Source of the DNA: Apricaphanius iberus
Lineage: Eukaryota; Chordata; Actinopteri; Cyprinodontiformes; Aphaniidae
Length of the DNA stretch: 64,000 nucleotides
Assembly (NCBI GenBank): GCA_028564705.1
Contig: JAPXFQ010002856.1
Coordinates: 62,001 to 126,000, forward strand
Direction: 5' to 3'
The notes under the pieces were generated by a model. That model did not search any database. It saw nothing but the letters and a program-made list of their open reading frames with translations, and was not told the origin of the DNA. This document shows positions 1-64,000 of the stretch, piece after piece (position 1 is the first letter of the stretch; the number at the start of each line of letters is the position of its first letter). The position numbers were made by a program, and so were the translations under genes.

Positions 1-2394
1 TAAGTGATCAAATCCTTCACTGGGATACCATCTATAGAGGAGAGTTTACAGTCTTTGAAGGTGAAGAGTTCACATTTTCCAATATTTAAATGAAGACCAG
101 ATGCTTTAGAGAATGTCTTTATAGTGTTGATGGCTGTCGCTATCTGAAAAGAGTCTTAAGAACAAAGTAGTGTCGTCTTCCAGTTTACTGATAATTATTT
201 CCTTGTCTACCAATTCGATGCCGTCCAGATGACCAAATTTAATATGATCACAAAGGAGTTGGCCACAAATCATCTTATCGCTCCATTGACTTCCATTCAT
301 TATTTTTTCGGTTTGGGGACCCACGGGCCGACAGGAAGGGGAGGAGACTTATGCTGCATTCAGACCGCATCCGTTGGATACGTCGAGCAACGCATCCAAC
401 AGATGAAGTTTGACGTATGTACTTTTTGGCTTCCACAGCCTGCTTCTGAGAAAAAAAACAACGCATGGGCGGGGCTTCCTCTGTTGCCGTACGTTCTGCA
501 CTATGGTGGATTGTAACGAGAGAGTGGTTTGGCTTTATTAGCTAGATAAAGCTAGACAACGTCGACATCGGGTGCATCAGCGCTGAGTTTGGGGAGTTTA
601 ACCTTTTGCTCCAGGAGCTGCGTATGGATGAGGTTCGCTTTCAGTGCTACTTCCGTCTGTCCTGCGCCTAATTTTACGACCTCCACGGCCGCATCGGAGC
701 TTAAATCTCCTACCAGGACACCAACTACAGGTTTTCTGTTCCTCCTTAGGAGCGCCTGTCCATCTGACTTCGGTAAGTGTTATTTATGATTTTTTAAATC
801 TGCGTTTGTTGAAACCGTTTTCACTGGGAACGCGCTTCATTCAAGATACGTGTATAGTGACATAACTACATTGAGACGCTCTGATTGGTTGCCGCACTGC
901 GTTGACTGCGTTGGGTCCGTCAAAAGTTCAGCTTGCTGAAATTCTGTGACGCATGCGTTTGTACGTTGCCGTATGAAACTCAAGAGTCGTTGAAGGAGCC
1001 AACGTACTCAACGCAACACAGAGCAACTGACGCTGACGCATGAGCTTGGTCTGAATGCAGCATTAGGCTCCCCATGGTATCGAACACTTTACGAAAGTCC
1101 ACAAATAAAATAAAGCTATTGTCCTAATAAAGATCAGAATAATCAATTAGGTCAAAGAAAAATCTGATGTTGTTAGAGATGTCTATTAGTCATAAAGTTA
1201 GTTTGGGCCTCATCAATAATAAAGTTCAATATAGATTTTAATCTTTTTGCAAAGATTTGGGCCGTAATGTTGTAATAATTATTAAGAAGGCAAATAGGTC
1301 TCCAATTATCAATAAAAAGAGGGCCCTTATTTGATTTAGGGATTAAATTGATCTTGGGTTAATGTAGTGGGAAGAAACTGCTTATTAAGACTTTCAGCGT
1401 AAACTTCAAGGAGGAACGGCGCTAGTTGTTCTGCAAAAGTGTTACAGAATTCTGCAGTTAGACCGTCTGGTCCAGGAGATTTATTGTGTTTAAACAGATT
1501 AATTAAAGAGAGGATTTCTCCATGAGTAATTGGTCCATCTCAGAAATTCATCTGATCTTCCTAGTTTTTGTGCCGGGCAGAAAGTTCTCTACATAATCTA
1601 TGTTATAGTTTGATGTGTATATATTTTTATAATGTTGAGCAAAAGGATGAAACTTTTCCTGGATCATCAGTAATGACACAATCCATATTAAGTCTTTGAA
1701 TAGAATTAAGGTTAGCCTGGGACTTCTCTAATTAAAAAAATATGATGAATGCTGCTCTCCTTCCTCTAACCAGCTTCTCCTTGATCTTACAAAAGTTTTG
1801 ACTTTATAAATATAATTTATTTGGTATATAGCTAAATTAATTTTATCATCCTCTGATAGTTTCTCTGGTAAAATCTGAGTTAGAGCAGATATCTTAATGA
1901 CGACATCTAACTCCTCCTTTTATCTGTTTTGCAACCATTGAACTATTTTGCCTCAGAAACTTGGCTGCTTCAAATTTAAAGAGCTCCCAGTTTTGACAGA
2001 AAAGATAATTAACTAAGGCTTTATTCCAGTAATGTAAAATTAGTGAATTCATTTTTTTTCAATCACTTAATGTTTTAAAAGAGAATTGTTTAGTTTCCAA
2101 TAGCAGCTCCTTGGTATTTAAAAAGTATTTTGCCTGAGGGAAACTTTTCAGAGAAACGGCCCTGTGGTCAGTTAATGGAGTCGGTAATATTTTAACTCTA
2201 ATTTTATTTCTAAAAAGTCAGGACTAACCAAAAATCAATTCAAGATTTAGATGAGAATTGGTTATTGCTCCAAGTACATGACTTTAGGTTCTGATTTTTA
2301 ATTCTCCAAATGTCCATTAAATAAAAACTTCTCCATAAAAACAATTAAGCGACCAAATGGGGATGAGTTTGTGCTTGGTGGCCATCTTTGAACT
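1..2394 (-). mobile_element. L1/Tx1-like LINE fragment (reverse transcriptase), interrupted
   Basis: Read on the minus strand, 1066-2394 gives broken L1-type polymerase: SPGPDGLTAEFCNTFAEQL, then NWRPICLLNN and FILFVDFRKVFDT. The frame contains stops and shifts. Positions 1-351 continue it downstream with IIISKLEDDTTLFL (the catalytic A-D-D motif, with Ala replaced) and HLNIGKCELF. The two parts are separated by the MITE at 352-1062. 5' and 3' ends are not seen in the window. A dead copy. Confidence 0.75.
352..1062. mobile_element. MITE with 15-bp TIRs and TTA duplication (Harbinger-like)
   Basis: The ends are perfect inverted repeats, TGCTGCATTCAGACC, flanked by TTA on both sides (349-351 and 1063-1065). 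A 3-bp TTA/TWA duplication is typical of PIF/Harbinger elements. No transposase is coded; the short frames inside are not protein-like. It sits inside the L1-like reverse transcriptase and so is the younger insertion. Confidence 0.8.
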
Positions 2395-2906
2395 AGAGGT
2401 GGGACAAAATATCGATATGGCGAACTATCGCAATATTTTAACTCATGAAAAATCGCGGATTCCAGTCAGTACATTTAGTAAACAAGGAGTGGGAATTAAA
2501 ACCTTTCGTCCTACAAAGTCATACCGGAGAGAACGTAGCAGAAGTTCTTCATAAAGTTCTTAATGAATGGAAGCTTGTCAACAGGAAGCCAGTGGTTATC
2601 ACCAACAATGCCTCAAACATGAGTGTAGCGATTGAGCTAACTGGGTACGACCATGTACAAGATTCGCTCATGTACTCAACCTCGCATCGCAGCGTGCCGT
2701 TAAAGTTCCTGCTCAGGAAAATCTCAACCTTCTTCAAAAGAAGTACAGCTGGGACAGAATCACTGAAGAAAAACCAGCGCCTTCTCCGTCTTCCTCTTCA
2801 CAAGCTCATCGTAGACATGCCAGTTGGTTGGAATGGCGCCTATGAGACGGTCTGCAGGTTCTTTGAACAACAACCAACAATCTGTGCAGCTATCTTATCA
2901 CCAGAG

Positions 2907-3337
2907 GTAATTTTGCTCCTAAGGATAACTCATTATTGTTTCCCAAAGAATTATATTGATATTATAGCGGCACATTTTTTATGAAATGCAATGTTCTGTA
3001 ATAGAAGTGACAAATATTAGTTTTAACACTAAAACAGGACTTTAACAGGTGTTGCATATTTGAATTGGATTTTAGAGTAATAATATTTTAAGCAAAAAAA
3101 CATTAACATTGGCAATTCTGTGTGATGCACCTGGTGACGGACTAGTGGAGCAGCTGTAGTCATGTATTGATGGGACACATTTAATGACTTATCATTAAAT
3201 TAGAAAATTAACAGATATTAACGTAGTGTCCACAGTTAAATTACAATATCATAGCTTTAATTTCATGTTTACATTTTAATAAAAATGACTAATTGAAAAT
3301 GTTAATTTTGTTTTTTCTTTATCCGTTTTCTTTAAAG
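2907..3337 (+). other. Spliceosomal intron in the hAT transposase remnant
   Basis: The coding sequence stops matching at CAGAG|GTAATT and resumes after TTTAAAG|GTGAGG, giving SPEV-RRNV in frame. The 431-base AT-rich gap has GT-AG ends. An intron kept here means the copy was inserted as DNA and not retroposed. Confidence 0.65.
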
Positions 3338-3844
3338 GTGAGGAGGAATGTGACAGATTGTGCTCTAACAGAGACTGACGTTACACATGCAGAAGAGATG
3401 GTTGCAGCCCTTAAACCCATGTTTGTAGCAACAAACAATGTGTGAGAAGTTTCCCACTATTACCATCATTGCCCCACTTCACACTCAACTGTTACGAGAT
3501 ACAATCAGCGCTACTGAAGATCCAGATATAGTTCAGGTTATTAAGGGAGCTTTTCATCAAGACCTTTCAAAGAGATTTCAGTCTGCGGAGGAAAACGATC
3601 TTCTACACATTTCATCAGCTCTGGACCCAAGAGTTAAATCTCTGCTTTTCTTGTCACCTCAACAACAACAAGACACATATTCCAAACTGGTAACAAAGGC
3701 TGCAGCTTTAAACAATGGTGCAGATGTGCTTTTTGACCACTCAAAACAGGAGAATGCTAAGGAGTTGCCCCACACTGAAGAACCTAACAGCAACCTGACT
3801 CCATCCAAACCAAAAAAAGAAAGTCTGCTCTGGTCAGCCTACTG

Positions 3845-4568
3845 CAGTGCTTCTCAATTATTTTCAGCCATGCCCCCCCTAGAGAACAGAATTTTTTTCA
3901 TGCCCCCCGACCCCTAACCACACCGCCAGATTGATATCTGAAAATATTCAATTACTTATTGATACAAACCACTAGCACCAGCACACTGCATACAATATAT
4001 ACTAATTATGAAAAAAAGATGAAATAAGATGAAACTACTACAAATGGTCACATCTTATTTTATTGTTTTAGGTCTTAACACTATTTCCAAGTTCAGTTTA
4101 TTAACTCAGTAGGTAAAATTTAATCCAGACTGCTAAATCTGTGTTATGCTCAGAACAGAAAAAACATCAAATGATTCACTGGGATGTGCATTTTTAAACT
4201 AAACTGTAACATTTAAAGCTTTTTTAAACTGTGAATATTTGTTACCTTACAAAAGCGGGAGCCGCCGGATCACTACAGGACCATCTTTTAATTGTGTAAC
4301 CCATTTTTTGCGGTTAAATTTGGCGATTCGATCTCCCTTTCCCTCACCTCTCTGTGTGGACTTCTTCTGCTGGGCTGAACAGGCCTGTTGAAAAGCTTGA
4401 GCACTGCTGCCACCTAGTGACTGGAGGCTTAATCACCGTTAAAGTATTAATAAAAGCCTCGGCTACCGGGAGGCACAAGGGGGTGGGGGCTGGGGGTGCT
4501 CTGGCGCCCCCCCTACCACCCCTATGCGCCCCCCCAGGGGGGCGGGCCCCACCATTTGAGAAGCCCTG
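3845..4568. mobile_element. Non-autonomous hAT element with 8-bp duplication
   Basis: Ends CAGTGCTTCTCAA and TTTGAGAAGCCCTG form imperfect TIRs. Flanks are GCCTACTG (3837-3844) and ACCTACTG (4569-4576), an 8-bp target duplication with one mismatch, as for hAT transposons. C-rich and G-rich tracts lie just inside the ends. No coding capacity. Inserted into the ZBED-type remnant. Confidence 0.8.
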
Positions 4569-4655
4569 ACCTACTGGGACAGACTTTTCAGAACAATGCC
4601 ATGGCAACAGCATCATCATCATCGCTGAAAGAGGTAAAACAATACCAAGATTGTT

Positions 4656-6175
4656 CCCAGCACTACTTGGAACTATGTTAAAGTCCCCACCCACTATCAG
4701 TAGAAGATTTGGTTATTTAGATATCCATAAAAAAATTTGTGCTTACAGTGTTTTTAATAAAATGCCATTTTCTTTTTTAAAGTTTTATCCATAGATATTT
4801 GCAAGAAGAAAGAATGTACCATCAACTACGGTTGTCCCAATCAGGTTTTTTTTGTACTCTAGTCTGAGTCCGAGTTATTTGATTTTATCCGCTGATACCG
4901 AGTCCCGATCCGATACTTCTATAGGTAATGCATAAAAAAGAATAAAGAAGAGCGAAGAAACTGATCCAGGATGTTATCTTTTTTATTCACCTTAATTTAA
5001 CAATGTTGTTAACAAACAGAGCACTTCTGTGGGGTAGCTTAAACAATCAAGTAATAAATGAATTATTCACTGTTGGACTTTAGTGCAAAAGTAGCTTATA
5101 CATAAAAAAGTCTTTAAAAAAAAATAGTACCTCAGCTTAAATAAACTTAATGAGAAATATAACCTCATGTTAACTGAATGTTTTCTGGATTTCACCAGTT
5201 TATTAGAACGGTGACACAAAAATCTGAAGGCTGTCGGTCATTTTTACAGATTAATATGAACTGACTACGTGTTGCAAATGCGCAGATATTATCAACTTTA
5301 CGCACAGATTCCAGGTAAATAAATCAACTAAACAAAATATTCCTGGACACTTTAAACAAGGCATATGGCTGACTGGGAGCTTGCTGCAAGTTTCTGTGAG
5401 ACACTTCGGTGCGCGACTGCAGCCTTTCCTGTTGGTCAGACACGCTACGATGTGCCAAACACCTGCTGCTGCTTCTTTCCTACGGCGGGTTTTTCTGCAG
5501 CTGAAAGCGTAATTTACGGTTCCGGAAACTGTTTGTTCAGAAACTCGTAGACTTCTGATCGGTTTAATTGGAAAATTGTTTTCCTCACTTTAAAACATTG
5601 GCTGAAGCAACGCGTAATTACAGTCTCCAGTGCGGCAGCGCGTAGATACAGAATCCAGAAATACACCTGACCCCCCATGAGAAACCTGATGACAAAAACC
5701 TCTGCAGCAATCCTTTATGCATTACGGTTCCATGTGGAGCAGGAACCGCAGCAGGTGGATTCTAACTGCAGCTGTTTCATCTCACCTTATTAAGTAGCTC
5801 TCTGTTCAGCTTGCATATTATTTAAAGTGAATAAAAGATAAATGCTATTGAACAGGAGTAGAGATAGACAATAGCCCCACCCACGAGGAATTAAAAACCT
5901 GACGGGTACATATGTATGAGTCCTGATCGGGAGGTAACACCAGATTTAGATCAGAGTCTGAAACTATGTGATCAGGGCCGATTTCTGATCACATGATCGG
6001 AGACATCCCTACCATCAACATTGATATTCAATAACATAATGACCATTAGGGTCTGATTCAAAATGCATAACATTTCCACTGAACTTATTTCTTAGAGAGG
6101 TAACTCCTCCAGATCTTTCTGAACCATGTGAGAACCATAAGTCATCGCTCTATTGTGATTTCCAGAAAGTAGCGT
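4656..6175 (-). mobile_element. L1-like endonuclease fragment, split by a MITE
   Basis: On the minus strand, 6012-6110 gives VTSLRNKFSGNVMHF, then HYVILNINVDGTFFLLANIY, and 4656-4826 continues to GGDFNIVPSS, the L1 apurinic-endonuclease GDFN motif. The MITE at 4827-6011 separates them. Only this small piece of the LINE is present. Confidence 0.6.
4827..6011. mobile_element. hAT-type MITE with exact 8-bp target duplication CCATCAAC
   Basis: Ends TACGGTTGTCCC and GACATCCCTA are diverged inverted repeats of the fish TAGGGATGTCCCGATC class. CCATCAAC occurs exactly on both sides (4819-4826, 6012-6019). The 1185-base interior has no transposase. Repeats of the GATC/CGATCCGAT kind mark both subterminal regions. 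Confidence 0.82.
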
Positions 6176-6958
6176 CCTTTTTTTTGCTACAGTGGAGAGA
6201 CCAACAACTCCTCCAGAGACAGTAACTCCTGAACTAAACTCCACCGGGGCCTGTAATGAATTTACCAGCTTCTTTACTGAAAAGATCTTAAACATCAGAA
6301 GGTCAATCAGTACATCAGTTCCAACCCCAATACCAACATTGAGCCCAATTAACACTCAAGCAGAGAAAATGACTCCAAACAATAAATCAAACAAGATTTG
6401 ATGAAATTATTGACAAACTAAGCTCTGCCACCTGCTGCTTGGATATATATATATAAATAAAGGTCCTCCCAGCCATCAGAGCAAATCTGATCAAAATAAT
6501 TAAGTCATCCGTCCCATCAGGTGTTTTCCCCAAAGCATTAAAAACAGCAATTATCAAACCGATACTAAAGAAGAAGAACATAGACAGCATGTTGATGCAA
6601 AACTACAGAACAATCTCTAATCTCTCATTTATCAGTAAAATTATAAGTCTAAAATTAAAACGTACGTATTTAGACTCGTTTATGAGTAACTGTTTTTACT
6701 TGCTTGTTTTTAATTGTCACACGAATTATTGTCTTAATTACTGTAAATGATTTCTTGTATTAAAAAACTGAGCTTTCTTCAGCACGATCAGTTAATGAAC
6801 TAAACCTGTTTTTTACTCACTTGTCCCTACATTGTTGTATTTTCTTGATTACTTTCTTATTGTAACTACTCATTTGTATTCTAATCATATGTAAAAAACC
6901 TTGAATTGCTCTGTTGAAAGTGTGCTATACAAATAAAACTGCCTTGACTTTTTAACAG
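6176..6958 (+). mobile_element. Rex1-like LINE, reverse-transcriptase start and 3' tail
   Basis: Plus-strand frames give FTSFFTEKILNIRRSIS, then IKSSVPSGVFPKALKTAIIK and PILKKKNIDSMLMQNYRTIS, the conserved Rex1/CR1-group block before the polymerase fingers. The polymerase core is deleted. From about 6670 the sequence is the family's AT-rich 3' end, closing with GTGCTATACAAATAAA and CTGCCTTGACTTT. Non-functional. Confidence 0.7.
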
Positions 6959-6984
6959 ATTGTGATTCTTGAAAAATATATTTT

Positions 6985-8300
6985 TAAACAAACTCTTTTT
7001 TTATCACTAACCTCCAGAAGCAACATGTGTTTGAAATAACTGTAACAGGTTTTACTTGATGCCTTCACGATGTGTGATCACCATCATGGTGGAGCCAAGA
7101 TCCACAGGCGATGCAGGAGTGTGGTGCACTTCCTTCCCTTCAATAATCACAAGGATCTCTGCAAAGTGGGCTCTTTTTCCTTCTTTCCTCGCTTTGTCGA
7201 TAAGAGGCCAGAGCTTTTTTCTGAGTGCTCTATCAGCAGAATTAAGATCCTCGGTGAATCTTAAGTTATTATCCTTCAGGAATGTGCAGCCCTTTGCTTT
7301 CTTGCAGACCAAATCTCATGCAGACCTGGTGGATAATTGAATAATGATTGCTCTGGGCCTCTTCTGATTTCCCTGATATCGGCTAAGACGATGGGTCACA
7401 TCAACGCAGCTTTTAAAAGATGCATTACTCTCCCCAGTGACAGCACAGCAGATGCCAAGCACTTTACTGGTGATATCTTCTTGCTTCTGCTCGGGTTCTC
7501 CATGAAGCCTGAGGTTCCAACACTAATAATATCTCTCGAAGTCATTCATCTTTAATTCCACTTGGGACAGCCTTCTGTCGTTCTTCTCTGCTGCAGCTTT
7601 GACAGTTATGGTTCTGGGTTGGAGTTCGGTAGCGGTGTTAGCTCCGGACTTTCGCTCCGGTTCTAATTATGATCCACAGCCGTCACATCGGGACGGGATT
7701 TCACGTCGCCCATACCAGTAATTTCTTTAGGCTATTTCAATGTTCCTTTTGCTTGGAGTTTCATTTTGAATCCAGCTTCTTTGTCATTTCTCTTAAAACC
7801 TTCAGTAATCAACGACATAGCGATAATGAGAACGTTAGCTGGACTCTTGTTAAGCTAGTAGGCTAACCAGCTAACCAGTCTTCTCTTCAAACTGTTTAAA
7901 ACAGCAGGTGTATTAGTTTTATTTCACACTGATAGATAGTCGTACGGAGGAGTAAACCAGTCACTCACTTTAAGTCCTTAAAATGCAGTTAGAAAGGATG
8001 TAAAACTGCTAAAATCCGATTAGCTCCAAAAATGAACGTCTGCCCTCGCCGCCATCTTGCCTCTTCCCGGTCAATAACTTTCCCGGTCTATTAGCCTCCC
8101 TGCTGGTCAGCAGGCGGCGGTGACTTGGTCCAAACAGACTGCAGACGACCCGCATAATTTAAGCAAATAAGTAAGCGGAGGAAAAGGAACAAATAATGTT
8201 TACCTCAATAGCGATGAGGGAAGAGCGAAGCACCGAATCCATGTCCTGTTGGCGACCGGGTTCTAGAGAGCCGACAGATGGAAATACAGTCAAGCCAGCC
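6985..8300 (-). mobile_element. L1-like LINE: 5' region and ORF1 remnant
   Basis: Minus strand: a GC-richer 5' part (about 8300-7690, with AAGATGGCGGCGAGG), then ORF1 pieces KNDRRLSQVELKMNDFERYY, WNLRLHGEPEQKQEDITSK, VTHRLSRYQGNQKRPRAI and LRFTEDLNSADRALRKKLWP, the RNA-binding and C-terminal domains of L1 ORF1p. Stops and shifts break it. No ORF2 follows, so the copy is truncated. Confidence 0.7.
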
Positions 8301-8484
8301 GACGCTAGCGCTCTATAAACATTAACTTAACGCATATACAGTGCATTACGGTAATATAGTACTGGGGCGCCTGGAAATGTGGAAATAATGAAAGAGATTA
8401 AATGGCGCTTAAAACAGATTGGCATAAACTAAGCTTCACTTGATTGATTAGCGTGTGGCGTAGAGAAGCTTGCCCGGTGGCGAA

Positions 8485-8570
8485 TATTGGAATCATCAGT
8501 ATGTAGGGGCAGGTCCCGCCTTCCTCGCTTCTGATTGGATAGAAGTTCTCTCGCATGATTGGTAAAAGTG
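8485..8570 (-). repeat. Inverted duplicate of a CCAAT-rich segment (copy 1)
   Basis: The reverse complement of this stretch matches 11323-11408 over about 85 bases with only a few differences, including CCAATCATGCGAGAGA, CCAATCAGAAGC, AGGAAGGCGGGAC and TACATACTGATGATTCCAAT. Two CCAAT boxes and a GGCGGG box make it look like a promoter-proximal block. Confidence 0.75.
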
Positions 8571-8589
8571 TTCACATTAATGAGGCTTT

Positions 8590-10252
8590 CATCTGTCTAT
8601 TGAAAAACACAATTTGTATGTTTTTCCAAAGAAAAGAAGGAACCATAGTCTTGATCTCAAATTATATGGGCAGCAACTTAAGCACGTTTATATTATAAAA
8701 TATTTAGGAGTATGGTTTGATGTTAAGCTGAATTTTAAAACACATTCAGAAAATGATTAAGTGCAAAAAAGGTATAAATATACTGAAGTGTTTAACAGGG
8801 TTTAGATGGGGAGCATCAGGTCTGTCCCTGAAAAGGATTTATACTGCACTGGTTCGTTCTGTTTCTGAATATGGAAATATAGTTTATAGTTCAACAGTTA
8901 AAACATCAATGCAGGAACTAGATAGAGTAAAAGCCAAGGCACTTTGTATGTGTTGTGGTGCATTTAGGACAACACCAGTTCCATCACTAAAAGTGGAAGC
9001 AGGAGAAATGCCTTTAGACCTCAGACGACTAAAATGATCCATGTCTTACTGGGTTAATCTGCAGGGCCATGAAGAAACACACCCTACAAAGCAGGTGCTG
9101 TTAGATTGCTGGGAGTATGGGCGCCCATCACGTAGTTATGGGTGGCATGGGAACAGGCAGGCTAAGGAGATGGAAACTGACATCATTGAATGTTGCAAAA
9201 CTGTCATTAGACCAACAATCCCACCCTGGATGTTTTTTTCTCCCAGGTAGATCTGGAGGCTAAGAACATAAAGAAGTCAGGGGTAGATCAAAACGTTCAG
9301 CAATATATTGATATAATGTTTGATGATGCAGTTCAGATTTTTACAGATGCATTAAAAGATCACGTTGGGAAAACAGGGGTTGTAGTCCACAAATTCAATG
9401 TTAATATTTAAAAAAGGACAACAGACCATCTGGCCATTTTTACAGCAGAGATTCTCGCAATAGTTCTGGCTCTACAATGTGTGGAAGAAGTAAAACCCAA
9501 TAAGGCGGTAATTTGTTCAGATTCAATGTCCTCACTTGCATGCATTCAGAGTGGAAAGTCTACATGTATAGACAGGGTCTGTTAGATGAAATTAATCAAA
9601 TCATTTTTAAAATAAATCACCAGAGCATAAACATAGGATTTTTATGGGTCCCTGCAACATAGAAGAGTGAAAGGGAACGAGAAGGCAGACATGCTGGCAA
9701 AAGAAGCTGTTACTTCAGAACTGGCTGAGCTGGATATTGCATTAAGCAGGTCAGAAATTAAAAGTATTATTAAGGACAGAATCAACAGAATGTGGCAAGA
9801 AAGATGGGATAAGGAGGGAAAAGGCAGACACCTGTATAATATACACAAAGAGGTAACAGCTAGTAAAATAAGTGGATTGGAAAGGCAGGAGGAAACATTT
9901 TAACCAGACTGAGGATGGGACACACAAGTTTAAACAGTGGATTATTTATTATTGGGAAACACCAGACTGGAGAATAAACACATTGTGGATTAATAGAAAA
10001 CATAAAACACAAACTTCTAGACTGCACAAAATATTCCAGAGAGGGAAAAGATGAAGAGAGTGGTAATGAAAGATATAACACTGGGAAATGTATTGAATCC
10101 AGCCTGAACACAGTACACAGTTAGGTTTTTCTTTTCTTGTTAAACTGGATCTAAAGTAGCATCCCATTGGATCACACCTCAGCCTGGAAGATGGCGGTAG
10201 TGCACTAAGTATGCAAACTGCCAATAAACATTATAGAAGAAGAAGAAGACTG
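8590..10252 (+). mobile_element. I/Nimb-clade LINE, 5'-truncated, with RNase H remnant
   Basis: Plus-strand pieces: IKYLGVWFDVKLNFKTHSE, LKRIYTALVRSVSEYGNIVY, GAFRTTPVPSLKVEAGEMPL and SYWVNLQGHEETHPTKQVLL, the region after the reverse transcriptase of I-clade LINEs. RNase H follows in broken frames: AEILAIVLALQCVEE, VICSDSMSSLACIQSGKS and KGNEKADMLAKEA. The 3' end carries ATGGCGGTAGTGCACT and a GAAGAAGAAGAAG tail, as in fish Nimb elements. Frameshifts and stops are present. Confidence 0.82.
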
Positions 10253-13200
10253 AAAAACATCACTGCAAAATGTTAGAGAAAACTATTAGCTGGTTTATAT
10301 AAGTTTAAGTCATTTTTGAATTAGTGCTTCCACCAAAAGAAGGAATAAATTAATCGGATGAAGCTGCTAAGCAAACAGGATACAAGTTAGGGCAGATCTC
10401 TTATTGCCTTAGGAAGCCTCTATGTTTCACATAGCTGAAAATAGTTATTTTATATTTCATACATTTTGCCCCCAATTAAAGTCTGTTTAGGATTTGTACT
10501 CTCCTTTAATATCATTTCAGTGTTGAGAGCAAACAGAAACAATTTAAGCAAATTTAACAGTGTCTGGTTTAGGTTAAAGGAGGACTCAGATGCGGAGCGG
10601 CTTTTTGAGCTTTTATGGCCCATTTATTATAAGTCCAAAAGGTAGACAATAGCTGCTGATAAAACAGTGGCTAAAACGTGAAGAACTCAGGGACATAAAC
10701 GACAACAAACCAGCAGAAACATGACGGTAAAATGAAGCATAAATACTGGGAAGGGTGATGGAAGACAATGAACAGCTGAGGACAAGAGACAAGGAGCACC
10801 TGATGTCAATTAGACAAAGGAGGACACAGACTGATGAGGAGGATTAGGGAGACAAACAGGGAGGAGTGACGCAGACAAAGTAACATCATATTAACACTAC
10901 AATAAGTGTGTTTAGATTTTTATTAGCGTACATTTTCATCACAGAATTCTCCAAAATAGTTACGATTGTATAGAAAAGGTGCATACAGAGAAAGTTCAGC
11001 TGAAATTTGAACCCATAGTTCCTAGTCCAGAATCTGATATTTTACCAATGAGCCAACAAACCCATGTGGTGGTTAGAGAGCCAGAGCACATCATCAATCA
11101 GAACTGTAAACTTAAAATCTAAATATGACAGCACACACTTATTATAGTTTTATATTTAATTGTTTTCCTTCTGTTGGTGGAAGGACTGATTTAAAAATAA
11201 CTTAAATAAACCAACTTATTTTTTTCACCAATATGTTTCAGGACGTTTAGCAATTGCTGGAGAGGTTTTCTAACCAATCAGAGGCACAAAAAAAAGAGGC
11301 GGGACTAGGCCCCAACAGAAATAACCAATCATGCGAGAGAGCTTCTAACCAATCAGAAGCAAGGAAGGCGGGACTTGCCCCTACATACTGATGATTCCAA
11401 TATTCACTGTGTAGTTCTGACTAACAGCTCCTTCATGTCGCGGTTTTGTTTCGGAATGTAACCTAAACTGGGTGTTAAACTCCATCTAAGGTTAAATACC
11501 GACATGATTTTTGTTTTGCGTTACACTTTTCTAAATTTTAGTAAACGTATTTAGTTTAAGAGTTGTGTTACAGTTAGTCAGGCAGAGGACAGAAACGTGC
11601 ATGTTGCTGTTTCTCCCACTGCTGCACTGAACTGTAATACACTGAAAATAGTGAAGACAAAAACACAGACAGCATTCTTTCATACCACAGAACAGGAAAA
11701 ATTAATGAAAACACAGCTAAATTAGACCTTTAATTAGATAAACTGACTGTATATTTATTACATGAATGTGAACTTTAAAATGTTTTCACCAAGCTCAGTG
11801 CTTCAGACCTGAACGGCATACAGATAATAATTTATTTTAATATAGTTTAAATGGATCATAAACTGTTCTCAGGTATAACTGTTCAATTTCCAACTGTTAA
11901 TTATTATTTTCTATGTGAATTCACACATTAAACAAACTTTTATAAGAAAATAAAAAACTGTAAGTGAATCTTAATTAAGAGCAAACTGCATTTAAAATGT
12001 CTGATTGGACGATTTTACATCAGAACATTTTATGTCAGATTTTGTTTTCAGTGTTGAACTCACTGAAGAACCTGGACATATGAACCCTTCAAAATAAAAT
12101 GTTTATTTTTCTAATTTCCAACAGTCTAAAAATATGTTTGCTTACTTTAATCTAATGATTGTAATTATCTTTTTTACTACATTACTACATCTTCTTCAGG
12201 GATAAAAAAATGAAAAAAAGAATCAACCTGGCGATTTACTTCAAAAGCTTTAAACAGATTAACCACCAAATAACCTTCAACCATATAATTCAATTATTTT
12301 AATCTCAAAGAAAAACAACAATCTACAGATTAAAATAAGATTAACAGAACCAGATATTGTGTGAAATAACTATTATTTGTAAAGAACAAGGAGATAATTA
12401 AGAATTATCTTGTTGAATCTTTTCTACTATTAAGAACATTGTTATATTTTCAGTTGACTGATAGATTTAGTACAAAAATGAATACAAATAAATTACAAAA
12501 CCAGATAAGATACAGAAATTATAACAAATATATTTATCTTTCTGTTGTTTAAAATAATTTCACCTTAACATTTTAGTGATCTGTAGTCAGAAAAGAGTTT
12601 TACCATCTATAGATGATGATGTACTGATGAGACTCACTTAAATATCTATTTGTGGCCATTGTGGTAAACAGAAAATAAATTGTTTTGACTATAAAAGTCA
12701 TTTTAATGGAAGATGAATAGAGATGTGGTTTAATATTGATGAAACAGAAAAGGAAAGACAGAGACGGTCATGAAAGGAAATCCACAGATGGACAAGAAGA
12801 AAGATTTCTGTCAACAGGAAACTCTTTTACCCAAGGATGAATAAACAACTGGGAACAAGGCTTTAAGGTGAGGAAGGAGTCTGAACAACAAGGACACAGA
12901 AAAGTTTAATTGTTCCAACAGAAAACTGCAGCAGAGAATCAGGAGGGAGAAAACTAAGATGATGTTTGATTCCTCTGGTGAAGAAAATCATGTTTAATTC
13001 AGAAACACTTTACATAAATCTTTGCTATGACTCCTACTTTATGAAGAAAAACTCAATTTTCCACAGAAAGTTTAATCTGGACTAATTAAAGGTTCTTTAA
13101 TCTGACAGGAAACTTCTTTATAAAGCAACAGGAACCGCCTTCAGAACCAGAACTGGGCAGCAACTTGAATAAAGAGGCTGAAATACGAGATAAAATAATC

Positions 13201-14834
13201 AGAACTCAGATGGTTTTCATTTAGACTCATCAACTGGCTTTCTAAAACATATTTGCATTAAATTAGTACCTAAAAAATATTTAGCTTCAATATATTCCTG
13301 ATGTTCCAGATGTACTTTATCTATGGAGAGAAGTTGTGTTTATAAATGAGGATTCATGCCTGAAAAGCTTCGTAGTGAAAACTGGACAAATAACTGGAAT
13401 GTTTCATTTTGAAGTCACACATTATTAAAAATAACCGCTTTTGTATTTTAAGCCAAAATTAGGGATAAAATCCACCTGGAGGATCTTTTTAGAGAACAGT
13501 TTTATCCTCAGTGTGGGACATGTAGTCAGTGATATCAGAGTGATTTTTTCTAAAGAGGTAGAAACTAAGATGGAGCTGCAATAAACAGAACTACTCAGTT
13601 ACAGGATCAACGTGTTTCTTTGGTGTTTTCTGTTCACAATCTGAAGCTTTTGGGAAAATCCCCACAGGAAACACATCACCTCCACTTGATGTGAAATATG
13701 TAGCTTCCTGCTTTTACACGGTTCTGATCTTATATGACTGGGACCGTTTAAGAACATTATTTAACACCTGCACTCAGGTCAAAGTATGAGACGCTCGCTG
13801 TTTATTTTACCAGCTGGTTAAAAGTTTTTTATCCAAGGAAACGTGGGTGATTGCATTTAGTGGTTGACCTGCAGCAATCCCTCATACTGATCATGAACGT
13901 GGCGACAAGAGAACAAACTCCTTCACCAACCTCATCATAAATAATATAATGAATAATTTAAAATGTATTCATTTGTGATTAATAAATATGTAGTAAACAA
14001 ATATGTACCACAGGACTTAAGTTGCAGTAATTAAACATTTATTCAAACCAAGATGCTTTAATAAATCAGACGAAGACGCCTGAGATTCTACCAACTTCAT
14101 CCTGAAGAAGTATCTATCTATATGATGATGATAATAGTATGAATGACTCAATCTGTAAAATGCAGTTAGTTGTTGGGAAACAGGTCAGTTTGCATCATAT
14201 ACTGTGTATGATGATGTTCCTCCTCGCTTGATCAAACAAAACCTTATTAAATAACCTCCTTAAAGTGAAGGAATCTTTCTCATCATTTTATTTTAAAAAA
14301 ATTTCTGATATATATTATAAATAATTACATTATAACATATATGGCATTTCAAAAATTCTTATGAAGCTGTTGATTAATAATGAATATGAAACATATTTCA
14401 CTGATAATCGACATGTTGGTTTAATTCTAATAATTTTTTATTCAGAATCTGTCAGAGGTGTAAATAATTTTAGGTTTAAATGTTGATTGAACAAAAACAT
14501 CATAAAACTGTAGACAGATTATTCTCTAAAACTAAAAAATGGTGATTTGCAAAGAAAATAAGTTTTAGAGAAAGATTATGAAAAACCTTTAGACTACAGT
14601 CTGGAATGAAAGATGATAATCAGATTTTCTCTATAAGGACCAAAAGAGTTAAAACTTATTTTCATGGCTGCAGATGGAGCGCTGTGGGGGGAGCAGAGTG
14701 CAGGTTTAAACTATTTCAGATAATTCAGATAGTGACACAGTTTCAAAGTGAGAAGACAGATGTGTTCATAGAGGAAATGATGGGATCCAAGAAAGAAGAA
14801 GAAGATCTGTCTGATGATATTTAGTTTAACTTAC
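10253..14834. other. Non-coding AT-rich stretch downstream of locus A
   Basis: No protein-like frame was found on either strand. About 10570-10880 looks like an old interspersed repeat (GGGAAGGGTGATGGAAGACA, GGGAGGAGTGACGCAGACAA). The CCAAT-rich segment lies at 11250-11410. The rest is AT-rich sequence without a recognisable element. I looked here for later HSPA12 exons of locus A and saw none. Confidence 0.5.
11250..11410 (+). repeat. CCAAT-rich segment (copy 2) with internal tandem repeat
   Basis: Holds three CCAAT boxes. TTCTAACCAATCAGAGGC with AAGAGGCGGGACTAGGCCCC, and TTCTAACCAATCAGAAGC with AAGGAAGGCGGGACTTGCCCC, form a direct repeat with a spacing of about 67 bases. Its right half is repeated in inverted orientation at 8485-8570. 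No gene start is evident nearby, so it may be the end of an unrecognised mobile element. Confidence 0.65.
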
Positions 14835-15118
14835 TATGTTACGGATCCTCCCCTTGAAGTCTTCAAATAAATAATGTTTCTCAGCTTCTTCTCTTCTCAT
14901 ATTGCTGAATGCTGTTTTAGCTTTATAACCAAACTTCAGGAATTCTTCATGTTCATCAAACAGGATGCAGGTTGGAGTCTTTGAGGTTTCCAGTCCAAGT
15001 CCATTACTCCATCTCTTTAACTGGGTCTCTCCTCCTTCCTCTCTGGGTTTAACATTGAAGGCATAGCCGCTGTATCCTGAACCAAAGTCTATGGCTACGA
15101 TTAAAGAGTTAGCTCCAG
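14835..15118 (-). CDS. hspa12-like: HSPA12-like first ATPase exon (locus A, truncated copy)
   Basis: A 284-base exon, phase 1 in and phase 0 out, homologous to the N-terminal part of HSPA12A/B, atypical HSP70-family proteins. It carries the phosphate-1 loop AIDFGSGYSGYAF, then LKRWSNGLGLET, KTPTCILFDEHEEFLKFGY and REEAEKHYLFEDF. The reading frame is intact, with the same length and donor position as the locus B exon (50274-50557). No later HSPA12 exon follows down to 10250, so it can only give a truncated ATPase fragment. The upstream V2 exon splices to it in frame (VK-AGANSLIVAIDFG). It may be a pseudogene end, or a tail exon if an unseen terminal exon exists. Confidence 0.8.
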
Positions 15119-15532
15119 CTGGTTAGAAAGGAGGAGAAAGTTAGAATCTGAATAATAACCAGTTACACACTGTTTTTACTGTAACATGTTATCATAGTTA
15201 TTTTTAGTATATGCTTATAGTATTTACTGTGATTATGCAGTTATAGACACCAAAACCCTTTATGACACAATGAACAGAGAACATGAAAATATGGATACTG
15301 CTCCATAAAATCGGATTATTGATATAAAACCCAAGAAATACCTTTTGTTTTATAGCCTATTGTTAATAGTGTTTCTATTCTTTATTAAATTGCTTTCTTC
15401 TGTATTAAAGATAATTTTCCTACAACATGTATCCTCATTCTAACCTTTCTATCAATAACTCAGAATAAAAACTAACTGCACTAGTTTTATTAAAGATATG
15501 AATAAAAAGTGACCTTTATTTACAGTACTGAC

Positions 15533-15850
15533 CTTTGACATTCAGCAGTACTGGTTTAATGGTCAGGATTTTTTCTGAGCCATCATAGACGGTGCAGGTG
15601 TATGTGTTTGTGTCTTCACTTCTGGGTTTCTTCAGGGTCAAACTGAAGTCTCCAAATTTTACTTTTTCCTTCATCTTTGTTCTGTCTTTATACTGCTGGT
15701 GTTGAAGTTTATTCAAGTCCCCTTTATTAATGTAGACCATCCTCCCAGAGCTGTTTCTCCACTTTACTGTGACTTCTTCAGGCAGATGGACCGCAGTTTT
15801 AAAGGGCAGCAGAACAGACTCCACCCCTGAATCCACCTCCACCCTGTAGA
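15533..15850 (-). CDS. Ig V-set exon, V2 type (locus A)
   Basis: A 318-base phase 1-1 exon for a V-like Ig domain of about 106 residues. It starts VYRVEVDSGVESVLLPF and keeps the C-strand Trp (VKWRNSS), YKDRTKM, GDFSLTLKKP and the F-strand Cys (TYTCTVYDG). The B-strand cysteine position is Phe (LLPF), so the usual intradomain disulfide cannot form. One sequon, NSS. The donor (AAAG|GTCAGT) lies 414 bases upstream of the HSPA12-like exon and matches its phase. The nearest known architecture is the fish V-set/TM/V-set protein family. Confidence 0.83.
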
Positions 15851-15959
15851 CTGAGAAACAGATCAACAGCAATAACAGCAGTAGAACTGATTTTGTTGAT
15901 GTTCTCAGTAATCAGAACTTGCACTATATGGCAACCCAAAAGTCCCCTAATCGTGGATT

Positions 15960-16437
15960 ACGGATAAAACGCTAACGTTAATGTACCTTGCATTGACTGT
16001 AGAGTTGTGGCTGATATTCATGCAGATATGTGATGAGGATAAAAGTGTTGCTGCCTCTCGGAGACACTTTTTTCCTCCATGTTCTGCAAACAGCATAGCT
16101 GTCTTCTATCAGCTATCACTCTGTATTCTTCAAATACCCCAAATATGTCCATATTTCCGACTTTATGTTCTTTGAGGGCTGATAAATGTCCTGAGCGCTG
16201 CCGTCTCCTTCTGCCATAATTTCATTTTAGAGAAAGTTTTGCTTGTAAACTACAAAGTGCATATGTACAGCAATTTCAGCAGATAGGATGGTGGCTGGTA
16301 AGGCTCAACGTGCCTACACCGCGGAAACGGTAAACCACAGAGATAACATGTTGCTTTTTTTAAAAACAAGACGGCATTTATTATTGTCAACATTATTACC
16401 GGGGTTTACCGTGACACCGGTAACCGTAACATCCCTA
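15960..16437 (-). mobile_element. ZBED-type hAT 5' fragment with decayed BED finger
   Basis: The right end (…GTAACATCCCTA, 16437) is a typical hAT terminus on the minus strand. A start codon at 16216 begins MAEGDGSAQDIYQPSKNIKS, then EIWTYFGYLKNTE and a stop. In another frame: YAVCRTWRKKVSPRGSNTF, LHEYQPQLYSQCK. These are BED zinc-finger features, with the second metal Cys changed to Trp. It lies in the intron between the TM and V2 exons of locus A. Confidence 0.65.
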
Positions 16438-16659
16438 CCAGGCATCCAACTGACCAGATCCAAACGTACGGTTGATATCTGTTGCTTCTGATGTCTGCCT
16501 GCTCGTCTGATACAGAACTTATCAGAACATTTCACACAGAAGGCTTTTGTTTCATCTACATGACCTACTGCCATAGATGAATTCACTAAATAGAATAAGT
16601 AAACATAATCCTAATTACCTAAGAAATATTCCATTACACAGTGATAGTTGTAAACTTAC

Positions 16660-16758
16660 CTGATATGAAATAATGTCGGAAATGAAATAGAAGGCCTCCA
16701 GAAACAGGAAGAAGAATCAGCAGAACCAGGAGAATTATCGCCCAAGTTGGAAATTTTT
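16660..16758 (-). CDS. Transmembrane cassette exon (locus A)
   Basis: A 99-base phase 1-1 exon coding EKFPTWAIILL, a run of hydrophobic residues, then GGLLFHFRHYFIS. The acceptor is TTCTACAG at 16759 and the donor CAG|GTAAGT at 16659. It is a single membrane helix followed by a short basic/aromatic juxtamembrane tail. It joins in frame to the V2 exon (reads FIS-VYRVEV). The seven TM exons of locus B are clear paralogues; locus A has only this one. Confidence 0.82.
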
Positions 16759-18845
16759 CTGTAGAAAACAATTAAGACTGGTTAAATTTTAAACATGCAT
16801 ACCATTTTGTTTTCTGTCTAAAATTATAGTTTGAAGAACTATGTTTTCGTAATTCTTGGAGTGTCCTTTATAATTGTCTTTGAACATTGTAGAAATATTT
16901 TACTTGTAATTTTCTTTACGTCAGTGAGCGAAAATATAGGTTTTTATGAGTCTGCTACATGAAGTAACTAGAAATGTAGAAATGTTAAATAGCATAAAAT
17001 TAACCATAGATTTTGAATTTACAAAATTTGATCAAGAGTTTTCCAAACGCTTAAATTAAATTAATTTCCAGTGATTTATATAGTATTGATTGACTATAAA
17101 TTTCAATGCCTTAACATAAAATTAATATGTGTTATAAGTTATTGTTCAGTAAAAGTACGTAAAAATGAAAAATTCTCTCCAGCATCTACCAGGAAAAGAC
17201 CAAAGTAATCATTCCTAAAAGTGCTCAAAGGACATAATCAAAATAAGTTAAGAACTTAACACCAAACATACACATATAATCCTGTTAAATGAATTAGATT
17301 ATTTGTTCCATTGAGGTTGTTGGTAAAAAAAAAAAACTTTAAGCAGGTAATAAACATACTTTTCATTAAGCCCACATTTCTGTATTCAGATGTTTTTAAT
17401 CAGTTTGATTTAATTTTCTAATATTAATTTATTTGCTCATTATCTGTAAGTAGAAAATTAATCAGAATTAACAGTTACTGGAATTAACTAAATATGATTT
17501 AACTCAGACACCAGGACCATTCCTGTCTATAAAAGAGAAAAACTATCCTGGGATTTCCTTGCTTAGAAAGGTTATAGTAATGGAATAAAACATTTTCCAT
17601 ATCAGTTTTTTCATGGTAATGGTGCTTTAGGTCTTCTGCTAGATGGAAAACAAGTGAACCAATGAATGAAAAAGAGGAGACTTGATAGACCTAAAGCTGA
17701 GACAGGAAATTATCAAGTCATTTCTGCAACGACAGCAAAAAATAATCTAACTGGCCTGACTGATTTCTGTTGAGGTTGTTACTGTACCAAGAGATTATTT
17801 TAGGACAAAGCTCTCAGTAACCGACCTATAAATCATGTGTATATGAACATTTTCAGCAATAGAGACTTATTGTTCAAACTTTTTATAATTATAAACAGCG
17901 TGCAACTGGATACAAAGTGTGTTATACATGTTTTTACCAAGGTATTTAAAACAAAAAATTGTGCATAATAGGGGTGTAACGGCACAAAAAAAAAAAAAAA
18001 ACAGTTCGATACGTATTTGGGCTTTGAGAGGTTAGAGTTAACACTAGTTATGATTCGGTATGTTTTCACAATGCATCAATAAAACCAATTAAAAATTTAA
18101 TAAAAAGTTTATTTAAAAAACTTATTTAAATTAAAATAAAGGCATTTTTTTTTCAGTTAGCCATAAACCAAAAATAATTTGTTATTTCTGAAATTTCTTT
18201 TATTTTAAAACTTAAGAAAGTGAAAAGTATAAACTAACTGATTTTTAAGTATAAATATATAACAGTATAAGGAACCCTAACCATTGACTGGATAGACAAT
18301 TGATACAACAATATAACCACTTAAATACGGTCAATATTTAGAAAATGTAAAATAAGCCCATATTTAACAATCACACATCTCTAAATCACTGGAGTTTTTT
18401 TTTTATGTATAGACAACTACAATGTCACAGTCATATCTATACAGTGCTCTAAAGTATCCATGTTTAAACTCCTAACTGCAGCCATGCTTGTATTACTGAA
18501 CAATAAAACGTTAATTTATTAACATCAGACTTATTGTTGTCTGTCATTCAAAGTTTCTTCTGCTTTTTTATATAATCCGAATATTTTCTAGGGAGAATAT
18601 CTCATGACTAAATTCATTCTACAAGTTTTATCCAATGTGACTTTGAAGTACAGTGAAGTTCTGAGAGCGACCCATCACTAGTATTTGTTGATTCCTCCTG
18701 CATGCCTACTTGCTGGATTTTATACACTTATACTGTTACCATGAAAGTGATAGAAACACCTGAAGTCAATAGCTAGGCATGACCCAAGTACTTTTGACAG
18801 TAAAAAATGTGTGTGTGTGTGTGTATGTGTGTTTGTGTAACTGAC
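16759..18845. other. Intron between V1 and TM, locus A
   Basis: AT-rich, with no further TM or Ig exon visible. TAGGGGTGTAACGGCAC at 17969 begins a fish hAT-like MITE fragment running to roughly 18390, with no clear matching right end. A (GT)n-rich tract lies at 18808-18838, close to the V1 donor. Confidence 0.45.
18808..18838 (+). repeat. (GT)n microsatellite
   Basis: An uninterrupted TG/GT run with one or two substitutions, starting some 10 bases inside the intron after the V1 donor at 18845. Such tracts next to a donor can affect splicing, but nothing here proves it. Confidence 0.85.
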
Positions 18846-19190
18846 CTCTGACATGCATCTGAACCCCTGACAGCATTTGTTCTTCTGTTTCATGACGAAT
18901 GCTGCAGATGTAGACACCGCTGTCTGCTAGTTGGGGTTCTCTCAGAGTGAGGCTGAAGTCACCAGACTCTCCAGCATCAGATCTCATCGATGTTCGTCCA
19001 CTGAACAGAACGTTTTGTGCTTGGAGATCGTCTCCTTCCCTCCGTTGATGGACGGTGTTGGGATTGAGATCAAAGCGGCTCCATTTCACTGAGAGAATCT
19101 TTCCTAATGTTTCGTTGCTCTGACAGGGCAGCACAACAGGTTCAGTTCCTTCATAGACATCAAATGTCACCGTCAAAGAATCCTGAGAGG
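18846..19190 (-). CDS. Ig V-set exon, V1 type (locus A, second)
   Basis: A 345-base phase 1-1 exon with the same layout as the exon at 29746-30090: Cys in VVLPCQS, Trp in SVKWSRFD, VHQRREGDDL, GRTSMRSD, and SGVYICSIR. It has one N-glycosylation sequon (NET), near the B-C loop. The acceptor is CCTTTCAG, the donor AGAG|GTCAG. It may be the second V domain of one protein (leader-V1-V1-TM), an alternative V1, or the start of a neighbouring gene whose leader is missing. A (CA)n run follows immediately in the intron. Confidence 0.83.
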
Positions 19191-19984
19191 CTGAAAGGAC
19201 AATTAAAGAAAATACACTTTTTAAATTCATATGTTAAATAAATATATTTAAATCGAAGACGGAGTATATGTGGCGTCTCAATTATTTTTAATGCATTTTC
19301 AATACTTTAAGAAAGTGTTTGATTTGTAAATCAAACAATACCAGAGCACAAAAAGCGATGTGAGAGCAAAGTTCATTGGGGCCAATTAAGTATACCAGAA
19401 CACACAAACAACCATTGGCATAATGAGTCTGTAATCTGTGCTACGGAAAAGTTCTGTGCAGCAGGAGTGGGCTAAATTATTAAGCAGTGTGAGAGAAAGT
19501 GATGAAAAAAGGGACAGATCAGTTATCTAAAACTGATCTGCAGTGTCAAAAAAGGCAGTTTCAATGACATAAAAGCCCGTTTTGCCATGGACGCAAAGAA
19601 GAGAAGAGTAAACTTGAGCATTGTGCTGTATGAAAACTAATCAACCTGGGAGAATCATGAGGAGTTTTCAACAAATAACTGATTGTGAGCACATTGTTAA
19701 AGTTGACACAATTTCCTTTCAACTTTTTGTTCCCCGCCCTCATTATTTTAAACTTTTCTCCTGCTTCATAGTCCCCCTCCCTCTCCCCTATTTGACTTTT
19801 TCTTTTTTTCCCACCGTCCTTGCTATTAACATATACAGTAGATTGAGTTAAAGTTTTTAAGTGTTCATCATTTTGTTTGATGGAGTCGAAAAATCCCATC
19901 AGAATTTAGTGTGTGAGTTTTTTTAAATGATAATGATGCATTCACTAGTAAGTAATTTTAATTCCTTTTAATTAATACTGAATC

Positions 19985-20260
19985 TAAATATACTGAAAAA
20001 AAATCCCCATTGTTTCATTAAACATGGGGCTGAACAATTTTAGAAAATAATCTAATTGCAATTTTTTTTCCCTTCATTATTGCAACCGCGATTTAATTTG
20101 CGATTACTTTTCTGGGGCTTTTCTCATGCATTTTTTAACTAATGCAAGCAAAAAAGATCAATATGTATTACAATATCAGATTTTTATAAATCCATAATTT
20201 ATTATTTTCCAGAGGCTAGACTTATTTGAAAATAAAGGCAAATGAAGCATGGCTTAATAT
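19985..20260 (+). mobile_element. Degenerate MITE fragment (GGGCTGAACAAT class)
   Basis: GGGGCTGAACAATTTTAGAA, then AATCTAATTGCAA and CCGCGATTTAATTTGCGATT resemble a common fish non-autonomous element with repeated GCGATT motifs. No clear TIR pair or target duplication. Confidence 0.45.
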
Positions 20261-20435
20261 AAACAACTTTATCTACTTAAATCATCACATTGAATGATGA
20301 TGGACGTTATTATGCAATCAAGGATTTCTTCCTGTAGATTCCTGCTGGTAAGCCCCTCTCAGGCCGGCTGCAATGTTTCCCCTCAAGGGGTCATCCAGGA
20401 AATAACGAGTTCTGAGATTTTATCTCAGGGAAATT

Positions 20436-21248
20436 TTAATCAAACGCAACTGGACTTGGTAATTTGTCTTGGAAGACGTTTCACCTCTTATCCAAGAGGC
20501 TTCATCAGTTCATGCTCGCCGCTGACCAGGCTGGGACTGGTCCAACTAACTGGTGTGGAGACTCAGCTATTTAACCTCTTGAACAAGAATCATTATGTCA
20601 TTGGATCCTTTGTGCTCCATGTCTTAACGACGGTCGTTGGCGTGCCGCCTATTGGTGGAGGTTAGGTTTCGGCTTCGTTAGTGCCCTATTGTGTTATAAC
20701 GACAGTCGTTGGAGTCACAGTTGTTACTGTTATTAGAGGCTAATTTGTTTGAGTCTTCTAGGGAGGGATGAAAGGGCAGCATTGTAAATTGGAGATAGGT
20801 GATGTCTCAGGCCTCCTCCTCTGTTTAGCGATGGTTTCTCTGCTTTTACATAGATGGCTTCTTTTACTCCTCTTTCAAACCATCTGTCCTCTCTGTCTAA
20901 TATCTGGACATTGCTGTCCTCAAAGGAGTGGGCTTTCTCCTTGAGATGTAAATGAACAGCAGAGTCCATGCCTGAGGAGTTAGCTCTCCTGTGTTGGGCC
21001 ATGCGTTTGTACAGTGGTTGTTTGGTTTCACCAATGTAGAGGTCCTTGCATTCTTCATTGCATTGGATTGCATACACCAGGTTGCTTTTGTGTGTGTGTG
21101 GTGTTCTGTCCTTGGGATGTACTAGTCTCTGTCTGAGTGTGTTGCTGGGTTTGAACTGATGAAGCCTCTTGGATAAGAGGTGAAACGTCTTCCAAGACAA
21201 ATTACCAAGTCCAGTTGCATTTGATTGAAATTTCCTTGAGATAACCAT
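20436..21248 (-). mobile_element. Penelope-like retroelement 3' part with GIY-YIG endonuclease
   Basis: The minus frame from 21248 gives FKPSNTLRQRLVHPKDRTP, then the GIY-YIG core NLVYAIQCNEECKDLYIGET, KRMAQHRRANSS, HLKEKAHSFEDSNVQILDRE and ERGVKEAIYVKAEKPSLNRG. This is the C-terminal endonuclease of Penelope-like elements (Neptune/Penelope type). The segment GAAGCCTCTTGGATAAGAGG and its neighbours at 21158-21245 recur inverted at 20436-20524, so the piece is flanked by inverted terminal sequence. The reverse-transcriptase part is missing. Confidence 0.8.
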
Positions 21249-21419
21249 GACCTGGATGAATGAGAATATTCACAGGCTTATTCTGAGATTTTAGTCTCCA
21301 TCGATGTTATGTAATTTGAGACTGGCTTGTTCACAGTCAGTTTGTTGCAAAATACTCCACTGTTTCCAGTTCGGCTTAAACTTTCTGCCGGTATTTGTTA
21401 TATAGCTCAGGTATGGCTA

Positions 21420-22007
21420 CCTGGCTAAATGTGTGTGTGTGAGATTGAATCATTTACAACTTGTTCATTATGCTTATTAAAGTCACAAACCCAGGTTTGG
21501 TCACAATGGCAACGGGCATCATATCCTTGGCTATGAACCCCGTTATAGCACGAGTTATTTCCGTGTTCTATTTCCAATCTCTAACGGATCTGTACCAAGT
21601 TCTTGCAACACACATTCATAGTTTGCTTGACAAATATGCAAAACAAATCAGTCTTACCACAGACATATGGACTTCTGATGTTAGCCAGGTGAGCATGCTA
21701 AGCATGATGGCTCAATGGTTAGACAAGTATTCAATATGCACAGGACGACTGGGGCTTTCACTGTTGACAGAAGATTATCTAAAGATTTATGCTGAAAAAA
21801 GGTTAATAAAATGAGTTGTACAATGTGTTGTTCAGTTTCTTTTCAGGTGGCAATAGTGCTGTAATTTATTGGATTAAATCAGAGTCATACACTGTTACTT
21901 TATTTTCCCAGGTACTTTTGAAAAAGTAATTATCAGTTGGTTATCGGATGTAAGGATTATGAATTATCGGTTATCGGATGTAAAAATTCATTATCGTGCA
22001 TCCCTAC
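21420..22007 (+). mobile_element. ZBED-type hAT transposase fragment and right end
   Basis: Plus-strand frame: VFYFQSLTDLYQVLATHIHS, then QISLTTDIWTSDVSQVSMLS and MAQWLDKY, a ZBED/hAT catalytic-core segment with the TTDIW motif. It runs into non-coding sequence with repeated GGTTATCGGATGTAA and ends GTGCATCCCTA, a hAT terminus. Internally deleted and immobile. Confidence 0.65.
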
Positions 22008-22169
22008 CCGATATAGCTCGGTTTATATCCCGATAACAATATACTTCACGAAATAGCAATTTTTCTGTCATTTCATGAATAGTTTATAAAACTTTTCAAC
22101 TTGGAAATAGAGTTTTAAATGATAGATGGCATAACACCCAGACTCATCATTTTGTGATTACCTTCCATC

Positions 22170-23450
22170 TGCGGGAGCTATGAGAACAAGATGGCGCCAG
22201 AGTGGTCGGCTTGCCATCTGTCTCTGCTCTTTGGTATTCTATTTCTCTGGATTTTGGGTCTTCTTCCTGCAACAAGGGGCTCTGGTGACGTATAACAGAT
22301 CTACTTTGCTGTACTTGAGGTCATCTTTAATGGAATTATTTCACTGTTCCCAAAACGACTGGAATTCTGCACGCCTGCTGTTTTCGAATGTACCTGCCTG
22401 TTTGTTCCGTGGATCACGCCCACCTCGCCTTCGGAAGCGCCAACGCGGTAGATGGGAGGACACTGGGTGAGGATTTGTATGGCGCGTTCAGCAGGACTTT
22501 ACGAGCATAGGACCGACAAGGTCCTGGATTTGTCCTCTCATTTGCATAAGATGACCGGAATTGGATGGATCGTTGGCTGATTCTTTGGATGTAAACATTC
22601 TTTCGTTCACACCCCTGTTCTTCCTTGACTTCCTTGTTATGCATTGTGATTTATCGCCCTCCAAAATATAACACTGACTTTATCGAGGACTTTGAATTGC
22701 TACTATCTGAAATTACGCCCAAATATGAAAAAGTAATCATTGCTGGTGACTTTAATATTCATGTCTGTTGCCCTTCCCGACCACTGAGAGCTTTCTGGAC
22801 TTAATGGCCTCCTTTGGATTAAATCATTCAGTATCGGCTGCTACACATGACAAGTCACATACACTGGATCTGGTTCTATCTTACAGTGTTGCTATAAATC
22901 ACCTGTCCATCCTGCCTGACAGTTTTTTGGATCATTTTCTTGTTTTATTTAATGTTGATTTGTGTGGTTCCGATTGTACTAATAGCAAATCTGTGCGTTT
23001 ATCACAGGTAATTTCCACAAATACTGCCCTAGAATTCTGTACGTCCGTTTCAGCTACAATGGCTACTATCTTTTCCACAACTCATATTTGTTCTGTTGAC
23101 AATCTATTTAATTATTTTCTTGCATCTTGCACTTTGGCATTAGACCCTGTAGCTCTTCTGAGACCTAGGCGCCAACTTTCCAATAAAGATCCGTGGCTGG
23201 ATGATTGGTCAGATAAGGCGTAGGACAAGGTATTTTGAGCGGAAATGGAAGAAAGATAGGCTGCTGTCATTTGTAAAGCGCATTATAATTAAAATGGTAT
23301 GGTATGGATATCAGTGTTCTCAGGAGAGCGGCTCAGCTCTACACTCTCTCTTTGAATTAAACATATTGTCTGAAAAGCATCCAAATATTCCCGCAATACC
23401 TGCTGTCACTCATTTTCAGTAGCAGTAGGGGTTTTTTCTCTCTCTCCTCA
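22170..23450 (+). mobile_element. L2-like LINE: 5' region and endonuclease
   Basis: An AAGATGGCGCC-type start is followed by broken frames: IVIYRPPKYNTDFIEDFELL, VIIAGDFNIHVCCPSRPL (endonuclease GDFN motif), then FLDLMASFGLNHSVSAATHD, SHTLDLVLSY and QLSNKDPWLDDW. This order is that of L2/CR1-group apurinic endonucleases. The copy ends before the reverse transcriptase. Confidence 0.72.
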
Positions 23451-23537
23451 TACACCCTCTCATTTTATTTGTTTAACTATCTGCGTGTCTCCTATGTAAA
23501 AGATGGGTGTCATGTTAATATGTGTTCCCCCCTCTAG

Positions 23538-26500
23538 GTGTGTTCCGACTCGACCCACACGCAAGGCGGCTGCTGCTCGTAAATGATAAACAGATGGATC
23601 ACATTAAGTTTGGGCACTGGTTCCTTAATAGTAGGATTAGGGAAATAGTCAAGTTATGGTTATCGATGTCGTTTGGATATAAGAAAACCGACAAAGATCA
23701 GACAACAGTTGTTTGTAAAGTTTACCAGCTCACGGTCTAACCAACGGACTCCAACAGGGCCGGATTTAGCCAGTCCCACTAAGGGGTGCAGGTAGAATAT
23801 CAGGGGGGCGGGTCTGGGTGTGCTGTCTTTTATGTTATTTCCGTCTGTCTGTCTGTCTGTTTGTCGTTTTTACTCATTTTTCGTGCATTTTTACATTTTT
23901 TTGTGTATTTGTTGTTTTCATTTGTTTATAGTTTACATGAGTCACTATAGCATCAGTCGTCTGTTCTTTTGTGCAAAAGTCCTAACAAATGCGTCTATAT
24001 CTAGGCCTGTCGTTACGGCCTTCTCATGAGCCAGAATAACTAAATTTATTTTTCTCTTATGTAGCATAGTGCGGCGGAAAGTGGTAAGGACGTGAGACAA
24101 AGTAGAAAGAGAGCTCTGGCAAGATGCAGATTATATTTCAATCACAAGGGAGGTCACATACATGCGATGGAGCTCAGGAAAGGCATTCTTATACCCATGC
24201 AGATGTTTGCAAACAGTGGAGAGGTCTACTAACTCTACAGTGCTATCATCATCAGTCTTTTTGAATTATTTTTCAAACATTATTTTTGCAACAAGAATCT
24301 CATTGGAAAGTTTGTCATTGTCACTTCCTGTCATTTTATGCAGAGGACTTAACATAGCAACATCCAGAAAAGAAGGAGATTGAGGTTGAAGGCAATTAAC
24401 TGCTTTCATGAGATCAACATTGCTTTTGGAGAATCTTGTCTCCATCTCTACAATGGCTTTGTCCAAAATGTTCAGAATCGCTCTCTTCAAAGCCTGGCTA
24501 GGAGTCATGGCGTCTTCTACATGGCCTACAGTAGACCTAAGAACACTACCTGTGAGCACTGAGCTCATTGTTCTCTTTCTTTTAGCAGCTGGTGCAGGTG
24601 TTCTGGTTAATGTCTCACTTTCCTCATTTCTCATCTGCTTCAAAGTCGGCAGAGATGCACTGAATACTTCTGAAGCACAGCACAGGTCAACAGAATGAGC
24701 CTGCAGCATAGCATTTGCAGACTTCAAGGAAGCCAGAACTTTTAGGAAGAATTTTCCAATTTCAAAGATATTATGCCTCCTTAGCATCATCAGTAGTCGT
24801 GATGCCTCTGTACAGGTATAAACAGCAGCAGCTCTGTCCTCTGTAACCTCTGACAGGATACTCATAATAGCATCCTGATTCTCCACAAGACACTTGGTCA
24901 CATCACGGTGGTTTGTCCACCTGATCTCCAACAGTCATTTTAAGGGAGGGGATATCAAACTTATGTGACACCTAATGACGGGGAAAAAAGGAGTGCAGTG
25001 ATCCTGATCGATCAAAAAAGGTTTTGCACATGGCTCTGCTTGCATTGCATGGACCAATGCCACGTGCAGCTGGTGGTTATAGCAGTGGATATAAGGTATA
25101 TCCTTCCCTACCTTCATTTGCAACAAGGCCTGAACCCCACCCCTGACCCCACTCATGACAGAAGCTCCATCATAGCACTGACTCATAATTTCAGCTTTAC
25201 TATAGCCTGAGTCAGAAAGATGCTCAAGAATTTGGTTGGTAATAAATTCAGCATTTAACTGACTGAGATCAAGCAGACCAATCAGATGTTCCTCTGGAAT
25301 GCCTTTACAGACAAATCTAATCATGACTGACGGATTCTCCACATTGCATTTGTCCCTAGTTACATCACTTTTAATGCAAAACCCGGGACAATCTGCTTTG
25401 TCATAACTAGCTTTGATCTTATTTAATACCATTTTGGCCAGTGTTTCAATAATTTTGTTTTGTATGTTGTGAGAGGTGTATTTTGCATTTTGTGGGATGT
25501 TTGTTTATTTCATTAAATTTGGGGTCCTTTGCCAGTGTGTACTCAACCATTTTTAAGAACAGTCCTGCAGAGAAATCATCATTAAAGCTTTCCACACTGC
25601 CACGAAGTGGGAGTTCATTTACTGCTAGGAACTGAACAACTTCTCCAATTGCTTTTATATAATATCTGTTTTTTTCAAGTTGTGCGGGACTAATTAAGTT
25701 ACCAATGGTTTCCCCTGGGGCCTCTCTTTGGGACATTTCAGACCAGATTTTTGCATTTTTTATGTGACATTGACTTGATGCATGCATTGTGAGTCCCTTG
25801 TCCTTTTCTAATGTCGTTTTCCAATTATTAAATCCTTGTTTTGTTAAAACCAAATCCCTATCATTGTTCCCCCCAAATTTACGACATGGGAAACAAAAGC
25901 ACGCATCGAAGTTTGCTGAATATTCGAGCCATGGTCTCCCACGATACCAACCAGGGCAGAATGAGTGGGCGTTTTTCCCAAAATGACGCTTGGGGAAAAC
26001 CAGAGCGGTGGGTTGTGATGGTGCTGTAGTGTTCAAGCCTGTGTTTACGTCCCTCGCAGTGGCCAATGCTGGGCTGGGAGCAACGGAGACAGCGGGGGAT
26101 GCAGTGCTTATGCAAACAGGATAACTATATGTACCGGTACTGCACTGGGCACGGGGCTTAGAGTTTGTGAGGAGTTGAGGAGGAATATCACCCAACGAGC
26201 TGGGTAATGATTCTGCCTCCGCTGCTGCTAATGCCGTAGCACTGCCTATGCTAGGTTTAGCTTTAGCAACCAGAAATCTGCGCATAGTTGACTCGATTCA
26301 CTGGCAATTACAAAAGACAGCGACAGAGAGACAGGGAGAGAATGAAAGAGTATCCAAATAATTGCGGCTATCGATAGCGGAATAACTTAAAACAGCGGCT
26401 GAGCTCAACTAACGGCTGTGCGTCTGCATACTCTGCTGTGACCGAGAAAAAAGTGAGAAGGGGAGGAGCAACAAGCAAGTGCAGCCACTGGCCACACCCT

Positions 26501-26785
26501 CTCTGTGCATCTACCAACCAGCAGCTACTATGAATGAGGGACAGAGAACGCTCTTGTAATTTTACTTGAAATATTTAGGAAATCTGTGATTTTTGAATGC
26601 CATCACGTTTGGGGGGGGGGCAGTCATGGAATTTAGGGGGACACTGCCCCCCCTTGCCTATGCCTATATCCGGGCCAGGACTCCAACACTACACATTTAT
26701 TTTATCAGACGCTCAAGAGCCAGGACAACGAATACAGAGAGAGTCAATGAGCCAAAGCTGTGTCGAGTCATGGTGTAAGCTTTGA
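23538..26785 (+). pseudogene. BED zinc-finger exon, split by a hAT insertion
   Basis: After an acceptor-like CCCTCTAG (23537), the plus frame gives MDHIKFGHWFLNSRIREIVK, FGYKKTDKDQTTVVCKVYQL, then a stop, PTDSN. Across the 2.9-kb insert it resumes at 26687 as TTHLFYQTLKSQDNEYRES. BED fingers have the form FGY…C-x2-C…NTTNL-FxHL; here the second Cys is Tyr and a stop is present. It is most likely part of an old ZBED-type transposon. The TIR-like remnants near 22010 and 27160 may be its ends. Confidence 0.6.
23755..26678 (-). mobile_element. 2.9-kb hAT transposon with exact GACTCCAA duplication
   Basis: Ends CAGGGCCGGATTTAGCC and CTATATCCGGGCCAG form TIRs. GACTCCAA occurs exactly at 23747-23754 and 26679-26686. 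The minus strand carries a transposase of the ZMYM1-like/DUF4371 hAT group in several open pieces: 26285-25446 (TTF-type finger FDACFCFPCRKFGG), 25432-24935 (QCYDGASVMSGVRGGVQALL, HCYNHQLHVALVHA), 24931-24266, then a C-terminal dimerization piece with a stop. Three or more frame breaks make it inactive, though it is the best-preserved transposon here. Confidence 0.85.
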
Positions 26786-27059
26786 TAAACTCCAGATACA
26801 GACACTGTATTACACTACTGATGTGTTGCTAGTGAACAAAACAGCTTTTGTATGTCATTCTCTCTGAGAGACGCTTTTTTCCTGTTCAAGCTGCATGTCA
26901 GGAGGGGAGGCGAGACACGCAGGGAGACCAACTTTGGGTTGTCTGATGATCTTGTTTAGATCCCTTGTCTGAAACGTGCTGGTTACCGTCTTCCTCCCTG
27001 TTTTTTCTTGTATTGCAGCACAGGAATGCCATAAGGTGCATCTTGGATTAATGTACTGC

Positions 27060-27162
27060 CGTAAAAACCCTATCGTGGCTTAAACGATAGAGATTAATAT
27101 AAAACGATAGACGTTTTCTCTCGTCCTGATGATATATTTCGTCATATCGCACAGCCCCAATG
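27060..27162 (-). mobile_element. Terminal fragment of a hAT-like MITE
   Basis: Ends GATATATTTCGTCATATCGC and ACAGCCCC with repeated AACGATAGA units, typical of a fish TAGGGCTGTGCGATAT element. The opposite end may be the CCCGATATAGC segment near 22010, which would make the material in between nested insertions, but that pairing is uncertain. Confidence 0.4.
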
Positions 27163-27721
27163 TAAATTATATTGCAGTTAATTATTTCCCATTTATTTCT
27201 CTAGATTGTTGCACCACTGACATTTATTTGATGAGTGCTGTGCAGAAACAAAATATCGTCCACATTCCCAGGCTTTAACTGTGTTCTCCATTCCTGAATC
27301 CTAAAAAAGTCTCTGTCTCTGACAGGGCTCAATGCATAGATAGCAAAAACATTCCACTATCAGCACAATGTTTGTAAATATCATATACACTCTACATGAA
27401 AAATAAATACATCAGCAAGATCGTCTTTGGTAGGCTTAAGAAGCGCATTCATTAATTTTCTCTGCCCAGACCATACGGTGAAACTTAATTTATGTATTTT
27501 CCACGAGTGAAGTGACTTTTATGAAGTTCACCGGCAGGTGACCTGCCGGTTTGCAGGACTCTGGCTCAGAGTTCACTTATTTTCCTGCTGTGAACATTAA
27601 ATATTTTGCAAAGAATAATTTAATTTGCATTTGTTTCTTTGGAAAAACTTGGGTTGGGATGGGGGAGGGGAGTATAATTGTGATCAGCCTTCATATCTGT
27701 GCGGGAGGGATGTGAATGCAG

Positions 27722-27925
27722 TTTAATGGACTGAACTTATATAGCGCTTTTCTATTCATATTGACCACTCAAAGCGCTTTACATTGAAGCCACATTCACC
27801 CATTCACACTCACATTCATACACCGATACCCAACATGGCTCGGTAGGACGATGTAGAACTTTTGGGGTTAAGTGCCTTGCCCAGGGGCACATCAACATGT
27901 GACTGGAGGAAGCCACAGTCACCCA
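27722..27925 (+). repeat. Fish interspersed repeat, TATATAGCGCTTTTCTA class
   Basis: Contains TATATAGCGCTTTTCTATTC, ACTCAAAGCGCTTTACATTG, ACATTCACCCATTCACAC and AAGTGCCTTGCCCAGGGGCA. These phrases occur many times in teleost genomes. No coding capacity; element class not determined from this piece. Confidence 0.6.
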
Positions 27926-28139
27926 CAGTCGCCCCTGTAGCTGTTGCTAAAGCTAGCTTCAGGTTGTGTTGTCTAACCAAAAACTCCGCTCACGATTATC
28001 TAAGATTCTTCATCATGTCTGATTTTCCTGTTTTTCCTCCTCACGTTTTACAAATCTTTCTCTTTTCCCTTTATCTTTCTCTCATGTTTGATTTTATAAG
28101 GACTGCTTTAATTGTTTTTAATGCGACCCTTCACTTGTC

Positions 28140-28620
28140 ATCATAGCGAGCTAACATAATTTATAGAACGGTTGTTCTCCGGTTTCATGAACATCTCTGA
28201 CCCTCGCGCTAAGTTTCAATTTTTTTTAGTTGTTTTTTTTTTGGGGGGGGGGGGCATCGGTGTGTGAGTGAGTTTTCTCGCTCTGGCTGGCAGGTTTAGT
28301 CTGCTTGCATGGAGGAGGCCTGAGAACCCCGGTGAAAACAAGCAGCCTCAGCAGCAGGAGCTGCCAGATCACACACTCCCAAGCCCCCGCCTCCCATCTC
28401 CTTTCTGGAGGGCAGAAAGACGGATCGCCCCCACTAACTACTGTTGTTGTTAACGGAAGGTTGTCAATAGATCAGCGCTACTTGGCGGTGAAGGAAAAAT
28501 CTATCAGCATGATTAACATATGCAGCGCTGTAGGCTGCAGAAATTGAAGAAAAAAGGACAGTAATAATATATAATAGGTTTCCAGCTGACGAAATATGCT
28601 GCCATCTATGGCTGAGTTAG
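28140..28620 (+). mobile_element. THAP-domain remnant with GC-rich leader (transposon or THAP pseudogene)
   Basis: At 28508 a frame MINICSAVGCRN starts with the C-x4-C of a THAP finger, then a stop, RKKDSNN, and after a shift RFPADEICCHLW, the FP motif region of THAP. THAP domains occur in P-like and Kolobok-type transposases and in host THAP proteins. The preceding GC-rich stretch with a long T and G run (28231-28256) may be its promoter side. Broken, so not a functional gene. Confidence 0.5.
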
Positions 28621-29745
28621 AGTGGATGATCCTTCTATCCAGGGATCCAGTCTAATGAACGAATCTGCTCATCTCCCACACTGGTGATATGTTGATGTTA
28701 ATATATATGTATGCATTGTTTGCTTCTGCTGTGTAAAGCTGAGGCATGATGATCAAATACTATAGATATTTGTAAACTGAAGTAGCGAGTCATATATGAG
28801 GAGTTTCATCCCATAGCTTGTTAGCTATTTGAAACGGTCTGGAAGCTAACTCTTTGGGTTAGCTCCTAGCTATCTCAGGTTTCTTACACATTACTGGTTG
28901 TACAAACTGCTGCCTGATCACACGTTTTCTGTGAGTTTATTATTTTATTTCTTTATGGGTGCCTGTTTATAGTAAAAGCTGTGGTGCTGCGCTCAGCCTG
29001 ACGGTGATTTAATTAGCTAGATATTCTCTACACAGAGTGCTAACACAGCCTGCACTGTGCAATCAGGCAGTAAACAGAGGCTGGCGGGAGTGAAGCAGAC
29101 TCAGTTAAAGCAGGATATTCACAATCCACTTTCTCTTCATCCATCCAAACATTCACCGATCAGCCACTTACGTTTGTCTTAGCCGCCATATTCTTTTTAT
29201 AATACTACTACGTTGTTAATGAGTCGCACTTTCGCGTTTCCTAACTTCCTGAAAGGGTGCACAAATATGAGCTGGTGGCAGAGAAGTCTAATTCCCAATC
29301 ACGTTATCTGGGTAACTTAGTAACTAAGGGATATACGTACATGCACTTGAAAAGACAGATGTCAGTCGGACTAAGGTAATAATTCGATTAATAATTCTAA
29401 TAATTCAGTTAATTTCTCTGCATGAAAACGTGCTACAAATCAAACAAAGTAAATTGTCCAGGACAGCACTGACTCAGTTGTTGTTTTGTTGTCGCTTATG
29501 CTCGTGCAGCATGCATGCCTCATGCACGGGCTTTACATTGAGGCTGCAGTCGTGCAATCGTGAGAACAAAACTTTCAAACCTCACATAGTCCCTTTAACC
29601 AGGTTTATTACCACTGCCAGAAGATAATGTGTTTGTGTCCGTTTAGCTGTTTGTTAGCAACATAACATTAGGAATTACAAGGCAGGACATGGAAGTGATT
29701 AAAATGTCTGAATTTAATCATCAGGAAGTGTGAAAGGTATCTGAC

Positions 29746-30090
29746 CTTTTACATGGAGCTGGATGCCACACACTGCTGTTTCTTCTTTTTCCTCTGTCAT
29801 GCTGCAGATATAGACACCGCTGTCTAACAGTTCGGGTTTTCTCAGAGTGAGGCTGAAGTCTCTAGAGTCTAAAGCTTCAGGGTCCATTGAAGTTCTTCCT
29901 CTGAAAACAAGATTTTGTTCTTGTAGGTCGTCTCCCTCTCGCCGTTGATGGACAGTTTTGGGATTCAGATCAAAGCGGGTCCATGTCACTGTGACCATCT
30001 CTTCCAATATTTTGCTGTACTGGCAGGGCAGCAAAACAGATTCTGCTCCCTCCTGAACCTCCACTTTTACAGTCAAAGATTTCTGAAAGG
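29746..30090 (-). CDS. Ig V-set exon, V1 type (locus A, first)
   Basis: A 345-base exon, phase 1-1, coding one V-type Ig domain of 115 residues. Hallmarks: B-strand Cys in SVLLPCQYS, the C-strand Trp in VTWTRFD, the family motif VHQRREGDDL, GRTSM, and the F-strand Cys in DSGVYICSM. An extra Cys lies near the end (AVCGIQL). The acceptor is CTTCCAG at 30091 and the donor AAAAG|GTCAG at 29745. The family resembles fish butyrophilin/B7-like V-set proteins of unknown ligand. No frameshift or stop. It probably forms the membrane-distal extracellular domain directly after the leader. Confidence 0.85.
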
Positions 30091-30235
30091 CTGGAAGGAG
30101 AAACAAATGAAAGGCATCATTTAGAATCAGTTTTAATAAAATAAATACACTAAACCATAGACATGTAAACTAACTTATTGACACTTGTACATCAGTTTGT
30201 TTGGTCATACAGTCTGCAACAAAAGGGACATTTGC

Positions 30236-30600
30236 CCAGGGGTCTCATTTATAAAACTTTGCATAGAATCCTTACTAAAACCATATTTAAGCTCTGCAAA
30301 AAAAGAAAAGAATAAAAAAACTTGTGCCAATTAAGTTTCAGATCTATCAAAGTCTGAGTATGCACAGCTGCATGCAATTTCTGCTTTATGAATCATCCTC
30401 TCCCTAAAAATGTACTCTGGTGATTTCGGGTCATATCCCGTCTCCGACACACCCACTGTCTGCCATAAACGGTCAATACAAAGTGCTGAATAAATATTCT
30501 GCATAGAGTTAAGTCGGCTGATATGGGGCATTTCATAGGTAACCATGGCGACCAAGAGGCAAAGCATTCCACTGAGACTGATATCAAATGGTTTACAGTT
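30236..30600 (+). mobile_element. MITE-like repeat in leader-V1 intron
   Basis: GGGGTCTCATTTATAAAACT, TTGCATAGAATCCTTACTAA and GTCTCCGACACACCCACTG resemble a widespread vertebrate non-autonomous DNA element. The short minus frames here are not protein-like. Ends not certain. Confidence 0.4.
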
Positions 30601-31294
30601 GGTATAGGAGCATGGAATAGTGTTTTATTTCAGCTAATCAGTTAACTGTCTATACAAAGCTTTACACAGCCAAAAGGCGACCAAGGTGCTTCACAATTAA
30701 AAAAAACTAAACTAGAAAAGCACTCAGGCAGTCGCCTTTCATTTTAATTTTTACAGATACTGAGCGAAGTGAATTTCTAGCTGTATGTAAAGTTTTATTT
30801 ACTTTAATTCCTTGGGTGTTGTTGGGCTATTTTAGATTAATATAATTGTGATGTCTGGCTGACCTTGTCACTCCAAGGTTCACTGTATAACATCTTCAAT
30901 ATTTCACCCTAATGACTGTAAACTGCAAGTTTTGTATAGTAAATAACCTTTAGGTGTTGCGTCTGGTCCTTGAAGCAGCAGTTAACAGCATTGATTTGGC
31001 ACAATATTAGTACCAAGTCCAAATCCGCTCCTGTAATTACTTCATGTCACTTTTCAGCTAAAGATCAAGCTGACGTGTCAAGCCTCCATCAGACAATGTT
31101 TGTTAAGTCATAAATATGAAACTCTTCATTTGCTGCTCTGTCACTATCACAGATAAACGGTGTTAGTTCAAATCAGATATTCTAAGACTGGAGCCTCTGA
31201 ATCAGGTAACAGGAGCCTCTCTAATGATGCAGTACGTAATGTTACTGCGTCTGGTTTGCTGCTGTGTGGCCAACTGGCTCAGAAACCCCTAAAG

Positions 31295-31965
31295 CACCAT
31301 AGTCCAAAGTCGTCCCGGGGGCCATTTGTGGCCCCTGGACTGATTATATGTGGCCCCTGACTTCAAGAATAATACAAATCTGCCCCTCCAGCATTGCTGG
31401 CTAATCCAGACAGATGCTTTTCAATTAGTGCAAAATTATTCCAGTCAGATTAAAATATTTTTGCAACAGAGCATGTTGACAACAACATCAATTATTTGTC
31501 TTTAAATAATCACACTTTTTGCCATCCCTTGCAAGGACACGTTTGTCCTTTAATTTTTACTCAAAATCAGGCTTTGATGCAGCCACAAGCTGCTTAAAAT
31601 GAATTTAAGAAACTCACCTAAATACAGCAATTGTTTTCAGAGAAACAGTGAACTAAATCCAGATTTTTTTTTTATTGGTTCCATTTTTCTTCTATTTCTT
31701 TTCTAATTGAGACCTAAAAAATTAGCTAAATTTATTCTAATAAGCCAAACCTGCAAATTCCTTTTAGTTTTGCATATTAAATAATTTACCCATCCATTTA
31801 CAACAACAAATATGACTTCTTAATTAATTTTATTAATTAAAGTATTGTGTAATTAATTTATTGTTGAGTATGTAAAAAAAAAAAAAAAAGAACTTTTTTT
31901 CTGGCCCTCGAGGCCTTTTGACTCAACTATATTTTCCCATGTAACAAAAAGTTTGGACACCCCTG
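31295..31965. mobile_element. Non-autonomous hAT element, TIR CAGGGGTGTCCAAA class
   Basis: Right end TTTGGACACCCCTG and left end CACCATAGTCCAAAG form imperfect TIRs. Flanks CCCTAAAG (31287-31294) and CCCTGAAG (31966-31973) are an 8-bp duplication with one difference. 671 bases, no transposase. The inner ends are GGGGGCCATTTGTGGCCCC and CTGGCCCTCGAGGCC. Confidence 0.75.
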
Positions 31966-31979
31966 CCCTGAAGATAACC

Positions 31980-33100
31980 TGCACCATATGGTTGAACATA
32001 GATTTGTGAAACTTGGTACAAAGTTAGAACTCTCCAAGATGAACAAAAACGTCTCGTAATGTCATCCTAAAAAACAAACAGGAAGTCAGCCATTTTGGGT
32101 CATTTTTCAAATTTCACACATGTTGAAATTTGACAAACTCCTCTCGAAGATTTTGACCAATCGGCTTGTAAATTGTTCCGGATGGCCTTAAGGCATGGAG
32201 GATCAAACATTATTTAAAAAAATGACTTTCTGTATATGTTTTATATGGCTTAAATGATATTAGCATTTGCCAATTTGGTTTCATTAGGGATCTAAAGACA
32301 ATCCACGACAGAAGGTTTCATCCCTTTGTCACTTTCTATATTATATATCTATATATCTTTATATAGTACTTTGGATATCATTAATTATCAATTATATAAT
32401 TTCATTTTGAATGCACCATGAAGAAACAGCTTTAACGATCTGAGTAAAAGTGTGATGAAGAAATACATGTTGACAGAACCACAGCATGATACAACTCTCA
32501 TATTAGCCTCCGATAGGCCTACATGATCCCCTCAGCAACAGAAAAAGGCATAGTGGTTTAATACGCTGGCTTATTTAAGCTTTATCATCTTGATTTCTCT
32601 GCTGGTGGCTACCAGGGCGTGATGAACGATTCCTATACCCATGAGTTGTATTTAGTGAACCAACCAAGAGGACTGTGGGTTATCCGTATAACATAAACCA
32701 CCAAACACAAGAACAGCTTTTTTCCCCCTTGCCATCTCTCTCCTGAACTATCGATATATCACACAGTTCAGTAGATAAGTGACCAACATCTGACCCCAAG
32801 CTCTACCATTACAGACTCAGTGTTAAACAAGAGGTTTCCTCTGTGAAGGACTACTTTCTGCTCATTGGGAAGCAGTAATAATAAAATCTTGTGGCAGCTA
32901 GTTGCACCAATATTTGTTACAGTGTGCAGAGGCCTGAATTTGACACCATTTCCTGTTAACCTTCTGTAAGGACATGATGCTACAATTTTGTCATAAACAT
33001 CTCTAAATAATGCAGTTCCTGTCAAGATATGCTTTATTTGTCATTTTTAGTTATGCATATTCCAAAACTGATTATTATTCCATTTCCAAAATGATTTACA
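31980..33100. other. Intronic repeats, leader-V1 intron of locus A
   Basis: 31980-32230 is a fish interspersed repeat (AAACAGGAAGTCAGCCATTT). About 32520-32760 may be a LINE tail (CAGCTTTTTTCCCCCTTGCC). The remaining AT-rich sequence holds no exon I can support. Confidence 0.4.
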
Positions 33101-33211
33101 ATAATCATGCTGAGTGCTTTAATGTACCAAATTACTTTACAGACTTTAAAGAAATTTTAAACAAAGATTAGTTGAATAAACTTCAACCATGAGAGAAGAA
33201 GAATATCTTAC

Positions 33212-33248
33212 CATAAAAGAGGAACACCAACACAGCAAACAGCTCCAT
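33212..33248 (-). CDS. Signal-peptide exon of Ig V-set receptor (locus A)
   Basis: A start codon at 33248-33246 opens a short hydrophobic stretch, MELFAVLVFLFY, ending in a phase-1 donor (G|GTAAGA at 33212/33211). Short phase-1 leader exons are typical of fish Ig-superfamily receptors. Joined to the V1 exon starting at 30090 it reads on in frame into AFQKSLTVKVEV. This is the only leader exon I can find; the matching one for locus B is probably beyond 64000. The start is chosen because it is the only methionine before the hydrophobic core. Confidence 0.7.
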
Positions 33249-33302
33249 TTTCTATCCACAAACACCAAGTCCTTGCAGCATATTTCTTCATAACTCACTG
33301 AA

Positions 33303-33314
33303 CAAACCGAAACC
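33303..33314 (-). promoter_or_regulatory. ISRE-like element upstream of the leader exon
   Basis: On the minus strand the sequence reads GGTTTCGGTTTG, one base from the interferon-stimulated response element pattern GTTTCNNTTTC, about 55 bases upstream of the start codon at 33248. No TATA box is evident nearby. The position suits an interferon-responsive immune gene, but a 12-base motif in AT-rich DNA can occur by chance. Confidence 0.35.
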
Positions 33315-36186
33315 AAACTAACATTTTACTCTGCTGTTAATCTAAGTTACCTGAGAGAAACCAGTTTTCATTGTTCCGGGTTGGATCAGAGCAGCAGGTG
33401 GAATGTAACCAAATCAAGCCTGGACAGGAAAGACAAATTAAACGCAGGAGAGATACACAACCGAAAATGTATGAGCAACATTCATCTATAGGTACATTCT
33501 ACCTCAGGTGGATTGTGCCTTCAGCTACTGATAAACAGATATACTTAGGTTCATATAAAGAATGAAGGATGCATATATTTTCAAATTTCTTTTGGCACTT
33601 TAATAACATGGATTCCCTGAAATCATTGTTGGCTTATTGACTCCCTTGAAGTCCACAGTGGAACCTGATAAAGCAGTCAGATATGAGCAAAGAGTCAATT
33701 ATTCTAGTTACCTCTGCCAGGAGGTAATGTCTTTAATCTGTTTGTCTCTTAGCAACATAACTCAAAACGTTGAGGGCTGATTTCGTAAAAATAAAGAAAT
33801 GTCAACAGAAACAGGAACAACTGTGAAACGTTTGTTTACCATCCAAGGAGCTGTGCTAACCTCTACTCCTCTCTGGTGTCAGAGAGCTCAAAGACGGCTT
33901 CATGCTACGATATAACCATGTGCACAGAAAATCAATCACTCATGTGTAAATCTCCTCCTCTGCTGGAAGAGTACAGCGATGTGTTTGAAAGACGTTTTAC
34001 TTAAAAAGTACCAAAAGTTAGAATTAGATAACATGTAGACTGGGGTGGCCCTGGTGGAGTTCTGAACTTTCTGAGTGTTACATTTATAACTAATTGATAA
34101 TGATGCATCTGACAGTTGTAGACGATTAGAATTAATCTATCTACCTACTATAGGTTGATTTTATTTCAAACTCAAAATTAAATTTGCTCAGAACAGAGGA
34201 TCAAGTTTTTAACAGGACAGGGAGCAAAGAAGTGTAGCTAAAATAAATAATAACGAAAACCTAGAAACTAATTATGACATAAAAAGAAGAGGACATTGGA
34301 CTGAGAAATGAAGAGTGACATGGAAATCTGGTGAATGTAATTAGAAGGAATAAGAACAGCTGAGGGAAAAAGACCAATAAGCACAAAGAACACAGAGAGA
34401 ATGAAATGCAAAGAATCAAACCTAAAGGGAAAAGAGTCTAACCCAAAACATGCAGAGGAAAAAAAAAACCCCGAGGAAATACCAAAGTATGACAAGACAT
34501 TAACAACAATTATGAACAACCCATAAATCATAGAAGTGGAAAGAATTAAAAAAACAAACATGTAAGTGGATTATAACAGAAAAAACTGTGATAGGATAAT
34601 TGAAAGCCATTACATCAAATGCAGATGAAAAAAACATGTTTGCATATAGCGAGGACTAAAGGTGTTTAATACGCTGGGTTTTGGCTTCAGATGAAACTGT
34701 TAAAGTGTAGGACACAAAGATCATTTTAATGACTGTCATTGTACGGTAAACACATTTTTCTGTCTGCTGAGTTTCTAGTTTGATTCATATCGAGTTCTCT
34801 GGAAACGCAAAGAATAATAAGATAGGAATGCCAGAAACCGGATCAGCAAGTCCAGCACACCCACATTCTGTGTTGTTTTCTTCTTAACATTGCCAAACCT
34901 TAACCTTAATTCACCTCTACAAGTTCTCACCTAAACCAGTCTTTAATAAAGATTATTTAGTAGACATTTCCTGACAGGAATACAGGTGTCTATAATATTT
35001 GTTTAAATCCAAGGAAATAAGAAAACTTATGTTGATAACTCGATGATTTTGTAAATCTCATTCACCCTTGAAAGTACACATCAACACAGGAGTTTAGATA
35101 TTATTGTTAATCAGTTAGAGGGATTTTTACAGATGATTTCTGATCTAAAGAAATTCCTCTCAGATTAAGAAATGGTTAACTTGATTGGTGTGGTACCTTT
35201 CCTGATTAAAATATAGAATAACTGTACAGTTGATCTTGTTGTTTGGTTTTGGTAATTCTCAATTTGAAAACGTACCATACAATACTAATTTTATTTAAAA
35301 TGCTTTAGAACCACAGCCTAAACAAAGTGTTGTCCATAAATGAAAACTACAAACATACATTTAAAGAACAAACCCACAGAGGGAAAATTCAGCTGTAAAA
35401 GCAGTAAAATCACAGGTAATTGAAGCATTTAGATTCACACAAGAAAAACATATGCAAAATGAGGAAAACACACATATAGTAAGTACAAAATCAAAGAACT
35501 AAAGTACAATGTAGTTATTCAAAATTAAACTAACATATTCAGATTTGGGGTTTGTCCAGCTGAGCAGTATAATTTAAAATATTTACAGAATGTGTATGTA
35601 TAGATGTTCATTGAAACAATATGTTATTTATAAGAGTATAAACTGTACAAAGAGAGATGTGGAAACTGAGAAAAACTGCTAATTGTAGCAGAGATGTAAA
35701 AATTCAAACAAAAACTCAAACCAAATGTAACGTCAAATGTCAAATTTCTGCTTGTGTATGCAGTTAGAACAAGAACATCTAGAATCAGAAAACTAAAACA
35801 ATGAAGAGTGTAGAGTGAGCTTAGAGTGCATTAACAGGTGTTTTAAACTTGCACCGTTCTCTTGTATTGAGGCAGCCTATAAAAGGGAGCAGATTGCTTC
35901 CATCTGTCTGCTCTTGGCTTTCTCCCTCAGCTGTTGCTTTGCTGGTTGCCTTGCTCTAACTGTATTGCTATTTTGGATCAGGTAGGATGTCTCACTTAAA
36001 TGGATAAAAACGCTGCCATCTGCTGTGTAATTAAATGTATTACAGGCTATGTCATATACTGTAGCCCCTAATGCCCCTTTTGTAGTCATTTAAATACACA
36101 CACACACACTGGGGAAAACTTTTTTTTTGCAGGCACGATCTGCAAAAGGAATTAGGATTGGTGGTGTATAAAGTTAGATTATATGA

Positions 36187-36189
<3 letters not shown>
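33315..36189. other. Upstream region of locus A, no gene seen
   Basis: AT-rich sequence without protein-like frames or clear repeats. It includes the 5' side of the leader exon, and a lone TATA box on the plus strand at 35878. Confidence 0.4.
35878..35885 (+). promoter_or_regulatory. Canonical TATA box in a possible LTR or element promoter
   Basis: CCTATAAAAGGGAGC is a consensus TATA box, followed about 30 bases on by a pyrimidine-rich stretch (CCATCTGTCTGCTCTTGG) and a donor-like ATCAG|GTAGGA at about 35980. No coding exon follows that I can recognise; the 36.3-36.6 kb sequence is not conserved. It may belong to an old retroelement. Confidence 0.35.

Positions 36190-36262
<73 letters not shown>
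36190..36262 (+). repeat. (AT)n-(GT)n compound microsatellite
   Basis: About 29 bases of AT/TA followed by about 44 bases of GT, uninterrupted. Confidence 0.95.
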
Positions 36263-36264
<2 letters not shown>

Positions 36265-36756
36265 TTTTATCCTAATTCAGGATTTTGTTTTAATTATGGT
36301 ACCCTGCTTATAGTTATTTGCAGTTGCTATAAGCTGAAGCTTGTGGTGCCATACATCCTATTGTGTGTCGTGTGGATCCCCCTCTTTCCCTGGTTGTAGT
36401 GTGGTTGTTTGTGTTTGCACTGACTTTTCCTACATGTGTGTCTGGGATGATCCCAGTGTGTCTCCAGGGATGGATTTTAATTCCCTTTCTTTTGGACTGG
36501 TACCACCACTGGTAAGATCTAGCTCTAAATAAGCAACCTGTTGATTTTGCAGGGCATTTCATTTTCTATATGGCCTGGGCTTTTTCTTAATGCTTAGTGT
36601 TTAAAAAATGTTGTGTGAGAACTAGAACCATGTCTCTTGACCCTTTTGTGAACGAACCAGATTTTTCTTTTTCATTTGGTGCGGGACCATTTTCCTGGTG
36701 GCATTGCTGCATTTCTTTCTCATTGCTCAGTTGCTTCATATTGCCACAACAGGAAT

Positions 36757-37623
36757 GCCCCTTTTCGTACTAGAGTCAAAGGGTTCAGTTCAGCAGGGTG
36801 TAGAACGGGATGGTTGTTTTTCCATTACCATCTCAGAAGTACAGTAGTGGGTGAGGACATGGGCAGGCTTAGCTTAACACAAGCTCCAGCAAAAATCTAT
36901 CAAATAGTCCTCATGACAACACAGAACCTCTCAAAATTTTAAAGACTTTTGACTCAACTCACATCTCTTAAAAATCGATCCCTACATGCCTCCATCTCCT
37001 GATCTGTGTTTTTCACGGCAGTACTGATCTAACCGGTGATCATCGACTCTGTGGAGACTCTGCAGCCTTCCAGGCCAATCCAGCCGACTCCATCTCTCTG
37101 ATCATTGCGCTGGCCTCCTGCTTGTCTGCTGCTTTACCTGCTACCAGCCTTCTTCCTCCCCGATACTGCAGCTTTCCCGCAGCTTCTCGATCCTGTCAAC
37201 AACTTCGCCTGCTCTACCACTACCCAACTGGAGCCTGCTCCAACCCACGTGTGGCAGTTGATAACAGCCCCGATCGCAGCTCCATTCGTCTTGGTGACCT
37301 GAAAAAGTAAAATAAAATCAGCAAATCACAGTTATCAGAGGTCCAAAATCAGCCAGTAACTCTGTAACTCTCTTTCCAGCTGACTGCATAGGTGTAGCCT
37401 TTCATTTCCTAAATTTCCCTCAGCGGCTACAGCTGCCAGGTAGCAGTGAGTGTGAGAATATATTACTGGACCAATCTGTGCATAGGTGGGCGTAGTGCGT
37501 CACTTCAACACGCTTCAGACCAACGCAGAGGTAGTCCAAAAAAAGGGGTTTGCTCAGACCGGACACGGGTAATGGTTCTAAACCTACCAATTCCAGACCG
37601 TTCCGGCCTAATGGAAAAGGGGC
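36757..37623. mobile_element. Possible MITE with GCCCCTTTTC ends
   Basis: The left GCCCCTTTTC (36757-36766) and right GAAAAGGGGC (37614-37623) are 10-base inverted repeats, and TTTTCCATTA follows the left end at a short distance as in the right end. GGCCC-style fish elements have such ends. No target duplication is evident and the interior is non-coding. Confidence 0.4.
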
Positions 37624-37975
37624 AATAGTTTTCAAGTGGGGCCTTTACTTTATTGTTGATACATGCATTTAAGATTCTATGTTTTATATTTGCTGCTAGA
37701 GAGTTTTCAACGATAGCACCTTAGGTAGAGATCACTGTCCAGTATTTGTTAACATACAAATAGACACAGAGAGAAAATAACTAATTTCAGAAGTCTGTAA
37801 GAGTAAAATTGAAACAGCTAATGTCCTATTTCTAAAAGTAGTGGGAACACAAAGACAAATGGTGGACACAAGAATGTACATCATCAAGAAAAGACCAGAA
37901 TCGAGAAAACATAAAAAAAAAAAAATTTCCACATCAAATATATTTTATTAATTAAAACAACTGTCAATGAAATAC

Positions 37976-38400
37976 ATCCATCCATTTGCAATTATCTTAC
38001 ACTTGTCCGGGGTCGGGTCGCAGGGGCAGCAGCTTAAGTAGAGCGGCCCAGACTTCCCTCTGCCCAGCCACTAAGGGCCAGCTCCATCTTGGTAGGGTTA
38101 GGGTTAGGTCCAAGACGTTCCTAGGCCAGCCAAGAAACAGGAGAGTCCCTTCAGCATGTCCTGGGTCTCCTACCGGTGGGATGGGCCCGGAACACCTAAC
38201 TTGGGAGGCATCCTGGAGGCATCCTGACCAGATGCCCGAGCCACCTCAACTGGCTCCTCTTGATGTGGAGAAGCAAGGGCTCGCCAAAGGGCAACCTTGG
38301 CAGAGTTCAACTCTCACCAGAAACAAGCTTGACTTACTGCTAACAATGCGAGCAATGATACCGGTCGTACAGCGACCTAACAGCAATAAAGTCCTTTGAA
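37976..38400 (+). mobile_element. LINE-tail interspersed repeat (ATCCATCCATTTGC class)
   Basis: CATCCATCCATTTGCAATTA, TCGGGTCGCAGGGGCAGCAG, CTTCAGCATGTCCTGGGTCT and CATCCTGACCAGATGCCCGA are hallmark phrases of a very common fish LINE 3' region. The local GC content is higher than the flanks. The long open frame here (37986-38399) is a by-product of that and not a gene. Confidence 0.7.
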
Positions 38401-39198
38401 TAATAATGATAAAACTGTGATGATAAAGTCCCAGGTTTATCACAAAAATAATGCTTGTGGACTTCCTATTTATTTGAACAACAAACAGCTGCTCTTATTT
38501 TGAAATATATAATGAAGATTGCAAGACTTAAAAATTAAGTATATCTAAAAAAAATGACGGGTCTTTCATATCCTGATCCGGATGAGAAGTATACTGTACA
38601 TTTCATTTGCTGGTTTTCCCAGTAAAAATCAAAATTGTCATCCCATAGAAGCAGTGTATCAGACGTTTTGTTATGTTTCAGTGTGTCTGTGTTTGTATTG
38701 GTTTGCATGTTGCGGATGAAGTAAAGAAACGATCAATAAAAAACGTTTACAGTGTGTAATTTACCAGAATGGAAATGCAGAGAACAAACTCTCATCGAAA
38801 TCAGGATACCCTGGAAGGTTATGTTTCGCCATCTACAGCTGATATCCCAATGAGCCGACGACTCTTTATTTCAGATAGCCCGTGGTTATCCCTCCAAGCA
38901 GGAAAACATTAGCCCGTTTTCCACATTATTCCCTGGGGATTATTTGGGCTGATCATCAGTGATCATAGGGCTGGTTGAGTAATAATAATAGTAGAATAAT
39001 AGATTAAATTAAGCCACAGGACAGAGAGTGAATAGGTGTGTAAACAGTGCGCTGTTGCTATAAAGACGCTACCAGAACTGGAGTCGCGTCAGGTCATGAT
39101 GACACAATCCCAAGCCCTATAAAAATGGAAATAGATTAAAATCCTAATTGATTCAGCTTCCCTCTATCTCCAAAGTCTGCAGCAGTTGTGTCAGTCTG

Positions 39199-40512
39199 AG
39201 GCCCCGTCCACACTACTGCGTTTTCGTTTAAAAACGGAGACCTTTTGCTATGTTTGCACCTCCCATCTACACTAAAACGGAGACCCAAAAAGGAGAAGTT
39301 TAGAAACGCTACCGACCCCGTTTTTAGTTTTGAAACTCCGGAGGGCGTTTTGGTGTGGACGTCTCTTTTTTTTAATTTTTTTATTTTTTTTAATTCAAAT
39401 ATCTTTATTTATCATTCAATAACGATAACAATATAAAGAAAAAAAAAACAAAAAACAAATCACAAACATTCCAGACCATGACAAAGGTAAAACAAAAAAA
39501 AAATAAAATAAACTAATTCGTATAAAACAAACATTACTAAAACATTTAGAAAAAATAAAATATGCCAGATAAATAATATAATAAATATAAGAACTATAAA
39601 GCAACTATCTGAAATAAATTAATAGATTTAAGAAGAAGTAAATAAAAACGACATTCATAGGCAGACATGTTCACTGAATATAATTTGAATAAAATTCAAT
39701 AGCTGAAATACATTTCTTATTAGATTCAACATATAGTAGGGACTCAAAATATATTCTTAATTCGATTAAAAATAATGGGATTGAGGGATTTGTATTAGAC
39801 ATTTTGGCTTTATGGATATGGAATTTACCTAGTAGTATGAAAAGGTTTATTATGTTAGATTTATTATTATGAGAGGAGAAACCAAAAATAATAATTTTCT
39901 CATCAAAGTTATACTTAATAGTAGTTTTAACTAAAAGAAAATTTTCCAAATCTTTCCAGAAACTTATACAGAATGGGCATTTATAAAATAAGTGGATGAT
40001 ATTTTCTCTATCTTTTTTGCAGAAGGTACAGCTGTCATCAATGTCAGAAAACCTGCATACAAATGCATTAGTAGGGTGGACGTCTCAAAACGGAGGACTT
40101 TAGAAACGATGACGCAGCAGATCACATTCGGCTCTATGATTGGGTGTCATCGGTCATGGCGTATCCTTCCCTGATTCGTCAGCCACCCATCACATGACCC
40201 ATCCCCGGAAGATAACATACAGAAACAGCCTGTAGTACATCATGTTAGAAACTGCAACATTGATACTGAATTACAAGCGTTACTGGTTTTGATGTCTTTG
40301 CTAGCAGCTGAGGAATGGTCAATCTGTTTCCTGTTTATACCGGCGCGCGCATGCCCAGTGTTGGAGAATGGTCACGTCATCCACGTTTTCAGTCGTTTTA
40401 ATGTGGATGGAGATCAATTCTAATACGCATGGAATACGCTAGTGTGGACGGAGATAGTTTTCGTTTTAACTCTCCGTTTCTAAACGAAAACGCAGTAGTG
40501 TGGACGGGGCCT
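39199..40512. mobile_element. MITE with long TIRs (AGGCCCCGTCCACACTACTG), carrying an L1 insertion
   Basis: The first and last 31 bases are perfect inverted repeats beginning AGGCCCCGTCCACACTACTG, continuing with only small differences. The interior has further copies of the GTGTGGACG motif and no transposase. A LINE 3' end (39366-40075) has inserted into it. The flanking target duplication is unclear. Confidence 0.8.
39366..40075 (-). mobile_element. L1-like LINE 3' end inserted in the MITE
   Basis: Minus strand: CRFSDIDDSCTFCKKDREN, IIHLFYKCPFCISFWKDLEN and FLLVKTTIKYNFDEKIIIFG, the cysteine motif and C-terminal region of L1 ORF2, then a 3' UTR and poly-A (poly-T at 39366 on the plus strand). 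GTGGACGTCTC occurs on both sides (39355-39365, 40076-40086), a target-site duplication of at least 11 bases. Classic 5'-truncated L1 insertion. Confidence 0.8.
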
Positions 40513-41989
40513 TAGAGCAGAGTCTTTAGATCATAAACTTGTCTAAGTAGCTACACAACGCAGCTGTGCTAACTAGCACGAACTTGATTAAGGGGCATGT
40601 CAAACATGTTTCAATATTTTTAATATTTCGTTTACTAGCATTCAGAGATTGGCATTAATGCTATTCAGCTCTCAAAACAATATTAGAGCTTTCTATTTAT
40701 GGCAAGTAATACTAATTTTCTCTCACAATCATTTTATTATTTTGAGCATAACATCCAGATGTGTTGAAAAATAAAAAAATAAATTAAAAAACAAAGTATA
40801 TGTAGTATTTTTGTAGTATTTTATAGCTTCTCTCCTAGATTTAACTCCTTATAACCAGGGTTGAAAGAAAGTTATAATGGCCCGGTACTGTGTTCTGTGA
40901 AAAGATTTGAAGTATTTTTACCACTCAGTATGAATAGGAACTCTCTCACATTATGCACACTAAAACATTAAACCTCTGCTTTAAATGTGTTAAATGCGAT
41001 ATAAAGATTCTGTCCTGTGACAACTAACTTTCCGCGTGCTTTTTGATGGGAAATTGATGAGAGTGGACTGAGTGAGCCTATCCAGCACCACCGAGCATTC
41101 AGATCCAGTCCACATGTGTCTTTAGATTGAGGCGTGGGCTTTGAAAATAGGCTCTGCTGCTCATTCTTTGTTAGCATGACATAAATTGAGAAGATCCATG
41201 TTTTACTATCTGAAGATGCTCAGTTTATGAAACATCCTAAGCTACTTTTTGACATTCATTTTTATTTTATTTCTAGAAAAACTTATTTAATTGTTTAAGT
41301 AGAAAAACAAAATCAGATGCAGTTATTTGCCTGTTCCCCCCCAAACAAACACACACATACAGCAACACTGACATGGAATTTAAAGCAAAATTTTACTATT
41401 AAATAGCTTAATTTATCCTCTCATTTATCACATATTTTAATTAGCAGAATACTAGCCGGAAATAAATGGCCTGTACATCCGTTCTGAACCCACAAGTTAG
41501 TATTTTGTCGGGCACAGGGTCTATTTGACAGATGTCTGCCAAACTTGAAACTGAGGCGTAATGGTACAGACCACTGCAAAGGAGGGGGAGATGGGAGGGG
41601 ACCATGGGTAGACTGGAGATAGGGAATTCATCTTTTTATGAAGTGAAATATTACATTGTATTGAATCTATTAACATACTTTTATATTTATTATGTTGTTA
41701 TTATTATTATAATCATGAGTAATTTTTCACTGGCCTATTTTTTGTGCCCCCATGGGCACTTGATGGACTATGCATAGCATGCGGGTGGAGCTTCGGCACT
41801 GATTGTACGTTTTAATTACTACGGTTTATACAATTCCAATAGAATAGAATTCAACATGGCAGCCGTATTGGATTTTTTCCCAAGAGCTGGATATTTTCGA
41901 GAGTTAAGAATCCCATATGGCTGCAATGTGATAAATTCCTAGAATTATGTTAATAAGAGTAAGTCTTGGCCTCACCAACAGTAATCAGA
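40513..41989. other. Non-coding AT-rich stretch
   Basis: No exon or clear element seen. It contains scattered AT-rich low-complexity sequence and a (TTA)n stretch near 41690. Confidence 0.4.
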
Positions 41990-42485
41990 ATCAACTTTAT
42001 TTGCCAAGCCTTGCACACACAATAAATGAATTTGAAGACATCTAAAATATTACATATATATTTATGGATAAAGCAGAATAATAAAGAAACAGCTTTCTTG
42101 TATTTACCTGTATATACAGTGTTCTACAAAATAGGAAGACAATGATGAATTATTCCAAATAAGCAGTGTGTCAAGCTGTCAAGTGTTCAGAGTGACAGCA
42201 TGTGGGAGGAAACTTTCAGTATTAACTAACTTTTCCAAAATAGCATTCTGTAGCGGCACTTAAAAGAAAAAGGTTTAACTGTTTTTGTCCAGGACGTCTT
42301 AACAGATGTCAGCTGCCCTTTTCAAGACCCTATTTTTTCCTGGATGGAGTGAAGGTCAGCCCTAAAGATTCTTTCTGCAGACCTTTATTGTATTGAGGAT
42401 GACCTATACTATACAGTGATGGACGAACAAAGGACAGACTGAATCACGATCGAGTGGAAGTGGAAATAAAGACTGGATCAGAAGT
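41990..42485 (+). mobile_element. Fish interspersed repeat (AATCAACTTTATTTGCCAAG class)
   Basis: Begins AATCAGAATCAACTTTATTT and later has AGCATGTGGGAGGAAACTTT, TTTCCTGGATGGAGTGAAGG and CCTAAAGATTCTTTCTGCAG, in the order of a well-known teleost repeat. No coding capacity. Confidence 0.6.
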
Positions 42486-42493
42486 TTGTATTT

Positions 42494-44678
42494 AAAGTGG
42501 GGGAACTAATTATTTGACCCCTCACTGTTTTTTTAAGTTTGTTCAATTAAATAGATATGAAAAGTCTCAGAATAGTATCATTTTAAAGTTAGGTTTATTT
42601 TATCAGTGACATATAGCACATCAAACAGAAAATTGATAAAATAACTTTAAACAAAAGATAGAAACTGATTTGCATTTCATTGACTGAAATGGGTATTTGA
42701 ACCACTACCAACAATTTAGTATTTTGGCTCCCACAGAGTGGTTAGATACTCCTACTCAGTCACCCTCATTAAAGACACCTGTCCTAAATAGTCACCTGTA
42801 TAAAAGACACCTGCCCACAGAATAAATCAGTCTAGCAGATTCCAAACTCTCCAACATGGGAAAGCCCAAGAGCTGTCCAAGACAAAATTTTAGACCTGCA
42901 CAGTGTTTTTTAAAGGCCGTTGCCGATAAAAAAAAATGTTTTGTCACGGATGGTCGATATCTAAAGACGATTATTAAAGCCGATATCCGAGGCAGATATA
43001 TGTATATTCTTTTTAGTGGCACACTGACTGTAAAAGACAACTGAACAATCCCTGTGTGCAATATAAATTAAAGTGTCAATAAAACTCTTTCAATATTAAT
43101 TCAACTTCAAATATAAGACAACATAAAAAGAAACTCAAAATAGTAACGTTAGTACAAATGGTTTCAGAACAATATAGAAAAAAGAGATTCAAGTTTCTTT
43201 AAGTATACAAAATAAAACTATTTCAAACAGTGACCATAATAATGGTGCTACCAGCTTAGGTAGAATCTTGACAGTATCAAAATAGAAAAAATCACCGTAA
43301 AGTAAAGCACACTACCTCATGGTAGTAAATAATAAAATCTAAAATGTGTATAAAAATAGTGCAGTCAAAGATTAAACACCCACCCAGTGTGAGGGTCCTT
43401 CTATCAGTCAAGTAGTGGCTGCAACTGGCCATACAGGTGCCTAATCTTTATTTTATTTTTTTATCAGCTTTTTAAAGCAAATATCGGCCGATATGGAAAA
43501 AATTGAATATATCGGCCCGATATACAGCGATTGGCCTCTATATAAAACCATTAGCAAGAAGCTGGTAGAGAAGGTGATGACTGTTGGTGCATCTGTTTGA
43601 AAATGGAAGGAGCAGAAAATGAGTACCAATCAACATCAGTCTGAGGCTCCCCAGCCTCAGACTGATGTCAATAATTCTGAGAAAGGTGAGAAATCCTCCT
43701 AGAACTACACAAGAGGAGTTATTTAATGACCTCAAAGTAGCTGGGACCACAGTCACCAAGAAAACCATTGGAAACACATTACACCACAATGGATTGAAAT
43801 CCTGCAGAGCTCGCAATGTCCGAACATGCGCAGGCCCGTCTGAAGTTTACCAATGAACACCTGAATGATTCAGAGAGTGACTGCTAGAAAGTGCTGCGGT
43901 CAAATGAGACCAAAATTGAGCTCTTTGCCAATAACTCATCTGGCCATATTTGGTGGAAGAAAAATGCTGCCTATGATCCCCAAAACACTGTCCCGACCAT
44001 CAGCATGGAGGTGGAAACATTTTGGTTTGGTTTTGTTTTTCTGCTAAGTGCACAGAACAACTTCACCGCATTAACAGGAAATGTATCATATTAACCTGAT
44101 CGACAACCTCCTTCCATCTGCCAGGAAACTATAAAATGGGTTGTGGATCGGTGTTCCAGCACGAAAATGACCCAAAACATACAGAAGAAGCAACAAAGGA
44201 AGTGGGTCAACAAGAAGCACATTATGGTCATGAAGTGGCCGAGTTAGTCTCTGGACCTTAATCCAATAGAAAACCTATGGAGGGAGCTGGAGGTCAACGT
44301 TGCACAGAGACAGCCTCAAAACCTTACTAATTTAGAGATGATCTGCAAAGAGGAGTGAACCAAAATCCCTTCTAAAATGTGAGCAAACTTGGTCATCAAT
44401 TATGAGAAACGTTTGATCTCTGTGCTTGCAAACAAGGATTTCCCCACAAAATATCAAGTCTTTTTTTGTTTGGGGATTCAAATACTTATTTCACTCAATA
44501 AAATGAAAATCACTTTCTATCTTTCATTTAAAGTTATTTTTTCAATTTTCTGTTTGATGTGCTATGTGTCACTGTTAAAATAAGCCTACCATTAAAATAA
44601 TACTGTTCTGAGACTTTTCATTTCTTTGTCATTGAACAAACTTACAAAAGGAGTCAAATCATTATTTATCCCACTGTA
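42494..44678 (+). mobile_element. Tc1-like transposon, transposase broken and interrupted
   Basis: Subterminal ends match in inverted orientation (GAAAAGTCTCAGAATAGTAT and ATACTGTTCTGAGACTTTTC); the right edge is ATCCCACTGTA|TA. The transposase starts MGKPKSC at 42856, is interrupted at 42901-43537, and continues LRKVRNPPRTTQEELFNDLK, KKTIGNTLHHNGLKSCRARN, TKIELFANNSSGHIWWKK, then a broken [13 protein letters not shown] and KRLISVLANKDFPTKYQ. Frameshifts in the catalytic region (including the DDE segment) make it inactive. Confidence 0.85.
42901..43537. mobile_element. hAT-like MITE inserted in Tc1 transposase
   Basis: Begins CAGTGTTTTTTAAAGGCCG and ends CGATTGGCCTCT, with TATCGGCCGATAT motifs at both sides, a known fish non-autonomous hAT class. 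It replaces about a dozen codons of the Tc1 N-terminal region (after TAGACCTGCA, resuming AAACCATTAGCAAG). Confidence 0.65.
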
Positions 44679-44752
44679 TATTAAATTAATTGATTTGTTG
44701 GTCTTTTTTATTTAATGGGCCACCATCTGTCTATAGTGTCCTGAGCTTAGAG

Positions 44753-46480
44753 CAGGGATCCCCAACTCCAGGCCTCGAGGGCCAGTATCCTAGAGGCAAG
44801 GGCGTTACTTTGTTTTTAAAATTGGTGGGGACGTAATTATAAACTTGAATGCGGTTTGAGGATATTTATTTAGCCTCCAAGTATTCATCCGTTCAATTAC
44901 AATATGCACTGCAGAGTATAAACATTGTGAAAATCGTATCTTTATTAAATCAGTACAAGTTAAAAGCAATAGGTTTAACTATTTTCCTTTTTAAACATCA
45001 CCAACATTATTCTGTCGGTTGGGAAGAATAATTAAAATCCACATCGTAGCACGAAGAACAATGTTGGATATCATATGTACTCGCACCAGTAGAATGCGCA
45101 ACAATAAAACGCTCTCCTTTTGCAACCCCAACACCATTCTGTGTGGAGAAACTTCAAATTTAACTTACAGCTGACAGTCCTGCAATAGGGCAGCTACCTG
45201 TGGTTGATCCGCATAAAGTTTTTTCAGGTGGATAAAAACCCAAATTGAATTTCACGGCTCCCGGAGGAAGTTTATTCAATGTGAGCGGCCATAACCTATG
45301 TTTTTTTAAGAGTCCCAAAGAGGAAAATGTTCATGTGTTGTTTTGGTTGAGGGAGCAGGAGGGAGTTTTTCCCGAAGTTGAGTTGATGACGCAATGCTGT
45401 CGCCATCTATCCATCCATACTTTCACTAATGGATCAAGTTATTTTTCTTTTTGATTTTTTTCGCCAACTTTGATGGAAATGTTGTCCACTCCCTGCTTCT
45501 CAGTTTCTGCGTCACAGAAGGGTCTCTGGCAGCTGGATGCAGAGATAGGGAGAATTCTGGCATGCTCTCTGCACAAATCCAGAATGTCAATATCTTATCT
45601 CTGGGAGTCTTAAACAAGCATAAATATTACATGAATATTTTGTTCCTTGCTACCCACCCGCAGTAAAGAAACCAGACTCATTAAAGACTCATTAAATTGT
45701 ATTTACAATGGTCCCTCATTTATTGCGGGAGCTCTAAAAATAACTGCAAAGTAGTCATCGTTATTTTTTACAATCATTGTTTTAAGGCTGTAAAACTCCT
45801 CTCCAACCACTTTTTTACACTTATTCCAGATATACATTAACATTTAATCACATTTCTCAATAGTTTTAATACTCAAACCTTCGTAGATATAAAACATAAA
45901 AGTATTAATACGCAATACGGTCTCTCCGCTGTTGCGCCGCTCAGTGTGTCTTTCTCCACTGAAGGTCTCTGAGCAGGTGTCATTGCCGAGTGAGGAACAT
46001 AATTATGAGTATCTTTTTTTCCTTCTGGATGAGGAAATTATTATAACCAGACATGATAAATATGGAAAGCACGCGATACATCACAGGAGGAGATTCACAA
46101 CTGCATCCAATAATGATAGAAATTAAGCCCGGTCAGGTTCGAGATCTTCAGCTCTACTGTAGCATATATGAGCAGAAAGAAACATGACTGCATAAGAAAC
46201 TGAAATGGGATGAATAAAACATTTTGTTTAGATACTGATGCGGAAACTTTACTGGGAGCAGAAGTGGCTTGTGGTCAGTAAAAATGTCTCTAGGCTAGAG
46301 GTTTTACTTCTTTCCCTAGTTCAACACACCAGAATCTAATGATGGCTCGTTAGCAGGCCTCTACAGAACTTTGCCATGCTGAGAAAGAAGTTGGACAATT
46401 TGAATCAGCTGTGTTGGAGCAGAGACGCATCTAAAACCGGTAGGGCACCGGCCCTCGAGGCCTGGAGTTTGGGATCCATG
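44753..46480. mobile_element. Non-autonomous hAT element, TIR CAGGGATCCCCAACTCCAGG
   Basis: Left end CAGGGATCCCCAACTCCAGG continues CCTCGAGGGCC; the right end GGCCCTCGAGGCCTGGAGTT continues TGGGATCCATG. Flanks GCTTAGAG (44745-44752) and ACTTAGAG (46481-46488) are an 8-bp duplication with one mismatch. The interior is non-coding, 1.7 kb in total. It lies just 3' of the HSPA12-like terminal exon. Confidence 0.8.
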
Positions 46481-46792
46481 ACTTAGAGAAATTATCCATC
46501 ATAACAGTATATTTGGATAATGATCAGTACCTGATGGTTAATTCTAATATTACAAATATAGAGTTTCATATTTCAATCAGTTGGTGAAATTCTGACAACT
46601 TTCAGTGATTACACATCACTGGTAAAACTTATTTTTACAATTGGTCAAACTTACTCTGTCTAGAAATTTGTTGAACTAAAAAGTAAAAAGAAACTTCACT
46701 GACCTTACCAAGTTCCCCAAAAGAGTGTTTCCAGATAAAAATAAGAATTAAGAGGAATCTCATGATAAATGATTAAACCAAGCTGGACGTTT

Positions 46793-47397
46793 TTAATGAG
46801 ACTCCACCAACTTTGGGTTTCTTCCCAACTCTACAGCTCCTTTCAGGATCACTTCCTGGGGTCTAAGAGGACACAGGACTTTATACTGATGTCCAAACTG
46901 ATCAATAATGTGCTGACATAGTATCTGACTCTCAGCTAAGCCCCCAACTAACACAATATATCCAATGTTGGGATCTTTGTTTAATATTTTACTGAAACTC
47001 TTGGTGATGCGTTCTAGACTCTCATCAAAGAAAGATTTACATTTCTGTCTGGAGATTCTGATGGATCCATCATCCCAGGAAGCTCCTTCTACTGAATCAA
47101 AGAACGTTTTAATCTCTTTCTGTTTTTGAGCCAACATCACCAGGTTATCTGGGCAGCTGATCTGAAAATCTCCATCCACCTGCTTCAGATGTGTAAAGTC
47201 ATACATTATTTTCTGGACCTCGTTGGGGAAGTTTATTTCATATTCTTCCCAGACATCATTAGAGAATATTTTTCCCAGGAACTCTTTGAATTTTCCATCC
47301 ACAGATTTTCCTCCCAGATCATTTTCAGCGGCCTCGTTCAGCTTCTTGAAAGCTCCTCCTTCCACAACTTCATGAACAGTCATATTAATAGTTTCAT
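46793..47397 (-). CDS. hspa12-like: HSPA12-like terminal exon B5
   Basis: A 605-base exon entered in phase 1 and ending in TAA. It codes TVHEVVEGGAFKKLNEA, NDLGGKSVDGKFKEFL, SFFDESLERITKSFS, the third nucleotide-binding motif YIVLVGGLAESQIL, and KGAVELGRNPKLVESH-stop. Across the B4/B5 junction the phosphate-2 motif reads DCGDETIN; HSPA12 proteins normally have DCGGGT[IV]D. The protein stops just after GRNPKLV, where HSPA12 relatives continue for roughly 100 residues. I therefore infer loss of nucleotide binding and a missing C-terminal part, and a decaying or non-chaperone role. Confidence 0.78.
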
Positions 47398-47562
47398 CTG
47401 TGGATAAAATAAAACAAAAATCTCAGAAAACGGCTTACTGCACATTCATCAAACAGAAAACAAGTTCAATACTCATTTATTGGTGCTGTTAGCGTATGAA
47501 ACCCAAAGATTTTTAAAACGTGTTTCTTAATAAACATTTAAATAACCATGTGAAACATTTAC

Positions 47563-47676
47563 CTCCACAGTCGACAACAAGATAACGTTTTCCATCTCTT
47601 TTTTGGGTCTCCAGCAGAACTTTGGTTTCTTCTGGTTCCTTTATAAACTTTACAGCCTCCTGACTACCTGGAGGAT
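47563..47676 (-). CDS. hspa12-like: HSPA12-like exon B4
   Basis: A 114-base phase 1-1 exon: DPPGSQEAVKFIKEPEETK, then LLETQKRDGKRYLVVDCG. It ends inside the phosphate-2 loop, whose first half (VVDCG) is normal. Acceptor TCTACAG, donor GGAG|GTAAAT. Confidence 0.78.
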
Positions 47677-48587
47677 CTGTAGAAACACAGAAACGTCACT
47701 GAGCTGCAACATGAAATTTTTTTAATGTTTCTGCAGGTAGATTCAGGCTCAGTTGTTGGTTTTTAGGCTCATTCGGCCGGTTCCCTCATCATCCGTCTAT
47801 GTCACCATAGTGATGCTGGAAACCTCTGGAGAAGAAGTTTCCAGATCAATGATGATCCTGAATCAAAGCAGCTCCATCAGACCAATCATAGAAACGTAAA
47901 AAGCAAAAAAAAGTGACAACTTCTTTGATGATAAAGTCATGAGGCCTGTTAACCAAAGTGGGCGTGTTCCAGTTCTCTGAAATCATAACTCCTTTGGTTT
48001 TGCGTTGCTGAAAAAGAATCTATACATGAGCTATAAGTAGATCAACATTTCTAGCTATTCTGAAATATTTGAGGTCGTACAAGTCTTTTATCTTTCCCTT
48101 TGTTGCTGTTACAACTGAATTTCCCATTTGTGGGACAATAAAGGATAATTCTATTCTATTCCAACCCTCTATGAACTCTAAAACTTTCCTCCAGAACTGG
48201 CCCCAGTAAAGCAAATTTATACAACACACAAAACGTCTGTCCTGCTATAATGATGTCAGTGATTTTGACTGCTTTACAGTCATGCTTCATTATTATTAGT
48301 GGTCCTCTCACACAACAGTTACACTGCATTTACATGAACACATTCAGAGTGAGAAAGCCTTAAATATACTTTCATAAACTGATAACCAGGTTCATTTTGT
48401 TGCTGTGGATATCTTTTTTCACTTAAATGAATGAAATAATTTACATTTAGGATAAATTCAGAATAGGATTAGTCCAAACAAATCAGTTTATTAATTTACT
48501 GATATATTGAACTTGTCCTATAATACCGACTAGAGCCTGTTATTATTGGGATGTTTGCATGACAGACTTTATTGATCCACTCAGTAC
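47677..48587. other. Intron B3-B4 with LINE tail
   Basis: Mostly unique AT-rich sequence. 48060-48170 has a LINE 3' tail signature (TGAATTTCCCATTTGTGGGA, then CAATAAAGGATAATTCTATT). No exon seen. Confidence 0.45.
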
Positions 48588-48759
48588 CGTTACAGCTGGT
48601 TTCACCGTCTGCTGCTCCTGCTGATTGATCCGGAGAGTCTCTGCTGTCATTCTGTGAGATGAAACCATCAGAGGGAAGCTTCAAACACCAGGCCAAAGCT
48701 GCTTCTGATTCCAAAACTAGCATCAATTTCCTTTTAGTGTCTTCTGTTATAAGACCAGC
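48588..48759 (-). CDS. hspa12-like: HSPA12-like exon B3
   Basis: A 172-base exon, phase 0 in, phase 1 out: AGLITEDTKRKLMLVLESEA, then ALAWCLKLPSDGF and a polar, acidic tail (DSRDSPDQSAGAADGETSCN). The LESEAA segment matches LEPEAA of HSPA12 proteins, with Pro replaced by Ser. Acceptor CTTCCAG. The donor, ACG|GTACTG, is weak but gives the right phase for the next exon. Confidence 0.75.
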
Positions 48760-48832
48760 CTGGAAGAGAAAATAAAAATCTCATTTTGCTGAACATGTCG
48801 GAACTGCTATCCTCTCAAAACCGTGATGTTAC

Positions 48833-49054
48833 CTTAATCCCAGCTTCTCTCACGAACTGTTTAGCTGAATGATCCCAGATGGTTGGAACAGTCAACACCC
48901 AGGTGAAGTCAGAAGCTGTAAACCTTACACCTTCTGAATGGTCATTGATGGTTTTCAGAGCATCATCCTTTAGAAATCTTAGAACTTCTGTAAACACTTT
49001 CAGGGTCGTCATTGACTTCTCATTGGCTGCTTTAATTGTCTGTTTACTGATGTC
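48833..49054 (-). CDS. hspa12-like: HSPA12-like exon B2
   Basis: A 222-base exon, phase 0-0, 74 codons. It codes DISKQTIKAANEKSMTTLKV, then FTEVLRFLKDDALKTINDHS and the conserved block DFTWVLTVPTIWDHSAKQF, ending REAGIK before GTAAC. The TVPTIWD block corresponds to the well-kept ATPase-core segment of HSPA12 proteins. Intact. Confidence 0.82.
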
Positions 49055-49896
49055 CTGGGAATAGGTTTCAGTATGTTAGTTTCTATCCATTCATAGGTTA
49101 GTCAGATTTACAGAGGAGGCTTGAGCCCTTTTCCTCTGTGATGCTCCAAGTACTCTTTTTTTTTAGTATGCTATAATTGCGTCCCCCGCCCTCGCAACGT
49201 CAGTCTTTTCAGTGAATACAGAGACAAAAAGGAAGGGTTATTCTTTCCTTAATGTGTTTTTTGTCAATGGCATTGTTTTATAACCAGGATTAAACTGGAA
49301 TCTATGTACTGCTGGCATTACTTGTCAGGGGGGACTCTGAACAGGAGTATGTCAGACTTGCAGTGCTCCACACGCAGGTGATTAGGACACAGAGGATTGA
49401 CAGTGATCGGGACGAGGCGGACATCCTGGTCCAGACCGGAGAGGTAAGTCTCTATGCGTAATGCGCTGATCTTAGGCTTCTATGTCATTGAGAGACGATG
49501 ACTGAGCGAGGGTGAGATAGGAGCGGTGTTTTTGAATCCCTGAAGGAAAGGATCTAACCAATGGTTGAGAGGAGACCATCAGGCACAGCTGTTCTAGGTT
49601 GAGCCTGCTGGCTTCTTGACATTACAGGATTAAACTGGATTCATAGAAATTGTATCTATTGTCTTGTGATGCACTTTGAGACCGCATGTCTAATGAACTG
49701 GTGCTATATACATAACCTAAATTGAATCAAAATAAAACTACAGGCAGGCTTAAAAGTACTAAAAAGGAAGAGTCCCAGCAGTTCAAATAAAAAAGATTTA
49801 TAAGGTAAATCTTATCATCAAGCCCATAATAATATTAAACACCCGGCAGATGTGGATTCAAAATTATTTACATTCAATTGAGCAATCTATCTCTCA

Positions 49897-49976
<80 letters not shown>

Positions 49977-50273
49977 GCTAACCCTAATATGGATATTTTA
50001 GCTTTCACAATAGTGCTTAGATAGTTATAAAGCATAGCAAGGATATTAGGTCTTTGAGCTTTAAAATAGGCAGGTATAAAGGTATACATTTTAGCTGACC
50101 TCTAACCCCTGCAAGCACTGGGGGTCCATGCATTACACACAGGGTTAAAAAAACTATTTACAGGTTATTTGAATAATGCCAATTTCAAGATAACAAGACA
50201 GATGTGTTCATAGGGGACATTGTAGGATCAAAGTAAGAAGATTTCTTTTTTGCAGATCTTTACTTTTACTTAC
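49055..50273. other. Intron B1-B2 with retroelement piece and (TA)n
   Basis: 49180-49730 is a GC-richer retroelement-like piece ending with a Rex1-style tail (GTGATGCACTTTGAGACCGC, CTGGTGCTATATACATAA). A long (TA)n run is at about 49906-49973. No exon seen. Confidence 0.5.
49906..49973 (+). repeat. (TA)n microsatellite
   Basis: An uninterrupted TA run of about 68 bases in the intron between HSPA12 exons B1 and B2. Confidence 0.95.
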
Positions 50274-50557
50274 TCTGGAAAGGACATCCATCTTAATGTT
50301 TTCAAAGAAATACTTTTTCTCAGCTTCTTCTCCTCTCATATTGCTGTAAGCTCTTTTAGCTTCATAACCAAACTTCAGGAATTCTTCATGTTCATCAAAC
50401 AGGATGCAGGTTGGAGTCTTTGGGGTTTCCAGTCGTAGTCCGTTACCCCATCTTTTTAAATGAGTTTCATCTCCTTCCTCTCTGGGTTTTATATTGAAGG
50501 CATAGCCGCTGTATCCTGAACCAAAGTCTATGGCTACGATTAAAGAGTTAGCGCCAC
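50274..50557 (-). CDS. hspa12-like: HSPA12-like exon B1
   Basis: A 284-base exon, phase 1 in, phase 0 out, coding the N-terminal ATPase subdomain of an HSPA12-like protein: AIDFGSGYSGYAF (phosphate-1 loop), LKRWGNGLRLET, KTPTCILFDEHEEFLKFGY and MRGEEAEKKYFFENIK. Acceptor CCAACCAG, donor CCAGA|GTAAGT. The acceptor phase lets V2 join directly (VK-GGANSLIVAIDFG). A stand-alone start is also possible: the frame stays open upstream to a Met near 50777, but that stretch shows no protein-like conservation I recognise. Confidence 0.82.
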
Positions 50558-50574
50558 CTGGTTGGAAAAGAGAA

Positions 50575-51599
50575 CAAAGTGTTGGGTCTGACCCTGAAAA
50601 ATGAAATGATATAAAAGGATTATACGATAAATGCGCATCCATGCCAGCATCCCCGAGCGCTGGCTTCCTGCCATTCTTTCTCTTTTCATAAGTGAACGAG
50701 TTGTATTGATTGTGTGTGTGTGTATCTGTTTTGACTTGGTTTCGAGCCGCGAACCTGTGCGCTCCTGTGCTGGGCAAAGCCGAACGTAGCGTTTGTTACC
50801 CCTTTGTTAATCCGTGACCATTCAATTCAGCGTTTTCTGTTAGCCGAAGGCTAGTTCAGGGATAAGCACCTCGTGGTCTTTTTCATGACGTACATCGCCC
50901 ATCTAATAAACCCACCCCTCTGACCCGGTTCGGAATTTCAGAAAAATCAGAAAAATTATATCTTGTAAACCATTGATAATTAGCTATATAACTGCTGTTG
51001 ATAGCTATCTCTGATGTGTATATTTACCGATTTAAATCCCAGTTGGTGTCCCATTGAATAAATAATATAAAGGAATAATAAATTAACAGTTCATGAATTA
51101 TTAATTTATTATTCCCAGTTAAACCAGGTAGATAATAACCTTTTATTTAGTTTTAACACAACAAAAGTTAGGATCTGAATAAAGAGCAGTTTGACCGTGT
51201 TTTTATGGTAACAAATTATGACTGAAATAAAACTACGAAAACATACAGTTTATAAGTTTATCATTTTATATTTTATTTATTTCATACTTCATTTTATCCC
51301 TGGTCTGGGGATGCATTGGTGGGCCTTGGGACACTAAAGCTTATAGGGAAGAGTGACAAGTCAATTGGCACGATTGGATGAATACTGGTGCTCCTAAATA
51401 TCTAATGAAGTTATATAGTACTAATTTGTTTTATATCATACATCATTCTATATTTTCTTTGTTACAAAATATTCATTAGTATTACATTTATTTCTCTAAC
51501 ATGTATCCTCATTCTGAGCTCCTTAACGTAGAATAAATACCCTAGTTTTATTAAAGCTATTCTCATGAATGAAATGTGGCTTATACCAATTGTACTGAC
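50575..51599. other. Intron between V2 and HSPA12 exon B1
   Basis: No leader exon with a phase-1 donor is evident. A GC-richer block at 50630-50940 differs from the flanks and includes CGAGCCGCGAACC, which looks like a tRNA-derived B-box but without a full tRNA fold. The rest is AT-rich. This matters because a stand-alone HSPA12 gene would need its first exon here. Confidence 0.45.
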
Positions 51600-51932
51600 C
51601 TTTGACATTGAGCAGGACTTTTTTCTCAATCAGGACTTTTCCCGAGCTGTTGGAGATGGTACAGGTGTAGGTGCCTGTGTCTCTGTCTGTGGGGTTCTTC
51701 AAGATCAAACTGAAGTCTCCTAAATTAAATGTTTTCTTCATTTCCGTTCTGTCTCTATACTGCCAGTGTTGTTCTTCAAGGCTTGAGGAGCTGCATGAGC
51801 ACCTCTGATCCCTGTGGACGATTCTGCCTGTGTTGTTCATCCATGTTACTTTCATTTCTTTAGGCAGACGAAGTGTAGTTATAAAGGGCAGCAGAACAGA
51901 CTCCACTCCTGAATCCACTTCCACCCTGTAGA
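51600..51932 (-). CDS. Ig V-set exon, V2 type (locus B)
   Basis: A 333-base phase 1-1 exon, 111 codons. It begins VYRVEVDSGVESVLLPF, keeps Trp in KVTWMNN, RDRTEMKKT, GDFSLILKNP and Cys in TYTCTISN. As in locus A the B-strand Cys is Phe. A Cys-x-Cys followed by a Ser run (RCSCSSSSLEE) is inserted in the C'-C'' region and is absent from the locus A copy. Two sequons (NNT, NSS). The acceptor TCCTCAG and donor AAAG|GTCAGT are good. It splices in phase to HSPA12 exon B1 1042 bases away. Confidence 0.83.
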
Positions 51933-53213
51933 CTGAGGAAAAAGAAACAAATCAGCTGCAATGAAAGCAATAGAACTGTTTATGTTGATGCTCAGAGTAA
52001 TGGGGCCTCATTACATGCATACATACGTATCCCATGAGATTACCACCTTGGTTTGTGTAACACAGAAGGCTGCAATAACCTAGTTGATATTTTTTTTCTA
52101 TGCACTTTTAGAATAATATTTCTTTTTTGCAAGCAAAACTATCCCAATTGCATTTGCATGGAGATATAATGATGCTTTGGCTAAGCTCCTGATAGCTTGA
52201 TTTTGTTAGCCAGACCTCTCTGATATTAAGCGGACTCCAGCAATAAATCAAAGCCTGATATAATTTTCGCTGTGTGTTAAATCTGTAGACCTTAAATGTA
52301 AAGTTTTATTTTCTCAATGAAGTGAAACAAAAAGTTTTACTTTTTTACAACATTGAAATTATGTAAGAATCCCCAGTGAAAAGAGTCCATCAAACCCATA
52401 ACGTTACGTTTCTATGAGGGGGGATTAAAATATACCTCATATTCAATTTCTTTAATTGTTTGTAATTTTTTTTATTATTATTTCACTCGATAGTCACGTT
52501 CTGCAACGGATCATAAACATATTCTTTTTCCCAGACTTGAATCTTAAATCACTCAGCGGGGTTAACACTACTATTAATAATAGTTATTTGTCTACAGCTG
52601 AATTGTTTTCCAGGTGAATTAATCAGATATCAGGCTTTATATTTGCCAGACATAAAGTACTTCCTGATGTACTGTAGTAAAGGAAATACAAAGTAATGAA
52701 GAAAACAGTTTTTAAAAGCAACTCAACCCCTTACTAGAGTCAAACTCTGCCCATATTTCCTGTATGAAAAACGCGCCAAAAGGAGGTGTTGCCTGTAGGA
52801 CCAAGGAGTGGTGGGTGGGGAGGGCTGGGCGGTTACAATACTTCCTAGTTATTCCAACTCGCTACAGAGGTGTGGCGTCTTGTTTTCTACATATTAGCCA
52901 AAATGTCTGAGCCAGTAGCAATGCCTGATTCAAATTCATACGCAGTGTACAGTTTTCATCTGAAGAGGGTTATCGTATAAATTTTACATTTTTTCTAAAA
53001 TGTACTAAAATACCAAAAAATAACTACAAGACATGTATACACCACTTAGACACTCATTTATACATTTTATCAGCAAAAAAAGTTCATTCGGGGTGAGTCC
53101 TTCTTTTAAGAATGTATTTACAAATTCATATTTTAATTGGTTATTATGAAAATTGCTCTCAAAACATAAGCATGTTAGATAATAAAATTGATACTGTTGT
53201 TGAAGAGTCTCAC
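51933..53213. other. Intron between TM exon 7 and V2
   Basis: AT-rich with no recognised element or exon. Confidence 0.4.
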
Positions 53214-53315
53214 CTGACATAAACTGTTGCCGGAAATGAAGTAAAAGGCCAACAGAAACAGTCATAACCAGCAAAACACACAGAACCAGGAGAACTTTAA
53301 CCCAAGTCGGAGTTT
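53214..53315 (-). CDS. TM cassette exon 7 of 7 (locus B)
   Basis: A 102-base phase 1-1 exon: ETPTWVKVLLVLCVLL, then VGLLLHFRQQFMS. Acceptor TCCACAG, donor TCAG|GTGAGA. It is the TM exon nearest to V2 (1281 bases of intron between) and the most likely constitutive partner, like the single TM exon of locus A. Confidence 0.8.
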
Positions 53316-53886
53316 CTGTGGAAAAATATAAAGATATAGATAAAGACAGATAAAGACATGCATTCTTAGTACAGACCTCCTATTTTTTCAGCAAAGTTTA
53401 ATAGTTTGAACAATTATATTTATACTTATTTTTGGTTGACACTGACAAATATTTAACCATTTAAATTCTGAATAGAGGTTGTGATCTGTTTCTTCAGGAG
53501 TTATGAGGACCATTTATCCACATTGTATATTGGACTAAGAATGAAATCTTGAGAGTTGTGGTTTGGCTCAAATGACAGAGCTTCCTTTCACATTTGAGAA
53601 ATGAACTTTGGACAACAGTCTGAAAGGCAACAGGCGAGAGCTGAGAGGCATGAAGTACTTGGAAGAAAAACAGGTAGGCATTGGGGAATTTGTACCAGAA
53701 GAAGGCTGGGCTGGAGGATTTGATCTGATCAACCCTATTAAAATGATAATAAACTTGTTTCAGATCATTCATTCACCCTAAATCTCCTATGGCATAGGAG
53801 TTTGGTGGAATTTTCTTCAAGCTCTTCCAAACCCCACTCATGTTGTTCTGAAGCAGCTGATACTCAATCCAATTTTAGGAACTTAC

Positions 53887-53986
53887 CTAAGCTGCTGTCG
53901 AGCATGGTAAAAAAGTCCAGCATAAACACAAAAAAGCACCAACAGAGTCAGGAAAAGCAGGAATCCTTTGGCCCGAGATGAAACAT
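53887..53986 (-). pseudogene. TM cassette exon 6 of 7 (locus B), phase-shifted
   Basis: Homologous to the other TM exons (DVSSRAKGFLLFLTLLVLF, then AGLFYHARQQL), with a good acceptor (CCACAG) and donor (TTAG|GTAAGT). The end of the exon has lost about four bases where the paralogues have TTTATGTCAG, so the donor is in phase 2 rather than phase 1. Using it would shift the frame of any following V2 or TM exon. It is probably dead, or a frame-breaking exon giving a truncated form. Confidence 0.65.
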
Positions 53987-54108
53987 CTGTGGAAAAACAG
54001 GAAAATCAATAGACAATCGGCATAGAGCCCCAGTGCAGACGTCTTATGTTTTCAGAAAATTTGTTCTCTATAAAATGTAAATAAATTGGAAATTGCTAAG
54101 TGTACCAA

Positions 54109-54110
<2 letters not shown>

Positions 54111-54150
<40 letters not shown>
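54111..54150 (+). repeat. (TA)n microsatellite
   Basis: An uninterrupted AT/TA run of about 40 bases between TM exons 5 and 6. Confidence 0.95.
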
Positions 54151-54152
<2 letters not shown>

Positions 54153-54544
54153 CTATTAAATGCAAGCAATCCCTCATCCTGAGCAAGCATGTAGGGACAG
54201 TGGAGAGGAAAGGTCCCCTTTAACAGACAGGAAACAAAGCCTGCCATCCATAATTGTACCCAGGTATTTAAAATTAGTAACTCCACTTCCTGGTCATTTA
54301 GGATTTTATAGCCGAAATACATTCCCCATTTACTATTTATCAGCCTTACAAACTCAAAATCACTCAGTGGGACAAACACTACCATAGAAAAGATGATTGG
54401 TCTGTAGCTGATTAGCTGTGCAGTATTGCATGATACACTGTTGGACACTAAATAAAACCCATTTAAAAATATTAATATTTGTTTCGTCTAAAAGATATTT
54501 TTTTAATTTACGTCACTTTGGTTTCCAATAGCAGAAATATCATC

Positions 54545-54885
54545 TCAAAAATCCATCCTCTGAACCACTTAAACCTTAATGGGTTGCGGGGGGCTGGTGC
54601 CTATCTCCAGCTGTCAATGGCGGGGTACACCCTGGACAGCTCGATAGTCCGTCGAAGGGCCACATAGAGACAGACAGGACAAACAACCATGCACGCAAAC
54701 ACCCACACAATTTAGTTTGATCAATTAACCTGACAGTCATGTTTTTGGACTGTGGGAGGACGCTGAAGTACCCGGAGGGAACCCACAGACGCAAGAACAT
54801 GCAAACTCCATGCAGAAAGACCCTGGGCCGGGATGCTGCAAGGCAACAGTGCTAACCACTGCACCACCGTGCAGCACCATCTCAA
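54545..54885 (+). mobile_element. L2-type LINE 3' tail
   Basis: GGGTTGCGGGGGGCTGGTGC, CTATCTCCAGCTGTCAATGG, GGGGTACACCCTGGACAGCT, TTTTTGGACTGTGGGAGGAC, AACATGCAAACTCCATGCAG and GTGCTAACCACTGCACCACC are the well-known vertebrate/fish L2-group 3' phrases in order. It lies between TM exons 5 and 6. Confidence 0.8.
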
Positions 54886-55560
54886 AAATATCTTTTTTTA
54901 ATAGGAGGCATGAAGAAGGTGGAAAGAAGAGAAGAAGAAACTAAGGAACAGGTAGAGAGAAATGACTTTTTTTCATCTGAGATGTGGAGAAGGTTAATTT
55001 TCCATCAGTACACCAATCCTAAACACAAAGCAAGTGCTAAAATGAGATGGCTTAGATTGAACCAAATTAATGTGTTATAATGGCCCAGTTAAAGTTTTCT
55101 TATATTTTAATATCAGGGAAAAATGGTTCTGCAAGATATTAACTTAAATGGGCTATTCTTATTTTTAAAATGACAGTTTTATTGTACTAGATCAACATGT
55201 ACTATTTGTGTCGTTCGGTCACAAAAACAAAAAACAATTTACATTTATTTATTCTTGCTGTTACAGTTACAGAAAATGTGATAAACTTGTACATTACTTT
55301 TATTTTCAATCATTTATAAAAAAAAGTTTTGGTGGGGTAATGTGGATATAATCCCTGACCATAAAAATATTGAAAACTCAGCAATCCAACCCATAATTGT
55401 AATACGATGACCATTAAACCATGGTAACTTTGAAGCTTTCTTCATCTTTCATTATCACCCCATGGTTCATTGTCTGTAATGGCTACAATCTGTCTAAGGA
55501 AAACTCATTAAACTAAGCATGCTAGATATAAAAGATGGTACATTTGTAAAAGAGACTCAC

Positions 55561-55659
55561 CTGACATCAAATATCCTTGGAAATGAAATAAAATGTCCCC
55601 AGAAACAGCAAGAAGAACCAGGAGAACCAGGAGGAATCCTACTGATGTAATATATATTT
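55561..55659 (-). CDS. TM cassette exon 5 of 7 (locus B)
   Basis: A 99-base phase 1-1 exon: EIYITSVGFLLVLLVLLAVS, then GDILFHFQGYLMS. Acceptor TCCATAG, donor TCAG|GTGAGT. An Asp sits inside the GGLLFHF motif position (GDILFHF). Intact hydrophobic helix. Confidence 0.75.
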
Positions 55660-56025
55660 CTATGGAAAAAAAACATAAAGACAAGTTAAGATTTAAAAAA
55701 ATGCATGCCCAGTACTGATATCCAGCTTCACCTGAGGGAAACTGGAGGATTTAGTAGGAGAATGGATAATATGATTTGTTTTTAATCTGATTTCTTCACA
55801 ATAAAGTATAACTGAATTGATGAGATGATTGAAAACTGCCGAACTTTCTACTGTAAACATACATTTTTTGTATTCTTTTTCAGCCACAAAGGTATGTTGG
55901 CGTTATTTTGGATTTAACTTTGAAAAATCAGCATGTCATGGAATCCAACCCACAGTTGTAAAATGACAATGAAACAAAAGCATGTTGGACATTTGCATTG
56001 ATACTGTTGCAAAAGAGAGACTTAC

Positions 56026-56124
56026 CGGCCATAGAATGAAATAATAGGCCCACAAAAACAGCAGGACCCAACAGAACCACCAACACCTGTGGAACCATGC
56101 AAATTCTATCCAGAGTTGAAGTTT
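56026..56124 (-). CDS. TM cassette exon 4 of 7 (locus B, diverged)
   Basis: A 99-base phase 1-1 exon: ETSTLDRICMVPQVLVVLL, then VGLLFHSMA. The N-terminal half has lost hydrophobicity (Asp-Arg, Pro-Gln), so the helix is shorter. Acceptor CAAAAG is weaker than the CATAG of the others; donor GCCG|GTAAGT. The frame is open but the divergence suggests relaxed selection. Confidence 0.65.
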
Positions 56125-56312
56125 CTTTTGGAAAACAGAACGATCCGTTAGATATCAGACATACATGCCCAGTACAGACCTTTTTTTATTGTCTGAGAAG
56201 TTTAGTAGTTTGCCCAATTACATTTTTAGTATTCCCTTTCAAGATTAGCAAATCATCTTCTTTGAACATTGTGAAAGTATTTAGTATAAATATCCGTAAC
56301 CCCTTAAGCTCG

Positions 56313-56336
56313 AGGGTCCCCCATTTGGGGGACCCT
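56313..56336. other. Perfect 10-bp hairpin in TM-array intron
   Basis: AGGGTCCCCC, a 4-base loop ATTT, then GGGGGACCCT. It follows CCCCTTAAGCTCG, so it may be one end of a TTAA-targeting (piggyBac-like) MITE, but the partner end was not found. About 56280-57060 is distinct from its AT-rich surroundings. Confidence 0.6.
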
Positions 56337-57760
56337 AGGAATATTTTTTTAAATAGGTTTGAGACAGTACATCATCTGACAAAAAAATAGTAATAATGCA
56401 CATTAAATTAAACAGAAGACCACGCGCTACAAGGCTATCTAACCTATTTTTACCAACCACAAACACAACTCAGATGCCACGTAAATAAATATTTGCAAAC
56501 AAAATCGTATTATCATCGTTTCGTCAACCCAGCCGCCACATTCCGGCCTCTACCGCAGCAAAACTTTATGCTAAACGCACAATCAATCACTCAAATGAAA
56601 GCAGAGACTCTCCCAAAACGCAATGCCAAAACACCGCAGACATATAAGCCAAAGTATGACACAACAAAAAACGCTTTTTAGAATCACAGCTGAAAATATA
56701 GCCTTACCTTTGCTGTTTTGCCGTGTAAAAAATATTTCTTTGGAAAATAAACGCTATTTTCTGATAAGTCCATCACTTGTGCATCATTTAAACTGTCCAG
56801 GTGTTTCTATTACAGTTATTTGTTCCTAGGCAGACTTATTATTTAATCCTCGTAAAAGCCTGTTGTTCTCGCAAGGCTCTGTTCTCGGCTCCCTGGTTGG
56901 CTGACTGCATTGTCAATCTTGTTTTGCAAGTTTTAGCGTTATTCTATAGGCTTCTACGATTCCGACGAGGTGTCACTCATGCAAATTGACCAATCAGCTC
57001 CAAGTGAAAGTCTTATGCGTAAAATAAGAGTGTCAGTCGGCAAGACCGTCTTATGACACAAGATGGCGCAAGACGCACAGACATAACTTTGTTTTGCTGC
57101 TTTCACTGTTTATATCTGATAAATGTCACCAGAAAGATGCCCAAAAGTGTTTATTTTAGGTCTACTGAACACTATGTGAAATTAAAATGAAAAATATAAC
57201 TTTTACACTACAGAAATAGAATTGGCACTGTTTGTGCCAAACTAGACACCTAGCCTGATATGCCTGTACTGAAACCTCTGTAGTTTTGTCCTGTTTCACA
57301 TAATCACTTTCAACTTTTGCAGAGATAATGTCCACATGTTGTATTTAAATTTTATTGAGTAATCACTGCTATTCAAGCAATATCCATAGAGTTTTTCAAT
57401 ATAGAACTATGTTTTTTTTAGGCGGAGCAAAAAAGAAATATATTTCTGCTGTGTTCCATCTTCAATTTCTCCTAACCAGTAGCCTAACAGATAACATGCA
57501 TAATGACACATCTATCAAATCTACTCAATGTTACCTTTACAATGACACCAAAATGGTTCAAATACTCTTTTTGGTTGTTGAAATACAAACATTTTTTTGG
57601 GTAAGCAATTTTCGAGAGCTAGGCTTCAAAATAGGCCTAGGGCTTGTCGGTGGACAAAAAAGTTTTTTTTTTACAATATGAAATGGCCACAATCTGTCAA
57701 AGCAAAACTCATAAAACCAGGTTAGACATAAGCTTTAACACGACTGTCAAAGGAACTTAC

Positions 57761-57856
57761 CTGACATAAACTGTTGTCGCAAATGATATAAAACGGCCAC
57801 ATAAAGAATAAGAAACAAGAGCAGAAAAAGGAGACCTATGACCCAAGTTGGAATTT
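57761..57856 (-). CDS. TM cassette exon 3 of 7 (locus B)
   Basis: A 96-base phase 1-1 exon: EIPTWVIGLLFLL, then VAVLYHLRQQFMS. Acceptor TCATAG, donor TCAG|GTAAGTTCC. The GG pair before the LLFHF motif of its paralogues is replaced by VAV. Intact. Confidence 0.78.
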
Positions 57857-58365
57857 CTATGAGAAAACAAAAAGATCAGTTAGATGTTGGACATAATGTC
57901 CATCACAGATGTCTGATGTCTTCTGAAAAAATGCATCAGTTTACATAATTAGCATTAAATATCAGGGATTCCTTCAAAAATAATAGTATACATTTCTTTG
58001 AATGTTGTAAAAACATTCAGAGTTAATTTTCCTAATGTTAGAGTGAAACCATAATTTAGTTTTTTCCCTCATAAAGTTATTTAATTTTTAGCACTTTGGC
58101 ATTCCACAGTAATTTGGTATTACCACCTTTACTTTCAATCTACAATTTTTTTAATGTTTTTTTTATTTTTTATTCCTGCTTGGTTTTACTGGCAAACCTG
58201 GGTGTTGCTTGGAATCATTATCACTCACAAGGAAATAAAAATATCACACTACTCGGAATTTTGTGTCAGTTTTTGTGAGTTAGAAGTTTTGCACAATTTA
58301 GTGTTTTTCTATGCTAGAGCGCTGCAGTATCATGAGATCAAAAAAGCACTTTGACAGAAGTGTAA

Positions 58366-58795
58366 AAATAACACTACATATTTATCTTGACAGTTGTTTT
58401 TTCACTGGAACAGAGTAAATCATTAACACATTAGTGTATAAAATTAACACCGTTCTGAGTTATATTAGCCTCCAGTGTTAACCTTCATTAACTCATTGCA
58501 GTGTTAAAAAGCCTTAGAATCAGAGTTAAAATTGTCACCACAGTGGAGTAACTTTTCTACTCTGCTGAGAGTCATATTTACTCTTGCCAGAGTTATTTAA
58601 CCTGTAGTGTTAAGTTTCATTAACATTGTCCATTGTTATCCAGTGTTATTTTTTTACTCAATTTTAAATTAATGTTACTCTGAAATTTTAACACTATGCA
58701 AAGAGTTAAATTATCACCAATTCCGATAAGGACCAAATACACTTTGACATAGTGTTGAATTTAACTCTTTAAGTCTTGATTTAATTTACTGTGTA
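58366..58795. mobile_element. Motif-dense MITE (repeated GTGTTAA / GAGTTAA)
   Basis: More than a dozen variants of AGTGTTAA, TTAACACT or GAGTTAA lie in about 430 bases on both strands. The outer ends are GTAAAAATAACACTACATAT and AATTTACTGTGTA. No open frame. Such arrays are known in some teleost MITEs; clear TIRs and target duplication were not identified. Confidence 0.55.
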
Positions 58796-59309
58796 TTAGT
58801 GGTGGTCTAAAAACATTTTACTGAATGAAAAAGTGTTCCTGCTGGACAATGAGCTGCTCTCTGTATCTATGATTCTACTTTACCTGGTGAGGGATTTCTG
58901 ACTGATCATCATTATTGTTCAGTTCTGACACCACCACAAATGTTGTGCACTAACTTCAATGTATCCTTCTCCTGATGTCCTTTGAACAGGGGTGACTGTG
59001 GCTCATGGGGTTTGGAGTTTGCCTTTCAACTGGAGGATTGCCAATTCAAGCCCCAAAGCCCTTGCTTCTTTGAGTCCGCTATAATTGCAGCTTGCTTCCT
59101 CCAGTGTGTAAATTTGAATGAATAATGGAATTTGTAAAGTGTCCAAAAAGGTGATATATAAGTTTGATGCATTACTATTCAGGGAGACTTGCTTTAACTT
59201 GATATTTTAATCCTTAATCCTTTCTGTATCCGTTCACAATCTAAAATGGCCACCGATGTACCTCAGCATGTTAGACATTAACAATGATACTGTTTTAAAA
59301 GGAACTTAC

Positions 59310-59414
59310 CTGAATTAAATTTGTGTCGAAAATGAAATAAAAGGCCCCCACAAGCACAAAGAACAACCAGCAAAAATAGAGAAGCCAGGAAAATTCTTGC
59401 CCGAGTTGAAATTT
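59310..59414 (-). CDS. TM cassette exon 2 of 7 (locus B)
   Basis: A 105-base phase 1-1 exon: EISTRARIFLASL, a hydrophobic core with two Cys (LCAC), then GGLLFHFRHKFNS. Acceptor CATAG, donor TCAG|GTAAGTTCC. It has two arginines where the paralogues have Trp-Ala, at the outer membrane border, and is the longest of the set. Intact. Confidence 0.78.
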
Positions 59415-60152
59415 CTATGGAAAAACAGGAAGATAAGTTAGCTCTTAGATATGTATTATTGCATTTATAAAGTAAATGCAATTTATGTCACTTACATTGC
59501 AACTATACACATTTTCTCAAGGCAACTTTGAAAATAATCCAATTAATTACCCAAAGGTTAATATAAGATCAGATACCTTATAATCTATTAAATTAACATA
59601 ATATGGACATTTATTTGTATTGTCTATCCAAAAAAAAAGAGATAAATATTTAAATACATTAAGTATATAGACAAAATTACACAAACTGAAACATACACAT
59701 ATACATAAAATATTTCTCATATTAGTTCTTCAATGCAAGTCTTCTGCCTACGACCAACAACTGAAACAATGAGTAAAAGGGAGAGGAGTCTTTATAGACC
59801 TGAAAATAATTCTACAATAACTTATTTCTTTTGACAGCACTAATATATTTAAAAAAAATGTTTCACTGGAGTTTTGCTTTTTTGCAAAGAAAAATAGGAA
59901 TTTTTTTTAGCCATAAAATGTGTGGATCTGGTAGAAACATATCCCTAAAAAGACTTACAGCTTTATTATCAATGAAAAATGCTTTTTTAATAATATTGAA
60001 ATATAAGGACTGAAAATAATTTTAGGGCTTTTTTTTCTTACTTGTAAACAACAATAACCCCTTGATCAATTTTCACTTAAAAAATATATTTGTAGTAGTC
60101 TGTTGTGCAACATGTTACACATTAGCATTGATACAGTTGTAAATGTACTTAC
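59415..60152. other. Intron between TM exons 1 and 2
   Basis: AT-rich; no exon, TM-like sequence or clear repeat. Confidence 0.4.
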
Positions 60153-60254
60153 TTAATATGAGATTCTGCCGGAAATGAAACAAAAGGCCCCCAAAAACAG
60201 CAAGAAACAGCAAAACCAGCAGAACCAGGAGAACTATGGCCCACGTTGGAATTT
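60153..60254 (-). CDS. TM cassette exon 1 of 7 (locus B)
   Basis: A 102-base phase 1-1 exon: EIPTWAIVLLVLL, further hydrophobic residues, then GGLLFHFRQNLIL. Acceptor CCTTAG at 60255. The exon ends on A before GTAAGTAC instead of the usual TCAG|GTAAGT of its paralogues, so its last residue differs but the phase holds. Confidence 0.78.
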
Positions 60255-61294
60255 CTAAGGAAAAAAGTACATACCAAATTTTAGACAGTACTGACATCTT
60301 GTGTTTTTTGAAACTTATATTAGTATGCATCAGTACACTGGCGTCTTCAGATGCGCTCCTTAGAGATTTGTTTTTTGGACAGTGACATTACACTGCAAAC
60401 CTTGAGAGGGCAATAGAGAGCAAATACCTACAAAGTTATGGAATGTGACTTTAATATCAGTAAGCAAAAAACATTGCTTAGAGTTTTTTTCCCCGTTTAT
60501 TCTTCAGGAGGTACATTGAAGTTACTGCTAAGTGCCAAAAAATAAACTATGTAGTTGGAATTTACATAATTAGAATTTTAAATTTTGTCAAAATATTCAC
60601 ATTTTAATAAATAAATAAAATATGTTTTAATAAGAGCTGATTCAATCAGTGTACAATCATAGGTTCAAAATAAAAAGATCAGGTCCTTTTTGAAACTGAT
60701 ACATTTCAGTAAATCTGCACCTTGCTTAGTTTTCCTCATCTGCACCTCAACTGCTGGCTGACAATAGAGTGCAGCAGATTGGAGGCTCTAAGGGATATCT
60801 CTTCCTCAGTCCTGGTAGGTTTTACTGCTGGAGCCTCATGAGGACATCTGATCGCTAAGGTAACCCGGTTCTAACTTGGCCTGCACTGAGATTGAATTGG
60901 GGATGAGCTCAGCACCCTAGATCTTACTCTTTGCCAGCCCGAGGGTTGTTGCTCCTGTGCTTTACTACTGACCTGTGTTGTGCATATGGCTATTCTGTGG
61001 AGGTCTGCATGATACTGGTGTAGCCTAAAGGAGATAAGGACAACCTCCTTGCTCTGTTTCTAGTGTTGCAAGGTTTCTACCCTTCTGACAACTCTAAAAA
61101 CAAATTTGGGAAAACAGTTACTCCAAACAAACACACACTAATAAACATTTTATTGGTTGATTGCCTTCCAAACTCGTTTCAATTCCATCAATTTTGCCTG
61201 TCTACCTTGATTTTTTTGTATATCAAAGTAGTCATGCTAAAAGCCATCATACAGTCATCTTGTGATATTCTGTTTTTAAAGCAAAAGTGCTGAC
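60255..61294. other. Intron between V1 and TM exon 1, locus B
   Basis: 60660-61060 is GC-richer than its surroundings (TGGAGCCTCATGAGGACATC) and could be an old repeat. No TM or Ig exon found. Confidence 0.4.
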
Positions 61295-61639
61295 CTTTGA
61301 CAAGCAGCTGTACATATGACAGTGTTGTTTCCTCATCATTATCAATGATGCTGCAGCTGTAGACACCACTGTCAGAAAGTTTGGGTTCTCTCAGATAGAG
61401 GCTGAAGTCACCAGAGTCTAGAGCCTCAGGTCTCATTGATGTTCGTCCACTGAAAAGATGATTTTGTGCATGTAGTTCGTCTCCTTCTCGTAGTTGATGG
61501 ACAGTATTGGGATTGAGATCCAAGCGACTCCATTTCACTGTGACAATCTCTTCTAACCTTTGGCTGTACTGGCAGGGCAGCACAACAGACTGGGCCCAGT
61601 CATGAACCTCCACATTTACAGTCAAGGAATCGTTAGAAG
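61295..61639 (-). CDS. Ig V-set exon, V1 type (locus B)
   Basis: A 345-base phase 1-1 exon. It codes SNDSLTVNVEVHDW, then Cys in VVLPCQYSQ, Trp in VTVKWSRLD, TVHQLREGDEL, FSGRTSMRPEALDSGDFSL and Cys in SGVYSCSII. Acceptor TTCCAG at 61640, donor AAAG|GTCAGC at 61294. All canonical V-set residues are kept, so a normal disulfide-bonded extracellular domain is expected. It lies upstream of the TM array and can splice in phase to six of its seven exons. Confidence 0.85.
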
Positions 61640-61810
61640 CTGGAACAGTATATAAACAAAATACACGTTTAAATTGTGTGTCAAATAAATGCATTTAAAT
61701 CAAATACATTTATCTATTGGCCATTTAATAACCTAATAATTTAACTGTCTCAAGGTTCTCTGCATTCCTACTCTTTTACACAGTGAGTATGACTAAAAAC
61801 TTAAAGGGCC

Positions 61811-63190
61811 TGTTGGGGAATTTATCAATTAAGAATAATTAATTAATTGATAAGTCTTAAATTTGAGTTATGGTCTGTCTGGTTATGTTAAGAATATTAA
61901 CTAATAATGGTAAATTAGTAGTTAATTATTCTTTAAATAATTTAATCAGGACACCACCAGCCTCTGGGCTAGAAACAAGATATTATATATAATCAAAAGG
62001 GGATTATCAACCAATAATCTCACTTATAATGATTAATTATTAGTGATTACACCAGAAAGATCCTATCTGAAGGACATGAATTCTTTGCAATAATTCACAC
62101 ACACACTCAGAATAAAAGAAACCAGAGATTTGATTCAATTTAACTAATTTACTCTAAAACACAACTAAAATAAAAATACTACTTATAGTACTGACAAGAA
62201 ACGGTTCTGTCAAGAGGTATACTTGGGCAATATGGCGACCAGCGATGACGTCGCATAGTCACGTCACGGGGCGCCTCCTACTGACGTCATACGCAGCCCC
62301 TGTGTGGAGGCGGTGTACGACGCGAACGCGCAGCTCGTCGAAAAAAACGGGGGGAGTTTATGACCTATTGTTTAATCTGAGCAAGAGACCTGTGGTTCCT
62401 TTCTAACAAAGAAACCTTGTGGCTCTTATCAGTGAGTTAGCTTCTGCTAATACAGGCTCTGGTTGGGAAATATGGAGGAAAAGGGATTAAAATGTCCTTT
62501 GCGTGCCGCACGTTCCTGACAGGCGCTCCGCGGGTGCTGACCCAACGCCTATGACGCCAAACACTTACTATCAAACTAACGGAGAGGAACCAAAAGTTCT
62601 ACAGACTAACAATTCTGCTTACTAATAAAAGACAAAATACAGGAAACTTACAATCAAACTAGTACAAAACTCACAAATTTACCAGTAAGTAGAGGCACAG
62701 CACAGAAAAATCACAGAGCGCTCAAGGAAGGCAACTCACTTCACATCAATAATCATGCATGCATACAGTTATAAAGAAAGCTTTTTTAATCTCTCTCCAC
62801 CCAGGTAACAGAAGATAAACATAAAAAGGAATGCTCTTACTTTCTTTCAGAAAGAGAGGGACTCCCAGTTGTGGAAGAAAAAGTTGGGAAAACGAGATGC
62901 TTGGCTCGTCAGCCGCGCGGAAAAAAAACAAAAGGAGGGGAATTCAGCGGAATCAAAAGAGATAGTTTGGGGGCCAACCAAACTATTGGGAAAACTTGGT
63001 TGCAAGGAGGAAAGACAAAAAAAAAAATCCAGAACACGTGTTGCGAAGGAAGATCTCTTCTTTCAGTTCCGTGGACAGAACTAAACCCCACTAAAGCGAG
63101 TTTTGAAGAGAGGGGGTCTCCTTTTAGTCCGGGAGCCGAACCAGAGAGCGTTTGGAAGTGGCAGTCCTTGAGATTTTAGGTTTGAGGTCC
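61811..63190 (-). mobile_element. Possible LTR-like block with CRE sites
   Basis: Begins TGTTGGGGAATTTATC (on the minus strand an end in CCCCAACA). It holds an AT-rich part, then a GC-rich promoter-like part at 62220-62350 with three CRE-type sites, and a poly-T and degenerate repeats at about 63190-63270. This organisation resembles an LTR, but no primer-binding site, matched ends or gag/pol frame was found. The open frames near 62870-63180 are low-complexity and not recognised. Confidence 0.3.
62246..62289. promoter_or_regulatory. Cluster of CRE-type sites
   Basis: TGACGTCG (62246-62253), ACGTCA (62261-62266) and the perfect palindromic CRE TGACGTCA (62282-62289) fall within 44 bases, next to a GGCGCC stretch. 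This is a typical CREB/ATF promoter arrangement. Which transcript it drives is unknown; it lies about 0.6 kb upstream of the locus B V1 exon. Confidence 0.5.
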
Positions 63191-63299
63191 AGCTTCTTTT
63201 TTTTTTTTTGAATGGTTGAATAATTTTTTTGTATGGTTGAACTACTTTTTGTAGGTTGAACTACTGCATCCATGTCTGTAACTTTCACACATACTGGTA

Positions 63300-63560
63300 A
63301 CAGTCACTATGTGAATGGTGGCCGTGAGCAAATATTCTAGAAGTGTTGGACGGGGCCAAATAAACAGCAGCACATGTTATATGTAATGAGCAGCAGAAAA
63401 CAGCACAATCTGCAAGGGGCTGAAACAGAGGGTAAGACAGGTTGGTAATAATTGTTTCCTACAAGCTATTGCCAGCAAACAACCTCAGAAACATGTTTTC
63501 TGGAACTCATAGACCTGTTTGAAATACTGAAAATTGTCATAATATGTCTCCTTTAACCTT
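63300..63560. mobile_element. MITE fragment ending CATAATATGTCTCCTTTAA
   Basis: The right end CATAATATGTCTCCTTTAA is the inverted end of a common teleost MITE (TTAAAGGAGACATATTATG). The left end was not located. No coding capacity. From 63560 to 64000 I see no feature. Confidence 0.5.
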
Positions 63561-64000
63561 GCTAAACTCAGCCATTTTTATTCCTCTTCAGTTGTAGTCT
63601 ACGTGTTTTCACACAAAAAGCAAAGTTACTTTTGCCAGTAGTCAGAAATGTTTGCTTTCTTGGCATCAAAATTATGTCTTTAAAATTCCTGGACATCAAA
63701 TGTTAAATCTATGGTAGAATTTGACTGGGATGAGAAGATAAGTTTTTATTAATTTTTTTTGGACAGTGGAACCCGTGGACTGGAAGTAAATTGGTATGAC
63801 TTAGGCTCCCTATAAACCTAGAAAAATGTGTATCCCTCACTTCTGAGATGATGGTTATGCCCAAGTATCACTAATTTTACTTGAGTAACATTTCTATATA
63901 TGATATCTATAGATATTCTACCCACTGTGAGTGAATTACTGAATAAAGAGCAAACATATTTAACCACAAATATATCAGACACAGGCCAGCACGTTATTAA

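What the first reader, a model, noticed from the sequence alone, without database searches (positions are those of the whole stretch)
46793..51932. Phase-matched Ig V-set to HSPA12 (HSP70) join, open to a stop codon
The V2 exon ends in phase 1 and the next minus-strand exon is HSPA12 B1, which starts in phase 1; V2-B1-B2-B3-B4-B5 stays in frame for 465 residues after V2. No leader exon for a separate HSPA12 gene is evident in the 1042-base intron. An immune-type Ig receptor fused to an HSP70-like cytosolic ATPase module would be a new protein architecture as far as I know. The alternative is two neighbouring genes whose phases match by chance (about 1 in 3).
Basis: partly seen in the sequence, partly recalled or inferred. 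Interest (0 to 1): 0.9.

Follow-up and report, generated by a model that had tools for sequence, protein, structure and literature searches.

The report
Immune-type receptor fused to HSP70 domain
In this likely fish genome the exons of an immune-type immunoglobulin domain join in frame to those of an HSP70-like domain; the same predicted join recurs in gene models of killifishes and live-bearers, so this is likely one gene, which would make a cell-surface receptor carrying a probably inactive HSP70 domain inside the cell.

Summary
The join is in the sequence: V2 (51932-51600, phase 1-1) and HSPA12 exons B1-B5 (50557-46793) splice in frame to a stop; Pfam finds V-set plus HSP70. It is more than a 1-in-3 phase coincidence. 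A second, partial unit in the window repeats the V2-B1 join. 31 of 274 database proteins fetched carry both domains: Poeciliidae, Anableps, two Fundulus, Kryptolebias, and Pholidichthys. In the cyprinodontiform clade the HSPA12 start methionine is lost and the GGGT phosphate loop is gone (0 of 36; 86 of 89 stand-alone copies). V2 belongs to a wider percomorph family with Ig domains on both sides of the membrane. Best reading: a B7/butyrophilin-like receptor with a cytosolic Ig plus Hsp70-type pseudo-ATPase module. The listings of ten paper searches showed no description of it. Not shown: transcripts, topology, ligand, function, and how many of unit A's membrane exons are used.

The parts
61295..61639 (-). 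Unit A, V1 exon: Ig V-set with both canonical Cys, phase 1-1 (predicted extracellular)
   Evidence: Pfam V-set 1.3e-13; best PDB sequence matches CD276, VTCN1; also MOG, BTN, PD-L1
60153..60254 (-). Unit A, membrane exon TM1, phase 1-1
59310..59414 (-). Unit A, membrane exon TM2, phase 1-1
57761..57856 (-). Unit A, membrane exon TM3, phase 1-1 (boundaries read by eye from the printed sequence)
56026..56124 (-). Unit A, membrane exon TM4, phase 1-1
55561..55659 (-). Unit A, membrane exon TM5, phase 1-1
53887..53986 (-). Unit A, membrane exon matching TM8 of 9-TM relatives; 100 nt, out of phase at its donor, probably skipped or decayed
53214..53315 (-). Unit A, membrane exon TM9, next to V2, phase 1-1
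51600..51932 (-). Unit A, V2 exon: Ig V-set with Phe in place of the B-strand Cys, phase 1-1 (predicted cytosolic)
50274..50557 (-). Unit A, HSPA12 exon B1: starts in phase 1, no start Met, phosphate-1 loop DFGSGYSG
48833..49054 (-). Unit A, HSPA12 exon B2
48588..48759 (-). Unit A, HSPA12 exon B3
47563..47676 (-). Unit A, HSPA12 exon B4; ends inside the degenerate phosphate-2 loop (DCGDETIN)
46793..47397 (-). Unit A, HSPA12 exon B5 to stop; ends after the nucleotide-binding domain
33212..33248 (-). Unit B, candidate signal-peptide exon (MELFAVLVFLFY), phase-1 donor
   Evidence: resembles the leaders of P0001 and P0012
29746..30090 (-). Unit B, first V-set exon
18846..19190 (-). Unit B, second V-set exon
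16660..16758 (-). Unit B, single membrane exon
15533..15850 (-). Unit B, V2 exon (B-strand Phe), phase 1-1
14835..15118 (-). Unit B, HSPA12 exon B1, phase-1 start; B2-B5 not found in window 1-14834

Best explanation
V2 and B1-B5 form one open, phase-matched coding unit that recurs as a single predicted protein in other cyprinodontiform (killifish and live-bearer) gene models, so it is most likely one gene that would make a B7/butyrophilin-like membrane receptor with a predicted cytosolic Ig domain fused to an Hsp70-type, probably non-hydrolysing, nucleotide-binding domain. Shown: exon phases and open frame, the second unit, recurrence in database proteins, loss of the HSPA12 start Met at its old position, the degenerate phosphate-2 loop and the missing C-terminal part. 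Predicted: type I topology with V1 outside and V2-HSPA12 inside. Inferred mechanism: a ligand (perhaps a B7-like partner or a pathogen surface) engages V1, and the cytosolic V2-HSPA12 module acts as a docking platform (V2 about 5 residues from the Hsp70 fold in the model of a relative) that recruits or releases partners without an ATPase cycle, as the B30.2 domain does for butyrophilins and as the Hsp70 relative Ssz1 works as an adaptor (both analogies recalled).
For: Splice phases and open frame; Pfam V-set + HSP70. Second V2-B1 join in the window, with an in-frame stop beside the B1 acceptor. 31 of 274 proteins fetched have V and HSPA12, 24 of them with the HSPA12 domain nearly end to end; 22 of 62 long HSPA12 proteins have V. 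HSPA12 parts of the cyprinodontiform joins form one clade (100*, 22 rows); the abutting V domains form one clade including Kryptolebias (96*, 21 of 22 rows). Stand-alone copies have a Met within 12 residues upstream of the AIDFG motif in 74 of 75 readable; in the V-joined proteins and window units the residue at the usual Met place is G 18, E 9, K 4, A 1 of 32 readable. GGGT 0 of 36 versus 86 of 89. V-TM-V-HSPA12 order in 22 of 31. Net charge of membrane flanks +4 before and +29 after, over 21 sequences, many near-copies. B-strand Cys kept in 30 of 31 pre-membrane V domains (1 unreadable), replaced by Phe in 20 of 25 HSPA12-abutting ones (3 Cys, 2 unreadable). AlphaFold model of relative P0012: signal helix, Ig, TM helix, Ig, Hsp70 domain; HSPA12 part of relative P0020, pLDDT 86.4, matches Hsp70 domains.
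Against: No transcript was seen; the relatives are gene predictions. Unit A's leader exon was not found in the window. Unit A has six frame-preserving membrane exons plus one out of phase, and two of the nine in relatives were not found; if all six were used, V2-HSPA12 would end on the outside. Unit B lacks B2-B5 in the window. Post-membrane V domains carry more N-glycosylation sequons than pre-membrane ones (1.32 over 60 versus 0.5 over 48), which does not suit a cytosolic place. Constraint between units A and B is loose: dN/dS 0.62 for V2 and 0.65 for B1 by NG86, and 0.85 for B1 by YN00 (YN00 failed for V2). Three joined relatives (P0005, P0006, P0015) keep the V2 Cys, and P0015 keeps GGGT. 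In V-only proteins most readable post-membrane V domains keep the Cys, so its loss does not simply follow the place. An unspliced in-frame ATG exists at 50642.
Confidence: 0.8

Rival explanations
1. Two neighbouring genes: an Ig receptor gene ending upstream and a separate HSPA12 gene with its own start, the phases agreeing by chance and gene predictors merging them in several species.
For: Phase agreement alone is about 1 in 3; an in-frame ATG at 50642 is open to B1 without splicing; P0160 looks like a merged model of two receptor genes; several partial models begin inside V2 or at B1.
Against: The usual HSPA12 start Met is lost in the joined clade; in unit B a stop lies beside the B1 acceptor and no ATG precedes the nucleotide-binding motif; the join recurs in both units and in 31 of 274 proteins, and each part forms a clade of its own.
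Confidence: 0.1
2. The join is real, but the HSPA12 module is an active ATPase that uses nucleotide state as a signalling switch.
For: Hsp70 nucleotide-binding fold retained in the model of a relative; adenosine motif VGG kept in 33 of 34 readable clade rows; Kryptolebias keeps GGGT.
Against: Phosphate-2 GGGT absent in 36 of 36 readable clade rows, its first two Gly replaced mostly by D or A and then E, Q, Y or K.
Confidence: 0.15
3. Unit A is a decaying copy: the architecture is genuine in relatives, but this copy no longer makes the full receptor.
For: TM8 exon out of phase, TM6 and TM7 not found, no leader exon found in the window; fairly high dN/dS.
Against: V1, V2, B1-B5 and six membrane exons are open with AG/GT sites; symmetric phase-1 exons can be skipped without loss of frame; the leader may lie beyond position 64000.
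Confidence: 0.25
4. Main product is secreted or purely cytosolic rather than a receptor: membrane exons are skipped, or translation starts at the Met at the end of the membrane exon.
For: P0007 has V-V-V-HSPA12 without a membrane segment and P0010 starts at that Met; membrane exons are symmetric phase 1.
Against: 22 of 31 joined proteins have V-TM-V-HSPA12; membrane exons are kept, and multiplied to nine in proteins of three species.
Confidence: 0.12

Closest known systems
Percomorph V-TM-V receptor-like family (predicted proteins called 'hemicentin-1-like', 'unc-89-like', 'butyrophilin-like protein 2' and the like)
   Same: V domains on both sides of a membrane segment in 99 of 105 V-only proteins fetched; some post-membrane V domains have Phe for the B-strand Cys (at least 176 of 468); the window's V2 nests among their post-membrane V domains
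   Different: No HSPA12; 101 of the 105 end within 50 residues of the last V domain, often in a short tail; the window's gene ends in an Hsp70-type domain
B7 / butyrophilin / MOG family
   Same: V1 is closest in PDB sequences to CD276 and VTCN1, with MOG, BTN and PD-L1 also listed; V-type ectodomain plus membrane segment
   Different: No C-set hit for V1; no B30.2; an Ig domain after the membrane and HSPA12 instead
HSPA12A/HSPA12B-like (atypical Hsp70) proteins
   Same: Hsp70-type nucleotide-binding domain, about 51-59% identical to most listed stand-alone fish copies over 80% of the query; fold of relative P0020
   Different: No own start Met, degenerate phosphate-2 loop, no C-terminal part, joined to Ig and membrane exons
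HSPA12 joined to other immune-type domains in invertebrates
   Same: HSPA12 used as a module in P0272 (Saccostrea, PF00619) and P0271, P0273 (unnamed sources, PF00656) (these accessions are CARD and caspase by recall)
   Different: No V domain found by my profile; no such receptor layout

Membership tests
HSPA12 / Hsp70 | Hsp70-type nucleotide-binding fold | tested here: met
HSPA12 / Hsp70 | Phosphate-2 loop GGGT | tested here: not met
   Window DCGDETIN; 0 of 36 readable clade rows versus 86 of 89 stand-alone
HSPA12 / Hsp70 | C-terminal part after the nucleotide-binding domain | tested here: not met
   Stop after ...GAVELGRNPKLVESH; stand-alone copies have a median length of 569
HSPA12 / Hsp70 | ATP hydrolysis | not testable with these tools
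   needs purified protein
Ig V-set domain | Pfam V-set above cut-off | tested here: met
   V1 51.5 bits, V2-HSPA12 product 34.2 bits, cut-off 26
Ig V-set domain | Intradomain Cys pair | tested here: inconclusive
   Met in V1, not met in V2 (B-strand Phe)
B7 / butyrophilin receptors | V domain of B7/BTN type | tested here: met
   V1 best PDB matches CD276 4.4e-9, VTCN1 1.8e-8; CD4 and MXRA8 are also listed at weaker E-values
B7 / butyrophilin receptors | IgC-type second ectodomain | tested here: inconclusive
   no C-set hit for the V1 exon; sequence upstream of V1 was not fully scanned and more exons may lie beyond 64000
B7 / butyrophilin receptors | B30.2 cytosolic domain (butyrophilins) | tested here: not met
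   HSP70 instead in the joined protein
Percomorph V-TM-V family | V domains on both sides of the membrane segment | tested here: met
   Window units A and B and 22 of 31 joined proteins
Novel immune-type receptors (NITR) | J-like motif and ITIM or charged membrane residue | not tested
   considered from memory only

The most novel reading that the evidence does not exclude
A new class of vertebrate cell-surface receptor: a B7/butyrophilin-like V domain outside, an Ig domain that has lost its disulfide inside, and an Hsp70-type pseudo-ATPase as the cytosolic effector, invented near the base of Cyprinodontiformes (and perhaps again in Pholidichthys) and expanded into tandem copies, one paralog carrying a nine-segment membrane array.
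Probability: 0.55. Interest if true: 0.88.

Novelty: new variant of a known kind. Interest (0 to 1): 0.78.

Why it matters
I know of no receptor with an Hsp70-family domain as its cytosolic part, nor of V-set domains placed after the membrane segment of an immune-type receptor (recall; the listings of my ten paper searches showed none). If expressed as predicted, it gives a natural case of an Hsp70 fold turned from chaperone engine into receptor module, with possible intermediate states (Kryptolebias keeps GGGT and the Ig Cys; most poeciliid copies seen keep neither), and it makes testable what the many HSPA12-like copies of percomorph fishes may be for.

Tried and rejected
Chance phase match: rejected as the main reading on the second unit, the lost start Met and recurrence.

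Single origin versus several: the HSPA12 tree places Kryptolebias P0015 and Pholidichthys P0160 outside the main clade, but holding either with it was not rejected (p 0.47 and 0.19; the test of both together did not finish). The V tree puts Kryptolebias with the main clade and Pholidichthys elsewhere. I read this as one origin in Cyprinodontiformes and possibly a second in Pholidichthys, not settled. Rows left out: the HSPA12 tree used 20 of the 25 V-plus-HSPA12 database proteins then held (left out: P0014, P0019, P0106, P0217, P0229), P0013 (only the end of a V domain), unit A but not unit B, and 36 of the other 99 HSPA12-only proteins. The V tree used 22 abutting V domains of the 33 V-plus-HSPA12 sequences (left out: P0009, P0011, P0014, P0135, P0229, P0232-P0237) and 52 V domains from 13 of 105 V-only proteins; it has few columns. 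The 36 readable clade rows of the GGGT count are 25 V-joined ones (unit A included) and 11 HSPA12-only models that I put in the clade by likeness, of which only P0013, P0030 and P0032 were placed by the tree. The Cys counts were made on the 230 proteins then held plus the two window units.
Full report
The observation. On the minus strand the V2 exon (51932-51600) and five HSPA12 exons (B1 50557-50274, B2 49054-48833, B3 48759-48588, B4 47676-47563, B5 47397-46793) have AG/GT splice sites and compatible phases, and give an open 575-residue product from V2 to the stop. Pfam finds V-set (3e-8) and HSP70 (1.3e-10) in it. B1 has no ATG before the nucleotide-binding domain. The intron between V2 and B1 has one in-frame ATG (50642) open to B1 without splicing. 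In the second unit the same frame has a stop beside the B1 acceptor, so that start is not conserved there.

What surrounds it. The window holds two units on the minus strand. Unit A: V1 (61639-61295), membrane exons at 60254-60153, 59414-59310, 57856-57761, 56124-56026, 55659-55561 and 53315-53214 (all phase 1-1), one out-of-phase membrane exon at 53986-53887, then V2 and B1-B5. Unit B: a candidate leader (33248-33212), two V exons, one membrane exon (16758-16660), V2 (15850-15533) and B1 (15118-14835), again V2 to B1 in phase 1. B2-B5 of unit B were not found in the window, and no leader of unit A was found above 61600.

Relatives. A search with the V2-HSPA12 product gave 657 proteins, of which 120 were listed (only the 7986 candidates sharing most words were scored). 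The best 16 are from Poeciliidae, Anableps, Fundulus and Kryptolebias; most cover both parts, while P0013 and P0014 carry only a piece of one. A search with the membrane-V2-B1 part gave 436, 120 listed. A search that admitted only proteins about 700-2200 residues long gave 62 HSPA12 proteins, of which 22 have V domains. Over the three searches 274 proteins were fetched: 31 have V and HSPA12 (24 of them with the HSPA12 domain nearly end to end, 7 with a part), 138 HSPA12 only, 105 V only. Of the 31, 22 have V, membrane segment(s), V and HSPA12 in that order; 19 of these have one membrane segment and three (X. hellerii, Poeciliopsis prolifica, F. heteroclitus) have nine. Unit A's membrane exons align collinearly with the nine, except that two (TM6, TM7) are not found there. 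Unit A's V2 groups with this multi-membrane paralog (95*), unit B's with a P. mexicana protein (82). Fundulus diaphanus lists at least eight predicted isoforms of one joined gene, several differing in the number of V domains.

Why one gene. Stand-alone fish HSPA12 copies typically start MGDSYII-AIDFG; 74 of 75 readable ones have Met within 12 residues before that motif (89 examined). In V-joined proteins and the window units the usual Met place holds G in 18, E in 9, K in 4 and A in 1 of 32 readable (33 examined); 13 of 33 readable clade rows have a Met directly before the motif, the Fundulus form with IM-AIDFG. The HSPA12 parts form one clade (100*, 22 rows: 20 labelled joined and two truncated Girardinichthys models), and the V domains abutting HSPA12 form one clade (96*, 21 of 22, Pholidichthys apart). 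Two parts that each form a clade argue for an inherited join rather than repeated annotation error. Kryptolebias lies at the base of the V clade, and Kryptolebias plus the main HSPA12 clade is not rejected (p 0.47), which fits an origin near the base of Cyprinodontiformes (taxonomy), though the HSPA12 tree as built puts it outside. Pholidichthys, another ovalentarian, may be a second join.

What the parts look like. V1 resembles B7/butyrophilin-type V domains (CD276 4.4e-9, VTCN1 1.8e-8, MOG, BTN). V2's best PDB matches by sequence are otk, titin and contactins, and it nests among the post-membrane V domains of a wider percomorph family with V domains on both sides of the membrane (99 of 105 V-only proteins). 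In the joined proteins 30 of 31 pre-membrane V domains keep the Cys pair (one unreadable), whereas 20 of 25 HSPA12-abutting V domains have Phe at the B-strand position (3 Cys, 2 unreadable). In V-only proteins Phe there is found in 7 of 186 pre-membrane and at least 176 of 468 post-membrane domains, most of the rest keeping Cys (these counts are not independent events). Loss of the Cys fits a reducing, cytosolic place, as does the positive charge after the membrane segment (+29 against +4 over 21 sequences, many near-copies, flank limits rough). Against it, post-membrane V domains have more glycosylation sequons (1.32 against 0.5).

Mechanism. Committed reading: ligand binding by V1 outside is passed to a cytosolic V2-HSPA12 platform that holds partners without an ATPase cycle. 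Exon order, phases, motif loss and truncation are shown; topology and loss of hydrolysis are predicted; ligand, partners and signalling are inferred. My confidence is about 0.88 that V2 and HSPA12 are one gene, 0.7 for the cytosolic place, 0.7 for loss of hydrolysis, and 0.3 for the platform mechanism.

Limits. No transcript data could be reached. The species is not known; the closest named sequences are cyprinodontiform fishes. dN/dS between the two units is 0.62 for V2 and 0.65 for B1 by NG86, 0.85 for B1 by YN00, suggesting weak constraint at most. Unit A may be partly decayed, and with six membrane segments its topology would flip if all were used. Paper searches covered open-licence PubMed Central only; I saw listings and abstract beginnings, and passages of PMC8195603, which mentions HSP70 domains in an oyster immune-type expansion; the passages show no such receptor.

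Noticed in passing
window 53986-60254: Tandem array of membrane-spanning exons between V1 and V2, collinear with a nine-segment array in proteins of three relatives (X. hellerii, Poeciliopsis prolifica, F. heteroclitus); purpose unknown.
   Followed up: partly
V-only proteins (P0027 to P0230): A broad percomorph family with V-set domains on both sides of a membrane segment (99 of 105), many post-membrane ones with Phe for the B-strand Cys, often ending in a short tail such as RNRSSSIDPTPLMADQSV; I saw no description of it in my paper listings.
   Followed up: partly
P0271, P0272, P0273: HSPA12 domains joined to PF00619 or PF00656 (CARD and caspase by recall) in Saccostrea and unnamed sources.
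   Followed up: no
window 20736-21269: ORF with a GIY-YIG domain (PF01541, 1.4e-5), probably a mobile-element remnant.
   Followed up: no
window 39674-40084: Weak zf-RVT match (PF13966, below cut-off), a likely retroelement remnant; other transposase- or retroelement-like ORFs lie at 2442-3914, 6457-9900, 22756-23419 and 24269-26297 (by eye; those given to Pfam had no hit at 1e-3).
   Followed up: no
P0238: Xiphophorus hellerii HSPA12 protein with a roughly 300-residue charged N-terminal extension that looks coiled-coil-like by eye: another HSPA12 fusion type.
   Followed up: no
P0001, P0003, P0017, P0018: The segment matching exon B4 is repeated two or three times in tandem in X. maculatus models, before the degenerate phosphate loop.
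   Followed up: no
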